Below are positions 1-64,000 of a stretch of DNA of 64,000 bases, one piece after another (position 1 is the stretch's first letter; each line of letters opens with the position of its first letter). The notes under the pieces were generated by a model, which had not been told where the DNA came from, made no database searches, and saw only the letters and a list, made by a program, of their open reading frames with translations. The translations under genes and the position numbers were made by a program. This DNA is from Streptomyces sp. NBC_00457 (lineage in GTDB: Bacteria > Actinomycetota > Actinomycetes > Streptomycetales > Streptomycetaceae). The stretch covers positions 2,976,001 through 3,040,000 of the forward strand of contig NZ_CP107905.1 of NCBI RefSeq assembly GCF_036014015.1, given 5' to 3'.

Positions 1-1035
1 CGCCATCTCCGCGACCTGGTGGGCGACGGTCTGCAGATCCCTCAACTTGCCGCCGAAAGCGTCCCGTCCGGCGGTGTGGGCGAGGGTGGCGTCCAGGGCG
101 GCCTGCGCCATACCGACCGCGAAGGCGCCGACGCTGGGCCGGAACAGGTTCAGGGTGCCCATGGCCACGCGGAAGCCGCGGTCGACCTCACCGAGCACGT
201 CATCCGCGGTGACCGGCACGGCATCGAAGACCAGGCTGCCGATGGGGTGCGGGGACAGCATCTCCAGCGCGGCGCCGGTGAGGCCGGGACGGTCGGCGGG
301 CACGAGAAAGGCGGTGACACCACGGGCGCCGGTGCCGGGCGTGGTGCGCGCGAAGACGGTGTAGCAGTCGGCCTCAGGGGCGTTGGAGATCCAGCACTTC
401 TCGCCGGTGAGCCGCCAGCGGGAGGGGCCGTCGGGAGCAGCGAGGGGGGAGTCGTCGGTGTCGGCGGCGGGTGAGTTGTCGGGGGCGAAGGGTGAGCCGT
501 GGGGCTCGGCAGCGGGTGAGCTGTCGAGACCGGCGAAGGGTGAGCCGTCGGGCTCGGCAGCGGGCGAGCCCTCAGTGTCGGCGCGAGGTGAGCCGTCCCG
601 TCGAGCGGCTTCCGCTTCCCTCTCCCCCTCCCCATCCGCCCGCAGCGCCAGTGCGCCCGCGTCCGACCCCGCTCCCGGCTCGCTCAGCGCGAAGGCGGCG
701 ATCGCCGTGCCCTCGCTGACCCGGGGCAGCCAGTGGGCGCGCTGGGCCGGGGTGCCGTAGGCGTGGACGGGGTGGGCGCCGAGGCCCTGGAGGGCGAGGG
801 CGGTCTCGGCCTCGGTGCAGGCGTATGCGAGGGACTCGCGCATCAGGCAGAGATCGACCGCGCCGGAGGTGAACAGCCGCTCCAGCAGCCCCAGTCGGCC
901 CAGCTCCGCCACGAGCGCACGGTTGACCCGCCCCGGCTCGCCTTTCTCCGCGAGCGGGCGCAGCCGTTCGGCGGCCAGCGTGCGCAGCTCGGCACACCAG
1001 GCGATCTGTCGCGGTTCGAGTGAGAATGCGGACAT
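1..1035 (-). CDS. Acyl-CoA dehydrogenase (3' end outside window)
   Basis: Predicted flavoenzyme that oxidises a CoA thioester and passes electrons to ETF (family knowledge). The window holds the first 345 codons, from ATG at 1033-1035 (MSAFSLEPRQ); the C-terminal catalytic part lies beyond base 1. The flavin/substrate motif FALSEPGAGSDAG is near residues 115-127. A low-complexity insert of about 70 residues follows, and then WRLTGEKCWISNA near residue 206, which in ordinary members comes only a few residues after the flavin motif. Later blocks such as FGGKLRDLQTVAHQ are normal, so the frame is intact through the insert. It is divergent from the aryl-CoA ligase across a 125-bp promoter region, suggesting a role in the same CoA-dependent catabolism. 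The substrate is unknown. Confidence 0.9.
   Translation of the reverse strand, partial: MSAFSLEPRQIAWCAELRTLAAERLRPLAEKGEPGRVNRALVAELGRLGLLERLFTSGAVDLCLMRESLAYACTEAETALALQGLGAHPVHAYGTPAQRAHWLPRVSEGTAIAAFALSEPGAGSDAGALALRADGEGEREAEAARRDGSPRADTEGSPAAEPDGSPFAGLDSSPAAEPHGSPFAPDNSPAADTDDSPLAAPDGPSRWRLTGEKCWISNAPEADCYTVFARTTPGTGARGVTAFLVPADRPGLTGAALEMLSPHPIGSLVFDAVPVTADDVLGEVDRGFRVAMGTLNLFRPSVGAFAVGMAQAALDATLAHTAGRDAFGGKLRDLQTVAHQVAEMA
421..640 (-). repeat. 48-bp tandem repeat insert inside the acyl-CoA dehydrogenase
   Basis: An in-frame low-complexity insert built from about three 48-bp (16-residue) units. The phrase GGCGAAGGGTGAGCCGT recurs at 484 and 532, with degenerate units on either side. 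The protein reads as units of the form (D/E)-x-S-P-A-A-(E/D)-x-x-x-S-P-(F/L)-A, rich in Pro, Ser, Asp and Gly. It lies between the flavin motif and the WRLTGEKCW strand, probably in a surface loop of the middle beta domain. Confidence 0.85.
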
Positions 1036-1082
1036 CGCCGGTCCCCTCTCCCGTTCGTCTCCCCCGACGGTATCGCGCACCG

Positions 1083-1122
1083 TTGACTGCCGTCACCAAC
1101 ACGATACGCTCGTTGCGCGAGC
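1083..1122 (+). promoter_or_regulatory. Candidate promoter and dyad for the aryl-CoA ligase
   Basis: TTGACT (1083-1088) and TACGCT (1105-1110) are separated by 16 bp and resemble a housekeeping promoter upstream of the ligase ATG at 1161. A perfect inverted repeat GCTCG-N5-CGAGC (1108-1122) overlaps the -10 element and probable start point, a position suited to repression. The PaaX-type regulator encoded two genes along is the obvious candidate ligand; this is inference. Confidence 0.45.
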
Positions 1123-1160
1123 CCACCACCACGCCCATCACGGCAAGGGGGCGAACCGCC

Positions 1161-2816
1161 ATGGACAACCCGGACGCCGGCGTCACCGGGCGGCCGACGA
1201 CCTCGGCCCACGTCGACTCCTTCGCGCGCGAGCACCTGCCGCCGCCCGACCAGTGGCCCGAGCTCCGCTTCGATCTGCCGGAGCTGCGTTACCCCGACCG
1301 GCTGAACTGCGCCGCCGAACTGCTCGCCGGGCCGGACGACGACCGGTCGGCGTTCCACACGCCGAACGGCGACACATGGTCGTACGGCACACTGCGCGCC
1401 CGAGTCGACCGGCTCGCGCATCTGCTCACCGATGACCTGGGCGTCGTGCCCGGCAATCGCGTCCTGTTGCGCGGCCCCACCACCCCCTGGCTGGCCGCCT
1501 GCTGGCTGGCGGTGCTGAAGGCGGGCGCGGTCGCGGTGACCGTGCTGGCCCAGCAGCGTCCGCACGAGCTGAGGACCATGTGCGAGATCGCCGAGGTGCG
1601 GCACGCGCTGTGCGACATCCGGGCCGTGGACGACCTCGCCAAGGCCGAGATACCGGGGCTGCGCATCACGACGTACGGCGGCGACGCCCCGGACGACCTG
1701 CTGCACCGCACGGCGCCCGACACGCCGTACCCGGCCGTGGACTCCGCCGCCGACGACGTGGCGCTGATCGCCTTCACCTCCGGCACCACCGGCCGCCCCA
1801 AGGGGTGCATGCACTTCCACCGGGATGTGCTCGCGATAGCGGACACCTTCTCCAAGCATGTGCTGCGCCCACATGTGGGCGATGTCTTCGCCGGCAGTCC
1901 CCCGCTCGGCTTCACCTTCGGGCTCGGCGGTCTGGTGATCTTCCCGATGCGGGCCGGCGCGAGCGCGCTGCTGCTCGAACAGGCGGGCCCCAAGCAGCTG
2001 TTGCCCGCGATCGCCGAGCACCGCGTCTCGGTGCTGTTCACCGCGCCGACGGCGTACCGCGTGATGCTCGACGAGCTCGCCGCGTACGACATCTCCTCGC
2101 TGCGCCGCTGTGTCTCCGCCGGCGAGAACCTGCCCGCCGCCACCTGGCGGGCCTGGCACGAGCGCACCGGGCTGCGCATCATCAACGGCATCGGCGCCAC
2201 CGAGCTGCTGCACATCTTCATCTCGGCGGCCGACGAGCACATCCGGCCAGGCACGACGGGAGTTCCCGTACCGGGGTGGCACGCGCGCGTGGTCGACGAG
2301 AACGGCGTGGAGCTGCCCGACGGCGAGCCGGGACTGCTCGCGGTGCGCGGGCCGGTCGGCTGCCGGTATCTCGCCGACCCGCGGCAGCGGGAGTATGTGC
2401 GCGACGGCTGGAACATCACGGGTGACACCTATGTGCGCGAGGTTGACGGCTACTTCCGCTATGTGGCCCGCGCGGACGACATGATCATCTCGGCCGGTTA
2501 CAACATCGCGGGCCCCGAGGTGGAGGACGCGCTGCTGCGTCACCCGGATGTGCTGGAGGCGGCCGTCGTGGGGCGCTCCGACGAGGCGCGCGGCCAGGTC
2601 GTGGTGGCGTACGCCGTGCTCAGGGAGGGCGCGCGGCGGGACGCCGAGGCGCTGCGCGACTTCGTGAAGGCGGAACTCGCGCCCTACAAGTGCCCGCGCG
2701 AGGTCGTCTTCCTGGACGCGCTGCCGCGCACGGCGACCGGCAAACTCCAGCGCTTCAGGCTGCGCGCCGAGGGTGACCGCCACTTGGGGCGGCGCACCGA
2801 AGGTGACCAGCGATGA
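1161..2816 (+). CDS. Aryl-CoA ligase (2-aminobenzoate/salicylate/benzoate-CoA ligase type)
   Basis: ATP-dependent ligase that adenylates an aromatic carboxylic acid and transfers it to CoA. The 551-residue product begins at ATG 1161 behind AGGGGG; an upstream in-frame ATG at 1020 would extend into the promoter and lacks a ribosome site. The AMP-binding motif FTSGTTGRPKG is near residues 204-214, GIGATELL follows, and the catalytic lysine motif TATGKLQRF is near residue 528. The substrate is inferred from the neighbours: the fused monooxygenase/reductase encoded at 4807-7170 belongs to the 2-aminobenzoyl-CoA or salicylyl-CoA route. It ends 15 bp before the PaaX-type regulator and is probably co-transcribed with it. 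Confidence 0.88.
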   Translation: MDNPDAGVTGRPTTSAHVDSFAREHLPPPDQWPELRFDLPELRYPDRLNCAAELLAGPDDDRSAFHTPNGDTWSYGTLRARVDRLAHLLTDDLGVVPGNRVLLRGPTTPWLAACWLAVLKAGAVAVTVLAQQRPHELRTMCEIAEVRHALCDIRAVDDLAKAEIPGLRITTYGGDAPDDLLHRTAPDTPYPAVDSAADDVALIAFTSGTTGRPKGCMHFHRDVLAIADTFSKHVLRPHVGDVFAGSPPLGFTFGLGGLVIFPMRAGASALLLEQAGPKQLLPAIAEHRVSVLFTAPTAYRVMLDELAAYDISSLRRCVSAGENLPAATWRAWHERTGLRIINGIGATELLHIFISAADEHIRPGTTGVPVPGWHARVVDENGVELPDGEPGLLAVRGPVGCRYLADPRQREYVRDGWNITGDTYVREVDGYFRYVARADDMIISAGYNIAGPEVEDALLRHPDVLEAAVVGRSDEARGQVVVAYAVLREGARRDAEALRDFVKAELAPYKCPREVVFLDALPRTATGKLQRFRLRAEGDRHLGRRTEGDQR

Positions 2817-2831
2817 TATCGACGACCTAAG

Positions 2832-3644
2832 ATGATCAACGTGTCCGACCAGCATGCTCCACGGTCCCTGATCGTCACGCTCTACGGCGCGTACGGCCGC
2901 CATATGACCGGCCCGGTGCCCGTCGCCGAGCTGATCCGGCTGCTCGCCGCGGTGGGCGTGGACGCGCCCTCCGTACGCTCGTCGGTGTCACGGCTGAAAC
3001 GGCGCGGGCTGCTGGTACCGGCCCGTACGGCGCGGGGCGCGGCCGGGTACGAACTGTCGCCGGACGCCCGCCAGTTGCTCGACGACGGCGACCGGCGCAT
3101 CTACGCCACCACGGCGCCCGAGGACACCGGCTGGGTGCTCGCCGTGTTCTCGGTGCCGGAGTCGGAGCGGCAGAAGCGGCATGTGCTGCGCTCGCGGCTG
3201 GCCGGTCTCGGCTTCGGCACCGCGGCCCCGGGGGTGTGGATCGCCCCGGCCCGGCTGTACGAGGAGGCCCGGCACACCCTCCAGCGGCTGCGGCTCGATC
3301 CGTACGTCGACTTCTTCCGCGGCGACCACCTCGGCTACGCGCCGACCGCGGAGGCGGTCGCCCGCTGGTGGGACCTGGCCGCGATCGCCAAGCAGCACGA
3401 GGCGTTCCTCGACCGCCACGCGCGCGTGCTGCACGACTGGGAGCAACGGGCGGACACTCCGCCCGAGGAGGCCTACCGCGACTATCTGCTCGCCCTGGAC
3501 TCCTGGCGCCATCTCCCCTACGCCGACCCGGGACTGCCCGCGCACCTGCTCCCCGCCGACTGGCCGGGCGCCCGCTCCGCGGCGGTGTTCCGGGGCTTGC
3601 ACGAGCGGCTGCGGGACGCGGGGGCCGGCTTCGCGGGCGTGTGA
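2832..3644 (+). CDS. PaaX-family transcriptional regulator
   Basis: A 270-residue regulator of the PaaX family, whose members repress CoA-thioester aromatic catabolism and are released by an aryl-CoA intermediate. The N-terminal winged-helix region (about residues 12-75) contains VDAPSVRSSVSRLKRRGLLV. The middle has the family phrase WVLAVFSVPESERQKRHVLRSRL split across about 95-120, and the C-terminal region contains WRHLPYADPGLPAHLLP. ATG 2832 is used; a GTG three codons later is possible. It lies directly after the ligase, as expected for a pathway-specific regulator. Candidate operators are the dyads at 1108-1122 and 8038-8051. Confidence 0.88.
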   Translation: MINVSDQHAPRSLIVTLYGAYGRHMTGPVPVAELIRLLAAVGVDAPSVRSSVSRLKRRGLLVPARTARGAAGYELSPDARQLLDDGDRRIYATTAPEDTGWVLAVFSVPESERQKRHVLRSRLAGLGFGTAAPGVWIAPARLYEEARHTLQRLRLDPYVDFFRGDHLGYAPTAEAVARWWDLAAIAKQHEAFLDRHARVLHDWEQRADTPPEEAYRDYLLALDSWRHLPYADPGLPAHLLPADWPGARSAAVFRGLHERLRDAGAGFAGV

Positions 3645-3692
3645 CCTCACCCACGGAATTGTGTGATCCCACCCACATCATGCGTCACTAAT

Positions 3693-3732
3693 GGAACCCT
3701 TAGGTTCTTCTATCGCTCTTCTCAAGGTTCTT
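3693..3732 (+). promoter_or_regulatory. Repeats upstream of cysD
   Basis: The 136-bp gap before cysD holds an inverted repeat GAACC-N4-GGTTC (3694-3707) and two direct copies of AGGTTCTT (3702-3709 and 3725-3732, 23 bp apart). The spacing of about two helical turns on one DNA face suggests a regulator site, possibly sulfur-responsive. No bound factor can be named. Confidence 0.35.
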
Positions 3733-3780
3733 ACCTAGCGTCCACTCAGCACGCCGGGTAAGGAAAGAGGATTCTGACGC

Positions 3781-4722
3781 ATGACCACCACGGCAAGGCA
3801 TCTCGGTGAGCGGCTGAAGGCCGAGGGACATCGCGTGGAAGTCCTCGACGCCCTGGAGTCGGAGGGCGTGCACATCTTCCGGGAGGTGGCGGGCGAGTTC
3901 GAGCGGCCGGTGATTCTGTTCTCGGGCGGCAAGGACTCCATCGTCATGCTGCATCTGGCGCTGAAGGCGTTCGCCCCCGCGGCGATTCCCTTCTCGCTGC
4001 TGCACGTGGACACCGGCCACAACTTCCCCGAGGTGCTCGACTACCGGGACCGTGTGGTGGCGGCACATGGACTGCGCCTCCATGTGGTCTCCGTACAGGA
4101 CTACATCGACCGGGGTGTGCTGCGCGAACGTCCCGACGGGACGCGGAATCCGCTGCAGACGCTGCCGCTGACCGAGAAGATCCAGGCGGAGAAGTTCGAC
4201 GCCGTCTTCGGCGGCGGACGCCGGGACGAGGAGAAGGCCCGCGCCAAGGAGCGGGTGTTCTCGCTGCGGGACGAGTTCTCGCAGTGGGACCCGCGCCGCC
4301 AGCGCCCCGAGCTGTGGAACCTCTACAACGGCCGCCACGCACCCGGCGAACACGTCCGCGTCTTCCCGCTGTCCAACTGGACCGAGCTGGACGTGTGGCA
4401 GTACATCGCCCGCGAGGGCATCGAACTGCCCCAGATCTACTTCGCGCACGAGCGTGAGGTGTTCCAGCGGGCCGGGATGTGGCTGACGGCCGGCGAGTGG
4501 GGCGGGCCGAAGGCGACCGAGACGGTGGAGAAGCGGCGAGTCCGCTACCGCACCGTCGGCGACATGTCCTGCACCGGCGCCGTCGACTCCGACGCCGACA
4601 CTATCGAGAAGGTCATCGCCGAGATCGCCGCGTCCCGGCTCACCGAACGCGGCGCCACCCGCGCCGACGACAAGCTCTCCGAGGCCGCGATGGAAGACCG
4701 TAAGCGCGATGGGTACTTCTGA
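3781..4722 (+). CDS. cysD: Sulfate adenylyltransferase subunit 2 (CysD), cysN not adjacent
   Basis: Small catalytic subunit of ATP sulfurylase, which makes adenosine 5'-phosphosulfate from ATP and sulfate. The 313-residue protein has the PP-loop LFSGGKDSIVML near residues 44-55, FGGGRRDEEKARAKERV near 141-157 and the C-terminal EAAMEDRKRDGYF typical of CysD. Its N-terminus is about 20 residues longer than usual. AGAGG precedes ATG 3781. CysD normally needs the GTPase subunit CysN, which almost always follows directly. Here the 84 bp after the stop lead into a convergent flavoenzyme, and no cysN was found anywhere in the window. It may pair with a CysN encoded elsewhere or be a second copy. 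Confidence 0.92.
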   Translation: MTTTARHLGERLKAEGHRVEVLDALESEGVHIFREVAGEFERPVILFSGGKDSIVMLHLALKAFAPAAIPFSLLHVDTGHNFPEVLDYRDRVVAAHGLRLHVVSVQDYIDRGVLRERPDGTRNPLQTLPLTEKIQAEKFDAVFGGGRRDEEKARAKERVFSLRDEFSQWDPRRQRPELWNLYNGRHAPGEHVRVFPLSNWTELDVWQYIAREGIELPQIYFAHEREVFQRAGMWLTAGEWGGPKATETVEKRRVRYRTVGDMSCTGAVDSDADTIEKVIAEIAASRLTERGATRADDKLSEAAMEDRKRDGYF

Positions 4723-4806
4723 CGATGTCCAGCGGTGCCGTCCGCGCTCGAGCGGGGAAACCCCCATCGCCCTCCGGTACGACTGCCCGCGGGCTTGACG
4801 CCGCCC

Positions 4807-7170
4807 TCAAGTCCCCAGCGTCAAGCGGGGCTTGGGGGCGTCCGTGCGGCCGGTCTGGGGGCGGCGGCTGCCTGCGCGGTACGGTGCCGGCCAGACGACG
4901 CCGGGGCCGTCGTAACCCTGCTCGGCCGCCGCGTGCAGCGTCCAGTGCGGGTCGTAGAGGTGGGGGCGGGCGAGGGCGCACAGGTCCGTGCGCCCGGCCA
5001 GGATCAGCGAGTTGACGTCGTCCCAGGAGGAGATCGCGCCGACGGCGGTCACGGGGATGCCGGTCTCGTGGCGGATGCGGTCGGCGTACGGCGTCTGGTA
5101 GGACCGCCCGAACTCCGGCCGCTCCTCGGCGACCACCTGCCCGGTCGACACGTCGATCGCGTCGGCGCCGTGCGCGGCGAAGGCGCGGGCGATCGCCACG
5201 GCCTCCTCGCCGCTCGTGCCGCCCTCGGCCCAGTCGGTGGCCGAGATCCGGACGGTCATGGGCCGCTCCTCGGGCCACACTCCCCGTACGGCGTCGAAGA
5301 CTTCCAGCGGGAAGCGGAGCCGTTTCGCGAGCGTGCCGCCGTAGGCGTCGGTGCGGTGGTTGGTCAGCGGGGAGAGGAAGCCGGAAAGCAAGTAGCCGTG
5401 GGCGCAGTGCAGTTCGAGGAGGTCGAAGCCGGCGCGGGCGGCACGCCAGGCGGCGGCCGTGAACTGCTCGCGTATGTCGGTGAGTTGGGCGCGGGTCAGC
5501 TCGCGGGGGGTCTGGCTCTGCGGTTTGTACGGCATCGGGGACGCGGCCACGAGCGGCCAGTTGCCGTCCTCCAGGGGCTCGTCCATGCCGTCCCACATCA
5601 GCTTGGTCGAGCCCTTGCGTCCGGAATGGCCGAGCTGGACGCCGATCGCGGTGCCGGGCGCCTGCGCGTGCACGAACTCGGTGATCCGTTTCCAGGACTC
5701 GGCCTGCTTGCCGGTGTAGAGGCCGGTGCAGCCCGGGGTGATCCGGCCCTCCGCGCTCACGCACACCATCTCGGTCATCACCAGAGCGGCGCCGCCGAGC
5801 GCCCGTGCGCCCAGGTGGACGAGGTGGAAGTCGCCGGGGACGCCGTCGAGGGCCGAGTACATGTCCATCGGGGACACCACGACCCGGTTGCGCAGCGTCA
5901 GGCCGCGCAGCCGGAACGGCGTGAACATCGGCGGCGTACCGGGCGGGCAGCCGAACGCGCGCTCCACGGACTCGGTGAAGTGGGCGTCGCGCAGTCGCAG
6001 GTTGTCGTGGGTGACACGGCGGCTGCGGGTGAGCAGGTTGAAGGCGAACTGGCGGGGCGGCTGGTCGAGATAGCGGGCGACGTTCTCGAACCACTCCAGG
6101 CTGGCGCGGGCGGCACGCTGGGTGGAGGCGACGACAGGGCGCCGCTCCTCCTCGTAGGCCTCCAACGCACGCTCCAGCGTGGGCTGTTCCTCCAGGCAGG
6201 CCGCCAGCGCCAGGGCGTCCTCGACCGCGAGCTTGGTGCCGGAGCCGATGGAGAAGTGGGCGGTGTGAGCGGCGTCGCCCAGCAGCACCACGTTCCCGTG
6301 CGACCAGCGTTCGTTGACCACCGTACGGAACGTGGTCCACGCCGACTTGTTGGACCTCAACGGGCGACCGCCGAGCGCTTCCGCGAAGATCTTGGCACAG
6401 CGTTCGACGGACTCCTGGTCGTCGAGATCCTCGAAGCCTGCTGCCTGCCAGACCTCTTCGCGCATCTCGATGATCACGGTGGAGGCGTCGGGCGCGTAGG
6501 GGTAGCCGTGAAGCTGCATCACGCCGTGTTCGGTTTCGGCGATCTCGAAGCGGAAGGCGTCGAAGGCGAAGTCGGCTGCCAGCCAGATGTAGCGGCAGTG
6601 GTGGGTGGCCACATGGGGGCGGAACACATGGGCGTAGGCCTCGCGGGTGGTGCTGTGCACCCCGTCGGCGGCGATGACGAGGTCGTATGTCTCCGCCAGC
6701 CAGGCCGGGTAGGGGGCTTCCGCGCGGAAGCGGAGGTCGATGCCGAGGGTGCGGCAGCGTTCGTGCAGGACTTCCAGGAGCCGTTTTCTGCCGAGGGCGG
6801 CGAAGCCGTGTCCTCCGGAGGTGTGGCGGGTGCCTCGGTGGACGATGTCGATGTCGTCCCAGCGGATGAAGTGTTTTTGGAGGGCCTCGTAGACCACGGG
6901 GTCGGCGTGTTCGATGCCGCCGAGGGTTTCGTCGGAGAGGACTACTCCGAAGCCGAAGGTGTCGTTGGGGGCGTTGCGTTCCCAGACGGTGACTTCTCGG
7001 GAGGGGTCGAGGCGTTTGAGCAACGCGGCGGCGTAGAGGCCGCCGGGGCCTCCGCCGACGATCGCCACGCGTAGGGGGTGGTTGGTCGTCGTGGGCGGCT
7101 GCGGGTGCGTTGTGGCTTGTCGCGCAGTTCCCCGCGCCCCTGAGGTTGGCACGATCACCGCCCCCTCCAT
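4807..7170 (-). CDS. Bifunctional aryl-CoA monooxygenase/reductase (2-aminobenzoyl-CoA monooxygenase/reductase or salicylyl-CoA 5-hydroxylase type)
   Basis: A fusion of two flavoenzymes acting on an aryl-CoA. The N-terminal half is a class A FAD monooxygenase: dinucleotide motif VAIVGGGPGGLYAAALL near residue 35 and the second FAD motif GDAAHTAHFSIGSG near 295. The C-terminal half is an Old Yellow Enzyme barrel: RNRVVVSPMDMYSA near 425 and HCAHGYLLSGFLSP near 580. This architecture is known for 2-aminobenzoyl-CoA monooxygenase/reductase, which hydroxylates and reduces the ring; streptomycete homologues are also named salicylyl-CoA 5-hydroxylase/oxidoreductase. The start is uncertain: ATG 7170 overlaps the hydratase stop by 16 bp, but the next 30 codons run through a dispersed intergenic repeat, and true homology begins near codon 33. 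Confidence 0.88.
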   Translation of the reverse strand: MEGAVIVPTSGARGTARQATTHPQPPTTTNHPLRVAIVGGGPGGLYAAALLKRLDPSREVTVWERNAPNDTFGFGVVLSDETLGGIEHADPVVYEALQKHFIRWDDIDIVHRGTRHTSGGHGFAALGRKRLLEVLHERCRTLGIDLRFRAEAPYPAWLAETYDLVIAADGVHSTTREAYAHVFRPHVATHHCRYIWLAADFAFDAFRFEIAETEHGVMQLHGYPYAPDASTVIIEMREEVWQAAGFEDLDDQESVERCAKIFAEALGGRPLRSNKSAWTTFRTVVNERWSHGNVVLLGDAAHTAHFSIGSGTKLAVEDALALAACLEEQPTLERALEAYEEERRPVVASTQRAARASLEWFENVARYLDQPPRQFAFNLLTRSRRVTHDNLRLRDAHFTESVERAFGCPPGTPPMFTPFRLRGLTLRNRVVVSPMDMYSALDGVPGDFHLVHLGARALGGAALVMTEMVCVSAEGRITPGCTGLYTGKQAESWKRITEFVHAQAPGTAIGVQLGHSGRKGSTKLMWDGMDEPLEDGNWPLVAASPMPYKPQSQTPRELTRAQLTDIREQFTAAAWRAARAGFDLLELHCAHGYLLSGFLSPLTNHRTDAYGGTLAKRLRFPLEVFDAVRGVWPEERPMTVRISATDWAEGGTSGEEAVAIARAFAAHGADAIDVSTGQVVAEERPEFGRSYQTPYADRIRHETGIPVTAVGAISSWDDVNSLILAGRTDLCALARPHLYDPHWTLHAAAEQGYDGPGVVWPAPYRAGSRRPQTGRTDAPKPRLTLGT
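7091..7143 (-). repeat. Dispersed intergenic repeat, copy 1
   Basis: Reads on the minus strand as AGGGGCGCGGGGAACTGCGC, then GACAAGCCACAA and CCCGCAGCC. The same element occurs at 8758-8811 and 19258-19342. Here it sits between the hydratase and the flavoenzyme and is included in the nominal N-terminus of the latter. Such elements are scattered between genes in many Streptomyces genomes. Confidence 0.75.
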
Positions 7171-7982
7171 TTGGGAGGGCGCTTTTCCTTGAAGGCTGCG
7201 TGGAACTCTGCGTAGTCGTCGCCGTTCATCAGAAGGGCCTGCGTCGAGGCGTCCAGCTCTACCGACGCCGCCAGTGGCATGTCCAGTTCCGCTGTCAGCA
7301 ACGCCTTTGTCTGGGCGTACGCCAGCGCCGGGCCCTCCGCCAAGCGGCGGGCCAGCGCACCCGCCGCCTCATCCGCTCGGCCTTCGTCCGTCAGTTCGCT
7401 GATCAGGCCGATGCGCTCGGCCTCGGGGGCCCTGACCGGCTCGCCCAGCATCAGCAGGCGGGTCGCGTGGCCCAGGCCGACGACCCTGGGCAGCAGATAG
7501 GCCGCGCCCATGTCGCCACCGGACAGGCCGACCCTCGTGAACAGGAAGGCGAAGCGGGCGCTGGGGTCGGCGACGCGGAAGTCGGCGGCCAGGGCGAGGA
7601 CCGCGCCCGCGCCGGCGGCCACGCCGTGCACGGCCGCGATCACCGGGAACGGGCACTCCCGTACGGCACGGACCACCTGCCCGGTCATCCGGTTGAAGTC
7701 GAGAAGCTGGGCGGTGTCCATGGCGAGGGTGGCGCCGATGATCTCGTCGACGTCGCCGCCGGAGCAGAAGCCGCGTCCCTCGCCGGCCAGCACCAGCGCG
7801 CGGACCGCCCGCTCCCGGGACAGCTCGGCGAGCAGGTCGCGCAGGTCGGCGTAGGCGCCGAAGGTGAGGGCGTTGAGTTTCTCGGGGCGGGCGAGGGTGA
7901 CGGTGGCGACACCGTCGGTGAGCTCGACCCGCAGGTGCTGCCAGTCGGAGGTGCGGGCGGCCGAGCCGGTGAAGGGACTCAT
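7155..7982 (-). CDS. Enoyl-CoA hydratase/isomerase family protein
   Basis: A 275-residue crotonase-fold enzyme. The start is ATG 7982 (MSPFTGSA), 9 bases behind GAGGAGG; a longer reading from 8015 lacks a site. The oxyanion-hole segments EGRGFCSGGDVDE (near residue 75) and HGVAAGAGAVLALAAD (near 120) are present. The classical hydratase glutamate motif is replaced by FTRVGLSGGDMGA, so it may be an isomerase or hydrolase variant rather than a standard hydratase. It lies immediately upstream of the aryl-CoA monooxygenase/reductase and presumably handles the dearomatised CoA product. A candidate promoter with an internal dyad lies at 8032-8060. Confidence 0.88.
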   Translation of the reverse strand: MSPFTGSAARTSDWQHLRVELTDGVATVTLARPEKLNALTFGAYADLRDLLAELSRERAVRALVLAGEGRGFCSGGDVDEIIGATLAMDTAQLLDFNRMTGQVVRAVRECPFPVIAAVHGVAAGAGAVLALAADFRVADPSARFAFLFTRVGLSGGDMGAAYLLPRVVGLGHATRLLMLGEPVRAPEAERIGLISELTDEGRADEAAGALARRLAEGPALAYAQTKALLTAELDMPLAASVELDASTQALLMNGDDYAEFHAAFKEKRPPKWRGR

Positions 7983-8031
7983 GACGTGGGGCCTCCTCGG
8001 GCGACGTTGCCTCACGGGGCTCTACCCTTCG

Positions 8032-8060
8032 AAGTTATCACTCATATGTGACTGTCGTCA
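8032..8060 (-). promoter_or_regulatory. Candidate promoter and operator of the hydratase-monooxygenase operon
   Basis: On the minus strand, TGACGA (8055-8060) and TAACTT (8032-8037) are 17 bp apart. The spacer contains the AT-rich dyad TCACATATGAGTGA (8038-8051; TCAC/GTGA arms around CATATG). A dyad inside the spacer is a typical repressor position. It is about 50 bp upstream of the ATG at 7982. Confidence 0.45.
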
Positions 8061-8285
8061 TGAGGGCGCGATAGAGCCGGGCGGCACCGTAGTTGTCACG
8101 GGTAACCGGCCTCTGTCACATCCGTCACGGCACAGCACGGATCGGCGACAGCGCGGTAACGGCGGGAGCAGCCGCGGTGGGCGGACCGTTGGGAGGGGTA
8201 AGCCGCTCGATACCGGGGCCGAAGGTCCCGTACGGCGTCCGTCGAGCACTCTGCCGGAGGGCGCCGTACCATTCATATGGTTGAA

Positions 8286-8301
8286 AGCAGGACAGCCTGC
8301 T
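8286..8301 (+). promoter_or_regulatory. Hairpin overlapping the ribosome site of the RsbW-like gene
   Basis: AGCAGG-ACAG-CCTGCT is a perfect 6-bp stem with a 4-base loop ending one base before ATG 8303. The purine-rich left arm is the only ribosome-site candidate nearby, so folding would hide it. Confidence 0.4.
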
Positions 8302-8302
8302 C

Positions 8303-8755
8303 ATGAACGGAACCGCCTTGTACGAACGCCCCTCCGCCTCCGCCTCGTGGCGCATCGCGCTGCCGCACACCGCCGCGGCGGTGCCCGTGGCCCGCGCACT
8401 GGTCCGTACGGCGCTGGCCGAGCTGGAGCACGGGGCCGACTGCGACACCGCGGAACTGCTCACGGCCGAGCTGGTCGCCAACGCCGTCGAGCACACCGCC
8501 GGGAGCGGTCCGATAGAGCTGGTCGTGGAGCTGCTGCCGAGCGGCTGCCAGGTCGAGGTGCACGACCCGGACCCGGCACCGCCGGGCAACCTCACCCGCC
8601 CCCTCAACGGAGAGCCCGACCCCTGGCAGGAACACGGCCGCGGCCTGCTCCTCATCCGAGCCCTCAGCTCCTCCTGCGGCCACCGCCCAACAGACTCCGG
8701 CAAGGCGGTCTGGTTCAGACTCCCAACGGTGCCGCATCAACGCCGCCCGCTGTAA
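8303..8755 (+). CDS. RsbW/SpoIIAB-like ATP-binding protein
   Basis: A 150-residue GHKL-fold protein of the anti-sigma kinase type that is numerous in Streptomyces. Motifs: ELLTAELVANAVEHT (N box, about residues 49-63), VEVHDPDP (G1 box, near 83) and HGRGLLLIRALSSS (G2, near 112). Members bind ATP and phosphorylate or sequester partner regulatory proteins such as anti-sigma antagonists or sigma factors. No partner gene is adjacent, so it probably acts in trans. The start ATG 8303 lies directly behind a hairpin. It is convergent with the ornithine carbamoyltransferase, with a dispersed repeat in the gap. Confidence 0.85.
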   Translation: MNGTALYERPSASASWRIALPHTAAAVPVARALVRTALAELEHGADCDTAELLTAELVANAVEHTAGSGPIELVVELLPSGCQVEVHDPDPAPPGNLTRPLNGEPDPWQEHGRGLLLIRALSSSCGHRPTDSGKAVWFRLPTVPHQRRPL

Positions 8756-8757
8756 GC

Positions 8758-8811
8758 CCCGTAAGGGGCGCGGGGAACTGCGCGACCAGCCACAAACAAC
8801 CCGCACCCGGC
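8758..8811 (+). repeat. Dispersed intergenic repeat, copy 2
   Basis: GTAAGGGGCGCGGGGAACTG, then CGCGACCAGCCACAA and CCCGCACC, between two convergent genes. It shares the core with copies at 7091-7143 and 19258-19342. The partly self-complementary core could help end transcription from both sides, but this is not shown. Confidence 0.75.
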
Positions 8812-8845
8812 AAACGACAAACACCCCCACGGCGCCACCCCGAAC

Positions 8846-9853
8846 TCAACCCAGCGTCGCCACCAGCACCGCCTTGATCGTGTGCAACCGATTCTCCGCC
8901 TCGTCGAAAACGACCGAGTGCGCCGACTCGAAAACCTCGTCCGTGACCTCCAGCGCCTCCAATCCATGCCGCTCATAAATCTCGCGCCCGACCTTCGTCC
9001 CAAGGTCATGGAACGCCGGCAGGCAGTGCATGAACTTGACATCCGGATTACCCGTGGCGCGCAGCACATCCATGGTCACGGCATACGCCGAAAGCGCGGC
9101 GATCCGCTCGTCCCAGACCTCCTTCGGCTCCCCCATGGACACCCAGACATCGGTGGCGACGAAGTCGGCGCCCAGGACACCCTCGTCCACGGACTCGGTG
9201 AGCGTGATCCGCGCACCGCTGGTCTCGGCCAGATTGCGGGCGTGGCCGACGATCTCCTCGGCGGGCCAGTAGGGCCGGGGCGCGACGATCCGTACGTCCA
9301 TGCCGAGCAGGGCTCCGGTGACCAGGTAGGAGTTGCCCATGTTGAAGCGGGCGTCGCCGAGGTAGGCGTAGGCGATCTCCTGGACCGGCTTGGCGCTGTG
9401 CTCGGTCATGGTGAGGACGTCGGCCAGCATCTGCGTGGGGTGCCAGTCGTCGGTGAGCCCGTTGTAGACCGGCACGCCCGCATGCGCCGCGAGTTCCTCG
9501 ACGGCGGCCTGGCTGTCGCCCCGGTACTCGATCGCGTCGAACATCCGGCCGAGGACCCGCGCGGTGTCCTTCACCGACTCCTTGTGCCCCATCTGTGAGC
9601 CCGACGGGTCGAGGTACGTCGTCGAAGCACCCTGGTCGGCCGCCGCGACCTCGAACGCGCAGCGGGTGCGCGTCGAGGTCTTCTCGAAGATCAGCGCGAT
9701 GTTCTTCCCGCTCAGATACCGCGTCTCGGCCCCGGCCTTCTTGGCCGCCTTCAGCTCGGCGGACAGCGCGATCAGGGCAAGGAACTCCTCCTGGCCGAAG
9801 TCCAGCTCCTTGAGGAAGTGGCGGCCGGCAAGAGCGGTCGGGACTGTCGCCAT
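8846..9853 (-). CDS. argF: Ornithine carbamoyltransferase
   Basis: A 335-residue transcarbamoylase converting carbamoyl phosphate and ornithine to citrulline, or the reverse in arginine catabolism. The carbamoyl-phosphate motif [12 protein letters not shown] is near residue 53, [11 protein letters not shown] near 130, SMGEP near 230 and HCLPAFHD near 271. The start is ATG 9853 ([10 protein letters not shown]) with GGAGCG upstream. It lies 77 bp downstream of arginine deiminase on the same strand, which points to the catabolic (ArcB) role. No carbamate kinase gene is seen here. Confidence 0.93.
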
Positions 9854-9892
9854 GGGGGCGCTCCAGAGGTGCGATAACAAGACCTTTGGAAG

Positions 9893-9937
9893 TCTATACG
9901 ACCGACGACATTTCTATACGGCTGACATCTCTATACG
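9893..9937 (-). repeat. Triplicated CGTATAGA motif between arcA and the carbamoyltransferase gene
   Basis: TCTATACG occurs three times on the plus strand (9893-9900, 9913-9920, 9930-9937). Read on the minus strand, two units are GCCGTATAGA followed by (G/A)ATGTC; the first overlaps the arcA stop codon. Spacings are 17 and 20 bp. It may be a regulator array or a local duplication. Confidence 0.6.
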
Positions 9938-11154
9938 GCCGCCCGCTCGACCGGACAGCTCATGCACCGCGGCCCGCCCCTCCCCCGCCCCAGCTCGCTG
10001 CCCGGGATCTCGATCACCTCGATGCCCTGCTTGCGCAGATGCGTGTTGGTGGTGGCGTTGCGCTCGTAGGCGACGACGACACCCGGCTCGACGGCGAGGA
10101 CGTTGCAGCCGTCGTCCCACTGCTCACGCTCGGCCGCGTGCACGTCCTGGGTCGCGGTCAGGACGCGGATCTCGCTGAGGCCCAGCGCGGCGGCGATCGC
10201 GCGGTGCATGTGCTCCGGCGGATGGTCGGTGACCTTCAGCTCCTTGTCGGCGACGCCCGGTTCGATGGTGTACGAGCGGAGCATGCCGAGCCCCGCGTAC
10301 TGGGTGAAGGTGTCGCCGTCGACCATCGTCATCACGGTGTCGAGGTGCATGAAGGCCCGCCGCTTGGGCATGTCGAGGGCCACGATCGTCTCGGCGGAGC
10401 CCGCGGCGAACAGCTTGTGGGCGAGCATCTCGACGGCCTGCGGGGTGGTCCGCTCGCTCATGCCGATGAGGACGGCGCCGTTGCCGATCACCAGGACGTC
10501 GCCGCCCTCGATGGTGGACGGGTAGTCGGCCTGCCCCTCGGACCAGACGTGGAACGTTTCGTCACGGAACAGCGGATGGTGCCGGTAGATCGCCTCGAAG
10601 TGCACGGTCTCGCGCTGCCGGGCGGGCCATCTCATCGCGTTGACGGAGACGCCGTCGTAGATCCAGGCGGAGGTGTCGCGGGTGAAGAGGTGATTGGGCA
10701 GGGGGGCGAGGAGGAAGTCGTCGAGGTCCATGACATGGAAGCGGACGGAGGTCGGCTCCGGGTGGGCGTCGAGGAACTCGCGCTTGGTCATGCCGCCGAC
10801 GAGCAGCTCGGCGAGCTCGGCGGCCGGCAGCGACTCGAAGGCGGCCCGGAGGTGGTCGGTGGCGAGCACCCCGTACTCCTTCTCGTCGAAGACCCGGTCC
10901 AGTACGAGCTTCCGGGCCACCGGGATGTCCAGGGCCTCGGTGAGCAGATCGCCGAAGAGGTGGACGGCGACACCGCGGTCGCGCAGCACATCGGCGAAGC
11001 CGTCGTGTTCGGCGCGCGCCCGGCGCACCCAGAGCACGTCGTCGAAGAGGAGCGCGTCCTTGTTGCTCGGGGTGAGCCTTTTGAGCTCGAGATCCGGCCG
11101 GTGCAGGATGACGCGGCGCAGCCGCCCGGCCTCGGAGTCGACATGGAATCCCAT
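9931..11154 (-). CDS. arcA: Arginine deiminase
   Basis: A 407-residue enzyme hydrolysing arginine to citrulline and ammonia. The start is ATG 11154 ([10 protein letters not shown]), with GGATGGAG upstream; the GTG at 11187 has its purine run too close. Guanidino-group motifs are visible: GGDVLVIG near residue 216, [14 protein letters not shown] near 269 and the catalytic cysteine motif CMSCPVERA at the extreme C-terminus. It is probably transcribed with the downstream ornithine carbamoyltransferase, forming two steps of the deiminase pathway. In aerobic streptomycetes it may serve nitrogen supply or acid tolerance; that is inference. Confidence 0.94.
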
Positions 11155-11210
11155 GACTCCATCCTGACCATCGACGACCGAGTTCACCCCCTGCTTGGCC
11201 GTTTCCCTTT

Positions 11211-11259
11211 TCGTCCTCTTGACGACAAGCAGGCTTCGCGCTTATCGTCTGCATGACGA
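11211..11259 (+). promoter_or_regulatory. SPFH gene promoter with two identical dyads
   Basis: TTGACG (11219-11224) and TATCGT (11243-11248) are 18 bp apart, a good consensus promoter. Two perfect copies of TCGTC-N5-GACGA flank it: 11211-11225 overlaps the -35 box and 11245-11259 overlaps the -10 box and start point. Their centres are 34 bp apart, about three helical turns. This strongly suggests a paired operator for a repressor. Confidence 0.6.
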
Positions 11260-11274
11260 AAACGAGGGGGTCTC

Positions 11275-12312
11275 ATGGCCGACATCACCCGGCGCCTGGG
11301 CTGGCGCCATCTGCGGGGCGCGCCGACGGCACACATCCGCCACCACCGCTCCGGCAGGCTCGTGCACGACGGCCCGGGACTGAGCTTCTGGTACCGCTCC
11401 CTGACCGCCGCGCTCTCCGAGGTGCCGGTCGACGACCGCGAACTGGCGATGACCTTCCATGCTCGTACGTCCGACTTCCAGGACGTCGCGGTCCAGGCGA
11501 CGGTCACCTACCGGATCGCCGACCCCGCCCTCGCCGCCGCCCGCCTCGACTTCTCCATCGACCCGGACACCGGCGCCTGGCGCGGCGCTCCGCTGGAGCA
11601 ACTGGGCACCCTGCTGACGGAGACGGCCCAGCAGCACGCGCTGGACGTCCTCGCCCGTACGTCGCTGTCGTCGGCGCTCGTGGACGGCGTGACGGCGGTG
11701 CGCGAACGCGTCGCGGCGGGCCTGGCTGCGGAACCCCGGCTGCCGGCCACGGGCATCGAGGTGGTCGCCGTGCGCGTGGTGGCCCTGCGTCCGGAGCCGG
11801 AGGTGGAGCGGGCCCTGCGCACCCCCGCCCGTGAGCAGATCCAGCAGGACGCCGACCGGGCGACGTACGAACGGCGTGCCGTGGCCGTCGAGCGGGAGCG
11901 GGCGATCGCCGAGAACGAGCTGGACAGCCGCATCGAACTCGCCCGCCGCGAGGAGCAGTTGGTCGACCAGCGCGGCACGAACGCCCGCCGCGAGGCGGAG
12001 GAGCAGGCAGCGTCCGACGCGGTACGGGCGCAGGCCGAGGCGGCCCGCACGGTGAAGCTGGCGGAGGCGGAGGCCGCCCGTTCCGTACGGCTGGCCCGCG
12101 CCGAGGCCGAGGGCGCGCGCGAGGTGGGCGCGGCGCGGGCCGAGGCACAGTCGGCCTGGCTGCGGGTGCACGCGGACGTCGACGTGGCGACCCTGCACGC
12201 GCTGACCGGCACGCGCCTCGCGGAGAACCTGCCGCACATCGACAGCGTGACCATCTCGCCGGACGTGCTCACGGGGCTGCTTTCCCGGCTCGGCGACGGG
12301 GAGCGGGCGTGA
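11275..12312 (+). CDS. SPFH/band-7 domain protein
   Basis: A 345-residue protein with an SPFH domain (about residues 25-190) followed by a long Ala/Glu/Arg coiled coil (about 190-290), as in the flotillin/stomatin superfamily. There is no clear transmembrane segment; the N-terminus is basic (RRLGWRHLRG), so it may attach to membranes peripherally. The start ATG 11275 follows CGAGGGGG. It overlaps the next gene by four bases (GTGA), so the two are translationally coupled. Its role is unknown; SPFH proteins scaffold membrane assemblies. Transcription is probably controlled by the double dyad at 11211-11259. Confidence 0.85.
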   Translation: MADITRRLGWRHLRGAPTAHIRHHRSGRLVHDGPGLSFWYRSLTAALSEVPVDDRELAMTFHARTSDFQDVAVQATVTYRIADPALAAARLDFSIDPDTGAWRGAPLEQLGTLLTETAQQHALDVLARTSLSSALVDGVTAVRERVAAGLAAEPRLPATGIEVVAVRVVALRPEPEVERALRTPAREQIQQDADRATYERRAVAVERERAIAENELDSRIELARREEQLVDQRGTNARREAEEQAASDAVRAQAEAARTVKLAEAEAARSVRLARAEAEGAREVGAARAEAQSAWLRVHADVDVATLHALTGTRLAENLPHIDSVTISPDVLTGLLSRLGDGERA

Positions 12313-13199
12313 GCCTCGCCCCGCGTGCCGTGCTCGTCCATCGCACCACGGAGTACGAGGAGTTGGTGGCCCGGCACGGCACGCACGGCCAGGCCGCCTT
12401 CTTCCTCCGCTCCCGCGGCCGGGACATCGAGGAGATCGCGGACCGGCACCGCCGCACGCGCAGAGCCCTGGCCGAGGTGACCTCCGCAGTTCCCCTGACA
12501 TGGCGTCAGGCGCAGGTGGAGCGTGCCGACTTGGACCGGTTCCTGTTCGCACCGGAGGACATGGTGGTCGTGGTCGGCCAGGACGGTCTGGTGGCGAATG
12601 TGGCCAAGTACCTGTCCGGGCAGCCGGTGGTGGGGTTCGACACGGACCCCGGACGCAACCCGGGCGTACTGGTGCGCCACCGCCCCCAGGACGCGGCGAA
12701 ACTGCTGACATCCACCACCCCGCCGGTCGACGAACTCACCATGGTCGAGGCGGTCGCCGACGACACCCAGCGGCTCGTGGCACTGAACGAGATCTACCTG
12801 GGCGCCGGCGGCCACCAGACGGCCCGATACCGCCTGGGCCTCGAGGACGACGGGGGTGTCGTCGAGGCGCAGGCCTCCTCCGGGGTGATCGTCGGCACCG
12901 GAACCGGGGCCACAGGATGGATCCGGTCCGTGTGGCAGGAGCGGGGCACGCGGCTGCGGTTGCCCGCCCCTACCGAGGAACGGCTGCTGTGGTTCGTACG
13001 GGAGGCCTGGCCGTCCCCGGCCACCGGTACGTCACTGGTGGCCGGGGAACTCGCCGCCGCGACCCGTCTCCGCCTCACCGTCGAGTCCGAGCGGCTGGTC
13101 GCCTTCGGGGACGGGATGGAGACGGACGCGGTCGCGCTGACCTGGGGGCAGACGGTCCTGGTGGGCGTGTGCCGGGAACGGCTGCGGCTGGTCTGCTGA
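12309..13199 (+). CDS. NAD kinase-like protein
   Basis: A 296-residue protein with the NAD/diacylglycerol kinase fold. The region VVVVGQDGLVANVAKYL (near residues 80-96) corresponds to the kinase GGDG motif but reads GQDG, and GVIVGTGTGATGWIRS (near 197) matches the second conserved block. N- and C-terminal parts are unlike housekeeping NadK. The GTG start overlaps the SPFH stop. It may phosphorylate NAD(H), a nucleoside or a sugar, or be a sensor; the altered motif leaves activity open. Confidence 0.75.
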   Translation: MSLAPRAVLVHRTTEYEELVARHGTHGQAAFFLRSRGRDIEEIADRHRRTRRALAEVTSAVPLTWRQAQVERADLDRFLFAPEDMVVVVGQDGLVANVAKYLSGQPVVGFDTDPGRNPGVLVRHRPQDAAKLLTSTTPPVDELTMVEAVADDTQRLVALNEIYLGAGGHQTARYRLGLEDDGGVVEAQASSGVIVGTGTGATGWIRSVWQERGTRLRLPAPTEERLLWFVREAWPSPATGTSLVAGELAAATRLRLTVESERLVAFGDGMETDAVALTWGQTVLVGVCRERLRLVC

Positions 13200-13207
13200 G
13201 CTGACCG

Positions 13208-15748
13208 TCACAGCCGCGGATCAACCGGCTCCGACTCCAGCGCCAGCACCCCGAACACCGCCTCGTGCACCCGCCACAGCGGCTCGCCCTCCGCCAGCCG
13301 GTCCAGTGCCTCCAGGCCCAGCGCGTACTCGCGGATCGCGAGGGAGCGCTTGTGGTTGAGGAAGCGGGAGCGGAGACGGGCGAGGTTCTCGGGGCGCGTG
13401 TACTCGGGACCGTAGATGATCCGCAGGTACTCACGGCCCCGGCACTTGATGCCGGGCTGCACCAGACGGCCCTGATCACTGCGCACAACCGCGCCGACCG
13501 GCTTGACGACCATGCCCTCGCCGCCGCGTCCCGTCATCTCCAGCCACCAGTCGACGCCCGCCCGCACCGACTCCGGGTCGGCGGTGTCGACGTACAGCCG
13601 ACGGGTGGTCTGGAGCAGGCCGGTGCTGTCGTGCTCGACGAGGCGGTCGAGCAGAGTGAGCTGCTCGTCGTGCGGCAGGCCCGTGAGGCTGCGGCCCTGG
13701 ACGGCGAGGATCTGGAACGGGGCCAGGCGGACGCCGTCGAGGCCGTCCGTGGTCCAGCAGTAGCGGCGGTACGACTCCGTGAACGCCGCGGCGTCCGCGG
13801 CCCGTTCGCGCTGCCGCGCCAGCAGGTCCGCCACCTCCACGCCCCGCGCCGCCGCACCCTCCAGCGCGGCGAGCGCGCCCGGGAACACCGCCCCGGAAGC
13901 GGCGCCCACGGCCGCGTACTGCGACCGCAGCAGCCCGGATGCCTTCAGCGACCACGGCATCAACTCGGCGTCGAGCAGCAGCCAGTCCGTCTCGAGTACG
14001 TCCCACAGGCCGGCCTGGGTCACGGCGGCCCGGACCCGGTCCAGGACCGACTCCGTCACCGAACCGTCGTCGAAGAACGGCCGTCCGGTACGGGTGTAAA
14101 GGGAACCCGTGGGACCGTCCACGCCGAACCGCTTCCGCGCCGCCTCCGCATCCCGGCACACCAGCGCCACCGCACGCGAACCCATGTGCTTCTCCTCGCA
14201 CACGACCCGCGCGACGCCGTCCTCCCGGTACTGCGCGAAGGCCTCGGCCGGGTGCTCCAAGTAGCCCTCGACGTGCGAGGTGGCCGTCGGTGCCATGGTC
14301 GGCGGCAGGTACGGAAGCAGCCGCGGGTCGACGGCGAAGCGGCTCATGACCTCCAGAGCAGCGGCCGCGTTCTCCTCGCGGACCGCGATACGGCCCTGGT
14401 GCCGGGTCTCGACCACCCTGCGCCCCTGCACGTCGGCAAGGTCGAGCGGCCGTCCGTCGTGTCCGCCGGGTGCCTCGGTCCGCAGCGGCTTGGTCGGCTC
14501 GTACCAGACCTGCTCGGCCGGTACGTCGACCAGCTCCCGCTCCGGCCAGCGCAGCGCGGTCAGCTTGCCGCCGAACACAGCGCCGGTGTCGAGGCAAATC
14601 GTGTTGTTGAGCCACGTGGCCTCGGGCACGGGAGTGTGGCCGTAGACCACTGCCGCCCGGCCCCGGTAGTCCTCGGCCCACGGGTAGCGCACCGGCAGCC
14701 CGAACTCGTCCGTCTCGCCGGTGGTGTCGCCGTACAGCGCGTGCGAGCGCACCCGCCCGGAGGTGCGGCCGTGGTACTTCTCCGGGAGCCCGGCGTGACA
14801 GACGACCAGCCGGCCGCCGTCGAGGACGTAGTGGCTGACCAGGCCGTCGATGAACTCCCGTACCTGGGCGAGGAATTCGTCCGACTGGTCCGCCATCTGC
14901 TCGATGGTTTCCGCCAGTCCGTGGGTGTGCTGGACCTTGCGGCCCTTCAGGTAGCGGCCGAACTTGTTCTCGTGGTTGCCCGGCACGCACAGTGCGTTCC
15001 CGGAGCCGACCATCGACATCACGCGGCGCAGCACGCCCGGGCTGTCCGGGCCGCGGTCGACGAGGTCGCCGACGAAGACCGCCGTACGGCCGTCGGGGTG
15101 GACGCCGTCGACGTAGCCCAACTTGCCGAGCAGGGACTCCAGTTCGGCGGCGCAGCCGTGGATGTCGCCGATGATGTCGAAGGGGCCGGTGAGGTGGGTC
15201 AGGTCGTTGAACCGCTTCTCGGTGACGATCGACGCGTTCTCGACCTCCTCGGTGCCCCGGAGGATGTGCACCTTGCGGAAGCCCTCGCGCTCCAAGTGCC
15301 GTAGCGAGCGGCGGAGTTCGCGGGTGTGGCGCTGGATGACCCGGCGGGGCATGTCGGCGCGGTCGCTGCGGGTGGCGTTGCGCTCGGCGCACACGTCCTC
15401 GGGCACGTCGAGCACGATGGCTATCGGCAGCACGTCGTACTGCCGGGCCAGCTCGATCAGCTGGCGCCGGGAGTCCGACTGCACGCTGGTCGCGTCGACG
15501 ACCGTACGGCGGCCCGCGGCGAGGCGCTTGCCCGCGATGTAGTGCAGGACCTCGAAGGCGTCGCGGGTGGCGGACTGGTCGTTCTCGTCGTCGGAGACCA
15601 GGCCGCGGCAGAAGTCGGAGGAGATGACCTCGGTGGGCTTGAAGTTCCTGCGGGCGAAGGTGGACTTGCCGGAGCCGGAGGCGCCGATGAGCACCACGAG
15701 GGAGAGGTCGGTGACGGGCAGGGTGCGTCCCGTGCGGGTCTCGGTCAT
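13208..15748 (-). CDS. pnkp: Polynucleotide kinase-phosphatase-ligase (bacterial Pnkp)
   Basis: An 846-residue three-domain RNA repair enzyme. The N-terminal 5' kinase has P-loop GASGSGKSTF (about residues 21-30). The central calcineurin-like phosphatase has GDIHGC (near 194), GDLVDRG (near 228) and GNHE (near 255). The C-terminal adenylyltransferase has EEKHMGSR with the nucleophilic lysine near 519. It heals 5'-OH and 2',3'-phosphate ends and, with Hen1, seals RNA cut by ribotoxins. The ATG at 15748 overlaps the hen1 stop (ATGA), so the two subunits are coupled. All signature residues checked are present. The ribosome site lies inside hen1. Confidence 0.95.
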   Translation of the reverse strand: MTETRTGRTLPVTDLSLVVLIGASGSGKSTFARRNFKPTEVISSDFCRGLVSDDENDQSATRDAFEVLHYIAGKRLAAGRRTVVDATSVQSDSRRQLIELARQYDVLPIAIVLDVPEDVCAERNATRSDRADMPRRVIQRHTRELRRSLRHLEREGFRKVHILRGTEEVENASIVTEKRFNDLTHLTGPFDIIGDIHGCAAELESLLGKLGYVDGVHPDGRTAVFVGDLVDRGPDSPGVLRRVMSMVGSGNALCVPGNHENKFGRYLKGRKVQHTHGLAETIEQMADQSDEFLAQVREFIDGLVSHYVLDGGRLVVCHAGLPEKYHGRTSGRVRSHALYGDTTGETDEFGLPVRYPWAEDYRGRAAVVYGHTPVPEATWLNNTICLDTGAVFGGKLTALRWPERELVDVPAEQVWYEPTKPLRTEAPGGHDGRPLDLADVQGRRVVETRHQGRIAVREENAAAALEVMSRFAVDPRLLPYLPPTMAPTATSHVEGYLEHPAEAFAQYREDGVARVVCEEKHMGSRAVALVCRDAEAARKRFGVDGPTGSLYTRTGRPFFDDGSVTESVLDRVRAAVTQAGLWDVLETDWLLLDAELMPWSLKASGLLRSQYAAVGAASGAVFPGALAALEGAAARGVEVADLLARQRERAADAAAFTESYRRYCWTTDGLDGVRLAPFQILAVQGRSLTGLPHDEQLTLLDRLVEHDSTGLLQTTRRLYVDTADPESVRAGVDWWLEMTGRGGEGMVVKPVGAVVRSDQGRLVQPGIKCRGREYLRIIYGPEYTRPENLARLRSRFLNHKRSLAIREYALGLEALDRLAEGEPLWRVHEAVFGVLALESEPVDPRL

Positions 15749-17214
15749 GCGGCCTTCGCCCCCAGCTCGTTCGTGCTCTTCATGGTGAATACGGCCATCT
15801 GCGTCGGCGGTCCCACGTCGGGGTCGTCCGGCCCCACGGGCACGAACTCCACGCCGTACCCGTGCCGTTCTGCGACGGCGTCGGCCCAGGTCCGGAACTC
15901 CTCGCGTGTCCACTCGAAGCGGTGGTCGCCGTGCCGGACGTGGCCGGCCGGGAGGGACTCCCAGCGGACGTTGTACTCGACGTTCGGGGTGGTCACGAGG
16001 ACCGTCCGGGGGCGGGCGGAGCCGAACACCGCGTACTCCAGGGCGGGCAGCCGGGGCAGGTCGAGGTGCTCGATGACCTCGCTGAGCACGGCGGCGTCGT
16101 AGCCCTTGAGTCGGTTGTCGGTGTAGGCGAGCGAGCCCTGGAAGAGCTTGACGCGGGAGGCCTGGCGCTCGCCCATGCGGTCCAGCTTGAGGCGGCGGGA
16201 GGCGATGGTGAGCGCCCGCATCGACACGTCGACGCCGACGATCTCGGTGAACCGTGGGTCCTTGAGCAGCGCCTGCACCAACTGGCCCTGCCCGCAGCCC
16301 AGATCGAGCACGCGGGCGGCGCCGGACGTGCCGAGCGCCGCGATGATGGCGTCCCGGCGCTGCTCGGCGAGCGGGGTCGGCCGCTCCTCCGACTCGGTCT
16401 CCGCCTCCACCGCGTTGTCGATCTCCTCGACCTCGGTGTCGTCCGCCTCGGCCAGCCGCACCAGCTCCAGCCGCTCCATCGCCTGCCGGGTCAGCGACCA
16501 GCGCCGCGACAGATACCGGCTGGTGATCAGCTTCTGCTCGGGGTGCGCGGGCAGCCAGCCCTCACCCGCCCGCAGCAGCTTGTCGACCTCGTCGGGGGAG
16601 ACCCAGTAGTGCTTGGCGTCGTCGAGCACGGGCAGCAGGACGTACAGGTGGCGCAGGGCCTCGGCGAGGGTGAGGGCCGAGGACTCCAGCACGAGACCGA
16701 CGTACCGCGAGTCGCCCCACTCGGGGAACTGCGCGTCCAGCGCCACGGGTTCGACGGTGACCGTCCACCCGAGCGGCTCGAAGAGGCTCCGTACGAGGCC
16801 GGGGCCGCCGCGGGCGGGCAGCGCGGGCACCTCGATGCGCAACGGGCGTGCCTGCTGCGGGAGTTCGGGCCGTGCGGTGCAGGTGCCCTTCATCGCGCTG
16901 GAGAACACGCCGCTCAGGGCCACCGCGAGCAGTGAGGAGGCCGCGTACGGGCGGTCGTTCACGTACTGCGCGAGCGCCGCGTCGGGCGCGCCGCCCCGTC
17001 CCTTGCCCTTGCCGCGCCGGACCAGCGCCACCGCGTCGACCTCCAGCAGCAGCGCCGCGGTGCAGCGCTCGGCGCCCGCCTCGGGGTAGAGGACGTGCGC
17101 CGTGCCGTAGGACGTGGAGAACGCCTGCGCCTTCTCGGGATGCTTGTGCAGCAGGAAGCCGAGGTCGGTGGCGGGGCGTTCGTCGGTGCCGGTGCTGGTG
17201 ATCGTCAGGAACAC
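15745..17214 (-). CDS. hen1: Hen1 3'-terminal RNA ribose 2'-O-methyltransferase
   Basis: A 489-residue partner of Pnkp. The N-terminal half (about 1-240) is the ligase-activating domain found only in bacterial Hen1. The C-terminal methyltransferase has the SAM motif VLDLGCGQGQLV near residue 297 and the metal-site segment SEVIEHLDLPRL near 375, followed by VTTPNVEYN and HRFEWTREEF. It marks the repaired 3' end with a 2'-O-methyl group so the same ribotoxin cannot cut again. The start is GTG 17214 (MFLTITSTGTD). The upstream gap of about 160 bp is shared with a divergent methyltransferase gene. Confidence 0.95.
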   Translation of the reverse strand: MFLTITSTGTDERPATDLGFLLHKHPEKAQAFSTSYGTAHVLYPEAGAERCTAALLLEVDAVALVRRGKGKGRGGAPDAALAQYVNDRPYAASSLLAVALSGVFSSAMKGTCTARPELPQQARPLRIEVPALPARGGPGLVRSLFEPLGWTVTVEPVALDAQFPEWGDSRYVGLVLESSALTLAEALRHLYVLLPVLDDAKHYWVSPDEVDKLLRAGEGWLPAHPEQKLITSRYLSRRWSLTRQAMERLELVRLAEADDTEVEEIDNAVEAETESEERPTPLAEQRRDAIIAALGTSGAARVLDLGCGQGQLVQALLKDPRFTEIVGVDVSMRALTIASRRLKLDRMGERQASRVKLFQGSLAYTDNRLKGYDAAVLSEVIEHLDLPRLPALEYAVFGSARPRTVLVTTPNVEYNVRWESLPAGHVRHGDHRFEWTREEFRTWADAVAERHGYGVEFVPVGPDDPDVGPPTQMAVFTMKSTNELGAKAA

Positions 17215-17373
17215 AGGGGCTCAGCCTTGGAATAGTGGTCTGAACTGCGGATACGCCCACCGTACAGAGGGGGCGTCGGCAGCACCCGGGGTTTTTCGCT
17301 AACCTCCCAGTCGCCCGGGCGTTCGAGTGGGGTACGACCGATCGCCCACCAGGTCCACCAGCGGAGGCATCAC

Positions 17374-18174
17374 GTGACAGACGCCGGATTACGCGCGACC
17401 CCCATCGACACGAGCAAACCCCACTCGGCCCGCATGTACGACTACTTCCTCGGCGGGAAGGACAACTACCCGGTCGACGCGGAGGCGGGCGAACAGGTGA
17501 TCTCCCTGTTCCCCGCGGTGCGGGAGATGGCGCGGACCAACCGCCGGTTCATGCACCGCGCCTCGCGGCTGCTGGCCGAGCGGGGTGTCCGCCAGTTCCT
17601 CGACATCGGGACCGGAATCCCGACCGAGCCGAACCTCCACCAGATCGTGCAGGGGATCGTTCCGGACGCCCGAGTGGTGTACGCCGACAATGATCCGATC
17701 GTCCTGCGGCACGCCGAGGCGCTGCTGCACAGCACACCCGAGGGAAGGACCGCCTACGTCCACGGCGACGTACGGGAACCGGGAAGAATCCTCGCGGCGG
17801 CACGGGAGACCCTCGACTTCACGGAGCCGATCGCGCTGTCCCTCGTGGCGCTCCTCCACCTGGTGGTGGACGAGGACGAACCCGGCCGGATCGTGCGCGA
17901 GTTGCTCGAACCTCTCGCATCCGGAAGCTACTTGACGCTGTCGCACGCAACGGGGGACTTCGACCCGGAGACCTGGCAGCGTGTCGTCGAGATCTACCGC
18001 AAGGGCGGCACTCCCGCGCAGGTGCGGTCGCGCGACGCATTCGCCGCCTTCTTCACGGGCCTCGACCTGCTGGACCCCGGCCTGACGCTCGCCGCGCACT
18101 GGCACCCCGAGCTCGGCGAGGAACGCGGCGGCGAGGACATACCCCTGTACGTGGGGGTGGCCCGCAAGCCATGA
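17374..18174 (+). CDS. SAM-dependent methyltransferase (Methyltransf_19/DUF574 type)
   Basis: A 266-residue protein of an actinobacterial methyltransferase family present in many copies in Streptomyces. Family hallmarks are the N-terminal RMYDYFLGGKDNYPVD (about residues 21-36), FLDIGTGIPTEPNLH (SAM-binding, near 76) and VVYADNDPIVLRHA (near 100). The GTG start at 17374 has GCGGAGG eight bases upstream. The substrate is unknown; members often sit near regulators or secondary metabolism genes, but here it is a single-gene unit. A strong bidirectional terminator follows. Confidence 0.88.
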   Translation: MTDAGLRATPIDTSKPHSARMYDYFLGGKDNYPVDAEAGEQVISLFPAVREMARTNRRFMHRASRLLAERGVRQFLDIGTGIPTEPNLHQIVQGIVPDARVVYADNDPIVLRHAEALLHSTPEGRTAYVHGDVREPGRILAAARETLDFTEPIALSLVALLHLVVDEDEPGRIVRELLEPLASGSYLTLSHATGDFDPETWQRVVEIYRKGGTPAQVRSRDAFAAFFTGLDLLDPGLTLAAHWHPELGEERGGEDIPLYVGVARKP

Positions 18175-18180
18175 GGCCTC

Positions 18181-18222
18181 GTCCGGCGGATCGCTCGCCA
18201 CCCGCTCTCCGATCCGCCGGAC
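18181..18222. terminator. Bidirectional terminator hairpin
   Basis: GTCCGGCGGATC (18181-18192) pairs perfectly with GATCCGCCGGAC (18211-18222) across an 18-base loop. It lies between two convergent genes (stops at 18174 and 18242). Confidence 0.8.
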
Positions 18223-18241
18223 GACCGTTGCCCGGGAAGTC

Positions 18242-19165
18242 CTACGACAGCTGCGACTGGACCTCGGAGGAGATCAGGTCCAGGTGGTCCAGGTCGCCGA
18301 GGTCGAGGATCTGGAAGTAGAAGCGCCGGGCGCCGGTCTCGGCGTAGCGGCCGATCTTGTCGACGACCTCGGCGGGGGAACCGGCCAGGCCGTTCCTCTT
18401 CAGCTCGTCGACCTCGCGGCCGATCGCGGCGGCGCGGCGGGCGACCTCCTCGTCGTCCTTGCCGACACAGGCGACGAGGACATTGGAGTAGATGATCTCG
18501 TCGGCCTTGCGCCCGGCCTCCTCGGCGGCGGCACGGACCCGGCCGAACTGGCGCTCGCTGTCCTCGACGGAGGCGAACGGCATGTTGAACTCATCGGCGT
18601 ACCGCGCGGCGAGGCGGGGCGTGCGGGTGGCGCCGTGGCCGCCGATGAGCACGGGGATCTTCGGCTGGGCGGGCTTGGGGAGGGCGGGCGAGTCGGTGAG
18701 GTCGTAGTACGTCCCGTGGAAGTCGAAGGTCCGGCCGACCTCCGTGGCCCACAGCCCGGTGACGATCTCCAGCTGCTCTTCGAGGCGGCCGAACTTCTCC
18801 TTCGGGAACGGGATGCCGTACGCCTTGTGCTCCTCCTCGGCCCAGCCCGCACCCAGGCCCAGCTCGACACGCCCACCCGACATCTGATCGACCTGCGCGA
18901 CCTGGATGGCGAGGACACCGGGCAGCCGGAACGTAGCAGCGGTCATCAGCGTGCCGAGCCGGATGCGCCGGGTCTCCCGGGCCAGACCGGCGAGCGTGAC
19001 CCAGGCGTCCGTGGGGCCCGGGAGGCCATCCCCGGAGCCCATCTTGAGGTAATGGTCGGAACGGAAGAAGGCATCGAACCCCAGATCCTCCGTGGCCTTG
19101 GCAACGGCGAGGAGGCTGTCATAGGTGGCGCCCTGCTGGGGCTCAGTAAAAATACGCAGATCCAT
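18242..19165 (-). CDS. F420-dependent LLM-class oxidoreductase
   Basis: A 307-residue luciferase-like monooxygenase-fold enzyme of the F420-using branch. MDLRIFTEPQQGATYDS opens the TIM barrel; FFRSDHYLKMG (near residue 38), RIRLGTLMTAATFRLPG (near 70) and VELGLGAGWAEEEH (near 103) are typical of streptomycete F420-dependent members. The start is ATG 19165 with AGGATGGG upstream; a longer reading to 19357 would translate the dispersed repeat. The substrate is unknown. It ends facing the methyltransferase across a shared terminator. Confidence 0.87.
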   Translation of the reverse strand: MDLRIFTEPQQGATYDSLLAVAKATEDLGFDAFFRSDHYLKMGSGDGLPGPTDAWVTLAGLARETRRIRLGTLMTAATFRLPGVLAIQVAQVDQMSGGRVELGLGAGWAEEEHKAYGIPFPKEKFGRLEEQLEIVTGLWATEVGRTFDFHGTYYDLTDSPALPKPAQPKIPVLIGGHGATRTPRLAARYADEFNMPFASVEDSERQFGRVRAAAEEAGRKADEIIYSNVLVACVGKDDEEVARRAAAIGREVDELKRNGLAGSPAEVVDKIGRYAETGARRFYFQILDLGDLDHLDLISSEVQSQLS

Positions 19166-19257
19166 ACACCCATCCTGCACGCTCCGACCCCGCTCAGCCT
19201 CACCGGTCCCGTCGGCCCCAGCGGTCCCGGTCGCGTGAAAAGCGACGTCGCCTGCAG

Positions 19258-19342
19258 CGCCCCGAAAGGGGCGCGGGGCTGCATCTACATGCGGCTCCGC
19301 CGCGTGGGCGCGACCAGCCACAACGGACCCGCAGACGACCGA
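19258..19342. repeat. Dispersed intergenic repeat, copy 3 (long form)
   Basis: CGAAAGGGGCGCGGGGCTGC is followed by an extra hairpin-like arm (CATGCGGCTCCGCCGCGTG) and then GCGCGACCAGCCACAA and CCCGCAG. It shares its ends with copies 1 and 2 and has about 25 extra bases in the middle. It lies upstream of the F420 oxidoreductase gene. Confidence 0.7.
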
Positions 19343-19367
19343 CGGCCGTAGCAACACGTCCGCGGAG

Positions 19368-19844
19368 CTACCCCGCCTCCCTCTCCGGTAAGGCCTCCCC
19401 CAGATCCCGGTCCGTCAGCCGCCGCAACATCTCCAGCACCCGGTCACGAGATTCGTCCGCCGCATCGATCGCCTCCATGCACTGCCAGTACGTCGCTTCG
19501 TCGCCCGCGGAGGACGCGATGCCGACCAGCGCGATACCCACCTCGCCGAGCAGCCCGCCCAGATACATCAACGCCTGCCGGGCATCGCCCAGTTCCGTGA
19601 GCTGGGCGGCACGCAGGTCGGTGTCGGGGACGTCCGGGCGGTCCAGGACCCCGCAGCCTCTGCCCGCGAGTTCGGTCAACCCCAGTGCCTCACCCCGTAG
19701 TTCGGGTGGACCGGCGACCGCGAGGCGGCTGCCTATCGCCTGCGCGAGGGCCTGTGCCTGCCACGCTTCCGCCATGGTCTGTGGCGCCTCGCCGCTCCCC
19801 GCGAGCGCGCGCCTGCTCGTCACGATGAGCCGCACCGCGTCCAT
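19368..19844 (-). CDS. DUF6099-like protein
   Basis: A 158-residue soluble, mostly helical protein, from ATG 19844 (MDAVRLIVTSRRALAG). It resembles a conserved Streptomyces family of unknown function that I recall as DUF6099, with AWQAQALAQAIGSRLA (near residue 27) and TYWQCMEAIDAADESRDRVL (near 118). The upstream extension to 20153 looks like non-coding readthrough. No function can be given. It lies downstream of, and on the same strand as, the pyrophosphohydrolase and ATPase genes. Confidence 0.75.
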   Translation of the reverse strand: MDAVRLIVTSRRALAGSGEAPQTMAEAWQAQALAQAIGSRLAVAGPPELRGEALGLTELAGRGCGVLDRPDVPDTDLRAAQLTELGDARQALMYLGGLLGEVGIALVGIASSAGDEATYWQCMEAIDAADESRDRVLEMLRRLTDRDLGEALPEREAG

Positions 19845-20031
19845 GCGCTGCCCCAGTCTGTCCCGACGCGCTCGTCGCGCGTTCGCCCGAACTCCACTGT
19901 CCACTACCCAGAGTGAGGTCCGATGGGACGAAAAGCCAGAGGAAGACGGAAATCTTCGGACAACAAATCGGATTCGGGCGGGTTTTTGACTACGGAGAGT
20001 AAAAATGGAGCCGCCAACTCCCCTGTCTCCC

Positions 20032-20373
20032 CTACTCGTCCCGCTCCCCCGCCGCCGGAAACCTCCGCTCGTTCCGGTCGATCTTCGCGTCCAGCGCGGC
20101 CAGCGGGTCGATGCCGAGGACCTCGCAAAGCTGCAGCAGATAGGCGAGCACATCGGCGACCTCGTCGGTGACCCGGTGCGCGGTGTCGGGGTCGTCCATG
20201 ACGCGGGACGACTCCTCGGGCGTCAACCACTGGAAGATCTCGACGAGTTCGGAGGCCTCCACGCTGAGCGCGGCGACGAGGTTCTTGGGGGTGTGGTACG
20301 GCTGCCAGTTCCGCGCGGCGGCGAACTCGGCCAGCCTGCGCTGCAGTTTCGCCAGGTCCAGGTCGTCAGTCAC
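20032..20373 (-). CDS. MazG-like nucleotide pyrophosphohydrolase
   Basis: A 113-residue all-helical NTP pyrophosphohydrolase of the RS21-C6/MazG-like type, which hydrolyses non-canonical (deoxy)nucleoside triphosphates to monophosphates. Metal-binding motifs: EASELVEIFQW (EExxE-type, about residues 38-48) and DEVADVLAYLLQL (ExxD-type, near 69). The GTG start at 20373 overlaps the stop of the preceding ATPase gene (GTGA), so the two are coupled. It is a likely nucleotide pool sanitation enzyme. Confidence 0.9.
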   Translation of the reverse strand: MTDDLDLAKLQRRLAEFAAARNWQPYHTPKNLVAALSVEASELVEIFQWLTPEESSRVMDDPDTAHRVTDEVADVLAYLLQLCEVLGIDPLAALDAKIDRNERRFPAAGERDE

Positions 20374-21602
20374 GCGTCAAGGTGTACCACCGTGACGCCG
20401 TCCGTCCCCGCGGCCCAGGACGCGTCGCTCACCGCGCCGACCAGGCGGATATGCCCGCGCTCGCACATCCGCGTCGCCAGCCGCAGCAGACCGTCGCGCT
20501 GCCGTGGGTCCAGGGAGCGGTCGAGACCGTCGGCGAGGACGGTGAGCGTCTGCAGGGCGGCGGGCACCTCCCCGGCCGGGTCGACCTCGAGGACGCCGGG
20601 CCCGGTGAGCAGGACCAGCGTCAGCGCGAGATGCCTCAACTCGCCGTCGCCGAGCCGTTCGAGGGCGGTGCGCGGGCCGTCGCCCCGGTCGAGTACGGCG
20701 CGGACCGTGCCGTCGCCGAGGGGTTCGGCGAGGACGTCCGCGACGGGTCCGGCGCATCCGGCGCGCACCGCCGCGACGAGCTGCGCGTGCCGCCGGCCGC
20801 ACTCGGTGCGGGTGCGCCACAGGACGTCCGCGAGGTTGTCGCAGCCGCCGAGGAGCCGCCCGGAGCCGAGCGGCACGGGCCCGCGCATACGGTCGGGCCG
20901 TGGGTCGCAGGCGAAGACGGAGCGCAGGGCGACGACCATCTGCTCGGCGGCGGCGAGGACGCGCCGCTGCCCGTCCGTCTTGCCGGCCACCCGCAGCGGC
21001 AGCAGTGCGGTGCCGAGCCGGTCGTCCGGCAGCGGGGCGCGGGTGACGGGCGCCGATCCGGCGGTGTGCCAGGCGGCCTGTACGGCACGGCGCCCGGGGT
21101 CGCGCAGGGCGGTCTCCAGGAGGACGAGTCCCTCGGCGCTCAACCGCTCGCCCACGATGCGCAGTTCGGGCTCGGCCTGGACGGCGACATCGAGCCGGAC
21201 CGGACCCTCGGGACCGTCGGCGGTGCAGCCGATCCGGAAGCCGCGGCGGCGCTGCGCGTCGGGCCGCGCCCGCTCGGGAACGCAGGCGGCCGGATCCGGG
21301 AACACCTCACCGAGCTCGGCCCCTCCCCCGAGCCGCGCCAGCGCCTCGTACGCCCTGAGCGCACTGGTCTTCCCGCAGCCGCTCCGGCCGGCGAAGAGCG
21401 TGAGCGGCCCGAGCGGAAACCCGGCCCGCCGGTGCCCGGCGAACGCCGACAGCCGCAACTCGGTGACACAGGGCCGGTCGGGTCGGTTCCCGATGGGCGC
21501 GGGTGCACAGGAAAGCGAGGATGAAGGAGACGAAGAGGACGCAGAGGACGCAGAGATCGCCGAAGACCTGGGAGTCCCCGGCGACGCGGATGACGCGGGC
21601 AT
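20370..21602 (-). CDS. AAA/SMC-like ATP-binding protein
   Basis: A protein of up to 410 residues with the P-loop FAGRSGCGKTSALRA (near residue 70) and, near the C-terminus, LGDGELRHLALTLVLL, an ABC-signature-like segment, followed by LEVDPAGEVP. This arrangement resembles small RecF/SMC-type ATPases of unknown role. Conserved sequence begins at about codon 46 (VTELRLSAF). The preceding serine-rich stretch, made of CTCTGCGTC-type repeats, may not be translated, but no better ATG or GTG is visible, so 21602 is kept. It is coupled to the pyrophosphohydrolase gene downstream. Confidence 0.7.
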   Translation of the reverse strand: MPASSASPGTPRSSAISASSASSSSPSSSLSCAPAPIGNRPDRPCVTELRLSAFAGHRRAGFPLGPLTLFAGRSGCGKTSALRAYEALARLGGGAELGEVFPDPAACVPERARPDAQRRRGFRIGCTADGPEGPVRLDVAVQAEPELRIVGERLSAEGLVLLETALRDPGRRAVQAAWHTAGSAPVTRAPLPDDRLGTALLPLRVAGKTDGQRRVLAAAEQMVVALRSVFACDPRPDRMRGPVPLGSGRLLGGCDNLADVLWRTRTECGRRHAQLVAAVRAGCAGPVADVLAEPLGDGTVRAVLDRGDGPRTALERLGDGELRHLALTLVLLTGPGVLEVDPAGEVPAALQTLTVLADGLDRSLDPRQRDGLLRLATRMCERGHIRLVGAVSDASWAAGTDGVTVVHLDA

Positions 21603-21682
21603 ATCCGGACCGTAGGGCTCCGTCCGTCAGCCGAACCGTTCCGCCCCGTCCCGCTTCCTACGATCGAGGGATTGGCGCGGCA

Positions 21683-22066
21683 TCACGGGCCCGCCACGCC
21701 TTCCATCAGCCCGCTCACCTCGGTGCCCGGCGGCGTCAGCAGGAACACATTGCGGTCGACGCGATGCATCCCGCTCGCCAGGCCGAAGACGACGCCGGTG
21801 CTGAAGTCCAGGACGCGCTTGGCGACTTCGGTCTCCGCTCCGGTCAGGTCGAGCAGCACCGGGATGCCCGCCATCAGCGTCTCGGCGACTTCGCGGGCAT
21901 CGCCGAAGACGCTCACCCTCAGGACGACGAACCGGCGCCGCGGTTCGGTGTCCGCGTCCGGAAGCGCACGGTGGTCCACCGCGGACGGCCAGGCATCGCG
22001 ACCACGCAGCGGTACGACCTGGGCGAGCCCTTCCCACTGTTCATCGGTGACGTCATGACCGTTCAC
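21683..22066 (-). CDS. SepF-like cell division protein paralogue
   Basis: A 127-residue SepF-domain protein. The GTG start at 22066 has GGGGGGAACC directly upstream; the TTG at 22111 has no site. The core RRFVVLRVSVFGDAREVAE (near residue 43), a LLDLTG segment and VAKRVLDFSTGVVFGL correspond to the SepF fold that forms rings and contacts FtsZ. The N-terminal amphipathic membrane helix of housekeeping SepF is not obvious, and no ftsZ or ylm genes are near. It is probably one of the SepF-like (Sfl) paralogues of Streptomyces rather than SepF itself. Confidence 0.8.
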   Translation of the reverse strand: MNGHDVTDEQWEGLAQVVPLRGRDAWPSAVDHRALPDADTEPRRRFVVLRVSVFGDAREVAETLMAGIPVLLDLTGAETEVAKRVLDFSTGVVFGLASGMHRVDRNVFLLTPPGTEVSGLMEGVAGP

Positions 22067-22320
22067 CGGTTCCCCCCGAAGTGACTCGCCTTCAATGCCT
22101 GCACCAGCCAATTCTTACGCCACACCACCCGTTCGGCCCAACCGCGACACGGTCCCGCCCCGGCACATGACAAGTGTCACTCCGGTCCGGATCCCGGTTG
22201 CTGCCTGAAGATGACGCCGCTGTGGCTGGCTGCGGGGGTGACCGCGCCGGCGTCGGAGTTCGCCGGCGCGGGAACGCCGCCGCGGATGCAGGTGACCTCG
22301 GTGCGGCGCTCCCCGGGCCG

Positions 22321-22836
22321 TCAGGCCGCCGTGCGGACGAAGCGGAGGGTGGCGGCGACCGTCGTGAGGCCGCGGATCATGCCGAGCTGGTTCCAGCCCA
22401 TGCCGAACTGGTCGCGGTCCACGGAGAGTTCCGCGTCCAGGGTGAGCGAGTCGGCGTCCGAGCCGATCAGGCGGGCGGTGAAGGACTGGGGGCGGCTGAT
22501 GCCGCGCGCGGTCAGCTGACCGACGACGTGGACCTGGTCGCCGTCGCGGAGCTCGGCGCTGCGGACCGCGAAGGTGATCTCGGGGTGGTGGTCGGCGTCG
22601 AAGAAGTCGGCGGACCGCAGGTGGGTGTCGCGCTTGGCGTTGCCGGTGTCCAGGGTGGTGGCGTCCAGGGTCACGGTGCCGATGGCCGACCCGTCGGACC
22701 GCACCTCGCCCTGGCCGGTGACGGCGCCGAAGGTGCCCTTCACCGTGACCAGGCCCCACATCGTCTTGTGCCGGAGGGCGACGGTGGAGGCGGTGGTGTC
22801 GAGCTGCCACAGTCCGGTTTCCACGGCGACGGTCAT
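22321..22836 (-). CDS. YceI-family protein
   Basis: A 171-residue lipocalin-like beta-barrel protein without a signal peptide. The start is ATG 22836 with AGGAACGATC upstream. Family features are the N-terminal GLWQLDTTASTVALRHKTM, GTVTLDATTLDTGNAKRD (near residue 60) and DHHPEITFAV (near 88). YceI proteins bind isoprenoids or other amphiphiles and are often stress-induced. It is divergent from a MarR gene, with three related operator-like motifs in the gap, so it is a likely target of that regulator. Confidence 0.9.
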   Translation of the reverse strand: MTVAVETGLWQLDTTASTVALRHKTMWGLVTVKGTFGAVTGQGEVRSDGSAIGTVTLDATTLDTGNAKRDTHLRSADFFDADHHPEITFAVRSAELRDGDQVHVVGQLTARGISRPQSFTARLIGSDADSLTLDAELSVDRDQFGMGWNQLGMIRGLTTVAATLRFVRTAA

Positions 22837-22882
22837 GATCGTTCCTGCTTTCCTGATGACTGCCTGATAGCTGCCTGGGTGC

Positions 22883-22950
22883 TTCAAATTTGGATGACCT
22901 CACGCTAGCCGACTATCCAAACCTGAACAACCCCTCGTCCAAAAATGGAC
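22883..22950. promoter_or_regulatory. Three MarR-type operator candidates
   Basis: The YceI-MarR gap holds GTCCA-AAAA-TGGAC (22937-22950, perfect dyad), TCCAAACCTGAA (22916-22927) and, read on the minus strand, TCCAAATTTGAA (22883-22894). All fit TCCAAA-NN-TGRA, with A-rich centres standing out from the GC-rich background. Confidence 0.6.
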
Positions 22951-22969
22951 AACAGGTACACTCGAATCC

Positions 22970-23473
22970 ATGGCCGACTCCGACGCACACTCCGCCGACC
23001 TGCCCGAATGCCCCTCCGCGCAGGGTGGCGGACTGCTGCCCTCCGAGCTGCGCGCCTGGATGGTGCTGCTGGCCGCGACGGGCGCCGTCGAGCAGCGGCT
23101 GCGGGCCGTGGTCAAGGAGCGGCTGGACGTCTCGCACGACGAGTTCCTGGTCCTGTGCCTGCTGGCCGAGCAGCCCGAGACGGGTCTGCGCATGACCCGG
23201 ATCGCCGAGCTCCTGGGCCGCCCCAAGACCCGGCTCACCTACCAGATCGCCTGCCTCCAGCACGCCGGCCTGGTCTCCCGCAGATCGGTCTGCGGCGACA
23301 AGCGCGGCATCGAGGTGACCCTCACGGAGAAGGCCCGCCGTCTGCTGTCGGAGGCCTCCGGCGGCCTCGCCGACACGGTCAAGGAGGCCCTCGCCCAGTT
23401 CATGGGGGCCGACCAGCGGGAGGCCATGTGCGGCCTGGTGCCCGACCTCGTCGAGGAGCCGGAGGGGCGCTGA
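22970..23473 (+). CDS. MarR-family transcriptional regulator
   Basis: A 167-residue winged-helix regulator. The recognition region TRIAELLGRPKTRLTYQIACLQ spans about residues 75-96, and the wing contains GDKRGIEVTLTEKA near 110. The start ATG 22970 is about 20 bp past the last operator-like motif. It probably represses itself and the divergent YceI gene and may control the large oxidoreductase 63 bp downstream. The ligand is unknown. Confidence 0.88.
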   Translation: MADSDAHSADLPECPSAQGGGLLPSELRAWMVLLAATGAVEQRLRAVVKERLDVSHDEFLVLCLLAEQPETGLRMTRIAELLGRPKTRLTYQIACLQHAGLVSRRSVCGDKRGIEVTLTEKARRLLSEASGGLADTVKEALAQFMGADQREAMCGLVPDLVEEPEGR

Positions 23474-23536
23474 CGCCCCGGTTGTCCCGAGGAGCCCGGG
23501 GTACCCGGCTGCCGACCGCAGCCGAAGGAGCGCTTC

Positions 23537-26509
23537 ATGGCCGTGTCCGACCTGCCCGCACCCGTCACCCGCCGAGGGGCCGCGCCGCCGGTCGACGGCG
23601 GTGGCCTGGAGGAGGCGCTGCGCGCACGCGTCGACGGTGAGGTGCGGTTCGACGCCGGGAGCCGGGCCGCGTACTCGACCGACGCCTCCAACTTCCGGCA
23701 GACCCCGATCGGCGTGGTCGTCCCCCGTACCCCCGAAGCGGCCGTGGAAGCCGTTGCCGTCGCGCGCGAGTACGACGCACCCGTGCTGTCCCGGGGCGGC
23801 GGGACGAGCCTGGCCGGGCAGTGCACCAACACGGCCGTGGTGATCGACTGGTCCAAGTACTGCAACCGCCTGGAGTCCGTGGACACCGGCGCCCGCACCT
23901 GCGTCGTCCAGCCCGGCATCGTGCTCGACGACCTCAACCGGCAACTCGCGGACACCGGGCTGCGCTTCGGACCCGAACCCGCCACCCACATGAACTGCAC
24001 GATCGGCGGCATGATCGGCAACAACTCGTGCGGCGCAACCGCCCAGGCCACCGGCAAGGTGGTCGACAACGTCGCCCGCCTGGAGGTGCTCCTCTACGAC
24101 GGCACCCGCTTCTGGTGCGGCCCGACCGACGACGAGGAGTACGCCGAGATCGAGCGGCACGGCGACCTCCGCTCGGCGGTCTACCGGCGGTTGCGCGCCC
24201 TGCGCGACACCTACGCCGACGAGATCCGTCACCGCTTCCCCGACATCCCGCGCCGCGTCTCCGGCTACAACCTCGACTCACTGCTGCCGGAACACGGTTT
24301 CGACGTCGCCGGACTGCTGGTCGGCAGCGAGTCCACGCTCGTCACCGTGGTGCGGGCGGAACTGAAGCTGGTGCCCGTGGTGAAGGAACGGACGCTGGTC
24401 GTGCTCGGGTTCCCGAGCGTCGAGCGGGCCGCCGACTCGGTGCCGGAGATCCTGCCGTACGAGCCGATGGCGCTGGAGGGCGTCGACTCGAAGCTCATCC
24501 GCGACGAGCAGCTCAAGCACCTCAATCCCCAGGCGATCTCCGAACTCCCCGAAGGCAAGGCCTACTTGATGGCCGAGTTCGGCGGCGACACGCTCGAGGA
24601 GTCGGACCGGCGGGCGCACCGCATGCTGGCCGCGCTGCACGAGAGCGAGCACGACCCCGAGGTCGCGTTCGTGGACGACCCGGACCGCGAGGAGGAGCTG
24701 TGGCAGGTCCGCGAGGCCGGGCTCGGCGCCACCGCGCACGTCCCGCACCGGCCCGACACCTTCGAGGGCTGGGAGGACTCCGCCATACCGCCCGAACGGC
24801 TCGGTGACTATCTGCGCCGGCTGCAGGACCTGTTCGAGGAGTTCGGCTACCGCAGCGACACCGGGCCCAGCCTCTACGGCCACTTCGGGCAGGGCTGTGT
24901 GCACACCCGGATCCCCTTCGACCTGTACTCCGCCGACGGTGTGGCCGCCTACCGGCGCTTCATGGAACGGGCGGCCGATCTGGTCACCGAGTTCGGCGGG
25001 TCCTTCTCCGGTGAGCACGGGGACGGGCAGAGCCGGGGCGAGCTGCTGGCGCGGATGTTCGGGGAGGAGCTGGTCGAGGCGTTCGGCCGCCTCAAGGCGG
25101 TCTTCGATCCGCGGGACCGGATGAATCCCGGCAAGGTCGTGGCGCCGTACGGGCTCGACGAGCATCTGCGCCTCGGCGGCGACTGGGCGCCGTACGACCC
25201 GCGCGACCTGCACTTCCGTTTCCCGCACGACGGCGGGTCGTTCGCCGAGGCCGCGAACCGGTGCGTGGGCGTCGGCAAGTGCCGCCAACTCACCAACAAG
25301 GGCGGCGCGGTGATGTGCCCCTCCTACCAAGTCACCCTGGAGGAGGAGCACTCCACGCGCGGCCGGGCCCGCCTGCTGTTCGAGATGCTCGACGGGCACG
25401 GCGACGGCGCGATCCGGGACGGCTGGCGGTCGGAGGCGGTGAAGGACGCCCTCGATCTGTGTCTGGCGTGCAAGGGGTGCAAGAGCGACTGTCCGGCCGA
25501 CGTCGACATGGCCACGTACAAGGCGGAGTTCCTCGCCCACCACTACGCGCGCCGGCCCTGGCGCAGGCCACGCTCCGACCTGACCATGGGCTGGCTGCCG
25601 GTCGCCGCCCAGGCGGTGGGCCGCTCGCGGCTGGGGCCGCTGGTCAACGCCTTCACTCACCTGCCGCCGCTGTCGAAGGCGGCCGTGGCGCTCGCGGGCG
25701 TCGAGGATCGGGAGCTGCCACGGTTCGCCGGTCGCACACTGCAGCAGTGGTTCACCCGGCACAGGCCGTACGGCGACGGGGCGCGCGGGACGGTCCTGCT
25801 GTGGCCGGACACCTTCACCAACTTCTTCCACCCGCACGTCGGTCGGGCCGCCGTCCGGCTGCTGGAGCACGCCGGCTGGCGGGTCGAGCTGCCCCGCGAA
25901 CCGCTGTGCTGCGGGCTGACCTGGATCTCCACCGGGCAACTCGGCGTCGCCGAACGGGTACTCGCCCGGACCGTCCGCCGCCTCGCCGGGCACATCCGCG
26001 ACGGCGGCCTGGTCGTCGGTCTCGAACCGAGCTGCACGGCCGTCTTCCGCTCGGACGCGGCAGAGCTGTTCCCCGGCGACCGGGATGTACGCAGGCTGCG
26101 CGACCAAACCGTGACGCTGGCCGAACTGCTCACCGAGCACTCCCCCGGCTACGAGCCCCCACGGCTGCCCGGCCGGGAGGCGCTGGTCCAGGTGCACTGC
26201 CATCAGCACGCGGTGCTGGGCTGGGACGCCGACCAGGACTTGCTCGGCCGGGCGGGGGTCGAGGCCGAGCGGCTGGAGTCCGGGTGCTGCGGACTGGCCG
26301 GCAACTTCGGTTTCGAGCGGGGGCACTTGGAGGTGAGCAAGGCCTGCGCGGAGCGGGTGTTGTTGCCGCGGTTGCGGGAGACGGACGCGGGTGTGGCTGT
26401 GCTGGCGGACGGGTTCAGTTGCCGAACGCAGATCCATGAGCTGGACAGTGGGGGGCATGAAGGGGTGCACCTGGCGGAGCTGCTGGCGTCGGGGCTGCCC
26501 CGTACGTGA
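23537..26509 (+). CDS. FAD-linked and (Fe-S)-binding oxidoreductase (GlcD-GlcF/D-2-hydroxyacid dehydrogenase fusion)
   Basis: A 990-residue membrane-associated or cytoplasmic dehydrogenase. The N-terminal FAD domain has VLSRGGGTSLAGQ (near residue 80) and GGMIGNNSCGA (near 157); the FAD-oxidase C domain follows, with GEHGDGQSRG near 494. The ferredoxin region has CVGVGKCR and CLACKGCKSDCP (about 575-655). Two CCG motifs, EPLCCGLTW (near 790) and SGCCGLAGNFG (near 915), mark heterodisulfide-reductase-like domains. Such fusions oxidise D-lactate, D-2-hydroxyglutarate or glycolate. It starts at ATG 23537 behind GAAGGAG, 63 bp after MarR. Confidence 0.9.
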   Translation: MAVSDLPAPVTRRGAAPPVDGGGLEEALRARVDGEVRFDAGSRAAYSTDASNFRQTPIGVVVPRTPEAAVEAVAVAREYDAPVLSRGGGTSLAGQCTNTAVVIDWSKYCNRLESVDTGARTCVVQPGIVLDDLNRQLADTGLRFGPEPATHMNCTIGGMIGNNSCGATAQATGKVVDNVARLEVLLYDGTRFWCGPTDDEEYAEIERHGDLRSAVYRRLRALRDTYADEIRHRFPDIPRRVSGYNLDSLLPEHGFDVAGLLVGSESTLVTVVRAELKLVPVVKERTLVVLGFPSVERAADSVPEILPYEPMALEGVDSKLIRDEQLKHLNPQAISELPEGKAYLMAEFGGDTLEESDRRAHRMLAALHESEHDPEVAFVDDPDREEELWQVREAGLGATAHVPHRPDTFEGWEDSAIPPERLGDYLRRLQDLFEEFGYRSDTGPSLYGHFGQGCVHTRIPFDLYSADGVAAYRRFMERAADLVTEFGGSFSGEHGDGQSRGELLARMFGEELVEAFGRLKAVFDPRDRMNPGKVVAPYGLDEHLRLGGDWAPYDPRDLHFRFPHDGGSFAEAANRCVGVGKCRQLTNKGGAVMCPSYQVTLEEEHSTRGRARLLFEMLDGHGDGAIRDGWRSEAVKDALDLCLACKGCKSDCPADVDMATYKAEFLAHHYARRPWRRPRSDLTMGWLPVAAQAVGRSRLGPLVNAFTHLPPLSKAAVALAGVEDRELPRFAGRTLQQWFTRHRPYGDGARGTVLLWPDTFTNFFHPHVGRAAVRLLEHAGWRVELPREPLCCGLTWISTGQLGVAERVLARTVRRLAGHIRDGGLVVGLEPSCTAVFRSDAAELFPGDRDVRRLRDQTVTLAELLTEHSPGYEPPRLPGREALVQVHCHQHAVLGWDADQDLLGRAGVEAERLESGCCGLAGNFGFERGHLEVSKACAERVLLPRLRETDAGVAVLADGFSCRTQIHELDSGGHEGVHLAELLASGLPRT

Positions 26510-26516
26510 CCAGGCA

Positions 26517-26529
26517 CCCCTCTCAGGGG
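26517..26529. terminator. Small hairpin between convergent genes
   Basis: CCCCT-CTC-AGGGG forms a 5-bp stem with a 3-base loop, overlapping the stop codon of the isonitrile synthase gene and lying just after the oxidoreductase stop. It is weak but suitably placed. Confidence 0.4.
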
Positions 26530-27455
26530 CTCTGTTCGAAGTGGCTCGGCCGGCTATCGCACCGCACCAGGCGCCCCTCGCTCGCGGCGCGGACGCGCGG
26601 CATGAGAGTCCATGTGCCATCGGCCCGGAGCAGCGCGGCCGAGTGCCACGGCGTCGTCCAGGCGTCCGGCGCGTCGAGCAGCCGGATGCCGAACTTGGCG
26701 GCACCGACCGGCTGGGGGTGGATGGACAGGCGTACGGCACCGGGGTGGTGCTCGGCGATCAGGTCGCCCCAGGCGCGGCTGCGCTGAATGACGCCGTATG
26801 CGCGTCGTCGGCATTCACGCTGGAGGGCGGAACGGGTACCGGAGAAGCCGGCCGTGTCCTCGACGAGGAACCGGGTGATGCCCCGGTAGAGAGCTAGGGC
26901 GTGGTCGTCGGAACGGACCTCGGCGCGCAGGGCGTCCACCGTGGGGGCGTAGCGCTCGTGGACGTGGGCGCGTTTCGTGTCGTTCGGCAGGTCGCCGAGG
27001 ATGTCCCGGAGATCGAACACCGACAGTCTCTCCAGGCCCAACTGGTCTATGAGGAGGCGGAGTTCGTCGGCGTACGCGTCGATGTGCTCGTCCGGGACAC
27101 GGATCAGGTCGCCGAAGACATGGCCGTCGGAGCAGATGATGACGCGGGCACCGGGTGCGTAGATGTGCTCCACCTCCTCGCAGAGGGAGTCCAGGAAGCG
27201 GAGGGAGAGGCGTTCGCCCTGGTCGGGGAGGTGGCCGAGGACTTTGGCGGGGTTGGGGGACTTGCAGGGGAAGCCGGGGAGGGTGAAGCGGACGGGTGCG
27301 CCGGCTCGTACGAAGGCGTCGATCCGGCGCAGTTGGTGGGGGAACGCCTCGGCGGGGGCGGTGCGGGTGGCGTCCGTGGTGCGGTGGTGCGGGAGCAGCA
27401 GGCGCAGGATCGACGCGCTCGTGGTGAGCGTGTCCGGCGAGGTCGTCGACGGCAT
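26523..27455 (-). CDS. Isonitrile (isocyanide) synthase, PvcA/IsnA/DIT1 family
   Basis: A 310-residue homologue of PvcA/IsnA, which convert the amino group of L-tyrosine or L-tryptophan to an isonitrile using a carbon from ribulose 5-phosphate. Visible family blocks are FTLPGFPCKSPNPAKVLG (near residue 58), PDQGERLSLRFLDSL, IICSDGHVFGDL (near 105), DLRDILGDLPNDTKRAH and the C-terminal RLSIHPQPVGAAKFGIRLL with TPWHSA. The start ATG 27455 has GGAG upstream. It is the last gene of a minus-strand run, 26 bp after the P450. The usual partner, the Fe(II)/oxoglutarate oxygenase PvcB/IsnB, is absent. The amino acid substrate is not predictable from sequence alone. Confidence 0.9.
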   Translation of the reverse strand: MPSTTSPDTLTTSASILRLLLPHHRTTDATRTAPAEAFPHQLRRIDAFVRAGAPVRFTLPGFPCKSPNPAKVLGHLPDQGERLSLRFLDSLCEEVEHIYAPGARVIICSDGHVFGDLIRVPDEHIDAYADELRLLIDQLGLERLSVFDLRDILGDLPNDTKRAHVHERYAPTVDALRAEVRSDDHALALYRGITRFLVEDTAGFSGTRSALQRECRRRAYGVIQRSRAWGDLIAEHHPGAVRLSIHPQPVGAAKFGIRLLDAPDAWTTPWHSAALLRADGTWTLMPRVRAASEGRLVRCDSRPSHFEQSP

Positions 27456-27481
27456 GGGGGTGGGGTCTCCTCGGGAGGTCG

Positions 27482-28720
27482 TCAGACGCGTCGGTCGTAG
27501 CCCACGGGCAGGTGGTTGGTGCCGCGGCCGAGGACCGCCGGGATCCACTCGATCTCGTCGTCCGGGACGGCGAGGCGCAGGCCCGGGAGCCGGGCGAGCA
27601 ACGTGCCCAGGGCGACCTGGAGTTCGGTGCGGGCGAGGGCCGCGCCGGGGCAGAAGTGGATGCCGTGGCCGAAGGCCAGGTGCGGGTTGGGTGAGCGGTC
27701 CAGGTCGAGGGTGTCGGGGGCCTCGAAGCGGCGCGGGTCGCGGTTGGCGGCGCACAGGGAGACGATCACGGAGTCGCCGGCCGGGATGCGGGTGCCGTAC
27801 AGATCACTGTCCTCGGCGAAGAAACGCCAGGTGGTCAGCTCGAACGCGCTGTCGTACCGCAGAAGTTCCTCGACCGCGCGCGGGAGCAGGGCCGGGTCGT
27901 CGCGGAGGCGGGCGAGTTGAGCGGGGTGGCGGAACAGGGCGATCAGGGCCGTGGTGATCTGGTTCGTCACCGGTTCCTGGCCCGCCACCAGCAGCTGGAA
28001 GATCATGGAGTCCAGCTCTTCCTGGGACAGTTCGCGGTGGTCGCGGGCCACGACCAGACGGCTGAGCAGATCGTCGTTCCCGTGCGCGCGTTTGTGGGCG
28101 ACGATCTCGGCGATATAGCTCTGCAGCCCGTGCAGCCGGGCCTCGTACACCGGCCGCCCCGGATCGGCCGGACCGACCGGCTGGACGACCTTGCCCCAGT
28201 CGCGGTCGAAGCGTTCCGCCAACCCGGCGGGGAGCCCGATGACCTCGGCGAGGACCCGGAAGGGGAAATGGGCGGCGAACCCGGCGACGAGGTCGGCGGG
28301 TCCGGTCTCCGGCAGCCGGTCGATCAGGGCGTCCGCCAACTCCTGGAAACGCGGGCGCAGTTGCTCGACTCGGCGCGGGGTGAACGCTTCCGTGACATGG
28401 CGCCGCATCCGGGTGTGCTGCGGCGGGTCCTGGTGCAGGAGGTGCACCTGGAGCTGGGAGTGCTGCGGCTCCGGCATGATCGAGGCGCGGGCCCGCCAGC
28501 GGTCGTTGCCGCGGTCGTGGTTCTTGCCGAGCCGGTCGTCGTTGAGGGCGGCGTGGGCGGCGTCGTAACCGGTGACGAGCCAGGCCTGGACGCCGCTGGG
28601 GAAGAGCACCGGGTGCACCGGACCGTCCTCGCGCAGACGCTCGTAGAGCGGATAGGGATTGCTCTTGTAGGGGCAGCCCATGAGCGGGACGGGTTCGGAG
28701 AGCGGTTCCTGCACTGTCAT
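27482..28720 (-). CDS. Cytochrome P450 with atypical I-helix
   Basis: A 412-residue bacterial class I P450. The heme-ligand motif FGHGIHFCPGAALAR (Cys near residue 355) and EELLRYD (ExxR, near 283) are intact. The I-helix reads LVAGQEPVTNQI (near 243), so the usual acid-threonine pair (AGxET) has Pro in place of Thr, with a Thr two residues later. Such changes occur in P450s that do unusual chemistry such as coupling or C-C cleavage. ATG 28720 follows GAGGAA. It lies 20 bp after the asparagine synthetase gene and 26 bp before the isonitrile synthase gene. In fungal xanthocillin synthesis a P450 couples isonitrile monomers, so a comparable role is conceivable. Confidence 0.92.
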   Translation of the reverse strand: MTVQEPLSEPVPLMGCPYKSNPYPLYERLREDGPVHPVLFPSGVQAWLVTGYDAAHAALNDDRLGKNHDRGNDRWRARASIMPEPQHSQLQVHLLHQDPPQHTRMRRHVTEAFTPRRVEQLRPRFQELADALIDRLPETGPADLVAGFAAHFPFRVLAEVIGLPAGLAERFDRDWGKVVQPVGPADPGRPVYEARLHGLQSYIAEIVAHKRAHGNDDLLSRLVVARDHRELSQEELDSMIFQLLVAGQEPVTNQITTALIALFRHPAQLARLRDDPALLPRAVEELLRYDSAFELTTWRFFAEDSDLYGTRIPAGDSVIVSLCAANRDPRRFEAPDTLDLDRSPNPHLAFGHGIHFCPGAALARTELQVALGTLLARLPGLRLAVPDDEIEWIPAVLGRGTNHLPVGYDRRV

Positions 28721-28740
28721 CAGGTGGTTCCTCACGGTCC

Positions 28741-30561
28741 TCAGAGGGCGAGTTCGGGGCGGTAGTGGTCCAGCCACAGGGCCAGGTCGACGACGCGTTC
28801 GAGACGGAGGCGGTGGCCCCACTCCAGGCGGTCGGGCGGGGTGTCCAGGCAGGGCTTGATGCGGGTCTCGTCGGCCAGTTCGCGGACGAACGGCAGGACT
28901 TCGCGGGCCAGGTCCTGGAGGCCGCGGTTGTAGTCGGGGTGGTGGGTAGCCGGGTAGTGGTTCTTGGGCCGGAGCAGTACCGAGTCGGGCGCCAGGCCCT
29001 CCCCCGCGGCCCGCAGCAGGCTCTTCTCCCGGCCGTCGAAGCTCTTCAGCGCCCACGGGACGGAGTAGGCGTACTCGACGAGCCGGTGATCGCAGTACGG
29101 CACCCGCACCTCCAGCCCCTGCGCCATGCTCAACCGGTCCTTGCGGTGCAGGAGTTGGCGCAACCAGCGGGTCAGGGACAGATGCTGCATCTCGCGCTGC
29201 CGGTGCTCGGTCTCCGTCTCGCCCTCGATGTGCGGTACGGCGGCGAGCGCGTCGCGGTAGGTGTCCGCGCGGAACTCGCGTACGTTCAAGGCGAGTTCGG
29301 GGTTGAGCGGCATCGCGGCCTCGTCGCCCGTGACCAGCAACCAGGGGAAGGTGGACGCGGCCAGCGCCTTGGGGTTGTGGAACCAGGGGTAGCCGCCGAA
29401 CACCTCGTCCGCCGCCTCGCCGGACAGCGCGACGGTCGAGTGCCGTCGTATCTCCCCGAACAGCAGATACAGCGAGGTGTCCATGTCGCCCACCCCGATG
29501 GGCGAGTCCCGGGCCACGACGACCGCCTTCCGGTGCTCGGGATCGAGCAGGGCGTGCGGATCCAGGACGACGGTGGAGTGGTCGGTGCCGATGAAGGCGC
29601 CCGCCTCGGTGGCGTACGGGGTGTCGTGACCGGTTCTGAGCACATCGCCCGTGAACTGCTCGGCCTGGTCGCTGTAGTCGACGGCGTACGACCGGATCCG
29701 GGCGTCCGGGCCTTCGCGCAGCCGGAGTTCGTCTGCGAGCAGGGCGGTCAGGACGGTGGAGTCGATACCGCCGGAGAGGAGCGAGCACAGGGGGACGTCG
29801 GCTTCGAGCTGGCCACGCGCCGCGGTGCTCACCAGGTCGTGGACGCGGGCGACGGTCTCGTCCCGGCCATGGGTGTGTCCTCGGGCCGCCAACTGCCAGT
29901 AGCGGCGCTCCCGTACGCCGTCCCGGTCCAGGACCAGCACCCCGCCGGGCTCGACCTCGCGGACGCCGGACCAGATCGTCGGTCCCGTGTTGAACAGCAG
30001 GCTGTACGCCTCCCGCAGCCCGTCCGCGTCCACCCGCGGGCGGATCTCCGGGTGCGCGAACAGCGCCTTGGGCTCGGAGGCGAAGGCCAGTCCGCCGTCG
30101 ATGCGCGCCCAGAACAGCGGCTTGACGCCGAGCCGGTCGCGCACCAGCAGCAGTCGCTGCGCCCGTTCGTCCCAGACGGCGAAGGCGAACATGCCGTCCA
30201 GGTGCTCGGCGACGTCCTCGCCCCATTCGGCGTAGGCACGCAGGACGACCTCGGTGTCGCTGCGGGTGCGGAACTCATGGCCCAACGCCCGTAGCCGGTC
30301 ACGGAGTTCGTGGTGGTTGTAGACCTCGCCGCTGTAACTGAGTACGGATGTGGGCTCGTCGGCGCGGTCGGTCATCGGCTGACGGCCGCCCTCGATGTCG
30401 ATGACGGCGAGCCGACGGTGGCCGATGGCGGCGCGCTCACCGAGCCAGACGCCGCCCGCGTCCGGGCCGCGCGGGGCGAGGGTGGCGGTCATGGCCTCGA
30501 TGACGGGGGCTTGGGTGCGGGCGTCGGTGTGGAAGGACGCCCAGCCGGTGATTCCGCACAT
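28741..30561 (-). CDS. Asparagine synthetase (glutamine-hydrolysing) homologue
   Basis: A 606-residue AsnB-type amidotransferase. The N-terminal Ntn glutaminase starts MCGITGW with catalytic Cys2. The synthetase domain has the PPi-loop CSLLSGGIDST near residue 259 and GEAADEVFGGY near 385. ATG 30561 lies 5 bp after the MFS stop, so it is in the same operon. Because it is embedded between an exporter and isonitrile-forming enzymes, it more likely amidates a carboxylate in a natural product than serves general asparagine supply; AsnB homologues do this in several antibiotic pathways. Both active sites look complete. Confidence 0.92.
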   Translation of the reverse strand: MCGITGWASFHTDARTQAPVIEAMTATLAPRGPDAGGVWLGERAAIGHRRLAVIDIEGGRQPMTDRADEPTSVLSYSGEVYNHHELRDRLRALGHEFRTRSDTEVVLRAYAEWGEDVAEHLDGMFAFAVWDERAQRLLLVRDRLGVKPLFWARIDGGLAFASEPKALFAHPEIRPRVDADGLREAYSLLFNTGPTIWSGVREVEPGGVLVLDRDGVRERRYWQLAARGHTHGRDETVARVHDLVSTAARGQLEADVPLCSLLSGGIDSTVLTALLADELRLREGPDARIRSYAVDYSDQAEQFTGDVLRTGHDTPYATEAGAFIGTDHSTVVLDPHALLDPEHRKAVVVARDSPIGVGDMDTSLYLLFGEIRRHSTVALSGEAADEVFGGYPWFHNPKALAASTFPWLLVTGDEAAMPLNPELALNVREFRADTYRDALAAVPHIEGETETEHRQREMQHLSLTRWLRQLLHRKDRLSMAQGLEVRVPYCDHRLVEYAYSVPWALKSFDGREKSLLRAAGEGLAPDSVLLRPKNHYPATHHPDYNRGLQDLAREVLPFVRELADETRIKPCLDTPPDRLEWGHRLRLERVVDLALWLDHYRPELAL

Positions 30562-30566
30562 GGGGG

Positions 30567-31919
30567 CTACTCCTGGGTGAGGGGCGTGGCGGCGGTCCGC
30601 CGCGGCGGTCGAGCGAGCAGAGGTACGGCGAGACAGGCGGCGGTCGCGGCGAGCGCGAGGCCCGCCCGGGCGCCGTCGCCTCCGGGACCGGCGAGTCCCC
30701 AGGCGGCCGTGGCCAGGGCCGGGCCGAGCGTGAAGCCGAGGCTGCGGGCGAGTTGCACGGCGGAACCGGCGGTGGCCGCGCGGTCCGGCGGGGCGGCGTC
30801 CATGACGAGGGCCTGGGTCGGGCCACCGTTCAGGCCCATGCCGATGCCCGCGAGCGCCAGCCGCCAGGCGACGTCGGGCGGCGCCCAGCCGTCGCCGAGC
30901 GGGACCAGCAGGAGGAGACCCGCGGCGGTGAGGGCGGCGCCGGCGGCCGCGACGGGGCGGGGGCCGTACCGGTCGGCGAGGCGTCCGCCCACGGGTCCGG
31001 CCAGACCCATGCCGAGTGGGAAGGCGAGTACGGTCAGGCCGGTCGTCGTGGCGCTGACGCCGTCCTCGCGTTGGAGGTGCAGGGCGACGACGTAGTGCAT
31101 GGCGGCGAATCCGGCGGCGAGCGCGAGCACCGCGCTGTGTGCCCGGAGCAGACCAGGGACGCGCAGTACGCCGGTGAGCGGACGGGCGCCCGGTCCGCGC
31201 AGCCACCGCCACAAGGGCGCTACGGCGGCGAGCGCGAGCCACCAGGTGCCGAGGGTCAGCGACAGCAGCAGGAGCGTGACACCGCTCGCCACCAGCCCGG
31301 CGTCCGCAAGCGACCGCCGGTCGGGTTTCGTGAGCCCGCCGTCCCGCGGCATCGCACGCCACGCCACCGCCAACGCCAGTACGCAGAACGGGATCTTGAC
31401 CAGGAAGATCGCCTGCCAGCCCCAGTGATCGAGGAGCAGCCCGCCGACCGCCGGACCCGTCACCGCGCCGAGGGGGCCGAGGGTCGCGGGCACGCTCATC
31501 GCCCGGCCGCGCAGGTGCGGCCGCACGGAACGGATCGCCAGCACCGGCATCAGCACGAACAACACCGCGGCACACGCGCCCTGGACGAGCCGGGCGGCGA
31601 TGAGCCAGCCCGCGGAGGGCGCGGCGGCCGAGAAGGCGCTGCCCAGGGCGAAGCCGGTGGTCGCGGTGAGCAGCGCGGGCCTCAGGCCCACGCCGTCCAG
31701 CCACCGTCCGACCGGCAACAGCAGTACCACGACCGGGAGTTGATAGCCCAGTACGGCCCACTGCGCGGTCGCCGCCGACACGTGCAGACCGTCGGCGATG
31801 TCCACCTGTGCCACGTTGACGATGTTCATGTCGAGCATCGCCACGAAGGACAGCAGGCCCGCAACGGCGACCAGCGGCCAGCGGTCCTCGCGTATGCGAC
31901 CGGGCTGTGGGTCAGACAC
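30567..31919 (-). CDS. MFS transporter, drug:H+ antiporter type
   Basis: A 450-residue integral membrane protein of the DHA2-like efflux group. LLSFVAMLDMNIVNVA (near residue 19) is the family TM1 motif; about 12-14 hydrophobic segments follow, with the TM5 antiporter signature region GPLGAVTGPAVGGLL near 146. The GTG start 31919 has GGAAGACG upstream. It is the first gene of the MFS-AsnB-P450-isonitrile synthase run and probably exports the product. It is 79 bp downstream of the importer ATPase gene on the same strand. Confidence 0.9.
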   Translation of the reverse strand: MSDPQPGRIREDRWPLVAVAGLLSFVAMLDMNIVNVAQVDIADGLHVSAATAQWAVLGYQLPVVVLLLPVGRWLDGVGLRPALLTATTGFALGSAFSAAAPSAGWLIAARLVQGACAAVLFVLMPVLAIRSVRPHLRGRAMSVPATLGPLGAVTGPAVGGLLLDHWGWQAIFLVKIPFCVLALAVAWRAMPRDGGLTKPDRRSLADAGLVASGVTLLLLSLTLGTWWLALAAVAPLWRWLRGPGARPLTGVLRVPGLLRAHSAVLALAAGFAAMHYVVALHLQREDGVSATTTGLTVLAFPLGMGLAGPVGGRLADRYGPRPVAAAGAALTAAGLLLLVPLGDGWAPPDVAWRLALAGIGMGLNGGPTQALVMDAAPPDRAATAGSAVQLARSLGFTLGPALATAAWGLAGPGGDGARAGLALAATAACLAVPLLARPPRRTAATPLTQE

Positions 31920-31998
31920 CGTCTTCCGTCCCTCGTCTCGTGGGCGGGCTGCCGTTCGGTTCGGCAGCCTCGTCCCACAAGTCGGGAGGAAACGGTGG

Positions 31999-32808
31999 TT
32001 AGTTCCCGTACGTGTCCAAAACTCTCGTCGCGCTGTCCTCGGACGCCCGATGGTCGAAGGCGATCAGCGGGTCGCCGGTGAGGGGGTGGTCGACGACGGC
32101 CGCCCGTACGCCGAACACCTCGGCCATGAGGGCGGGCGTGAGCACGTCGCGGGGCGGGCCGGAGGCGACCACTTCACCGGCGTGCAGGACGTGCAGGCGG
32201 TCGCAGACGGAGGCGGCGGCGTTGAGGTCGTGCAGGGACACCAGGGTCGTACGGCGGCGCTCGCGCAGGAGGGTGAGGAGTTCCACCTGGTGGCGGATGT
32301 CGAGGTGGTTGGTCGGCTCGTCCAGGACCAGGACGTCCGGGTTCTGCGCGAACGCGCGGGCCAGCAGGACGCGTTGGCGTTCGCCGCCGGAGAGTGCGGT
32401 GAACCGGCGGTCGGCCGCCTGCGCCATGCCGACGTCGGACAGTGCCTGCGCCACGATGTCCCGGTCGGCGGCGTCCTCGCCCGCGAACGCCCGCTTGTAC
32501 GGGGTGCGGCCCATGGCGACGACCTCGCGGACGGTCAGCTCGAAGTCGCCGCCGCGTTCCTGTGGGAGGGCGGCGACATGTCGGGCCGACCGGGTCGGGG
32601 TGAGCGTGCGCAGGTCGGTGCCGTCGAGCAGGACCCGGCCGGCGGTGGGCTTCAGATGCCGGTAGACGGTGCGCAGGAGCGTGGACTTGCCGCTGCCGTT
32701 CGGGCCGACGAGGCCGGTGATCTCTCCCTCGGCGGCGACGAGATGGGCGCCGGAGACGACCGTACGGCCCGCGTAGGCGACCTGCAGGTCTTCGATGTCG
32801 ATCCTCAA
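31999..32808 (-). CDS. ABC importer ATPase, FecE/BtuD-like
   Basis: A 269-residue ATPase of the siderophore/cobalamin importer family. Walker A GPNGSGKST (near residue 35), signature LSGGERQR (near 139) and Walker B VLVLDEPTNHLD (near 160) are intact. No ATG is usable; TTG 32808 with GGGGAG eight bases upstream is the best start. The start lies at the end of a duplicated GCGGCAGTTGAGGA element and overlaps the stop of a nine-codon reading frame (MDRQSGSGS). It forms an importer with the permease and lipoprotein genes upstream. Relatives include the proposed F420-0 transporter group, so the ligand is not fixed by family. Confidence 0.9.
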   Translation of the reverse strand: MRIDIEDLQVAYAGRTVVSGAHLVAAEGEITGLVGPNGSGKSTLLRTVYRHLKPTAGRVLLDGTDLRTLTPTRSARHVAALPQERGGDFELTVREVVAMGRTPYKRAFAGEDAADRDIVAQALSDVGMAQAADRRFTALSGGERQRVLLARAFAQNPDVLVLDEPTNHLDIRHQVELLTLLRERRRTTLVSLHDLNAAASVCDRLHVLHAGEVVASGPPRDVLTPALMAEVFGVRAAVVDHPLTGDPLIAFDHRASEDSATRVLDTYGN

Positions 32809-32858
32809 CTGCCGCTCCCCGACTGCCGATCCATCGTGTTCGTCCTCAACTGCCGCTC
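32803..32858 (-). repeat. Short duplication spanning the permease/ATPase junction
   Basis: GCGGCAGTTGAGGA occurs twice, about 40 bp apart: once as the end of the permease gene, once as the ribosome site and TTG start of the ATPase gene. Between them, GAGGA precedes ATG at 32834 of a nine-codon frame MDRQSGSGS, whose TGA overlaps the TTG. It looks like a tandem duplication that created a coupled mini-frame. Confidence 0.5.
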
Positions 32859-33916
32859 TCCAGACGCCGGTCGAGCAAGTACAAGAGGGCCGGTGCGCCG
32901 AGCAGTGAGGTGACCACGCCGACCGGCAGCTCCTGTGTGTCCATCGCGACCCGGCACACGATGTCGACCACCACGAGGAGCAGCGCGCCGAACAGGGCGG
33001 AGACCGGGAGGAGCCGGCGGTGGTCGCCGCCGACGAGGAGACGGCAGGCGTGCGGCACCATCAGGGCGACGAAGGCGATCGCGCCGGAGACGGCGACGAG
33101 GACGCCGGTGAGGACGCTGGTCACGGTGAACAGCTCGCGGCGCAGACGGGTGACGTCGACGCCGAGCCCGGCCGCCGTCTCGTCGCCCATCAGCAGCGCG
33201 TTCAGGCCACGGGCGCGCCCCTGCAGGCACACCAGGGCCACCGGTACCGCCACGGCGGGCACCGCCAGCAGCTGCCAGCTCGCCCCGCTGAGGCTGCCCA
33301 TGAGCCAGAACAGCACGCTGTGGGTCTGCTGCTCGTCCCCGGCCTGGAGGACGAGGTAGCTGGTGAAACCGGACAGGAACTGCCCGACGGCCACTCCGGC
33401 CAGCACCAGCCGCAGCGGCGCGAATCCCCCGCCGCGCCGGGCCACCGTCCACACCAGGGCGAAGGTGGCGAGGGCGCCGACGAAGGCCGCGCCGGACAGC
33501 CCGAGTCCGAGCGCTCCCCCGGCGCTGACGCCGAGCACGATCGCGGCGACGGCTCCGAGCGAGGCTCCGTTGGAGATGCCCAGCAGATAGGGGTCCGCCA
33601 GTGGATTGCGTACGAGCGCCTGGACCGCCGTACCGACGATGCCGAGCCCGGCGCCGACGAGCGCGGCCAACAGGGCGCGCGGAACGCGCAGTTGCCACAC
33701 GATCAGGTCGTCGGTGCCCGGGCGGGCTGCCTCACCGGTCAGCCGCCGCCCGACGACCGCCCACACTTCGGCGGGCGGGATGGAGGTCGAGCCCCAGGAC
33801 ACGGCCACCGTGAGCGCGAGGAGCAGCGTGACACCCAGCGCGGCGGCCAGCGGCACGGCCGGAACGCGGCCGCGTGTCCCGGGTTCCGCGGTCCGGCGCG
33901 ACAGCACGGACGACAC
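32846..33916 (-). CDS. ABC importer permease, FecCD family
   Basis: A 356-residue permease with about ten membrane helices. Family signatures are LVRNPLADPYLLGISNGAS (near residue 95), VLAGVAVGQFLSGF (near 160) and VPHACRLLVGGDHRRLLP (near 285). GTG 33916 lies 2 bp after the binding-protein stop, with AAGG upstream. A single permease gene implies a homodimer, as in BtuC. Its last codons (LESGS) are repeated in the linker before the ATPase gene. Confidence 0.92.
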   Translation of the reverse strand: MSSVLSRRTAEPGTRGRVPAVPLAAALGVTLLLALTVAVSWGSTSIPPAEVWAVVGRRLTGEAARPGTDDLIVWQLRVPRALLAALVGAGLGIVGTAVQALVRNPLADPYLLGISNGASLGAVAAIVLGVSAGGALGLGLSGAAFVGALATFALVWTVARRGGGFAPLRLVLAGVAVGQFLSGFTSYLVLQAGDEQQTHSVLFWLMGSLSGASWQLLAVPAVAVPVALVCLQGRARGLNALLMGDETAAGLGVDVTRLRRELFTVTSVLTGVLVAVSGAIAFVALMVPHACRLLVGGDHRRLLPVSALFGALLLVVVDIVCRVAMDTQELPVGVVTSLLGAPALLYLLDRRLESGS

Positions 33917-33918
33917 GG

Positions 33919-34974
33919 CTAGTCGACCTTGCCGGGGTGGACGGCCTGGGCGATCTGCTCCACCGTGTCGGCGTTCTCCACCCCGGCGATGGTGGTCTGC
34001 TCGGAACCGATGCGCAGGAAGTGGTCTTCCTTGACGGCCGTCAGGCCCTTGGTGGCCGAGTTTGCCTTGAGCCACTTCTCGGCCTCGTCGAAAGCCTTCT
34101 CGTTGGCGTCGGCGCTGCCCCGGTCGCGGACCCCCAGCTGGATCCAGTCCGGGTTCTTCGCGATGACGTCCTCCCAGCCGACCTGCTTGAAGTCGCCGTC
34201 GCAGTCGCCGAAGGCGTTGCGGGCACCGGCGAGCGTGATCACCGCGTGGGCGACCTGGCGGTTGCAGACGACGAAGGGCTGCTTGGTGCCGGCGTCGTAG
34301 TCGAAGAAGAAGTACGTCGGCCGCTCGTCCTCGGGTGTGTCACCGACCGCCTTCTGGACGGCGTCCACCTTCGCCCGCATCCCGGCGACGAGTTTCTTCG
34401 CCTCGGCGCTCGTGCCGGTGACCTGGCCGAGCGAGGTGATGTCGTCCTCGACGGCGGCCAGGTCCGTGACCGGGCCCTTGGCCATGGCGGCGCAGGCGGT
34501 GGACTTCAGGTAGATGTGCTTGATCCCGGCCGCCTTGAACTCCTCCTCCGTCGGCGCGTCGCCCATACCGCCGCCCATGCCGTCCATGGACGCGAAGGTG
34601 TCGATGTAGACGTCCGCGCCGGAGCCGAGCAGCTTCTCCTTCGGGATGACGGTGTCGCTGAGCACCGGCACCTTCTGCGCCTGCGTGTCGAGCGCGGCGG
34701 GCAGTGTGCCCTTGCCGGGCGGGAAACCGGTTCCGATCACTTTGTCGCCGGCGCCGAGCCGGAGCAGCAGCTCCAGGCTGGACGCGTTGCTGGTGACGAT
34801 CTTCTCCGGGGCGGCGGAGAACGTGGTCTTCGCGCCCGTGCAGTCGGTGACGGTCACGGGCTCGGCACCCGCCGCGCTCCCGCCGGCCGAGTCCGTCTCC
34901 GCATCGCCGCAGCCTGCCAGGAGCAGACCACCGAGCACTGCGGCGGCCGTACCGCACCTCACACGAGAACGCAT
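33919..34974 (-). CDS. Siderophore/metallophore-type substrate-binding lipoprotein
   Basis: A 351-residue periplasmic-binding-type lipoprotein. ATG 34974 (MRSRVRCG) follows GGGGAG; the lipobox GLLLAGC is near residue 20. The two-lobe fold is marked by PEKIVTSNASSLELLLRLG (near 60) and WEDVIAKNPDWIQLG (near 270). Unusually, the first lobe contains SMDGMGGGMGDAP (near 138), and there are paired cysteine positions STACAAM, VVCNRQ and FGDCDGD. The Met-rich loop could be a soft-metal or isonitrile-metal contact, which is inference. It leads the permease and ATPase genes; a GGGAAC-containing region lies upstream. Confidence 0.9.
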   Translation of the reverse strand: MRSRVRCGTAAAVLGGLLLAGCGDAETDSAGGSAAGAEPVTVTDCTGAKTTFSAAPEKIVTSNASSLELLLRLGAGDKVIGTGFPPGKGTLPAALDTQAQKVPVLSDTVIPKEKLLGSGADVYIDTFASMDGMGGGMGDAPTEEEFKAAGIKHIYLKSTACAAMAKGPVTDLAAVEDDITSLGQVTGTSAEAKKLVAGMRAKVDAVQKAVGDTPEDERPTYFFFDYDAGTKQPFVVCNRQVAHAVITLAGARNAFGDCDGDFKQVGWEDVIAKNPDWIQLGVRDRGSADANEKAFDEAEKWLKANSATKGLTAVKEDHFLRIGSEQTTIAGVENADTVEQIAQAVHPGKVD

Positions 34975-35059
34975 CGAACTTCTCCCCGATCCACGATCCA
35001 CTTGCTACGCGGGCGAACGTCCGTCACCCGGTGCAGTAGTCGGGGTCAAGGGCGGATGA

Positions 35060-35121
35060 GTTCCCGGGGGCCGATGGCGAGACCTCGCCACCGACCCCCG
35101 TTCCCTGTGCCGCCCGTTCCC
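35060..35121 (-). promoter_or_regulatory. GGGAAC hexamers before the importer operon
   Basis: On the minus strand GGGAAC occurs at 35116-35121, 35100-35105 and 35060-35065, between the sigma gene stop and the lipoprotein gene. GGAAC is a common ECF -35 element, and the last copy has CGAC 17-18 bp downstream as a possible -10. This suggests control by the adjacent sigma factor but is not decisive. Confidence 0.35.
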
Positions 35122-35126
35122 GGGGC

Positions 35127-35789
35127 CTACGCCGCCACCAACGCGGCGTGCTCCGTCCGCGGCGCCGGCTCCTCCGCCAGCAGATCCATCAGCGTCGCCC
35201 GCGCGCGAGCGACCCGCGAACGGACCGTCCCCACGGGACAGTCGCTCACCTCGGCCGCCTCCGCGTACGGCAGTCCGAGCAACTGGGTGAGGATGAACGC
35301 CTCCCGGCGCTCGTCCGGCAGCCCCGCCAGCAGGTCGAGCAGCGCGATGCCGTCGTCGAACCCGGGCAGGTCCTGCGGCTGGGCCAGCTCGATCGCCAGC
35401 TGCCAGTCCGCTACGTCGGCCAGGCGGGGCCGGGCGGCGGCGTACCGATAGCGGTCGATCACCGCGCGCCGGGCGATGGACAGCAGCCAGGAACGGGCCG
35501 AGGAACGGCCCTCGAACCGGTGCAGACTGCCGAGCGCCCGCAGGAACGTGTCCTGCGCCAGGTCGTCGACCGCCTGGGGATCGGCGCAGAGATGGGCGAC
35601 GTACCGCAGGACGTCTCGGTGCAGCGCGCGGACGAACTGCTCGACGGCGTCCGGGTCTCCGCCGCGGGCGGCGAGCGCCCAGGCGGTTATCGAGTCGTCG
35701 AGGGTTGCCTGGTCGATGACTTCCGTCTGACTAACTACTTCCCTTCTGCCGTTTTTGTCGCACGAGGGAGGCAGGGCAGGAGTGATCAC
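35127..35789 (-). CDS. ECF RNA polymerase sigma factor
   Basis: A 220-residue group IV sigma factor. Region 2 contains VDDLAQDTFLRAL (near residue 73) and RSWLLSIARRAVIDRYR (near 95); region 4 contains LPDERREAFILTQLLGLPY (near 155) and CPVGTVRSRVARAR (near 183). GTG 35789 with GAAGGA upstream is chosen. No anti-sigma gene is adjacent, and there is no Cys-rich C-terminal tail of the CorE copper-sensing type. It sits between the importer and copper genes on the same strand, so it probably controls them. A direct repeat GGCGTCGTA (twice, near 35870-35890) lies in its upstream region. Confidence 0.92.
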   Translation of the reverse strand: MITPALPPSCDKNGRREVVSQTEVIDQATLDDSITAWALAARGGDPDAVEQFVRALHRDVLRYVAHLCADPQAVDDLAQDTFLRALGSLHRFEGRSSARSWLLSIARRAVIDRYRYAAARPRLADVADWQLAIELAQPQDLPGFDDGIALLDLLAGLPDERREAFILTQLLGLPYAEAAEVSDCPVGTVRSRVARARATLMDLLAEEPAPRTEHAALVAA

Positions 35790-35951
35790 CTGGTGTCCTT
35801 CTCGGTCATCCAGAATCGGACCGACGGCGCACGCGTGGGTGCGGCGGTCCGGTCAATGGGGATACGGCCGTACGACGCCTTTACGACGCCTTCATGGACG
35901 TACGACCGAAGCCCGAGGCGCGCATGGGCGGCCTCGGGTCACCGGCTGTCT

Positions 35952-36605
35952 TCAGATGACAGCGGTCCCCAGGGGTGGGCCCCGAGAGGTGATCGTGTGG
36001 ACAAGGAGGAGAAGCCGCGGCGCCCGCTCGGAGCGCCGACGGCGCACGACGAGGCGGGGGCGGTGCGGCGGGGTCGGCAGGGCGAGCAGCAGCCGCAGGG
36101 GTGCGGCCAGCCATCCGGCGACGGTGCGCAGGATGCCGAAGGCGGCGCGCTCGCCGTACGCCAGCCACAGTCCGCTCAGGAGCGCGGCGAGCAGGTGGGC
36201 GGCGAGCATGCCGAAAGACATGGAAGGCATGGAGGGCATGGAGTGCGAAGCCGTATGCCCCATGTGATCCATGTGGCCCATGTCCATATGGGCCGCGCCT
36301 ATATGGGTCGCGCCCATGTCCATGTCCGAGGTCATGGAGGTCGAGCCGCTCACCGACTGCGCGTACGAAAACGCCTGGTGCAGTGCGGTCTGGGCGACGA
36401 CCACGACCGTCACGACGAGGGCGAGCCCGCGTTCACGGCCCGCCAGGCCCCAGCCGACGACGCCGGTTCCGGCCACACCCGCGGCGAGCGTCCAGGCGGG
36501 CACATGGGCGCCGGACATCAGGACGTGGCCCAGGGCGGCGAGCAGCACACAGACGGCCGCGAACACCGCGGCCCGTACTGTGCGAGAACACCACCCTGCT
36601 GTCAT
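35952..36605 (-). CDS. DUF5134-like membrane protein with Met/His-rich loop
   Basis: A 217-residue protein with about five hydrophobic segments: near residues 11-31, 35-55, 58-78, 139-160 and 164-185. Between the third and fourth is a loop of about 45 residues with roughly 11 Met and 6 His, including MDMGATHIGAAHMDMG and GHMDHMGHTASHSM. Such loops bind Cu(I)/Ag(I) or Cu(II) in copper proteins. It resembles the DUF5134 family seen beside copper genes in actinomycetes, though the assignment is from memory. ATG 36605 follows GAGGATGAGG. It is likely an integral copper-binding or transfer protein. Confidence 0.75.
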   Translation of the reverse strand: MTAGWCSRTVRAAVFAAVCVLLAALGHVLMSGAHVPAWTLAAGVAGTGVVGWGLAGRERGLALVVTVVVVAQTALHQAFSYAQSVSGSTSMTSDMDMGATHIGAAHMDMGHMDHMGHTASHSMPSMPSMSFGMLAAHLLAALLSGLWLAYGERAAFGILRTVAGWLAAPLRLLLALPTPPHRPRLVVRRRRSERAPRLLLLVHTITSRGPPLGTAVI

Positions 36606-36755
36606 GGCGCCTCATCCTCGCATCCTGACGTCCACCGTCACGTCCGGGTACGGATATGGACCGTTCCCCCACTCGCCCCAAGGCGTGTGATCCACGCCAC
36701 GGCAACTCCCGGGAACGTACCGGGTTTCGGAACCGACGTCTGTAGGGCGGGCAGG

Positions 36756-37271
36756 TCACGAACCCGGCCGGACCACCACCGCGGGAACGTGCACCGGATC
36801 GCTGTGCCGGAAGTGCAGGGTGAACGCCACGAGGTCGCCGGTCCGCCAGTCGGCGCCCGCTCGCAGGGTCGCGTCGACGCTCTGCGGCGACATCGACAGC
36901 TCGCCGCCCGCGGGCACGGCGGCCGACTCCACGTCCTCGGCGTAGGCCGCCCCGCTGCCGGTCATACGGTGGCGGCTGAGCGTGATCTCACCGCGGACGT
37001 CGGTCGACGTGACCCGGACCAGCCGGTCGTCCGCGCCGCCGGAATTGGAGATGTCGAAGAAGGCCGCGGTGTCCGTGGTGTCGCCGTACGGCAGGAACAC
37101 GCGCGCGTTCGAGACGCCGACGCGGGGCGGGGTGCCCGCCTTTCCGGCACTCACCCAGGCCGTCAGGCCGGCCAGCGCGACGCTGCATGCGGCGACCGGG
37201 ACGAGGGCGGCGAGCAGGGTGTCGGCGAGGCGACGGCGGGTGGGGCGCCAGGGGTGGTGGGCCGAGGTCAT
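36756..37271 (-). CDS. PCu(A)C-type copper chaperone, membrane anchored
   Basis: A 171-residue protein with one N-terminal transmembrane anchor (about residues 15-38) and an extracytoplasmic cupredoxin-like domain. VGVSNARVFLPYGDTTDTAAFF (split over about 50-72) and VPAGGELSMSP (near 125) match the family that hands Cu(I) to cytochrome oxidase. The first ligand pair is present as SRHRM. The second, normally HxM after the proline-glycine turn, reads VDATL here, so the site appears incomplete. Its start overlaps the copper ATPase stop by four bases, indicating coupled expression. Confidence 0.82.
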   Translation of the reverse strand: MTSAHHPWRPTRRRLADTLLAALVPVAACSVALAGLTAWVSAGKAGTPPRVGVSNARVFLPYGDTTDTAAFFDISNSGGADDRLVRVTSTDVRGEITLSRHRMTGSGAAYAEDVESAAVPAGGELSMSPQSVDATLRAGADWRTGDLVAFTLHFRHSDPVHVPAVVVRPGS

Positions 37272-39637
37272 CGCGTACGTTCTCCTGCTCGCGTCGGCTG
37301 CCAGGCCCGCAGCCGCAGGCTGTTCCCCACCACCAGCACCGAGCTGAGCGACATGGCCACGGCGGCGAACATCGGGGTGAGGAGGCCCACCATGGCGAGC
37401 GGCAGCGTCACCGCGTTGTAGCCGAAGGCCCAGACGAGGTTGGCGCGGATCGTGCCCAGGGTGCGGCGGGCCAGCCGGATCGCATCGGCCAGGGCCTCGA
37501 TGTCGCCGCGCACGAGGGTCACGTCGGCCGCCCCGGCGGCCACGTCCGTGCCGCTGCCCATGGCGATGCCGAGGTCGGCTCCGGCGAGCGCGGCGGCGTC
37601 GTTCACGCCGTCGCCGACGACCGCGACGCGGTCACCGCGCTCCCTCAACTCCCGTACGAGGTCGGCCTTGTCCTCGGGTGTGCAGCGGGCGTGCACCTCG
37701 TCGATGCCCAGGTCGGCGGCGACGGCACGAGCGGACGCCGCTCGGTCGCCGGTCGCCAGGACCGGACGTACGCCCAGGCGCCGAAGCCGGTCGACGGCAC
37801 GGTAACTGCCGGGGCGCACGACGTCCCCGAGTTCGATCAGCGCCTGGTCGACTCCGTCCACCCGGACCAGCACCGGCGTGTGCGCGGCGGCCTCCGCAAC
37901 CGGCAGCGCGTCCGCCAGCGCGGCGGGCAACTCCCCGTCCGGAGCGGGGACTTCGACGAGTCGCCCGTCGACACGGCCCCGCACACCCACCCCCGGCACT
38001 GCCCGGAACTCGCTCACCTCGGGCAACGCCCCCTCCGGCAGCCCATCCGCCCGTGACACGGACAACTCCCCGTCCGGCCCAAGGACGTCAACAAACCGCC
38101 CGCCGACCCGCCCCCGCACACCCACCCCCGCCCGAAGCTCGCCCACCTCGGGCAACGACCCCTCCGGCAGCGCCCTTCGCGCGTACGCGGCGATCGCCCG
38201 CCCCAGCGGATGCTCCGAGCCCTGCTCGACCGCCCCGGCCAGCCGCAGCGCGGTCTCGCGGCCGAGGCCGCCCGGCACGGCGGTGATACGGGCGACGGTC
38301 ATGTGGCCGGAGGTGAGGGTGCCGGTCTTGTCGAGGACGACGGTGTCGATGTGCCGCAGCCCCTCCAGGGCCTGCGGTCCGCGGACCAGGACGCCGAGCT
38401 GGGCGCCCCGGCCGGTGGCGGCCATCAGCGCGGTCGGTGTCGCCAGGCCGAGGGCGCACGGGCAGGCCACGACGAGCACGGCCACACACGCGGTGACGGC
38501 GGCCTGCGGCTCGGCCCCGGCGCCCAGCCAGAAGCCGAGCGTCGTGACGGCGAGCGCGAGAACGACGGGGACGAAGACGCCCGCCACCGCATCCGCCAGC
38601 CGCTGCGCCCGCGCCTTGCCCGCCTGAGCCTCCGTCACCAGACGGGCGATCCGGGCGAGTTGCGTGTCGGAGCCGACCGCGGTGGCCCGGACGAGCAGCA
38701 GCCCGCCCGCGTTGACGGCCCCACCGACGACCGCCGCGCCCGGCCGCACCTCCACCGGCTCGCTCTCCCCGGTGACCAGGGACAGGTCCACCGCGGAACC
38801 GCCCTCCACCACCTCACCGTCGGTGGCCACCCGCTCCCCGGGCCGCACCACGAAGACCTGGCCGACCCGCAACTCCCCCAGGGGAAGCAGACGTTCACTC
38901 CCGTCTTCCCGTACCGCCACGTCCTTGACCGTGAGCGCCGCCAGCGACCGCAGCGCCGCTCCCGTCCCGTGCCGCGCCCGAGCCTCCAGAAAGCGGCCGG
39001 CGAGCACGAACAGCGGTACGCCGACGGCCGCTTCGAGGTAGATGTGCGCCACGCCGTCGGAGGCGGAGGGCAGCAGACTGAACGGCATCCGCATCCCCGG
39101 TTCGCCCGCGCCGCCGAGGAAGAGCGCATACGCCGACCAGGAGTACGACGCCACCACACCGAGCGACACCAGCGTGTCCATGGTCGCCGCCGAGTGACGG
39201 AGCCCGCGTACCGCGCGCGCGTGGAACGGCCACGCTCCCCATACGGCGACCGGTGCGGCCAGCACGAAGCACAGCCACTGCCAGTTGCGGAACTGGAGCG
39301 AAGGCACCATCGACAGCACGAGCACCGGCGTCGCGAGCAGCGCGGTGATCACCAACTGCCGTACATCATTTGGAAGTTCCGCCGCATCCCGATCAACCCG
39401 GCGCTCCTTCGGAGGCTCGGGCAGCGCGGCCGTGTACCCGGCCTTCTCGACGGTCGCGACCAGTTCCTCGGGCCGCACGGACTCAGGATGGCTCACCCGG
39501 GCCCGGCCGGTGGCGAGGTTGACGGTCGCGGTGACGCCGTCGAGTTTGGCGAGTTTCTTCTCGACGCGGTTCACACAGGCCGCACAGGTCATGCCGCCGA
39601 CGGTCAGGTCGGTGGTCACCAGGGTCGCTTCAGCCAC
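37268..39637 (-). CDS. Heavy-metal (copper) translocating P-type ATPase
   Basis: A 789-residue P1B-type ATPase. An N-terminal heavy-metal domain has VGGMTCAACVN (near residue 13); the membrane ion motif CPCALGLATP (near 386) identifies the Cu(I) group; DKTGT is near 434, SEHPLGRAI near 475 and GDGVNDAAAL near 673. The N-domain contains an extra 43-45-residue copy of its ELRAGVGVRGRV segment (about residues 486-570). GTG 39637 with GGGGAGGGCACG upstream is preferred to 39685; it overlaps the end of the small His-rich gene. It could export excess copper or load copper enzymes. Confidence 0.93.
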   Translation of the reverse strand: MAEATLVTTDLTVGGMTCAACVNRVEKKLAKLDGVTATVNLATGRARVSHPESVRPEELVATVEKAGYTAALPEPPKERRVDRDAAELPNDVRQLVITALLATPVLVLSMVPSLQFRNWQWLCFVLAAPVAVWGAWPFHARAVRGLRHSAATMDTLVSLGVVASYSWSAYALFLGGAGEPGMRMPFSLLPSASDGVAHIYLEAAVGVPLFVLAGRFLEARARHGTGAALRSLAALTVKDVAVREDGSERLLPLGELRVGQVFVVRPGERVATDGEVVEGGSAVDLSLVTGESEPVEVRPGAAVVGGAVNAGGLLLVRATAVGSDTQLARIARLVTEAQAGKARAQRLADAVAGVFVPVVLALAVTTLGFWLGAGAEPQAAVTACVAVLVVACPCALGLATPTALMAATGRGAQLGVLVRGPQALEGLRHIDTVVLDKTGTLTSGHMTVARITAVPGGLGRETALRLAGAVEQGSEHPLGRAIAAYARRALPEGSLPEVGELRAGVGVRGRVGGRFVDVLGPDGELSVSRADGLPEGALPEVSEFRAVPGVGVRGRVDGRLVEVPAPDGELPAALADALPVAEAAAHTPVLVRVDGVDQALIELGDVVRPGSYRAVDRLRRLGVRPVLATGDRAASARAVAADLGIDEVHARCTPEDKADLVRELRERGDRVAVVGDGVNDAAALAGADLGIAMGSGTDVAAGAADVTLVRGDIEALADAIRLARRTLGTIRANLVWAFGYNAVTLPLAMVGLLTPMFAAVAMSLSSVLVVGNSLRLRAWQPTRAGERTR
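37928..38190 (-). repeat. Tandem duplication in the copper ATPase N-domain
   Basis: CAACTCCCCGTCCGG recurs at 37928 and 38063 (135 bp apart), and ACCTCGGGCAACG recurs at 38016 and 38145 (129 bp apart). The two copies are highly similar and differ by a two-codon gap. They encode LPEGSLPEVGELRAGVGVRG and LPEGALPEVSEFRAVPGVGV blocks, in frame. Confidence 0.85.
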
Positions 39638-39878
39638 CGTGCCCTCCCCCGCCCCCGTGAGTCGTGCCGTCACCGTCGCCGTCATCGCCGTCGGAAACGG
39701 TTCCGGGGTCGTGCATGCCGGGCGCGACCGGTCCGGCGCCCGCGCCGACGGCGTACGACACGGTGAACAGCAGGGCGAGGAGCAGGAGGAAACCGCAGAG
39801 CGCGGGCGGTGGCAGCAGCTTGCGCAGTGCCGCGCCCGCGCCCGCGTCGGCGGGGAGTAGTCGGGTGTCGTCCATCAT
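39630..39878 (-). CDS. Small membrane protein with His-rich tail
   Basis: An 82-residue product, MMDDTRLLPADAG at the start. One hydrophobic segment, CGFLLLLALLFTVSYAVGAG (about residues 32-51), is followed by GPVAPGMHDPGTVS, an acidic stretch GDDGDGDG and a C-terminal THGGGGGHGG. It overlaps the start of the copper ATPase gene by eight bases, so it is almost certainly co-translated with it. The tail could bind copper or zinc. The start ATG 39878 (or 39875) has only a weak GAAG upstream. No family is recognised. Confidence 0.65.
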   Translation of the reverse strand: MMDDTRLLPADAGAGAALRKLLPPPALCGFLLLLALLFTVSYAVGAGAGPVAPGMHDPGTVSDGDDGDGDGTTHGGGGGHGG

Positions 39879-39933
39879 CTTCAGCAGTCGGGCCCGGCTG
39901 GGTCCGGGTTCCCCGCCCGCCCTGTGGCGCGCG

Positions 39934-40329
39934 TCACTGCGCGCCGGCCGCCTCCCGCTCGATCTGCTCGAACTGCGCACCCATCGCCGCGGCCAGCGCG
40001 TTGGCGGCGGACAGCGGACGGACCATGACGGTGAACTCGTCGATGCGGCCGTCCTCGTCGAAGTGCAGGAAGTCGCAGCCCTGGAGCTGCTTTCCGGCCA
40101 CGGTGGCGGTGAAGACGAACGCGTGGTCGCGGCCGTCGGGGTTGGCGATCTCACGGACGTAGGTGAAGTCCTCGAAGACGCGCATGACGCCGCGCAGGAT
40201 CGCGGCGGTGATCGCCTTGCCCGCGTAGGGCTTGAAGACGACGGGGCTGGTGAACACGACGTCGTCGGCCAGCAGCGCCTCCACGCCTGCGATGTCACGG
40301 TTCTCGACGGCCTTGCGGAAGGGGTGCAC
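39934..40329 (-). CDS. SnoaL/NTF2-like protein
   Basis: A 131-residue cone-barrel protein of the nuclear transport factor 2-like superfamily (HPFRKAVENRDIAGVEALLA at the N-terminus, GCDFLHFDEDGRIDEFTV near residue 95). Such proteins are small isomerases or ligand-binding proteins. GTG 40329 is chosen because GAGG lies eight bases upstream; GTG 40338 overlaps that site. It lies 55 bp upstream of the small His-rich gene on the same strand, so it may be the first gene of the copper run or an unrelated unit with its own palindrome at 40354-40365. Confidence 0.85.
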   Translation of the reverse strand: MHPFRKAVENRDIAGVEALLADDVVFTSPVVFKPYAGKAITAAILRGVMRVFEDFTYVREIANPDGRDHAFVFTATVAGKQLQGCDFLHFDEDGRIDEFTVMVRPLSAANALAAAMGAQFEQIEREAAGAQ

Positions 40330-40353
40330 GAGCGTCACCTCACTGTGGAGTAC

Positions 40354-40365
40354 TCAACAAGTTGA
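40354..40365. promoter_or_regulatory. Palindrome upstream of the SnoaL-like gene
   Basis: TCAAC-AA-GTTGA, a perfect dyad inside the AT-richer TACTCAACAAGTTGAATA, about 25 bp upstream of the GTG start at 40329. It looks like a dimeric repressor site. Confidence 0.45.
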
Positions 40366-40408
40366 ATAAGCGTATCGGGTAATGAGTATCGGGCACCGGC
40401 CCGTAGCT

Positions 40409-40456
40409 ATTGGATTACCTATGACACACATCGGATTCCTCATTGGATCCCTATGG
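40409..40456 (+). promoter_or_regulatory. Three direct ATTGGAT-type repeats upstream of the DJ-1 gene
   Basis: ATTGGATTACCTATG (40409-40423), ATCGGATTCCT (40430-40440) and ATTGGATCCCTATGG (40442-40456) lie just before the DJ-1 gene at 40479. They are clearly related, and the LysR-type gene downstream is a candidate regulator. Confidence 0.45.
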
Positions 40457-40478
40457 CAGGTCCCCCTAGGGTGGACGC

Positions 40479-41174
40479 ATGTCAAAAATCCTCTTCGTAG
40501 TAACCGGTGTCGACCACTGGACGCTCGCCGACGGCTCCCTGCACCCGACCGGCTTCTGGGCGGAGGAGGCCGTCGCCCCGTACGAGGCGTTCAAGGCCGC
40601 CGGTCACGAGATCGTGGTCGCCACGCCCGGCGGCGTCGTGCCGACCGTGGACCGGGCCAGCCTGGCGCCGGAGTTCAACGGCGGTCAGGAGGGCGCCGAC
40701 CGGGTCGCGGCCGCACTCGCCTCGATCACCGAGCTTCAGCAGCCGGTCAAGCTGGAGGACACCCGGCTCGACGATTACGACGCCGTCTTCTACCCGGGCG
40801 GTCACGGCCCGATGGAGGACCTCTCCGTCGACGCCGCCTCCGGCAGGCTGCTCACCGACACCCTGGACTCCGGCAAGCCGCTCGGCGTCGTCTGCCACGG
40901 TCCGGCCGCGCTGCTGGCCGCTGTCCGGGCCGGCGGCGACAACGCCTTCGCGGGTTACCGCGTCGCGGCCTTCACCAACGCCGAGGAGACGCAGTCCGGT
41001 TTCGCCGACAAGGCGAAGTGGCTGCTGGAGACGCGTCTCGTGGAGGCCGGCGTGGACGTCCAGGTCGGCGAGCCTTGGGCGCCGCACGTGGTCGTCGACC
41101 GCAACCTGGTCACCGGCCAGAACCCGGCCTCCGCCGCCCCGGTCGCCACCGAGCTGCTGAAGAAGCTGACCTGA
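40479..41174 (+). CDS. DJ-1/PfpI-family protein (Hsp31-like)
   Basis: A 231-residue class I glutamine amidotransferase-like protein of the Hsp31/DJ-1 type. The nucleophile elbow is GVVCHGPAAL (Cys near residue 128), and the nearby YPGGHGPMEDL (near 103) is the characteristic glycine-rich turn; GFWAEEAVAPYE near residue 27 carries the conserved glutamate. Relatives act as glyoxalase III, chaperones or deglycases. The ATG 40479 follows directly repeated motifs. It is followed 44 bp later by a LysR regulator on the same strand, probably its controller. Confidence 0.9.
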   Translation: MSKILFVVTGVDHWTLADGSLHPTGFWAEEAVAPYEAFKAAGHEIVVATPGGVVPTVDRASLAPEFNGGQEGADRVAAALASITELQQPVKLEDTRLDDYDAVFYPGGHGPMEDLSVDAASGRLLTDTLDSGKPLGVVCHGPAALLAAVRAGGDNAFAGYRVAAFTNAEETQSGFADKAKWLLETRLVEAGVDVQVGEPWAPHVVVDRNLVTGQNPASAAPVATELLKKLT

Positions 41175-41218
41175 CCGGGCAGAGCCGCGAGCCATAGCGG
41201 AGAGCTAGGCTCCTCGCT

Positions 41219-42208
41219 ATGAGGCATCAGGATTCCAATGGCCCCGACGGGTCCCGCGAACCCCGGGACCCGGACGGGGCGCCGCAATCCCCCGCGCCGC
41301 CTTCCCCGCCCACGCCCCTGGACCTGAACCTCGTCCGTACGTTCCTCGCCGTCTACCGCTCCGGTTCCTTCACCGCCGCCGCCCAGCTGCTCGGTATCTC
41401 GCAGCCCACGGTGACCACGCAGGTCAGGGCCCTGGAACGGCAGTCGCGGCGCGAGCTGTTCGCCCGGCTGCCGCGCGGGGTCACGCCGACGCCGTACGCC
41501 CATGACCTGGCGACCCGCATCGCGGGCCCGCTCGACGCCCTGCTGGCCGCCGCCGGACACGACCCGGCTCAGACGCCGGCCACCGCTCCGGTCCATCTGG
41601 CCGGTCCCGCCGAACTCCTCTGCGTCCGGGTGCTGCCCGCGCTGGCACCGCTCGTCGCGGACGGCGTGCAGCTGCGGATCACGCCGGGCCTGACCGACCC
41701 GCTCCTCGACGAACTGCGGTCCGGCCGCCACGACCTGGTCATCGCGACCACGCGCCCGCGCGGCCGGACGCTGGCCGCGATGCCGCTGCTGGACGAGGAG
41801 TTCGTCCTCGTCGCCGCGCCGAAGTGGGCCGAGCACCTCGCCGGCCGCCTCACCAGGGAGGGCCCCGGCGTCCTGCACACCGTCCCGCTGATCACGTACG
41901 CCGAGGACCTGCCCATCGTCCGCCGCTACTGGCGTCACGTCTTCGAGCAGCGCCTCAACTGCCGCGCCGCCGTGACCATGCCCGACCTGCGCGGTGTCCT
42001 GGCGGCGGTCACGGCGGGCGCGGGCTTCACGGTCCTGCCCCGCTATCTCTGCGCGGCCGAACTCGCCGACGGCGCACTGGTCCTGCTGCACGAGACGGAC
42101 GATCCGCCGATCAACACCGCGTACCTCGTCCAGCGCCCGGGGACACCGGAGAATCGGGACGTCGTACGGGTACGGGAGCGGTTGCTGGCGCTGGGGCCCA
42201 CGTGGTGA
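41219..42208 (+). CDS. LysR-family transcriptional regulator
   Basis: A 329-residue LysR protein with an unusual proline-rich N-terminal extension of about 33 residues before the helix-turn-helix (LVRTFLAVYRSGSFTAAAQL and ISQPTVTTQVRALE, about residues 38-75). The effector domain (about 105-329) has PVHLAGPAELL at its start and GAGFTVLPRYLC near 265. The extension may mean the real start is internal, but no better start codon with a ribosome site is seen. It probably regulates the upstream DJ-1 gene. Confidence 0.88.
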   Translation: MRHQDSNGPDGSREPRDPDGAPQSPAPPSPPTPLDLNLVRTFLAVYRSGSFTAAAQLLGISQPTVTTQVRALERQSRRELFARLPRGVTPTPYAHDLATRIAGPLDALLAAAGHDPAQTPATAPVHLAGPAELLCVRVLPALAPLVADGVQLRITPGLTDPLLDELRSGRHDLVIATTRPRGRTLAAMPLLDEEFVLVAAPKWAEHLAGRLTREGPGVLHTVPLITYAEDLPIVRRYWRHVFEQRLNCRAAVTMPDLRGVLAAVTAGAGFTVLPRYLCAAELADGALVLLHETDDPPINTAYLVQRPGTPENRDVVRVRERLLALGPTW

Positions 42209-42226
42209 CTCCCGTCCGGCGTCACC
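42204..42226. terminator. Hairpin between convergent LysR and rhamnosidase genes
   Basis: GGTGAC (42204-42209) pairs with GTCACC (42221-42226) over an 11-base loop and overlaps both stop codons. Confidence 0.45.
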
Positions 42227-45200
42227 GCAGCACGCTGGTCACCCGGTAACTGCCGGACGGAATCCGGTAGTTGGCCACCCCGTCCGCGTACCCCAGGTAC
42301 TTCACCCCGGGCACACGAGCCAGCGGTGTCCGTCCTTCCCGTACCGTGTCCGGATCGGCCGTCGGGACGCGCAGGGTCGCCGTGGTGTTGGGCGGGACCA
42401 CGGAGTGGTGGGTGAACGCCGTCCCCGTGACGCTCCACTCGCTGACGATCTCGCCATACGGGGAGACGTACGAACCCGTCACCCGCGTGACCTTCCCGGT
42501 GGGGTCGATGTGCGGCCGCAGGAAGAAGTGCCGGAAGCCGGGGTGGGCCGGGTCCTTGGCGATGCCGGCCATGTCCTCGTACATCCACTCCGCGATGGCG
42601 CCGTAGGCGTAGTGGTTGAACGAGTTCATCTCGACCGGGCCGAACCCGTCCTCCTCGGAGTAGGAGTTCCAGCGCTCCCAGACGGTGGTGGCGCCGTTTC
42701 TCACCGAGTACAGCCAGGACGGCATGGCGTCCTGGTGGAGCAGTGCGTACGCCAGGTCCGCGCGGCCCGCGGCGGTGAGCACGGGGGCGAGGACGTTGAC
42801 GCCCAGGAAGCCCACGGACAGCGTGTTCTCGGCGTAGTCCACCCGGGCGCTGTCCGGGTGGGCCTGCTTGTACTCCTCCGAGTTGCCGATGTTCTCGGCG
42901 AGCAGGGCCACCAGTTCGCGGCGCTGCGCGTCCGTGTCGTACAGGCCGAGCTTGAGCGCCCACACCAGCGCGGTCTGGGAGTTGTCCTCCGCCGGCGCCG
43001 GTTCGCCCCAGTCCTGCGGCTTGCCGAGGCTGGAGCGGAGCACGAGCCTGCCGGAGGCGTCGGTGGCGAGATACTTCGCGGTGAACGCCTTCTTGATCCG
43101 TGCGTACAGCTCGTCGTAGGCGGAAGCTTCGGCCGTACGGCCGGTGGCGCGGCCCATGTCCGCCAGCAACCGGGTGGAGTACGCGAAGTAGGCGTCGCTC
43201 ATCAGCTGGGCGCTGGTGTTCTGGAACGACAGCCAGTCGCCGAAGATCGCGCCCTGACCGGCGTAAGCGTCACCGGACTTGGCGCGTATCCAGTCGACGT
43301 ACTTGGTCATGGCAGCCCAGCTGCGGTCGATCACCGTGGTGTCGCCGGACATCTGCCAGACGGTCCACGGCACGATGACACCCGCGTCGGCCCAGCCGCT
43401 CGCGGGGGCCGAGAAGGCGTACCGGGAGCCGGGGGCGATGCAGGGGAACTGGGCGCCGTCGAGGCCGTAGGCGGTCTGCGAGGCGATGAGGGTGTCCTGG
43501 AAGTGGCTGAGGAAGTTCACCGCGTCGCCGTTGTAGAGGGCGGTGTTGCAGAACACCTGGGTGTCGCCGGTCCAGCCCTGGCGCTCGTCGCGCTGCGGGC
43601 AGTCGGTGGGGACCCAGAGGTAGTTGCCGCGCTGGCCCCAACGGACGTTGCTGAACAGCTGGTTGACGAGGTCGTTGTCGGTGGTGACGGTGCCGGTGTC
43701 GCGGACGGCGGAGGTGGCGACCCTGCCGGTGACGCCGGAGACGGTGACGGTGGTGCCGGGGGTTGCGACGCGCACCTGGACGTAGCGGAAGCCGTAGAAG
43801 GTGAGCGAGTCCTCGTGGGTCTCGCCGGCCTCGGCGCCCTTCAGGACGTAGGTGCTGGTCGCCTTGGCGGAGCGCAGGTTGGCCAGATAGACCGAGCCCT
43901 CGGGGCCGTCGGCGCCCGCGCTGTCGTCGTTGAGCATCTCGCCGAAACGGAACACGACTTCGGCGCCGGCCGGGCCCTCGAGGGTGTAGCGGGGGACGCC
44001 GACCATGTTCTGGCCCAGGTCGAAGACGGCGGTGTCCCCGGTGCGGAGGGTGACCCGGGCGCGCGCGGCCTCGGCCGGGTCGGTGGTCGAGCGGTCCGGG
44101 TCGACGACGATACGGCCCTTGCCGTTGGGGCTGTCCGACGCGCCGGTGACCTTGTCGTAGACGGTCACCGACTGCGGCCGGCGGTCCCACTGCGGCATCA
44201 GGCGTGCCGTCTCGCCGGGGTAGGCGATCAGCTTCGAGTCGGGGAACTTCGCGGCGAAACCGGGTACGTCGACGTCGGCCCAGGTGCTGTCGTCGAAGCC
44301 GTTCGCCGTCCAGCCGTCCAGTTCCCTGCGGGCGTCGTAGGTCTGCCCGTCGTAGATGTCGTCCGCGCGGTACGGGCCGGTGTCGGTGGCCTTCCAGCCG
44401 GTGCCGGGCGCGGTGACCACCGTCTGGGTCGTGCCGTCGGTGTACCGGATCAGCAGCTTCGCCTTCAGGGCGAGCGGGTTGCCGTCCTTGCTGTAGTACT
44501 TGCTCGCGGGCGCGCCGTCGACCGCTTCGCTGACGCGCGAGTTGTACCAGCCGTTGCCGAGGACCGCGGCGAGCGTGACGCGCCGCTCGCCCGCGAGCAG
44601 CTCGGTCACGTCGTACGTCATGTAGTTGACGCTGGTGTCGTAGTTGGTCCAGCCCGGCGTGAGCAGCTCGTACGTGCGCCCGCCGTCCTGCGGGACGGAG
44701 ACGCGGCGGCCGTTGAGGTGCGCCTCGTAGACGCCGAGGGCCGAGATGTAGAGGCGGGCCTGAGCGACTCGGGCCTTGCGGAGAGCGGTTTCATGGCGGA
44801 GCAGCGGCGCTCCGGCGGTGTTCGGACGCTTGCCCGCCATACTGATCCACTGGGCGCCGTTCCAGCCGGTCACGCCGTCCGTGCTGAGGAGACCGGTTTC
44901 GAAGGCGGCGGTGGGGGCGGAGACCTTGCGGCCGTGCTCGTCCCAGACCCGGACGGTCCAGAAGTAGCGGGTGGAGGGCCGGAGTTCGGGGCCCGCGTAC
45001 CGCACGGCCACGGAGTCCGCCGAGTCGATCCGGCCGCTGTTCCACACGTCCGTGCGGCCGGGCCTGGTCCCGACCAGGATCTGGTACGCCGTCTGGCGCC
45101 GGCCCCGGACCGGCGAGCGCAGCTGCCAGCCGAAGCGGGGGGTGGGTTCGTCCACGCCCAGAGGGTCCGCCCGGTGCTCCACGCTCAGGTGCTCCACGGT

Positions 45201-45368
45201 CAGGGCGGAGACGGAGGTGTCGGCTGAGGCGGGCGGCGCGGCATACGCCGTACCTCCCCCCGTCGTCACCGCCGCCGCGACCGCCGTACCCACGCTCACG
45301 GCGAGCACGGTTCTGCGGGGCACCCCGTTCCGTTCGCTGTCGATTCCGTTGTCCACGCCGTTGTCCAC
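42222..45368 (-). CDS. Secreted alpha-L-rhamnosidase, GH78
   Basis: A 1048-residue exported glycosidase. A twin-arginine signal (VPRRTVLAVSVG, about residues 16-27, cleavage after AYAA) is followed by the GH78 N-terminal beta domains and the (alpha/alpha)6 barrel with DCPQRDERQGWTGD (near 590), whose acidic residues include the general acid, and SFNHYAYGAIAEWMYED near 925. It removes terminal L-rhamnose from plant glycosides or polysaccharides. The GTG 45368 follows GAAGGG. A consensus promoter and a 22-bp palindrome lie upstream, consistent with sugar-responsive repression. Confidence 0.93.
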   Translation of the reverse strand: MDNGVDNGIDSERNGVPRRTVLAVSVGTAVAAAVTTGGGTAYAAPPASADTSVSALTVEHLSVEHRADPLGVDEPTPRFGWQLRSPVRGRRQTAYQILVGTRPGRTDVWNSGRIDSADSVAVRYAGPELRPSTRYFWTVRVWDEHGRKVSAPTAAFETGLLSTDGVTGWNGAQWISMAGKRPNTAGAPLLRHETALRKARVAQARLYISALGVYEAHLNGRRVSVPQDGGRTYELLTPGWTNYDTSVNYMTYDVTELLAGERRVTLAAVLGNGWYNSRVSEAVDGAPASKYYSKDGNPLALKAKLLIRYTDGTTQTVVTAPGTGWKATDTGPYRADDIYDGQTYDARRELDGWTANGFDDSTWADVDVPGFAAKFPDSKLIAYPGETARLMPQWDRRPQSVTVYDKVTGASDSPNGKGRIVVDPDRSTTDPAEAARARVTLRTGDTAVFDLGQNMVGVPRYTLEGPAGAEVVFRFGEMLNDDSAGADGPEGSVYLANLRSAKATSTYVLKGAEAGETHEDSLTFYGFRYVQVRVATPGTTVTVSGVTGRVATSAVRDTGTVTTDNDLVNQLFSNVRWGQRGNYLWVPTDCPQRDERQGWTGDTQVFCNTALYNGDAVNFLSHFQDTLIASQTAYGLDGAQFPCIAPGSRYAFSAPASGWADAGVIVPWTVWQMSGDTTVIDRSWAAMTKYVDWIRAKSGDAYAGQGAIFGDWLSFQNTSAQLMSDAYFAYSTRLLADMGRATGRTAEASAYDELYARIKKAFTAKYLATDASGRLVLRSSLGKPQDWGEPAPAEDNSQTALVWALKLGLYDTDAQRRELVALLAENIGNSEEYKQAHPDSARVDYAENTLSVGFLGVNVLAPVLTAAGRADLAYALLHQDAMPSWLYSVRNGATTVWERWNSYSEEDGFGPVEMNSFNHYAYGAIAEWMYEDMAGIAKDPAHPGFRHFFLRPHIDPTGKVTRVTGSYVSPYGEIVSEWSVTGTAFTHHSVVPPNTTATLRVPTADPDTVREGRTPLARVPGVKYLGYADGVANYRIPSGSYRVTSVLR

Positions 45369-45427
45369 GCCGTCATCCCTTCGGCTTTCGACTCACGGGT
45401 TGTATCGATTCACTGCGATCGGCCGGG

Positions 45428-45515
45428 AACCTAGTGGCGTCTGGGATGGCTGTCCATGGCTTCGACCGAAGAAGCCGCAGCGAAAATTGAACGGCTTTTG
45501 AAACTTTTCAAAAGC
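45428..45515 (-). promoter_or_regulatory. Promoter and 22-bp palindromic operator of the rhamnosidase gene
   Basis: On the minus strand TGGACA (45451-45456) and TAGGTT (45428-45433) are 17 bp apart. About 38 bp further upstream, GCTTTTGAAA (45494-45503) and TTTCAAAAGC (45506-45515) form a perfect 10-bp inverted repeat with a 2-base centre. The AT-rich GAAA...TTTC core is typical of LacI-type operators, though it could also be an activator site given its distance. Confidence 0.6.
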
Positions 45516-45521
45516 GGAATA

Positions 45522-46124
45522 TCAGCCTCTCGGCCGGTCGCCGTAGGGACGCCGTACGCAGGACGCGACGACCACGAAGGGCCACATTGCCTGCATCGCC
45601 GTCACCAGACGCTCGGCGGCCCCGATGGCACCGTCGTCCTGCTGCATCTCGATGAGAAACCAGAGTGCGGCGAGACCCATCAGCGCGCTCGCCGCGAGGG
45701 AGGGCCCCGGCCGCAGGGCCCAGGGTGCGGATGCGCCGCGCACGGCGGCCAGCACCGGCCACACCGCCAGGAGCGTGAAGCCGACCGCGGCGACCGAACC
45801 GTGCCGCAGCGAACCCCCGCTGCTCGGCGGCGGCACCAGCGCCACCACCAACGCCGCGAAACCGCCCCCGCCCAGCGCCACACGCCCGGCGAACGCGGCC
45901 GGCCGCAGACCCCGGGCGGTGAGCAGATGGCAGACGCCCAGCGCGAACAGGGCCGGGGTCATCACCCAGTACCCCGACGCCCCGTAGGCCGCCAACACGC
46001 TGATCGTCTGGGTGGCGGGGTCGTAGGCGGGCCCTTCGAGCAGCGCCGCGACCGACCAGCCGCCGATCAGCACGAGAGGCGCACACGCCGATGAAAGCAG
46101 GGTCCACCACGGCACAAGTCGCAT
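45522..46124 (-). CDS. DUF998-like integral membrane protein
   Basis: A 200-residue protein with about six membrane segments; YDPATQTISVLAAYGASGYWVM (split over about residues 32-53) is the family-like loop, in which an extracytoplasmic segment precedes the second helix. It starts at ATG 46124 (MRLVPWWT). An alternative ATG at 46163 would add 13 residues. The function of DUF998 proteins is unknown. The rhamnosidase operator overlaps the region just beyond its stop codon. Confidence 0.75.
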   Translation of the reverse strand: MRLVPWWTLLSSACAPLVLIGGWSVAALLEGPAYDPATQTISVLAAYGASGYWVMTPALFALGVCHLLTARGLRPAAFAGRVALGGGGFAALVVALVPPPSSGGSLRHGSVAAVGFTLLAVWPVLAAVRGASAPWALRPGPSLAASALMGLAALWFLIEMQQDDGAIGAAERLVTAMQAMWPFVVVASCVRRPYGDRPRG

Positions 46125-46262
46125 CAGAGCACCGTAAAACGCACCATCCTTCCCCTGTCGCATACACGCAGACGACGACGGCGGTCCCCCGCGCCAGGGG
46201 TTGCGTCGGCCGGTCAGGATTCGAGAAGCGCCGGGCATCGAGGCGCGCTTAGCGTGAGTGCC

Positions 46263-46874
46263 ATGACCTCCATCGATTGCGTCACCCTCGAGGTGGCCGA
46301 CCCCACGGCCGCCGAGCGCTTCTACGCCGATGCCTTCGGCCTGGGCAAACAGGTACGTGTGCGGGCCTCGGAGGAGCCGACGTCCGGCTTCCGCGGGTTC
46401 ACGGTGTCCCTCGTGGTCTCCCAGCCGTCGATCGTCAACGGCCTGTTCGGCGCCGCCCTGGCCGCCGGCGCCACCGAGCTGAAGCCCGCCAAGAAGTCGT
46501 TCTGGGGCTACGGCGGTGTCGTACAGGCCCCCGACGGGACGATCTGGCAGCTCGCGAGCTCGTCGAAGAAGGACACCGGCCCGGACAGCCGGCAGATCGA
46601 TGAGATCGTTCTCCTCCTCGGCGTCTCGGACATGGCCGCGACCAAGCGGTTCTACGTCGACCGCGGCTTCAAGGTCGCGAAGAGCTTCGGCAGCAAGTAC
46701 GCCGAGTTCGACGCCTCGTCGAGTCCCGTCAAGCTGTCGCTGTACGGACGTCGCGGCCTGGCCAAGGTCGCCGGAGTCCCGCCGGAGGGCAGCGGGTCCC
46801 ACCGGCTCACGATCGGCGGCGACGCCGGGACGTTCACCGATCCGGACGGGTTCGCGTGGGAGCCGACGGCGTGA
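46263..46874 (+). CDS. VOC (glyoxalase/dioxygenase superfamily) protein
   Basis: A 203-residue protein with two vicinal-oxygen-chelate modules: MTSIDCVTLEVADPTAAERFY begins the first (ERFYADAFGL) and DEIVLLLGVSDMAATKRFY begins the second (about residue 112). The C-terminal FTDPDGFAWEPTA is typical. Metal-ligand positions are only partly conserved. The start ATG 46263 is chosen over GTG 46254. The substrate is unknown; members include lyases, dioxygenases and resistance proteins. Confidence 0.82.
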   Translation: MTSIDCVTLEVADPTAAERFYADAFGLGKQVRVRASEEPTSGFRGFTVSLVVSQPSIVNGLFGAALAAGATELKPAKKSFWGYGGVVQAPDGTIWQLASSSKKDTGPDSRQIDEIVLLLGVSDMAATKRFYVDRGFKVAKSFGSKYAEFDASSSPVKLSLYGRRGLAKVAGVPPEGSGSHRLTIGGDAGTFTDPDGFAWEPTA

Positions 46875-46907
46875 GGTTCCGAGGGGGCTGGAGGCCGACC
46901 CGCTGCC

Positions 46908-48611
46908 CTACTCGCAGATGATCTCGTTGCGCGGCGTGTAGTGGGTGCGGAACGGCTCCCGCTTCACCTCTTCGCCGCCGTCGCGGAAGACCCGCTCCAC
47001 GGTGACGTCGAAGCCCTCCAGCGGAGTCTGCGGCACGCACTCCTTGTCGGTGCTGACCTTCTTCTCCGGCTGCTTCACCTTCGTGCGCGGACCCGTGACC
47101 GACTCGATCTCGTCGTACTTCTTGGTGCCGAGGAAGGTGACGGTCACCGAGGTGTCGGTGGACTCGGCCTGGATGTAGATGGCGTTGCCGGAGTCGTTGG
47201 CGAACCTCAGGTCCAGGCTGCCCCAGGCCACCGTGGCCTCGCGGCCCTCCGGGTAGCGCTCTATGTAGAAGGAGTGGGCGCCGTACTCCACGGGCTCGAC
47301 CCCGGCGAAGAACATCGCGTTGAACATGGTCGTGGCCACCGCGGAGACCCCGCCGCCGGGCGCCTTGGTGAACTGGTCGTCGAGGATCATGACGCCCTCG
47401 ACGAAGCCGTTGGCCTCGGTGCGCTCACCGACGGTCCGGTTGAAGCTCCAGGTCTCGTCCGGCATCACGACGGAGCCGTTGATCAGTTCCACGGCCCGGC
47501 CGATGTTCTTCGTGCGGTACGGCGCCGGTTCGAAGTTGACGGTGAAGGAGGACATCTTCTCCGTCAGCCCCAGCCGCGCGGCGTTCTCGCGGGTCACCTG
47601 CGGCTGCGTCTCCCGCGTGGCCACCTCGCCGGTCCGTGCGGCGCCCGACTTGGTGAGCAGCGGCAGTACGGCCTTGCTCAGCGCCTTGTCGGTGACCTCC
47701 TGGCCGGGGCGGGCGTCCTCGGCCACCGCGACCTTGTCGCCGTCGAGGCGCAGCACGGCGTTCTCGGCCTCGGCAGGCAGGTCGGCGAGGGACCGGGCCA
47801 CCGCGGGGGCGGCGCGCAGGCCCTTGCCGTCCAGCTTCGGGGTCAGGCTGCCGGTCTTGTCAGGCCGCATCGTCAGGTGTGCGCCCAGGACGGACGGGTC
47901 GATCGTGAACCGCTTGTCGCCCGCGGTGAGCGTGACGGGCGCCGACATGGCCGGCCGCGCGAACTCGCGCACCGCCCGCCGCACCTCCTCCGCCGTGACC
48001 TGCGGCTTCGTCTCGCGGGTGGGCAGCGCGGTGGTGGAGCCGGCCTCGCCGCGCAGGAAGGCGGTGCGCAGGGGGTCGACCGCGGCGTCCACCTCCAGCG
48101 CGTGGCCGTTGCGCGGAGCGACCTGCCGGACCTGGCCGTCCGCGAAGGTGACGCCACCGTTCCGGCCCTTTTGGTCGAGGGACTTCGCCAGCTTTCCGAG
48201 GGCGGAGTGGGCCTTGTCCTCGTCGACCCGTACGACGGGCTCGACGGCGCCGCCGGAGCGGAAGAGACCGCCGATCACGCTGAACGGATCGGCGTCACCG
48301 GTGCGCGTCGCCCGGTCGACGGTCTCCTGGATGTCGAAGGTGATTCCGGCCCCCTGCGGATCGACCGTGCCCCTGCGGTCACCGACCGTCACGGCCAGGC
48401 CCTGCGACGCGGCCTCCCCCAGGCGCTCCTTCAGCTTCTGGCTGGCTTCCTCGCGGGTCAGGCCCCCGATGTCCACACCGCGCACCGTCGTACCGGCGTC
48501 GATGTCCCCGCCCGCGAGCAGCAGCCCGGCGAGATACAGGCCACCCACACCGACGGTCAGAGCGCCGCCGGCCAGGGCGAGGGGCGGAACGGTGGGTATT
48601 CGGGGGCGCAT
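46908..48611 (-). CDS. VanW-family protein (YoaR-like)
   Basis: A 567-residue envelope protein. An N-terminal transmembrane anchor (about residues 10-32) precedes two putative peptidoglycan-binding modules (GVDIGGLTREEASQKLKERL near 44 and a second half with TRENAARLGLTEKM near 370), then the VanW domain with NRTVGERTEANGF (near 425) and APGGGVSAVATTMFNAMFFAG. The C-terminus has a short tail, TPLEGFDVTVERVFRDGGEE. ATG 48611 follows AGGAGA. The role is unknown; VanW proteins occur beside vancomycin resistance and cell-wall genes. It is divergent from a Ser/Thr kinase. Confidence 0.87.
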   Translation of the reverse strand: MRPRIPTVPPLALAGGALTVGVGGLYLAGLLLAGGDIDAGTTVRGVDIGGLTREEASQKLKERLGEAASQGLAVTVGDRRGTVDPQGAGITFDIQETVDRATRTGDADPFSVIGGLFRSGGAVEPVVRVDEDKAHSALGKLAKSLDQKGRNGGVTFADGQVRQVAPRNGHALEVDAAVDPLRTAFLRGEAGSTTALPTRETKPQVTAEEVRRAVREFARPAMSAPVTLTAGDKRFTIDPSVLGAHLTMRPDKTGSLTPKLDGKGLRAAPAVARSLADLPAEAENAVLRLDGDKVAVAEDARPGQEVTDKALSKAVLPLLTKSGAARTGEVATRETQPQVTRENAARLGLTEKMSSFTVNFEPAPYRTKNIGRAVELINGSVVMPDETWSFNRTVGERTEANGFVEGVMILDDQFTKAPGGGVSAVATTMFNAMFFAGVEPVEYGAHSFYIERYPEGREATVAWGSLDLRFANDSGNAIYIQAESTDTSVTVTFLGTKKYDEIESVTGPRTKVKQPEKKVSTDKECVPQTPLEGFDVTVERVFRDGGEEVKREPFRTHYTPRNEIICE

Positions 48612-48998
48612 GGGTCTCCTGGACGATGGATGGGGGACGGTGCACCGGAGGACGCGGCACTGCGCACAGGGCAAGCGTCCCAAGGTAGCCACAATCCGAC
48701 CGAAAACGTATATGTCCCACGTCACGCGAGGTTCCGGAGCAGCCGCACCGTGCCGCCGCCACGTGTGGTCTCACGGTCGACCGGCCGTGATGGTTCAATC
48801 CGCGCATACGGAGATCGGGTCGGCCCCAGAGCCTGAGATCGATCCGGCCCGGACGGCACCGGCGGCACGAAGAACAGGCCGTGTCCGAGCCGCCGGTATG
48901 CTGAGGCGGCTGCGGCACCCCCCACCAACACCCGTTCCCACGTGGTGAGTTACGGCCTGCGGCGACCACGACGTCTCACGGCAAGAGGATGACAACAG
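48612..48998. other. Divergent intergenic region between VanW and kinase genes
   Basis: A 387-bp gap without a supported gene. It contains an AT-richer island (ACGTATATGTCC near 48707-48718) that may hold the VanW promoter, and GAGGATGACAACAG before the kinase start. No strong palindrome or RNA structure was recognised. Confidence 0.6.
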
Positions 48999-50273
48999 GT
49001 GCTGATGGCGGGCCGCTACCGGCTGAGCGAGTCGATCGGACGCGGTGGCATGGGGGAGGTCTGGCGGGCGTACGACGAGACCCTCGCCCGGCCGGTGGCC
49101 GTCAAGCTCCTGCTGCCCCAGGACACCGACCCCACCGCCACCTCCCGTTTCCGGCTGGAGGCGCAGACCGCGGCCCGGATCGACCACCCGAACGTGGTCG
49201 GCGTCCTGGATTTCGGCGAGTACGACAACCGGCTCTTCCTGGTGATGGAACTCGTCGAGGGCGCCAGCCTCGCCCAGGCACTGGCCCGGTCCGGCGCGCT
49301 GCCCGCCGACCGCGTGGCCTCGATCGCCGCGCAGGCCGCCGCCGGGCTGGCCGCCGCGCACCGGCAGGGCATCGTCCACCGGGACATCAAGCCCGGCAAC
49401 CTGCTCCTGGACGCCGACGGCACCCTCAAGATCGGCGACTTCGGCATCGCCCGCTTCCTCGACGACCCCGGCGCCGCGCTGACCGCGACCGGGCAGATCG
49501 TCGGCACGAGTCTCTATCTCGCCCCCGAGCGCGCCCTCGGACAGCCGGCGGGCCCGGCCTCCGACGTCTACGCGCTGGGCTGTGTGCTCTACCAACTCCT
49601 CACCGGCCGCCCGCCGTTCCAGGCCGACACCGCCATCGCCATCCTGCACCAGCACCTCGACGCCGCCCCCGTCCCACCGCGCGAACTGGGCATCCCCGGT
49701 CTTCCGCCCGCCTTCGAGAACTACCTCCTCGGCCTGCTCGCCAAGGCCCCGGAGCACCGGCCCACCGCCCAGCAGGCCGCCGAGTGGTTCGCCGCCGGCG
49801 CCTGGCTCGGACGCCCCGAACCGCTCCCCGACGCGACACCGGCCGCCCGGCCGAGGTCACAGCAACTGGGCGAGACCAGCACTCCCACCACGTACGCACT
49901 GCCCTCCGTCGCCGGCAGCGCCGCCCCCCGCCGATCCCGGGCACGCCGTCCGGCACGACCGGCGCCCCTCGCGCGCCGGCCGCGTGTGGCGGCCACGGCA
50001 GCCGCCGCCGTGCTCTTCGTGGCCGCGATGCTCCTCGGCGTGCTGTGGTTCGCCCCCGACAACACCGCGGCGAAGGGCACGGACTCCGAGCCGTCGCCCC
50101 GTACGAGCGCTCCCGCCTCCGTCTCTCCCCTGGCCTCGAGCCCGGCTTCCACCGCCGCCCCGAGCCCGACGGCGGAGCCGGGCGACAGCCGGGAACAGCG
50201 TGACGAGGAGAAGCCGGAGCGGGAGAAGCGACACGACGGGCGTCAGGACGACGAGGGGGACGAGGACGACTGA
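48999..50273 (+). CDS. Membrane-anchored Ser/Thr protein kinase
   Basis: A 424-residue Hanks-type kinase. Glycine loop GRGGMGEVWRA (near residue 14), VAVKLL (catalytic Lys near 36), IVHRDIKPGNLLLD (near 126) and IGDFGIAR (near 148) are all intact. After a basic linker comes one transmembrane segment, AAAAVLFVAAMLLGVLWF (about 335-352), then an outside tail that is Ser/Pro-rich and finally highly charged (EKPEREKRHDGRQDDEGDED). There are no PASTA repeats. GTG 48999 has GAGGATG upstream; ATG 49005 is possible. It probably senses the envelope; the divergent VanW gene is a candidate functional neighbour. Confidence 0.92.
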   Translation: MLMAGRYRLSESIGRGGMGEVWRAYDETLARPVAVKLLLPQDTDPTATSRFRLEAQTAARIDHPNVVGVLDFGEYDNRLFLVMELVEGASLAQALARSGALPADRVASIAAQAAAGLAAAHRQGIVHRDIKPGNLLLDADGTLKIGDFGIARFLDDPGAALTATGQIVGTSLYLAPERALGQPAGPASDVYALGCVLYQLLTGRPPFQADTAIAILHQHLDAAPVPPRELGIPGLPPAFENYLLGLLAKAPEHRPTAQQAAEWFAAGAWLGRPEPLPDATPAARPRSQQLGETSTPTTYALPSVAGSAAPRRSRARRPARPAPLARRPRVAATAAAAVLFVAAMLLGVLWFAPDNTAAKGTDSEPSPRTSAPASVSPLASSPASTAAPSPTAEPGDSREQRDEEKPEREKRHDGRQDDEGDEDD

Positions 50274-50481
50274 CGGCGGCCCGATCGGCGGCACGGGTGG
50301 TACGGCCACGAATGGCTGTCGGCATGTTGCCGACGACGATCGCCGCTGGGCATATTGAGACCCCGCCCTCCCGGGTGATCTCCCCTAAGTTTCTCTTTTG
50401 GTCGCCGCGGATTTGAGTGATGAAGAATCCCTAAGGTGCTCCACGGGGCGATTTTCAGCTCGTGCGGATAAGGAGAAATCC

Positions 50482-51699
50482 ATGCAGAGCGCGCGGTTCA
50501 ATGCTTCCGGCAATGCGGCGGCGAAAGTTTCCTATACGGCCCGCCGCCTTGTCGAGCTGGGCCACGGAAGCACCGGCACACTGGGGTTGAGCAGGCAGGA
50601 CGCCCGTCCACAGGCAGGCGACCTGGTGCTGTGCCGGGTGACCGAAATCGGCCAGCACAAATCCCTCGGGCAAGCACACGGAAAGCGTAATCGACTGTTC
50701 GTCGGCGACACGATAGTGGTCGCCTATGGCGCACGCTACGCCCCCGACCAATTCGAGGCAGAAGTGCCGGGCGACCTCGGCCCCTGTGACCTGGCCGCCG
50801 GAGGCGGCATAGCCGGGCGGGTCGTCTCCTCCCACTCCAGAATGAACCCTCCCACCCGGCTGCAGCCCCTTGGTCTGGTCACCGACGAGCACGGCGCGGT
50901 CATCAACCTCGCCCGCCTGGCCCGACCCGTCGTGCCCGCCCTCGCACCGCGCCCGCGCACCATCGCCGTACTCGGCACCTCGATGAACGCGGGCAAGACG
51001 ACCGTGGCCGCCGCCCTCATACGCGGCCTCAGCCTGGCCGGCCGCCGGGTCGGCGCGGCAAAGGTGACCGGCACCGGTGCGCCCGGAGACCCGACGCTGA
51101 TGGCCGACGCGGGCGCGTCCCGGGTCATCGACTTCACCGACCTGGGATTCCCCACCACCTACCAGCTGCCGATGCCGCAGGTGATCCGCATTCTGCGCAG
51201 CGCGATCACGGATCTGACGAGCCACCAGGCGGATGCCATAGTGCTGGAAGTCGCGGACGGGATCCTGCAACGGGAGACGGCGGCGCTGATGCGGACACCG
51301 GAATTCCGCGCCGACGTGGACGGCATCGTGTTCGCGGCCGGTGACTCGGTCAGCGCGGTGGCGGGGGTGCGGCTGCTGCATGAGGAGGGGCTTCCCGTCA
51401 TGGCCCTGAGCGGGGTACTGACGGCCTCTCCGCTGGCCATGGCCGAAGCGGTGGCCGGCGTGGACATCCCCGTGTTCGAAGCGGCTGCCCTGTCCGACCC
51501 CTCCGTCGCCGTCCAGATCCTCGCGGGCGCCATCGCGGGCGGGAGCCCCGTCAGGGACGAGAGCGGCCAGCCGGAGGACGGCACGCGGCTGACGGACCGC
51601 ACGGACTACGCGGACTACACGGACTGCACCGCACTGTCGCAGGACCACAGTCGGCTGGCGGACCGCAGCGGCCCTCTGACGGCCGAATCAGTGGCTTGA
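50482..51699 (+). CDS. P-loop NTPase, DUF1611/MobB-like
   Basis: A 405-residue protein, ATG 50482 with an excellent AAGGAG. The N-terminal 150 residues are a separate domain (GDLVLCRVTEIGQHKSLG near 46). The NTPase part has AVLGTSMNAGKTTVAAALIRG (split over about residues 170-190), the NAGKT loop seen in DUF1611 and dethiobiotin-synthetase-like proteins, then AKVTGTGAPGDPTLMADAGA and VLEVADGILQRETAAL (Walker B-like). The C-terminal tail has a microrepeat of DYADYTDC type. The next gene begins at an overlapping TTG (TTGA). The function is unknown; coupling to an ABC protein suggests a shared process. Confidence 0.65.
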   Translation: MQSARFNASGNAAAKVSYTARRLVELGHGSTGTLGLSRQDARPQAGDLVLCRVTEIGQHKSLGQAHGKRNRLFVGDTIVVAYGARYAPDQFEAEVPGDLGPCDLAAGGGIAGRVVSSHSRMNPPTRLQPLGLVTDEHGAVINLARLARPVVPALAPRPRTIAVLGTSMNAGKTTVAAALIRGLSLAGRRVGAAKVTGTGAPGDPTLMADAGASRVIDFTDLGFPTTYQLPMPQVIRILRSAITDLTSHQADAIVLEVADGILQRETAALMRTPEFRADVDGIVFAAGDSVSAVAGVRLLHEEGLPVMALSGVLTASPLAMAEAVAGVDIPVFEAAALSDPSVAVQILAGAIAGGSPVRDESGQPEDGTRLTDRTDYADYTDCTALSQDHSRLADRSGPLTAESVA

Positions 51700-53381
51700 C
51701 CACGGCGGGCCTGCAGCGCGCCCGGATGCCGCACACGCTCGGCGGTGTACGGCGCCGGCTGATGCTCCTCTTGGTTCTCGCGGGATTCGGGCAGGCGGTC
51801 TGCGTCGTCGCCTTTGCCCTCCTGGTGCATGGCGCGGCCTACCGCATCACGCACGGCGGGCAGATCGCGTACGGCCACGACCGCAGCGCCATCTACACCC
51901 ACGTCGCCGGTTACGCGCCCGGCACACTCGCCGCCGGACTCCTCACCTCGGCCTGCGCGACCGTACTCCTCAGGGCGGCAGGCGAACCGCTCGCGGAACG
52001 GCTGGCCCAGAGCTACGTGCACAGCGTCAGAATGCGTCTCTTCGACCATGTCGCCGGAAGCGAGGCATGCGGGCCGGACCGTCGCACGGTCGGCGTCACC
52101 GTGCTCCGGTTCACCGGCGACGCGTCCGCCCTCCGGCTGTGGATCAGCAAGGGCGTGGCACCGCTGCTGGTGGACGGGGTGTTCCTGGCGTGCGCGCTCG
52201 TCGCCCTGGCCGTCATCGCGCCGAGGATCGGCGCGCTCTCGGCGGCGGTGATCCTCCTCGCCGGGGCCACGGTCGCGCTGTTCGGGCGGCGGCTCAGCGA
52301 ACGCGTACGCGAGACCAGACGGCACAACGGCCGGCTCGCCGCCTTCGTCAACGAACGGGTCACGCACACGGCCGTCATACAGTCCCTCGGACGGATCGAG
52401 CAGGAGCGCCGGGTGATGCGGCGGCGCAGCCGTGAGTACGGTCGCGCCATGGTGCGCCAGGCCCGGCTCACCGGAGTGATGTCGGCGACGGCCGAGGCGT
52501 GCGGCATCGGCATCCTGCTGATCGTGGTCACCGCGGGTCTGGTCACGGGCACCAGCTGGGAAGTTCTCGCTTCGCTGCTGACGGTGGCGAACTTCCTCGG
52601 CGGACCCCTGGCCTCCCTGGTCCGTGTGCAGGAGCACTGGCAGCAGTCGCGCGTCGCACGCCGTCGCATAGCCGAGGTCCTAGCGGCACCGGCGCCACTG
52701 CGCAGACCCCGCCGCGCCGAGCCGCTCGCGGACGGGCCCGGGCGCCTCGAACTCGCGGGACTGCGCGTGTACGGCGTCCTGGACGCGTCGGCCGTCGCGA
52801 CGCCGGGGCAGCGGATCGTACTGCAGGGCCCTCCGGGCGCGGGAAAGTCGCTGCTGCTTCGCCTCATCGCGCGACTGCAGGAGCCGGACGCCGGCACCGT
52901 ACTCCTCGACGGCCAGGACCTCGCCCGGCACGACCCCGAATCCGTACGGCGGATGATCAGGCTGACCAGCCCCGAACTCCCGTTGCTCCGCGGCAGCGTG
53001 GGCAAGAACCTGCGGCACGGCGAACCACCCGACGCGGCCACGGAGCCGGACGAGGACCACATCGAGGCCCTCGCCGAGCTGCTCCCCGACGGCCTGCGCA
53101 CCCGCGTGGGTGAAGGCGGACACGGCCTCTCCACGACCGCGCGCTACCAGGTGGCGATGGTACGGGCCCTGCGCAGCGGCCCCCGCATCCTGCTGCTGGA
53201 CGAGGCCAGGCCGCACAAGCCGCTCGGTTGCGACCTGCTGGAACGCCTGCTCGACCGCTACCCGGGCACCGTCATCTACGTCACCGACGAACCCCAACTC
53301 GCCGCCCGCGCGGACGCCCTCTGGCGAATCGACGACGGCAGACTCACGGTCCATGAGCCGCCCGTGTGGCTCCACCGATGA
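51696..53381 (+). CDS. ABC transporter fusion (permease-ATPase) with degenerate nucleotide-binding motifs
   Basis: A 561-residue type IV exporter half-transporter: membrane domain (about residues 20-320) with six helices, then an ATPase domain. Walker A GPPGAGKSLLL (near 378) and Walker B ILLLDEA (near 508) are kept. The signature reads LSTTARYQ in place of LSGGQRQ, the D-loop reads RPHKPLG in place of SALD, the H-loop histidine position reads VTDEP, and the Q-loop glutamine is not evident. It probably hydrolyses ATP poorly or needs a partner. The TTG start overlaps the preceding stop; an ATG lies 10 codons in. Confidence 0.82.
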   Translation: MTTAGLQRARMPHTLGGVRRRLMLLLVLAGFGQAVCVVAFALLVHGAAYRITHGGQIAYGHDRSAIYTHVAGYAPGTLAAGLLTSACATVLLRAAGEPLAERLAQSYVHSVRMRLFDHVAGSEACGPDRRTVGVTVLRFTGDASALRLWISKGVAPLLVDGVFLACALVALAVIAPRIGALSAAVILLAGATVALFGRRLSERVRETRRHNGRLAAFVNERVTHTAVIQSLGRIEQERRVMRRRSREYGRAMVRQARLTGVMSATAEACGIGILLIVVTAGLVTGTSWEVLASLLTVANFLGGPLASLVRVQEHWQQSRVARRRIAEVLAAPAPLRRPRRAEPLADGPGRLELAGLRVYGVLDASAVATPGQRIVLQGPPGAGKSLLLRLIARLQEPDAGTVLLDGQDLARHDPESVRRMIRLTSPELPLLRGSVGKNLRHGEPPDAATEPDEDHIEALAELLPDGLRTRVGEGGHGLSTTARYQVAMVRALRSGPRILLLDEARPHKPLGCDLLERLLDRYPGTVIYVTDEPQLAARADALWRIDDGRLTVHEPPVWLHR

Positions 53382-53490
53382 CTTCTTGTGAGCTGCGGAG
53401 TCAGTAGTGCCATGACCGAGGACTCCCCGCCCGCCAACTCATTCCCGACTGCCCACGCGGCGGGGCGACTTGATACCAGACTTGCACTTG

Positions 53491-53510
53491 TTTCCCAACG
53501 TTTCCCAACG
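53491..53510 (+). repeat. Perfect 10-bp tandem duplication upstream of the isochorismatase-like gene
   Basis: TTTCCCAACG is repeated head-to-tail at 53491-53500 and 53501-53510, immediately before the ribosome site GAGAAGGGA. It may affect leader structure. Confidence 0.6.
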
Positions 53511-53527
53511 GAGAAGGGACGGCAAGC

Positions 53528-54091
53528 ATGGCGAACAGCGCGCTGCTGGTGATGGACGTCCAACGGGACGTCGTGGCCATCGCCGACGACGGTTCCGGAT
53601 ATCCGCGGCGCTTGCGCAGGGCGATCGACGGTGCCCGGGCTGCAGGCATCCCCGTGATCTACGTCGTGATCGGATTACGGCCGGGCGATCCGGAAGTCAG
53701 CCCTCGCAACAGGGTGATGACCAACGCCGTGCGGGCCGGCCTGTTCACCGAGGGCGCCCCTGGTACCGAGATCCATCCCGACGTCGCGCCCCAGCAGGGC
53801 GACGTCGTGGTGACCAAGAGACGAGGGAGCGCGTTCTCGGGCAGCGACCTCGACCTGGTACTCAGGGCTCGCGACATCGACAGCCTTGTTCTCACCGGCA
53901 TCGCCACCAGCGCCGTAGTGCTGTCCACCCTGTGGCACGCCATCGACCTGGACTTCGGCCTCACCGTCCTGGCGGATGCCTGCCTCGACACCGACCCCGA
54001 GGTGCACACGATGCTCACCGAAAAGCTGTTCCCGCAGTGGGCAGATGTCCTCACCGTCGAGGACTGGCTCAAAGCCATCGCACCGCAGTAG
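53528..54091 (+). CDS. Isochorismatase-like hydrolase lacking the catalytic cysteine
   Basis: A 187-residue protein of the isochorismatase/cysteine hydrolase fold. The N-terminal LLVMDVQRDVV carries the conserved Asp, and VVTKRRGSAFSGSDL (near residue 95) the Lys. The segment that normally holds the nucleophile (GxxTxxC) reads TGIATSAVVLST, so Cys is replaced by Val, as in isochorismatase-type ether hydrolases and non-amidase members. It starts at ATG 53528. It is followed by a PIG-L deacetylase gene 93 bp later. The substrate is unknown. Confidence 0.85.
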   Translation: MANSALLVMDVQRDVVAIADDGSGYPRRLRRAIDGARAAGIPVIYVVIGLRPGDPEVSPRNRVMTNAVRAGLFTEGAPGTEIHPDVAPQQGDVVVTKRRGSAFSGSDLDLVLRARDIDSLVLTGIATSAVVLSTLWHAIDLDFGLTVLADACLDTDPEVHTMLTEKLFPQWADVLTVEDWLKAIAPQ

Positions 54092-54184
54092 CGAGAGGCC
54101 GCAACGGGCGGTATCGCCGGGAACAGCCGGGCGGGCCCGCAGGTTGCCTCGACCAAGACATATTTCTGCAGGAGGACTGTTTTC

Positions 54185-55018
54185 ATGACTGACCGGCCCT
54201 TGACGCTCATGGCAGTACACGCCCACCCCGACGACGAGGCCACCGGAACCGGAGGGGTCCTCGCAAGGTACGCGGCGGAAGGCATACGTACGGTACTCGT
54301 GACCTGTACCGACGGCGGTTGCGGTGACGGACCGGGGGGTGTCAAGCCGGGCGATCCCGGGCATGATCCGGCGTCCGTCGTCTTGATGCGCCGTCAGGAA
54401 CTCCAGGCGAGCTGTGACGTCCTGAAGGTCAGCGATCTGGAGATGCTGGACTATGCCGACTCCGGAATGATGGGCTGGCCGACCAACGACGCCCCCGGAT
54501 CCTTCTGGCAGACCCCCGTGGAGGAAGGTGCCGCCCGACTCGCGGAACTCATGCGGCACTACCGACCCGATGTGGTCGTCACCTACGACGAGAACGGCTT
54601 CTACGGCCACCCCGACCACATCCAGGCCCACCGCATCACGATGGCGGCGCTGGAGATGACGGCGCTGACTCCGAAGGTGTACTGGACCACGATGCCCCGC
54701 TCCGGGATGCAGCGGTTCGGGGAGATCATGCGCGAGTTTCATCCGGACATGCCGGAGCCGGATCCTGCCGAGGCCGCCGCGATGGCCGAGATCGGCCTCC
54801 CCGACGATGAGATCACCACGTGGGTGGACACCACCGGATTCAGCGATCAGAAGTTCGATGCGCTGGCCGCGCACGCCAGTCAGGGCGAGAACATCTTCTT
54901 CCTCAAGATGGGCAAGGAGAGGTTCGGCGAGTTGATGGGCATGGAGACCTTCCTACGCGTCAAGGACTCCACCGGCGCGGCCACCCCCGAGAACGATCTC
55001 TTCGCCGGCCTGCGCTGA
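54185..55018 (+). CDS. PIG-L/LmbE-type zinc deacetylase
   Basis: A 277-residue metallo-hydrolase of the family that includes MshB (mycothiol synthesis) and Mca (mycothiol conjugate amidase). Zinc ligands are visible in AVHAHPDDEATGTGG (near residue 11) and NGFYGHPDHIQAHR (near 138). AGGAGG lies upstream of ATG 54185. The overall phrasing (LVTCTDGGCGDGPGGVK and SGMMGWPTND) resembles Mca-like amidases, but a natural-product deacetylase is also possible. It may form a unit with the isochorismatase-like gene. Confidence 0.85.
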   Translation: MTDRPLTLMAVHAHPDDEATGTGGVLARYAAEGIRTVLVTCTDGGCGDGPGGVKPGDPGHDPASVVLMRRQELQASCDVLKVSDLEMLDYADSGMMGWPTNDAPGSFWQTPVEEGAARLAELMRHYRPDVVVTYDENGFYGHPDHIQAHRITMAALEMTALTPKVYWTTMPRSGMQRFGEIMREFHPDMPEPDPAEAAAMAEIGLPDDEITTWVDTTGFSDQKFDALAAHASQGENIFFLKMGKERFGELMGMETFLRVKDSTGAATPENDLFAGLR

Positions 55019-55120
55019 TGGTCACAACCCCGGCGGTCTGCTCCGATCAGGACAGGCCGCCGGGGAACGACTCGAAGGCTGAGTGAGGAGGCCCGGGCTG
55101 ACTGCACCCTGCAGGCCCGA

Positions 55121-55351
55121 TCAGCTGTCGTGATGCCCGTTTTCGTGCTGCCCGTTCTCGTGGTGGCCGCTGTCGTGGTAGCCGCTGTCATGGAAGCCAT
55201 CCTGGCCACCACCGTCAGCCACACCCCCATGTGAAACCGGGTTCCTGTGCGAGTCCCACGGCATGGGAGCGGCCAAGGCACCCGGACCGAGGACGCTGCA
55301 CGCCGCTGTGACCAGGAATACGGTGACGACTGAACGCTTACGCAAACGCAT
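55121..55351 (-). CDS. Small secreted His-rich protein
   Basis: A 76-residue product. ATG 55351 (MRLRKRSVVTVF) has GAAGGAG five bases upstream. A signal peptide with a basic start and hydrophobic core (VVTVFLVTAACSVLGPGALA) is followed by a short mature region whose last 25 residues are repeats of HDSG/HENG type (FHDSGYHDSGHHENGQ, then HENGHHDS), with about eight His. It is probably an extracellular metal-binding peptide for zinc, nickel or copper. No family is recognised. A 250-bp gap precedes it with no supported gene. Confidence 0.72.
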   Translation of the reverse strand: MRLRKRSVVTVFLVTAACSVLGPGALAAPMPWDSHRNPVSHGGVADGGGQDGFHDSGYHDSGHHENGQHENGHHDS

Positions 55352-55603
55352 CTGCACTCCTTCATGGACCGACAGGATCGAGAAGGCCGGTGCTCCCTCG
55401 ATGTCACGGGCCCCTTGTCCCTACGGTGTGGCGCGCACGTGGGCAGTAACCTTGCGTAAACCTTGCTTCACTGGTCAGCGGGCTCAAGAAGCTCACCCGG
55501 GGATCCGCGTGACGGACATGCCGGAGCTGCACACACGGCTCGTGGCGGATGTGACCGCGCCAATTCACTGCCAGACTTGGACAGGCGGGGAGAGCATGCC
55601 GGG

Positions 55604-56809
55604 TCAGCTCAGCTCCTCCAGCTGCCGCCGTACGTCGGCCGTCAGCGGGCCGTCCGGGCCCAGCGTCCGCTCGCACCGTTCCAGCGTGTCCCGCAGCAGC
55701 TCCACCGCCTCACCCCTGCGCCTGCGGGACGACGCGAGAAGCTGGGCCAGACCGCGCATGGCCTCCAGCGTTTCCGGGGCGTCGGGACCGTGTACGCGTT
55801 CCCGGGCCCGCGCCGCTGCCCGAACCTCGTCAGGCTTGCCGCGGTATTCCGCGTACTCCCAGGTCCTGATGAGTTCCTCCCGTACAAGGCCGGTGTCCGG
55901 GTGCTCGGCGCCGAGCACCCGCTCGGACCGGTCCAACGTCTCTTGCAGCACCTCAAGTGCCTCTGTCACGGAGTTGAGCCCCAGCGCCGAGCCCAGGGCA
56001 CACGCCGTGCGCAGGGCCTTCGGGTGGTCCGGCCCCAGCGTGCGTACCAGTTCGTCCAGCTCCCACCTCAGCGCCTTGGCTTGATCACGGGACACCAGGC
56101 CCAGCTGTCTGCGCGCGTTGGTCATGTCGTCGCCCGCGCGGCGGGTGTCCGGGTGGGTGGGGCCCAGCACCCGGACGAGATGGGCATGAGTCTGCGTGAG
56201 CAGCGCCAGCGCCTCCACCGGCCGTCCGACCGCCAGATACGCCTCCGCCACGCGCTGGCGCAACTGGAGCGTCGTGGTGTCGTCGGCGGGCAGCACCGCC
56301 TCGTGCGCGGCGAGTACCTCCTCGTACACCGGCAGAGCACGGTCGGGGAAGTCGAACTCCCAGTAGTCCTCGGCCTCCTGGTAGCGCTCGCCGCGCAGTT
56401 CGGGATGATCGGCCAACTGAGACGGTGGCGGTTCGGGCCAGGACTTCGCAGCCTCCTCCTGTCCGGCCTCCACCTGCGCTATGAGCGCTGCGGTCTTCTT
56501 GTCCATCCCGTACGGGTTGTCGGCGCTCTTGGGGAACCGCCGGCCGACGTAGCGTGAGCCGGTCAGTGAGCGGCTGAGGGTGATGACGCGGTAACGGCCC
56601 ATCGGCCAGAGGGGGATCCACAGGACGCAGAAGTACTCCCGCTTGACGACGGAGCCGCACCGCGGACAGGGGTCCGCCCAGCCGTAGAGCACGGTGCCGA
56701 TCCCGTTGACGGTCTCCGTGTCCGGGGCATGCCACGCGATGGTCTCGTCCGTACACGGCCCGCAGAACGGATAAACACCCTGCCGGGCGCCCTGGCCGGC
56801 CGACTCCAT
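55604..56809 (-). CDS. Zinc-ribbon and TPR protein
   Basis: A 401-residue protein. The N-terminal 60 residues contain PFCGPC and DPCPRCGSVV, a four-Cys zinc ribbon, then a hydrophobic stretch (YFCVLWIPLWPMGRYRVI). From about residue 130 onward are tetratricopeptide repeats of the kinesin-light-chain type, marked by LGPTHPDTRRAGDD, LGPDHPKALRTA and LGAEHPDTGLVREEL at about 45-residue intervals. It is likely a protein-interaction scaffold. ATG 56809 is a clear start. No neighbour suggests a pathway. Confidence 0.82.
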   Translation of the reverse strand: MESAGQGARQGVYPFCGPCTDETIAWHAPDTETVNGIGTVLYGWADPCPRCGSVVKREYFCVLWIPLWPMGRYRVITLSRSLTGSRYVGRRFPKSADNPYGMDKKTAALIAQVEAGQEEAAKSWPEPPPSQLADHPELRGERYQEAEDYWEFDFPDRALPVYEEVLAAHEAVLPADDTTTLQLRQRVAEAYLAVGRPVEALALLTQTHAHLVRVLGPTHPDTRRAGDDMTNARRQLGLVSRDQAKALRWELDELVRTLGPDHPKALRTACALGSALGLNSVTEALEVLQETLDRSERVLGAEHPDTGLVREELIRTWEYAEYRGKPDEVRAAARARERVHGPDAPETLEAMRGLAQLLASSRRRRGEAVELLRDTLERCERTLGPDGPLTADVRRQLEELS

Positions 56810-57253
56810 CTCACACCTCCGTCGCTTGCCGCTCGGCTGAACTGGCGCGGATCAAACGCCGCGAAAGGAGCCGCCACGTCGGACGGCCCGCAACGGGGCT
56901 TCGAGCGGCGCCACCACGCCATGCCCCAACGTATCCACCCCGCCGGGGACCGGTCCCGACGTCCGCAAACCGCTGCTCACCGCCGCGAGTACCGCGCTCC
57001 TGCTGTGCGTTGCGCCTGGGCCCGGCTGCCCCGCTGGGCGACGGTGGGTGAGCCCGCCGTACACGACGGGCAACATTCCCGGGGACGATCCCTCTGCCTC
57101 GTGCAGGTGTCGGGCTCAGCCGCAGCAGTCGCAGCCGGGGCGGCGGCCGCAGGCGTCTGTCTCCCCGCTGGCGGCCGGAACCACCGCGGTGGGTCGGTGT
57201 CCGGACCCGGTCAGGCGTTCCGGTTCCGCCTCTTCTTCCGCGATCCTCTCCAC
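56810..57253. other. 444-bp stretch with no supported gene
   Basis: Open frames exist on both strands but none has family similarity. A plus-strand frame near 56960-57020 encodes a signal-peptide-like KPLLTAASTALLLCVAPG, but it has no in-frame start with a ribosome site, so it may be a gene remnant or chance. Confidence 0.5.
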
Positions 57254-57814
57254 TCAGGTCCAGGCGTCGACCGAGAAGCTGCCGCCCGCGGGGCCCCGGA
57301 CAACCGTGGCGGTCAGTTCCGTCACGCGGTCGGCAGGCATCGGAACGCCCGGGGCCTGGAAGATCCATTCCATCGTCTTGTCCAAGCTCACGTCCTTGGG
57401 CACTTCCCCGTAGTACGCCTTGCCGTAGACGGGCGTGCCTGGTTCGCTGCGCCAGCTGTCGGCGAGCGTGCCGATGTCCACCGCGTCGTAGCCGAGGATG
57501 TCGAGCAACTCCACGACCTCCGCCTTGGCGGCGGCATCGTCGCCGGCCATCGGCATGGCACTGCGGTCCGGCGCACCCGAGGGGCGGGCAAGGCTGGACA
57601 GCTGGCTGGAGACGATGTTGCTGGCCGCCTTGACCACACGGGAGTCGGCCAGGTGGCGCTGCACCAGCTCGCTGGTCGTCGGCTCGTTCGCGTCCAGCTC
57701 GGCGATGCGGCCGTCGCGCTCCGGGTAATAGTTCAGCGTGTCGATCACGATCTTGCCCGCCAGCGGCTGTGCCGGGATCTTCTCGTAGGCGCCCAGCGGG
57801 ATGGACACCACCAC
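57254..57814 (-). pseudogene. N-terminally truncated F420-reductase paralogue
   Basis: A 186-codon frame starting GTG 57814 (MVVSIPLGAYEKIP). It aligns with the middle and C-terminal parts of the complete gene 11 bp upstream: VVSIPLG matches ILSIPFG, IVIDTLNYYPERDG matches VVIDTSNYYPGMLS, and IGTLADSWRSEPGTPVY matches AGTLADSWRQQPNSPAY. The first 58 or so residues, including the GxGxxG dinucleotide motif, are missing. It could be a remnant of a tandem duplication or a cofactor-less partner subunit. The sequence is otherwise open and not obviously decaying. Confidence 0.7.
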
Positions 57815-57825
57815 CGTCGGGTGAC

Positions 57826-58566
57826 TCAGCGGTGGGCGGCGCGGTTCATCTCGACGACGTCGTCGACGGTGGGGTTGGCACCGAGGGCGGCGAAGCGTTC
57901 CGGCAGGCTGTCGCGGATGGCCGCGTCCTTGGCACGGTCGGCCGCGGCCAGGGCCGCCGGCAGCTGATCAAGGGTCAGTTCGGTGCAGTAGGCGGGGCTG
58001 TTCGGCTGCTGGCGCCAGGAGTCGGCCAGGGTGCCGGCGTCGTAGGGGTCGAAGCCGGTGTCGTCCACGAGCTGCATGGCCACGCGCCGCGCCTCCTCGG
58101 AGTCGCCGGCGACGGGGATGGCAAGGCGGCCGGGTGTTCCGGCCGGGACGCCCTTGGTCCGCTGGGTTTCGGCCAGCGCGGCGTTCCACGCCTTGACCAC
58201 GGGGCGGCCGAGTAGCTCGGCCGTGTACACACTCTCCACCTGGCCGTTGTCCACCGCCTCGATCGGCTCGCTGAGCATGCCCGGGTAGTAGTTCGAGGTG
58301 TCGATGACCACCGTCTCGTCCGGCACCGACGCGAACAGGTCCGCCAGCTGGCCCGCCACCCCGAACGGGATCGACAGGATGATGACGTCCCGGCCCTGGA
58401 CGGCGGCGTCGGAGAGGTCCGTCGCGCGGGCCCCGGACTCCAGCACCTCGGCCCGGACGGCCTCGGGGCCGCGGGCGTCGGCCACCTGGACGTCGTGACC
58501 GGCCGTGCTGAGCTTGGCGGCGAGGTTCCCGCCGATGGCACCGGCGCCTATGACAGTAATTTTCAT
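57826..58566 (-). CDS. NADPH-dependent F420 reductase/NAD(P)-binding oxidoreductase
   Basis: A 246-residue Rossmann protein of the F420H2:NADP oxidoreductase-like family. The dinucleotide motif is ITVIGAGAIGGNLAAKL at the N-terminus; VIILSIPFGVAGQLADL (near residue 62) and VVIDTSNYYPGML (near 85) are typical. ATG 58566 is the start. A TetR gene lies upstream on the same strand, separated by a strong hairpin, and a truncated paralogue follows. The substrate may be F420 or another small molecule. Confidence 0.86.
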   Translation of the reverse strand: MKITVIGAGAIGGNLAAKLSTAGHDVQVADARGPEAVRAEVLESGARATDLSDAAVQGRDVIILSIPFGVAGQLADLFASVPDETVVIDTSNYYPGMLSEPIEAVDNGQVESVYTAELLGRPVVKAWNAALAETQRTKGVPAGTPGRLAIPVAGDSEEARRVAMQLVDDTGFDPYDAGTLADSWRQQPNSPAYCTELTLDQLPAALAAADRAKDAAIRDSLPERFAALGANPTVDDVVEMNRAAHR

Positions 58567-58617
58567 GAATTGTCCCTAGAGAGGTTGTGCCGCACTTGAG
58601 GGCAGCGCGATGTAATG

Positions 58618-58640
58618 GCCGGGTGGTGATGCCACCCGGC
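58618..58640. terminator. Hairpin between TetR and reductase genes
   Basis: GCCGGGTGG (58618-58626) and CCACCCGGC (58632-58640) form a perfect 9-bp stem with a 5-base loop. It lies after the TetR stop and could end or attenuate transcription into the reductase gene. Confidence 0.65.
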
Positions 58641-58673
58641 GTTGCGAGCGTCGGGGCGGGGGTGCCTGGCGGT

Positions 58674-59267
58674 TTACGCCTGGGTGTCCTGCTGGCGGTA
58701 GCCGCTCGCGATGAGCATGCGGAGCCGGTCGAGCGACTCCTCCTCGATGCCGGCGCCCTTGATCCAGGCAACCGAGCAGGCCGCGAGGAACAGGTCGTTC
58801 CCCCGCACCGACGCGCGCACGTGGCCCGCGAGCTGCGCGGCTCGCACGTACTGGTCGGTGGCGGAGATGAGGATGCCGCAGGGGATGGTGAGCGGGTTGT
58901 CCGGCTCCTGCGCCCGGGCCGCGGCCATGAGCGGGTCCGGCAGCCCGCTGAAGGCGCTGAAGTACTCCTCCATCGCGCGCAGCCACTGCTCCAGCGCCTC
59001 GGCGGGGTCGCCGAGCTGCTCGATGTCCGCCTGGCGGGCCACCAGTTCCTCGGAGCGCGTCTGCAGCACGGCCGCCAGCAGTGCCTCCCGGGTGGGGAAG
59101 TGCCGGTACAGGGTGCCGGGCCCGACGCCCGCCTCCTTGGCCACCGCCTCCAGCGAGGTGCCGACCCCGTGCTGCAGGAAGTGACGCTGCGCGGTCTCCA
59201 GGAGCGCGGCGCGGTTGCGCTGGACGTCCGCGCGCGGCTTGCGTCCCCGCTGTTCGACGGCGCTCAT
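58674..59267 (-). CDS. TetR-family transcriptional regulator
   Basis: A 197-residue repressor. Helix-turn-helix near residues 30-52 (TSLEAVAKEAGVGPGTLYRH). The ligand domain contains LEQWLRAMEEYFSAFSGLP (near 92). ATG 59267 follows AGGAGGG. It probably controls the downstream F420-reductase-like genes. The ligand is unknown. Confidence 0.92.
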   Translation of the reverse strand: MSAVEQRGRKPRADVQRNRAALLETAQRHFLQHGVGTSLEAVAKEAGVGPGTLYRHFPTREALLAAVLQTRSEELVARQADIEQLGDPAEALEQWLRAMEEYFSAFSGLPDPLMAAARAQEPDNPLTIPCGILISATDQYVRAAQLAGHVRASVRGNDLFLAACSVAWIKGAGIEEESLDRLRMLIASGYRQQDTQA

Positions 59268-59520
59268 GCGCCCTCCTGCCTGCCGTAATCCTGCGACCAC
59301 ATCAAAACGGATGCTGCCTCCGTACGTATGCGAGCGTAAAGCGGAGGCAGCGTCCGGTCAAATGGGCGGCCTGAGCGCGGAGCCCGGATCTCGCAGGAGG
59401 CCGTCATGTCTGGCCGTAGAGCGCAGGGCAAGCGCCGTGCGGGCTGCACCATTCCAGGGTGCCCTTGTCCGGCCCTCCCGCGCCGAGCCCGGCCCGGTCC
59501 CCGGTCTCCCGTCCAGGACG

Positions 59521-60357
59521 TCAGGGGGTGAGCTGCTGGTGTCCGATGACGGAGAGCAGTTCGAGCTTGCTGTGGCTCTCGGTGCCGGGCCGGGTGGTCA
59601 GCACCACCAGAGTCTGGGCGCGGTTCTCGGTGTACAGGAGCTGGGCGTCGACGTCGATGCGGCCGAGTTCGGGATGGAGGAGGGTCTTGCAGTCGCCGTA
59701 GCGGGCGACCTCCTGAAGTTCCCACATGCGGACGAACTCGGGGCTGTGCTCCTGGAGTTCGGCGAGGATCAGGGCGGCTCGGGGGGTGTCACTGCCGGCG
59801 GTGAGCGCGGCCCGCAGGCGTGCCGCCTGGGCACGGCCGTGGCTTTCGTGGGTCTCCTCGGGGTACACCAGACGTTCGGCCGGGTCCATGAACCAGCGGT
59901 AGTAGCCGCTGCTGGCCAGACCGGTGTGGCGCATCTGGTCGCCGAGCAGTGCGACGGCCAAGGGGTTCATCGCGAGGGTGTCGACCAGGTCGGTCGTTAC
60001 CAGGGCCGGGGAGTCGTCCAGGCGGTCCAGCACTCGCATCAGCGTCGGGCTGACGTGCTCGGAACGGTGGAAGCGGGCCGGGGCGTTGTGGCCGATGAGG
60101 ACGAAGAGATGGTCGCGTTCGTCCAGGGTCAGCCGCAGTGCCCGGGCGAGAGCTTCGGTGATCTGCACGGAGGGCTGCGGAGCACGCTGCTGTTCCAGCC
60201 GTGCGTAGTAGTCGGTGGACATACCGGCGAGCTGCGCAACCTCCTCGCGGCGCAGCCCCTGCGTACGCCTGCGCGCCCCCTCGACCAGCCCGACATCGCG
60301 GGGCCGCAACACCTCACGCCGACGGCGCAGGAATTCCGCCAGTGCCTTCTTGTCCAT
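59521..60357 (-). CDS. Helix-turn-helix regulator, MmyB-like ligand domain
   Basis: A 278-residue Xre-type regulator with the HTH around residues 28-60 (GLRREEVAQLAGMSTDYYAR) and a C-terminal MmyB-like domain with SPALVTTDLVDTLAMNPLA (near 115), SGYYRWFMDPAERL (near 150) and GRIDVDAQLLY near 232. Such proteins in actinomycetes often bind fatty acids and control an adjacent SDR gene. Here the neighbouring SDR on the same strand is truncated, so the target may be gone. ATG 60357 is the start. Confidence 0.9.
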   Translation of the reverse strand: MDKKALAEFLRRRREVLRPRDVGLVEGARRRTQGLRREEVAQLAGMSTDYYARLEQQRAPQPSVQITEALARALRLTLDERDHLFVLIGHNAPARFHRSEHVSPTLMRVLDRLDDSPALVTTDLVDTLAMNPLAVALLGDQMRHTGLASSGYYRWFMDPAERLVYPEETHESHGRAQAARLRAALTAGSDTPRAALILAELQEHSPEFVRMWELQEVARYGDCKTLLHPELGRIDVDAQLLYTENRAQTLVVLTTRPGTESHSKLELLSVIGHQQLTP

Positions 60358-60783
60358 GCCCCCATCCTCACCGCATCCCGCCCGGCTATCCAGAGACCAC
60401 CGATCCATGGCTGAGCAGCCCTCTCCCGCTCGCGCGAAGCCGCTCGTACGGCCGACGCCGAGGGCCCGCGCAGCCAGAAGACCCGATGGTCACCGGACCT
60501 GCATGACCCGCTGGGACATGCGCCGACTGTCCGCGGTGCGCAGGCCGCCGGTCTGGAAGACGGCCCGCCGCGACGGTCCCCCCGTCGAGGGCACCCAACG
60601 CTTTGACCGGCCCCGGGCCTCGTCGCCCGGCCCGTATGACACGACGATGTTCGCCGTGTCAGACGGCCGGCACTCAGGAAAGAGCCGGTCGCCTCCAGCG
60701 CGACGACCGGGGCGCAGCCGAAGGCGCTTCCTGACCGTTCCGCTCCCGCGTGCTGTTGTTCCGCGTCGGGCATGACGGGTCGG
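60358..60783. other. 426-bp stretch with no supported gene
   Basis: It lies between the regulator start and the end of the truncated SDR. No frame has family similarity. It probably contains the regulator promoter and remnant DNA. Confidence 0.5.
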
Positions 60784-61449
60784 TCAGCTGCCGCTGATCA
60801 TGGCGAGGACCTCGTCGTAGGAGCCGTTGGCCACCGCGTCGCGGATGAACCTTGCGCGCTCGACGACCAACTCCTTCGCGTCGGGCTTCTCACGCAGCAG
60901 ATCGAGGACCTCGGTGAGGAAATCGTCCAACGGCATGGCCTGCTCGCTGTCCTGCTGGCCCATCAGGGTCGTGCGCACGCCCGCCGGGACCACCTCGATC
61001 ACCTGGACACCGGCGTCGGCACCGGCGAGCTGGATGCGCAGGCTTTCGGAGAAGGAGTGCAGCGCGGCCTTGGTCGCGCTGTAGGTCGGGGTGACCGGGT
61101 ACGGGACGAACGCCAGCGCGGAGGTGACATTCATGACGACCGCGTCGTCCTTGCCCACCAGCAGCGGCAGGAAGGCATACGTCATCCGGATCGTGCCCAG
61201 CAGATTGGTCGCGACGTGATCCTCGGCGACCTGCAGTCCGGCCGGGTCAAGGACGCTCTCCAGCCGCTGAATACCGGCGTTGTAGACCAGGACGTTCAGC
61301 CCCGGGTGGCTCGCCGCCACGGTCACCCGGGCCCGGGCGATCGAGTCGGGGTCCGCGACATCGAGGACGAGCACGTCGATGCCCGGGTGCTCGGCCGTGA
61401 TCTCGTCGAGGAGTTCCTTGCGCCGTCCGGCGACGATCACCTTGTTGCC
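60784..61449 (-). pseudogene. 5'-truncated short-chain dehydrogenase (DltE-like)
   Basis: The frame encodes a normal SDR from GNKVIVAGRRKELLDEI onward, including VLVYNAGIQ (near residue 66 of the remnant) and the catalytic PTYSATKAALHSFSESL. The first 25 or so residues, which carry the TGxxxGIG cofactor motif, are missing. At about 61449 the similarity stops abruptly and the sequence becomes unrelated plus-strand coding-like DNA. Without the dinucleotide motif it cannot bind NAD(P) normally. Such SDRs usually sit next to MmyB-like regulators, as here. Confidence 0.8.
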
Positions 61450-61870
61450 TGGACCCCGCCCGACCCGGCCGCCTCGGCATACCCGGTACCGCTGCCGTTC
61501 GGCGTGTGGCTGTGGCTGGCCTCGCCCGAACCGCACCTGCCCATCCCCGCGTCGGGCGGCATGCCCGACGGCGTCCTCCGCGACGACCCGCCCGCACCGC
61601 GCCCCCCTCACCTGTTCCGGGCCGACCAGGGTGCGTTCCAGCACACCCTGGTCCGGTTGCCGGCCGACCGCAGCCCGTGGCTGCGCGAGATCCTCGAGAA
61701 CCTCACGCCGCACATGCGCGCCCGCCTCTTCCGGTCAACTGGGGGAAGGCATCGACGCCCGATCTCCGACCCTTCCGGTGACCGTGCTGCCGCGGTCGAG
61801 GCGGGTGCACCCGCCGTCTCTGATCGGCGGGGGCGGGGAGATCTCGAGGACGTCGCCGACGCGGCTGTGT
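61450..61870 (+). other. Orphan coding-like fragment joined to the SDR remnant
   Basis: A plus-strand frame without a start codon encodes PLPFGVWLWLASPEPHLPIP, then DGVLRDDPPAPRPPHLFRAD and SPWLREILENLTPHMRARLF. Composition looks like real protein, but I do not recognise a family. It begins exactly where the SDR similarity ends and loses protein-like character near 61730, possibly through a frameshift. It is likely the tail of a gene cut by a recombination event. Confidence 0.45.
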
Positions 61871-62003
61871 AGTCTCCATCGCTTCGGGTAGGCCCATGCA
61901 CTGATGAACCCAGGCCGGAGTCGACCGAGAGAGAAGTACTCGTGGGTATCGCTGCGAGGGTGTCCGGTCGCTCCGGTCGGCAGTGCACCGCGGCCTTCGA
62001 AGG

Positions 62004-62501
62004 ATGACGGACGTGCGCCGTGAACCAGATCCCGAGATCCCCTCCGATGCCGTCGACCGGCAGATCGTCGAAGCCGTGGAGAACCTGGTGGCGCTCTGGT
62101 TCTCGGCGGTCGAGGATGTCCGTCCGCGGCTGCCTCCGCGGCAGATACGTGCCCTGCGGGCCGTGCGTCGTCGGCCCGCGCTCAACGTCACCGCCCTGGC
62201 CGAGCATCTGCGCATCGGGCTCCCCGCCGCCAGCCGGCTCTGCGACCGGCTCGAAGCCGCGGGACTGCTCCGGCGGTGCGTGCAGCCCGACAACCGGCGT
62301 GAGGTGCTTCTGGAGGTCACCGCCCAGGGGCGGAGGTTCCTGGCCGACGTCACCGAGCGGGTGTCCCTGCGTCTGGCCACCGCCTTCGACGGTGTACCTG
62401 CCGCGCAGCGGGTGCGGCTCGAGCAGGTGCTGCGCGCCTTTCAGGAGGGCGGGCTCCCCGCCTGTCCGGAGCCCGGTGGGGACTCCGGGGCCGAACACTG
62501 A
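62004..62501 (+). CDS. MarR-family transcriptional regulator
   Basis: A 165-residue winged-helix protein. HTH LNVTALAEHLRIGLPAASRL (near residue 55) and the wing PDNRREVLLEVTAQG (near 95) are clear. ATG 62004 has AAGG immediately before it; GTG 62013 with GAAGGATG upstream is an equally good start. It is convergent with the SpoIIE-like phosphatase, 10 bp apart. The target is unknown. Confidence 0.85.
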   Translation: MTDVRREPDPEIPSDAVDRQIVEAVENLVALWFSAVEDVRPRLPPRQIRALRAVRRRPALNVTALAEHLRIGLPAASRLCDRLEAAGLLRRCVQPDNRREVLLEVTAQGRRFLADVTERVSLRLATAFDGVPAAQRVRLEQVLRAFQEGGLPACPEPGGDSGAEH

Positions 62502-62511
62502 GAGCGCCTGC

Positions 62512-64000
62512 TCAGGGCTCCGGCGTCCGTTGCTCGCGCGCGTCGTCGTGTACGTGGCACAGCAACAGGCATACGTCGTCGTCGTGTTCGGAGTCGTCCA
62601 GCAGCGGCTGCAGGAGCCGGTCGGCCGACGCTTCCAGGTTCTCGTCGAGTTCGGTCGGGCGGAAGCCGCCCAGCGCCTCGGCGAGGCGGTGGATGCCGGG
62701 GTCGATCCCCTGGGAGCGGCGCTCCACCAGCCCGTCGGTGTACAGCGCCAGCGTCGACCCGGGTGGGAGCGGCACCGTGTGGTCGGCGATCTGTTGTTTC
62801 AGCGGGATGCCCAGCATGGCGCCGGGCTTGGCGTCGAGGGTGCGCACCTGACCGTCGGGGGCGCGCAGCACGGGCGGCGGATGGCCGGCGGCGGCCCAGG
62901 TGAGCGTGGCGTCCTGCGGGTGGAAGCGTGCGATGACGGCGGTGGCGTAGAGGTCGAGGTGCAGGTGGTGCAGGAACTGGTGCAGTCGGGTCAGGAGCCG
63001 GCCGGGGCTGCTGCCGTCGACGGCGTAGGCGCGCAGGGCGGTGCGCAGCTGGCTCATCATCACCGCGGCGTGCAGTCCGTGTCCGGTGACGTCTCCGACG
63101 ACGGTGATCAGGCTGCCGTCGGGCCGGCGGAAGGCGTCGTACCAGTCGCCGCCGATGTTCAGGCCCCGGGTGGCCGGAAGGTAGCGTGCGGCCAGGCTCA
63201 GACCGGGTGTGGTGGGCAGTTCGGTGAGCAGGGCGCGTTGCAGGGTCTCGGCGATGTCTCGGTTGTGCTCGAAGCGCCTGGCGTTCTCCAGGGCGATGCT
63301 GGCCCGTCGGGTCAGCTCGATCAGCATGACGGCGTCGTCGGGGTCCCAGCGGTCGTCGGGCGGCGAGAGAGTGAGGACGCCCTGTGATGCTCGGCGGGTG
63401 AGCAGGGGGATGCACAGCAGGGGCCTGCCGGGGTCGAGGGCCGAGGGTGGCTGATCGTCGACGCCGGGCAGATTGCCGGGGTGGTCGGCGGCGTATTGCG
63501 GGCGGCCGCGGCGGGCCGCGAGGACGGCGGCGGCGGGATGCGGGCCGCCGCTTCGCGCGTCGTCCACTCCGTCGAACAGCCAGACGTCGACGGTGCGGGC
63601 GTAGCGCGGCACCAGCAGTGCGGGCAGCAGCCGGACGATGGCCTCGTGGTTCAGGGAGGCCGTCAGGGCGGCGCTGGCGTCGGCCAGGAAGGTCAGCCGG
63701 CCGCGGGCGTTCTCCGCCTCCTTGCGGGCCTTCTGCTCGGCGGCGAAGAGTTCGCGCTGGGCCCGGCCGGCGGCGTCCAGTTCGGCGTGGAGGGCCAGTA
63801 CTCCCTGGTTGGTCTGGTGGAGTTCCTCGCGGTGGAACGCGACCAGTGCCTCCTGTTCGTCCAGTCGCTCCAGCAGCAGGGCCGCGTCCTCGTCGGCGCC
63901 GAACAGGGCCTCGGCCAGGGCCGCCGGGTCGTCGCCGGTGGCCGCATCCTGGGCACCGGAGACGTCCGCGTCCTCGGCGCAGGGGACCGACGCGCGCCAG
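62512..64000 (-). CDS. SpoIIE-like PP2C phosphatase (N-terminus outside window)
   Basis: At least 495 residues are encoded; the frame is still open at base 64000. From the left edge of the protein: an acidic segment, a coiled coil (HQTNQGVLALHAELDAAGRA and AEQKARKEAENARG), a GAF-like sensory domain (LTFLADASAALTASLNHEAI to SIALENARRF), then the PP2C domain with NIGGDWYDAF, VVGDVTGHGLHAA and YTDGLVE. Such proteins dephosphorylate anti-sigma antagonists and work with RsbW-like kinases such as the one encoded at 8303. The metal-binding aspartates in GGDWYD and GDVTGHG are present. Confidence 0.9.
   Translation of the reverse strand, partial: WRASVPCAEDADVSGAQDAATGDDPAALAEALFGADEDAALLLERLDEQEALVAFHREELHQTNQGVLALHAELDAAGRAQRELFAAEQKARKEAENARGRLTFLADASAALTASLNHEAIVRLLPALLVPRYARTVDVWLFDGVDDARSGGPHPAAAVLAARRGRPQYAADHPGNLPGVDDQPPSALDPGRPLLCIPLLTRRASQGVLTLSPPDDRWDPDDAVMLIELTRRASIALENARRFEHNRDIAETLQRALLTELPTTPGLSLAARYLPATRGLNIGGDWYDAFRRPDGSLITVVGDVTGHGLHAAVMMSQLRTALRAYAVDGSSPGRLLTRLHQFLHHLHLDLYATAVIARFHPQDATLTWAAAGHPPPVLRAPDGQVRTLDAKPGAMLGIPLKQQIADHTVPLPPGSTLALYTDGLVERRSQGIDPGIHRLAEALGGFRPTELDENLEASADRLLQPLLDDSEHDDDVCLLLCHVHDDAREQRTPEP

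What the first reader, a model, noticed from the sequence alone, without database searches (positions are those of the whole stretch)
26523..39878. Possible isonitrile metallophore (chalkophore) system fused to a copper-handling island
Twelve minus-strand genes in about 13 kb combine a PvcA/IsnA-type isonitrile synthase, P450, asparagine synthetase homologue and MFS exporter with a FecBCD-type importer, ECF sigma factor, Met/His-rich membrane protein, PCu(A)C chaperone, Cu P1B-ATPase and small His-rich membrane protein. Isonitriles bind Cu(I) strongly; xanthocillin and the diisonitrile SF2768 are known copper-binding isonitriles. I know of no described system with this exact set. The parts cover synthesis, export, recapture, copper delivery and regulation. 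Gene content is seen; the joint function is inferred.
Basis: partly seen in the sequence, partly recalled or inferred. Interest (0 to 1): 0.92.

Follow-up and report, generated by a model that had tools for sequence, protein, structure and literature searches.

The report
Copper-scavenging isonitrile island, one regulon
A Streptomyces-like chromosome carries a gene island that looks built to make, export and take back a copper-grabbing isonitrile, and a promoter-like motif repeated in front of its parts ties the metabolite genes to the copper genes; the compound class is already known, the shared switch is the fresh part.

Summary
The twelve minus-strand genes at 26523-39878 are real and correctly described. 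They are the parts of a hazimycin-type diisonitrile chalkophore system plus copper genes. That chemistry is published (Matsuda 2024, seen only as a reference entry), so this is a new member of a known kind. What I add is the link between the halves. A promoter-like motif, GGGAAC-N17-CGACT, occurs exactly three times in the window, in front of the biosynthetic, importer and copper-ATPase units. In 80 related loci it occurs 117 times with spacer 17 and 0-2 times with each other spacer from 12 to 22. The ECF sigma resembles SigC of M. tuberculosis, which drives a different isonitrile pathway and a copper ATPase. In three genomes examined, the same sigma type and motif accompany that other, NRPS-type cluster, with a different importer lineage; three genomes have the importer but neither pathway. 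So one copper-starvation regulon appears to carry interchangeable isonitrile modules. The Met/His membrane protein nearly always next to the sigma is a candidate copper sensor, but its family also occurs without the sigma, which weakens that idea. No expression or metabolite data exist here.

The parts
26523..27455 (-). PvcA/IsnA-type isonitrile synthase (310 aa from ATG 27455; frame open to GTG 27755)
   Evidence: DIT1_PvcA 258.5 bits (longer frame); best solved relative P. aeruginosa PvcA 3e59, 275.6 bits; only PF05141 copy found in the genome
27482..28720 (-). cytochrome P450, probable phenol-coupling enzyme (inferred)
   Evidence: p450 99 bits; P450 of 60% identity or more in 79 of 80 PvcA loci; I-helix LLVAGQEPV in 78 of 80
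28741..30561 (-). AsnB-type glutamine-dependent amidotransferase, probable carboxamide-forming enzyme (role inferred)
   Evidence: asn_synth_AEB 471 bits over cut-off 267; MCG start and SGGIDS read in the sequence
30567..31919 (-). DHA2-like MFS exporter
   Evidence: MFS_1 171 bits
31980..32007 (-). promoter-like motif GGGAAC-N17-CGACT in front of MFS-AsnB-P450-PvcA (overlaps the end of the FecE gene)
   Evidence: exact match; 3 in window, 0.04 expected
31999..32808 (-). FecE/BtuD-like ATPase of importer
   Evidence: ABC_tran; F420-0_ABC_ATP 301.6 bits, below cut-off 372
32846..33916 (-). FecCD permease
   Evidence: FecCD 312.5 bits
33919..34974 (-). FecB-like substrate-binding lipoprotein (SBP)
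   Evidence: Peripla_BP_2 64 bits; lineage differs between PvcA-type and NRPS-type loci
35038..35065 (-). promoter-like motif in front of SBP-FecCD-FecE
   Evidence: exact match; exact motif within 400 bases upstream, mode 84, in 62 of 73 testable loci
35127..35789 (-). ECF sigma factor, SigC-like
   Evidence: best NCBIfam hit SigC 170 bits, under its 219 cut-off; best solved relatives are the two domains of M. tuberculosis SigC
35952..36605 (-). membrane protein with Met/His-rich loop and RGPP tail (MHmem), candidate copper sensor or copper-binding partner
   Evidence: upstream of the sigma, same strand, 131-826 bases away, in 51 of 51 loci with both ORFs called; no Pfam; AF2 model with four long helices plus a tail helix
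36756..37271 (-). PCu(A)C copper chaperone, probable N-terminal membrane anchor (by eye)
   Evidence: PCuAC 59 bits
37268..39637 (-). Cu(I) P1B-type ATPase
   Evidence: TIGR01511 499.5 bits over cut-off 397
39630..39878 (-). 82-aa protein with one probable TM helix and a His-rich C-terminus
   Evidence: translation; matches in 11 of 120 loci
39886..39913 (-). promoter-like motif in front of small ORF-CuATPase-PCuAC; only 7 bases between its -10 and the ATG, so a leaderless mRNA is possible (inferred)
   Evidence: exact match; its flanks score only 10.8 on the weight matrix, against 39.5 and 37.7 for the other two; same place in 7 of 17 testable loci

Best explanation
It is a copper-acquisition island. 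When copper is scarce, a SigC-like ECF sigma factor turns on three units through GGGAAC-N17-CGACT promoters. Unit one makes and exports the ligand: PvcA turns tyrosine into its isonitrile, AsnB turns the carboxylate into an amide, the P450 couples two phenols, giving a hazimycin-like diisonitrile, and the MFS pump exports it. Unit two (SBP-FecCD-FecE) takes the copper complex back. Unit three (small His-rich protein, Cu-ATPase, PCuAC) hands copper to extracytoplasmic cuproenzymes. The sigma gene lies in its own unit behind a Met/His-rich membrane protein that may report copper status. Shown: gene content, conservation, the shared motif, different importer lineages for the two ligand types. Inferred: the chemistry, the product, the sigma-promoter match, the copper signal, the direction of copper flow.
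For: Motif: 3 exact hits in the window, 0.04 expected, 0 of 100 shuffles reach 3 (the pattern was spotted by eye there, so this test is after the fact); 117 hits in 65 of 80 PvcA loci with spacer 17, 0-2 with each spacer 12-16 and 18-22, 0 reversed, permuted boxes mean 0.73 and maximum 4 of 30; 62 of 73 SBP starts carry it. Linkage: SBP in 62 of 64 loci with both 10-kb flanks, missing only in the two Archangium loci; sigma within 10 kb of PvcA in 20 of 29 PvcA-bearing genomes (distances by hand). Same sigma type and motif with NRPS-type clusters in G079, G115, G103 (L132/L133, L217, L218, L220); FcoT within 10 kb of the sigma for 6 of 12 copies. NRPS-type and PvcA-type SBPs are 24-33% identical. 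M. tuberculosis SigC induces the nrp isonitrile genes and ctpB, and its loss slows growth in copper-deficient medium (PMC7924339: abstract, section 2.2, passages). L152 and L154 keep the motif although the sigma lies about 0.8 and 6.6 Mb away, as for a trans-acting factor.
Against: No expression, binding or metabolite data. Sigma-promoter pairing rests on co-occurrence, and the loci are related by descent, so counts are not independent events. Genome-wide the motif barely stands out: 13 hits against 6 for the reversed pattern in this genome, and 8.45 against 8.95 on average in the 20 sigma-bearing same-genus genomes. Exact MFS sites occur in only 28 of 67 loci, ATPase sites in 7 of 17. MHmem-sigma units lack the motif. 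15 of 64 full-flank loci lack the sigma within 10 kb and 15 lack AsnB, so the ligand is not the same everywhere. The NCBIfam tyrosine PvcA equivalog cut-off is not met (279 of 600), so the substrate is uncertain.
Confidence: 0.8

Rival explanations
1. The isonitrile is chiefly an antibiotic that robs rivals of copper; the copper ATPase and chaperone protect the producer, and uptake is secondary.
For: Hazimycin was first known as an antibiotic (recalled). Most bacterial P1B copper ATPases export copper (stated in PMC9147137, passages), and that paper contrasts its own data on CtpB with an earlier report of enhanced copper resistance.
Against: A FecBCD-type SBP stands in 62 of 64 full-flank loci, usually with its own motif (62 of 73); importer-only genomes exist; the SigC relative acts in copper scarcity.
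Confidence: 0.15
2. Two independent neighbours: an isonitrile cluster that landed beside a copper-homeostasis locus, without joint function.
For: The sigma occurs without PvcA: 40 of 67 sigma-bearing genomes have no PF05141 match. At a syntenic site in two genomes (L120, L121) sigma and MHmem are present and the PvcA-to-SBP block absent.
Against: The same motif precedes units of both halves; a second, unrelated isonitrile cluster sits in the same setting.
Confidence: 0.05
3. MHmem is not a regulator but a general extracytoplasmic copper-binding protein; the sigma is controlled by other means.
For: MHmem relatives occur in 96 of 99 sampled genomes of the order. Of 40 loci fetched, 30 have no SigC-like ECF gene in the stretch, many with YcnI-like, Sco-like (names by eye) or PCuAC genes nearby; the RGPP tail occurs in 40 of 42 MHmem hits, with or without a sigma. 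No anti-sigma Pfam domain; no match in the fold search.
Against: From the sigma side the pairing is nearly obligatory: 51 of 51 PvcA loci with both ORFs called and 28 of 30 sigma loci without local PvcA. Exceptions: L118, L141 (about 7 kb off) and L059.
Confidence: 0.55

Closest known systems
Hazimycin chalkophore cluster (Matsuda et al. 2024, J Antibiot 77:228; seen only as a reference entry in PMC11085572; content, including the Kitasatospora host, recalled)
   Same: PvcA-type isonitrile synthase, tailoring enzymes fitting a tyrosine-derived diisonitrile diamide, exporter and importer genes (recalled)
   Different: Could not compare sequences. I do not know whether that paper treats the sigma factor, the shared motif, MHmem or the NRPS counterpart.
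M. tuberculosis SigC regulon: nrp operon (Rv0096-Rv0101) plus ctpB (PMC7924339, PMC9147137, PMC9600254; abstract, one section and passages seen)
   Same: A SigC-type ECF sigma linked to an isonitrile ligand and a copper P1B ATPase, for copper scarcity
   Different: There the isonitrile is an NRPS lipopeptide; sigC is described as monocistronic with no known anti-sigma. In a sample of 198 genomes of the phylum an MHmem query matched 9: 8 of the window's genus and one other by a weak partial hit.
SF2768 diisonitrile chalkophore of Streptomyces thioluteus (Wang 2017, cited in PMC9600254 passages)
   Same: Isonitrile copper ligand for uptake in Streptomyces
   Different: NRPS-type route; no FcoT match in this genome. 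Clusters of that type accompany the same sigma type and motif in L217, L218, L220.
P. aeruginosa PvcA/PvcB and cyanobacterial IsnA/IsnB pathways (pathways recalled)
   Same: Isonitrile synthase family and probable reaction
   Different: No PvcB-type Fe/2-oxoglutarate enzyme among the island's scanned genes; AsnB instead, so the carboxylate is probably kept and amidated (inferred).

Membership tests
Hazimycin-type chalkophore cluster | PvcA-type isonitrile synthase | tested here: met
Hazimycin-type chalkophore cluster | amidotransferase and P450 genes beside it (feature recalled) | tested here: met
   genes present; their reactions are inferred
Hazimycin-type chalkophore cluster | exporter and importer genes (feature recalled) | tested here: met
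Hazimycin-type chalkophore cluster | sequence orthology with the published cluster | not tested
   paper not held; its sequence was not sought by name
Hazimycin-type chalkophore cluster | copper-binding diisonitrile product | not testable with these tools
   needs metabolite work
NCBIfam TyIsonSynPvcA (tyrosine isonitrile synthase equivalog) | score over curated cut-off 600 | tested here: not met
   278.9 bits
NCBIfam SigC (NF007231) | score over curated cut-off 219 | tested here: not met
   170.2 bits, though the best family hit, just ahead of NF009187 at 168.5, and M. tuberculosis SigC is the nearest solved relative: works like, not filed as
Copper-translocating P1B ATPase | TIGR01511 over cut-off 397 | tested here: met
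   499.5 bits
NRPS-type diisonitrile lipopeptide cluster | FcoT gene | tested here: not met
   no FcoT match in G000
Anti-sigma factor (for MHmem) | recognisable anti-sigma domain | tested here: not met
   24 members scanned at E up to 10: eight chance-level families, one member each, best E 0.025, none an anti-sigma family
Anti-sigma factor (for MHmem) | binds and holds the sigma | not testable with these tools
   needs a binding assay

The most novel reading that the evidence does not exclude
One ancient copper-starvation switch, a SigC-type sigma with a dedicated promoter and, in Streptomycetales, a Met/His membrane protein as its copper sensor, acts as a socket for interchangeable isonitrile chalkophores: a PvcA/tyrosine type in some strains, an NRPS lipopeptide type in others, each with its own importer lineage, and importer-only strains that steal the ligand. 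The membrane protein would be the missing partner that tells a SigC-type sigma that copper is short.
Probability: 0.3. Interest if true: 0.82.

Novelty: new member of a known kind. Interest (0 to 1): 0.62.

Why it matters
Isonitrile chalkophores are known one by one; a shared sigma factor, promoter and swappable ligand and importer modules would give a general rule for finding copper-scavenging metabolites (look for the sigma with the motif beside it, not only for the enzyme). It would also put the open question of how a SigC-type sigma senses copper shortage (stated as open in PMC7924339, passages) within reach in harmless soil bacteria, and it predicts strains that pirate another species' copper ligand.

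Tried and rejected
MHmem as a proven anti-sigma: weakened, because relatives without a sigma beside them share the same RGPP tail. DJ-1/PfpI protein at 40479-41174 as an isocyanide hydratase: nearest solved relatives are ThiJ, glyoxalase III and Hsp31 types, and a tblastn search found it in none of 120 related loci, many of which do not reach that far, so it is left out. Genome-wide motif scan as regulon finder: too noisy, on 28 of the 121 genomes, sigma-bearing genomes have more hits than sigma-less ones (8.45 of 20 genomes against 4.63 of 8; Mann-Whitney p 0.002), but they are also larger and their reversed-pattern counts are higher too (8.95 against 6.88). Motif with two mismatches in the window: 37 found, 29.5 expected, 9 of 100 shuffles reach 37, so only the exact form is informative. 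MHmem fold search: no match. MHmem outside Streptomycetales: almost none, so it does not point to a mycobacterial counterpart.

Rows dropped or special; upstream distances above 10,000 are slicing artefacts at locus edges and were ignored; for the CuATPase this leaves 17 of 25 rows; 55 sigma ORFs were called, 51 with MHmem; of the other four, L004 and L072 lie near a locus or contig edge, L078 has MHmem with a better query, and L046 is a 26% paralogue. L014, L056 and L059 had sigma hits but no ORF called; L059 shows no MHmem in the 3.4 kb available. L222's sigma showed no MHmem, but a profile search finds it directly upstream; the no-ECF MHmem control held 25 of 30 such loci (0 motifs); left out were L167, L168, L170, L171, L190, of which L170 and L190 hold two motifs each, so the full count is 28 of 30 loci without a motif; L170 has an NRPS-type importer; the PvcA group holds 90 SBP-like ORFs from 80 loci; 79 are 58% or more identical to L002's SBP, 11 (second copies in ten loci, and L018) are 28-30%. 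Three of the 40 stretches are the same places as loci (L146=L013, L147=L067, L150=L078), so the two samples are not independent.
Full report
What is there. The window lies in a 10.8-Mb single-contig genome; by its nearest relatives it is a Streptomyces. PvcA is the genome's only DIT1_PvcA match. The AsnB-type protein begins MCG and carries SGGIDS (read), so both its glutaminase and synthetase halves look intact. The copper ATPase is one of four close copies in the genome, the others being 55-58% identical in their best segments. The small His-rich gene before the ATPase has matches in 11 of 120 loci.

Chance or system. Of 114 related places found with PvcA, the best 80 were kept. A close P450 is present in 79 of 80. 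In the 64 loci with both 10-kb flanks: SBP 62, FecE 62, FecCD 61, MFS 51, AsnB 49, sigma 49, MHmem 50, PCuAC 27, CuATPase 23 (identity thresholds); in the window's own layout the last two lie at or beyond a 10-kb flank. The two loci without SBP are Archangium. In 121 Streptomycetaceae genomes drawn without regard to PvcA (partly the same genomes), 29 have PvcA and 67 the sigma at E<=1e-30. By hand from those two tables, PvcA and sigma are within 10 kb in 20 of the 29, far apart or on different contigs in 7, and the sigma is absent in 2.

The link between the halves. GGGAAC-N17-CGACT was first seen by eye upstream of the window's units, then counted, so the window test is after the fact: 3 exact hits, 0.04 expected, 0 of 100 shuffles reaching 3, all on the minus strand and each just before a unit. 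The stronger test is elsewhere. In the 80 PvcA loci: 117 hits in 65 loci with spacer 17; each spacer 12-16 and 18-22 gives 0-2; reversed pattern 0; thirty permuted box pairs mean 0.73, maximum 4. These loci are related, so hits are not independent, but the spacer letters vary. By position: 62 of 73 SBP starts with enough upstream sequence have the exact motif, most often 84 bases upstream; 28 of 67 MFS starts; and 6 of 78 P450 starts, these six with two sites each. A weight matrix built from these sites finds it before the CuATPase unit in 7 of 17 testable loci (L013, L042, L047, L055, L057, L067, L069, scores 14.5-33), while the other ten score -4.7 or less. Since the matrix was trained on SBP, MFS and P450 sites, the ATPase sites are a partly independent test. 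No MHmem or sigma start with valid upstream sequence scored above 1, as if the sigma is not self-activating; [quoted passage not shown]

Not isonitrile-specific. Thirty sigma loci without local PvcA (L115-L144) hold 21 motifs in 16 loci, against 1 for the reversed pattern. They stand before CuATPase (L115, L129, L136), PCuAC (L140), FecBCD without PvcA (L131, L137), a ZnuA-like lipoprotein (L134; under the Pfam cut-off), MFS genes (L132, L133, L142), and also before genes of no obvious copper role (a CoA-transferase, a methyltransferase, a thioredoxin-like protein) or inside a gene. In L132 and L133 that MFS gene is the first of an NRPS cluster, read further as L218 and L217: MFS, ketosynthase III, TauD, FcoT, AMP ligase, ACP, NRPS, then a second motif and SBP-FecCD-FecE. 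L220 has the same set, with one extra 246-aa gene between the first motif and the MFS gene (Pfam was run on seven L217 proteins of this set and one of L220). These are the recognisable parts of the SF2768/nrp-type diisonitrile lipopeptide pathway (pathway from passages of PMC7924339 and PMC9600254; single enzyme roles recalled). FcoT occurs in 11 of 121 genomes, 12 copies, 6 of them within 10 kb of the sigma. The three NRPS-linked SBPs are 64-91% identical to their nearest within the type and 24-33% across to the PvcA group and its relatives. Four importers without isonitrile genes in the stretch read (L131, L176, L219, L221) are 67-76% identical to PvcA-type SBPs, and for three of their genomes (G014, G032, G082) neither PvcA nor FcoT was matched anywhere (L176's genome was not in those samples). 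That is what ligand piracy would look like, though loss of the synthase would too.

The membrane protein. The AF2 model of MHmem (mean pLDDT 72.8, pTM 0.51) has four long helices, a disordered Met/His loop and a tail helix just before RGPP; membrane topology is inferred. Invariant residues in 24 aligned members include three histidines in or beside the membrane helices, a cysteine and the RGPP. It lies upstream of the sigma on the same strand, 131-826 bases away, in 51 of 51 PvcA loci with both ORFs called, and upstream in 28 of 30 other sigma loci; L118, L141 and L059 are exceptions. Against a private role: relatives occur in 96 of 99 genomes of the order sample, 30 of 40 fetched loci have no SigC-like gene nearby, and 40 of 42 hits keep the RGPP. 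I put the sensor reading at about one in three.

Likely chemistry. No PvcB-type oxygenase is among the island's genes, and AsnB is present, so the tyrosine isonitrile would keep its carboxylate and have it amidated; phenol coupling by the P450 then gives hazimycin (structure recalled). The P450 has an unusual I-helix, LLVAGQEPV in 78 of 80 loci, in place of the common AGxDT/AGxET (canonical motif recalled), which fits chemistry other than ordinary oxygen insertion. Fifteen of 64 full loci lack AsnB, so acid variants or other ligands are to be expected there.

What is known. Hazimycins as actinobacterial chalkophores are published (Matsuda et al. 2024), which I could see only as a reference entry; its abstract I recall. 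SigC of M. tuberculosis controls the nrp isonitrile genes and ctpB (PMC7924339: abstract, section 2.2, passages). My searches (open-licence PMC only, listings seen) listed no report of a SigC-type regulon on Streptomyces isonitrile clusters, which is no proof that none exists.

Verdict. The shared motif and the interchangeable isonitrile modules are the part worth following up.

Noticed in passing
L027 and L039 (Archangium), about 8610-10933: Two myxobacterial genomes carry PvcA (75-77% identity) and the P450 (84-85%) side by side but none of the other island genes in the 10-kb flanks; looks like transfer of the two-gene core from Streptomyces.
   Followed up: partly
L074, L076, L077, L079-L081; also L064, L073, L075: PvcA loci without AsnB; the first six also lack the MFS exporter in the flanks and carry two motifs before the P450. 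Their product should differ from hazimycin.
   Followed up: no
L167-L206 (MHmem relatives): A multicopy Streptomycetales family of Met/His-rich membrane proteins with an RGPP tail and no Pfam family, often next to YcnI-like, Sco-like, PCuAC or PepSY-like genes (names mostly by eye).
   Followed up: partly
L131, L219, L221: PvcA-type importer, sigma, MHmem and motif in genomes where neither PvcA nor FcoT was matched: possible users of another strain's copper ligand.
   Followed up: partly
L120 and L121 (G083, G089): Syntenic site (same oxidase, MarR and YceI neighbours as the window's 22321-26509) with sigma and MHmem but without the PvcA-to-SBP block: presence or absence of the module at one place.
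   Followed up: yes
L019, L024, L026, L030, L032, L036-L038, L040, L145: A second SBP-like ORF, 28-30% identical to the main one, mostly just after PvcA.
   Followed up: no
window 40479-42208: DJ-1/PfpI-family gene and LysR regulator just beyond the island; ThiJ/Hsp31-like; the DJ-1 gene was not found at the other loci.
   Followed up: yes
L058 and L076: Records titled Saccharothrix and Streptosporangium carry Kitasatospora- or Streptomyces-like versions of the island; the names may be outdated or the genes moved.
   Followed up: no
L139:5054-6088: The motif precedes a ferric-reductase-like membrane protein in one sigma locus; a reductase would make sense before copper uptake.
   Followed up: no
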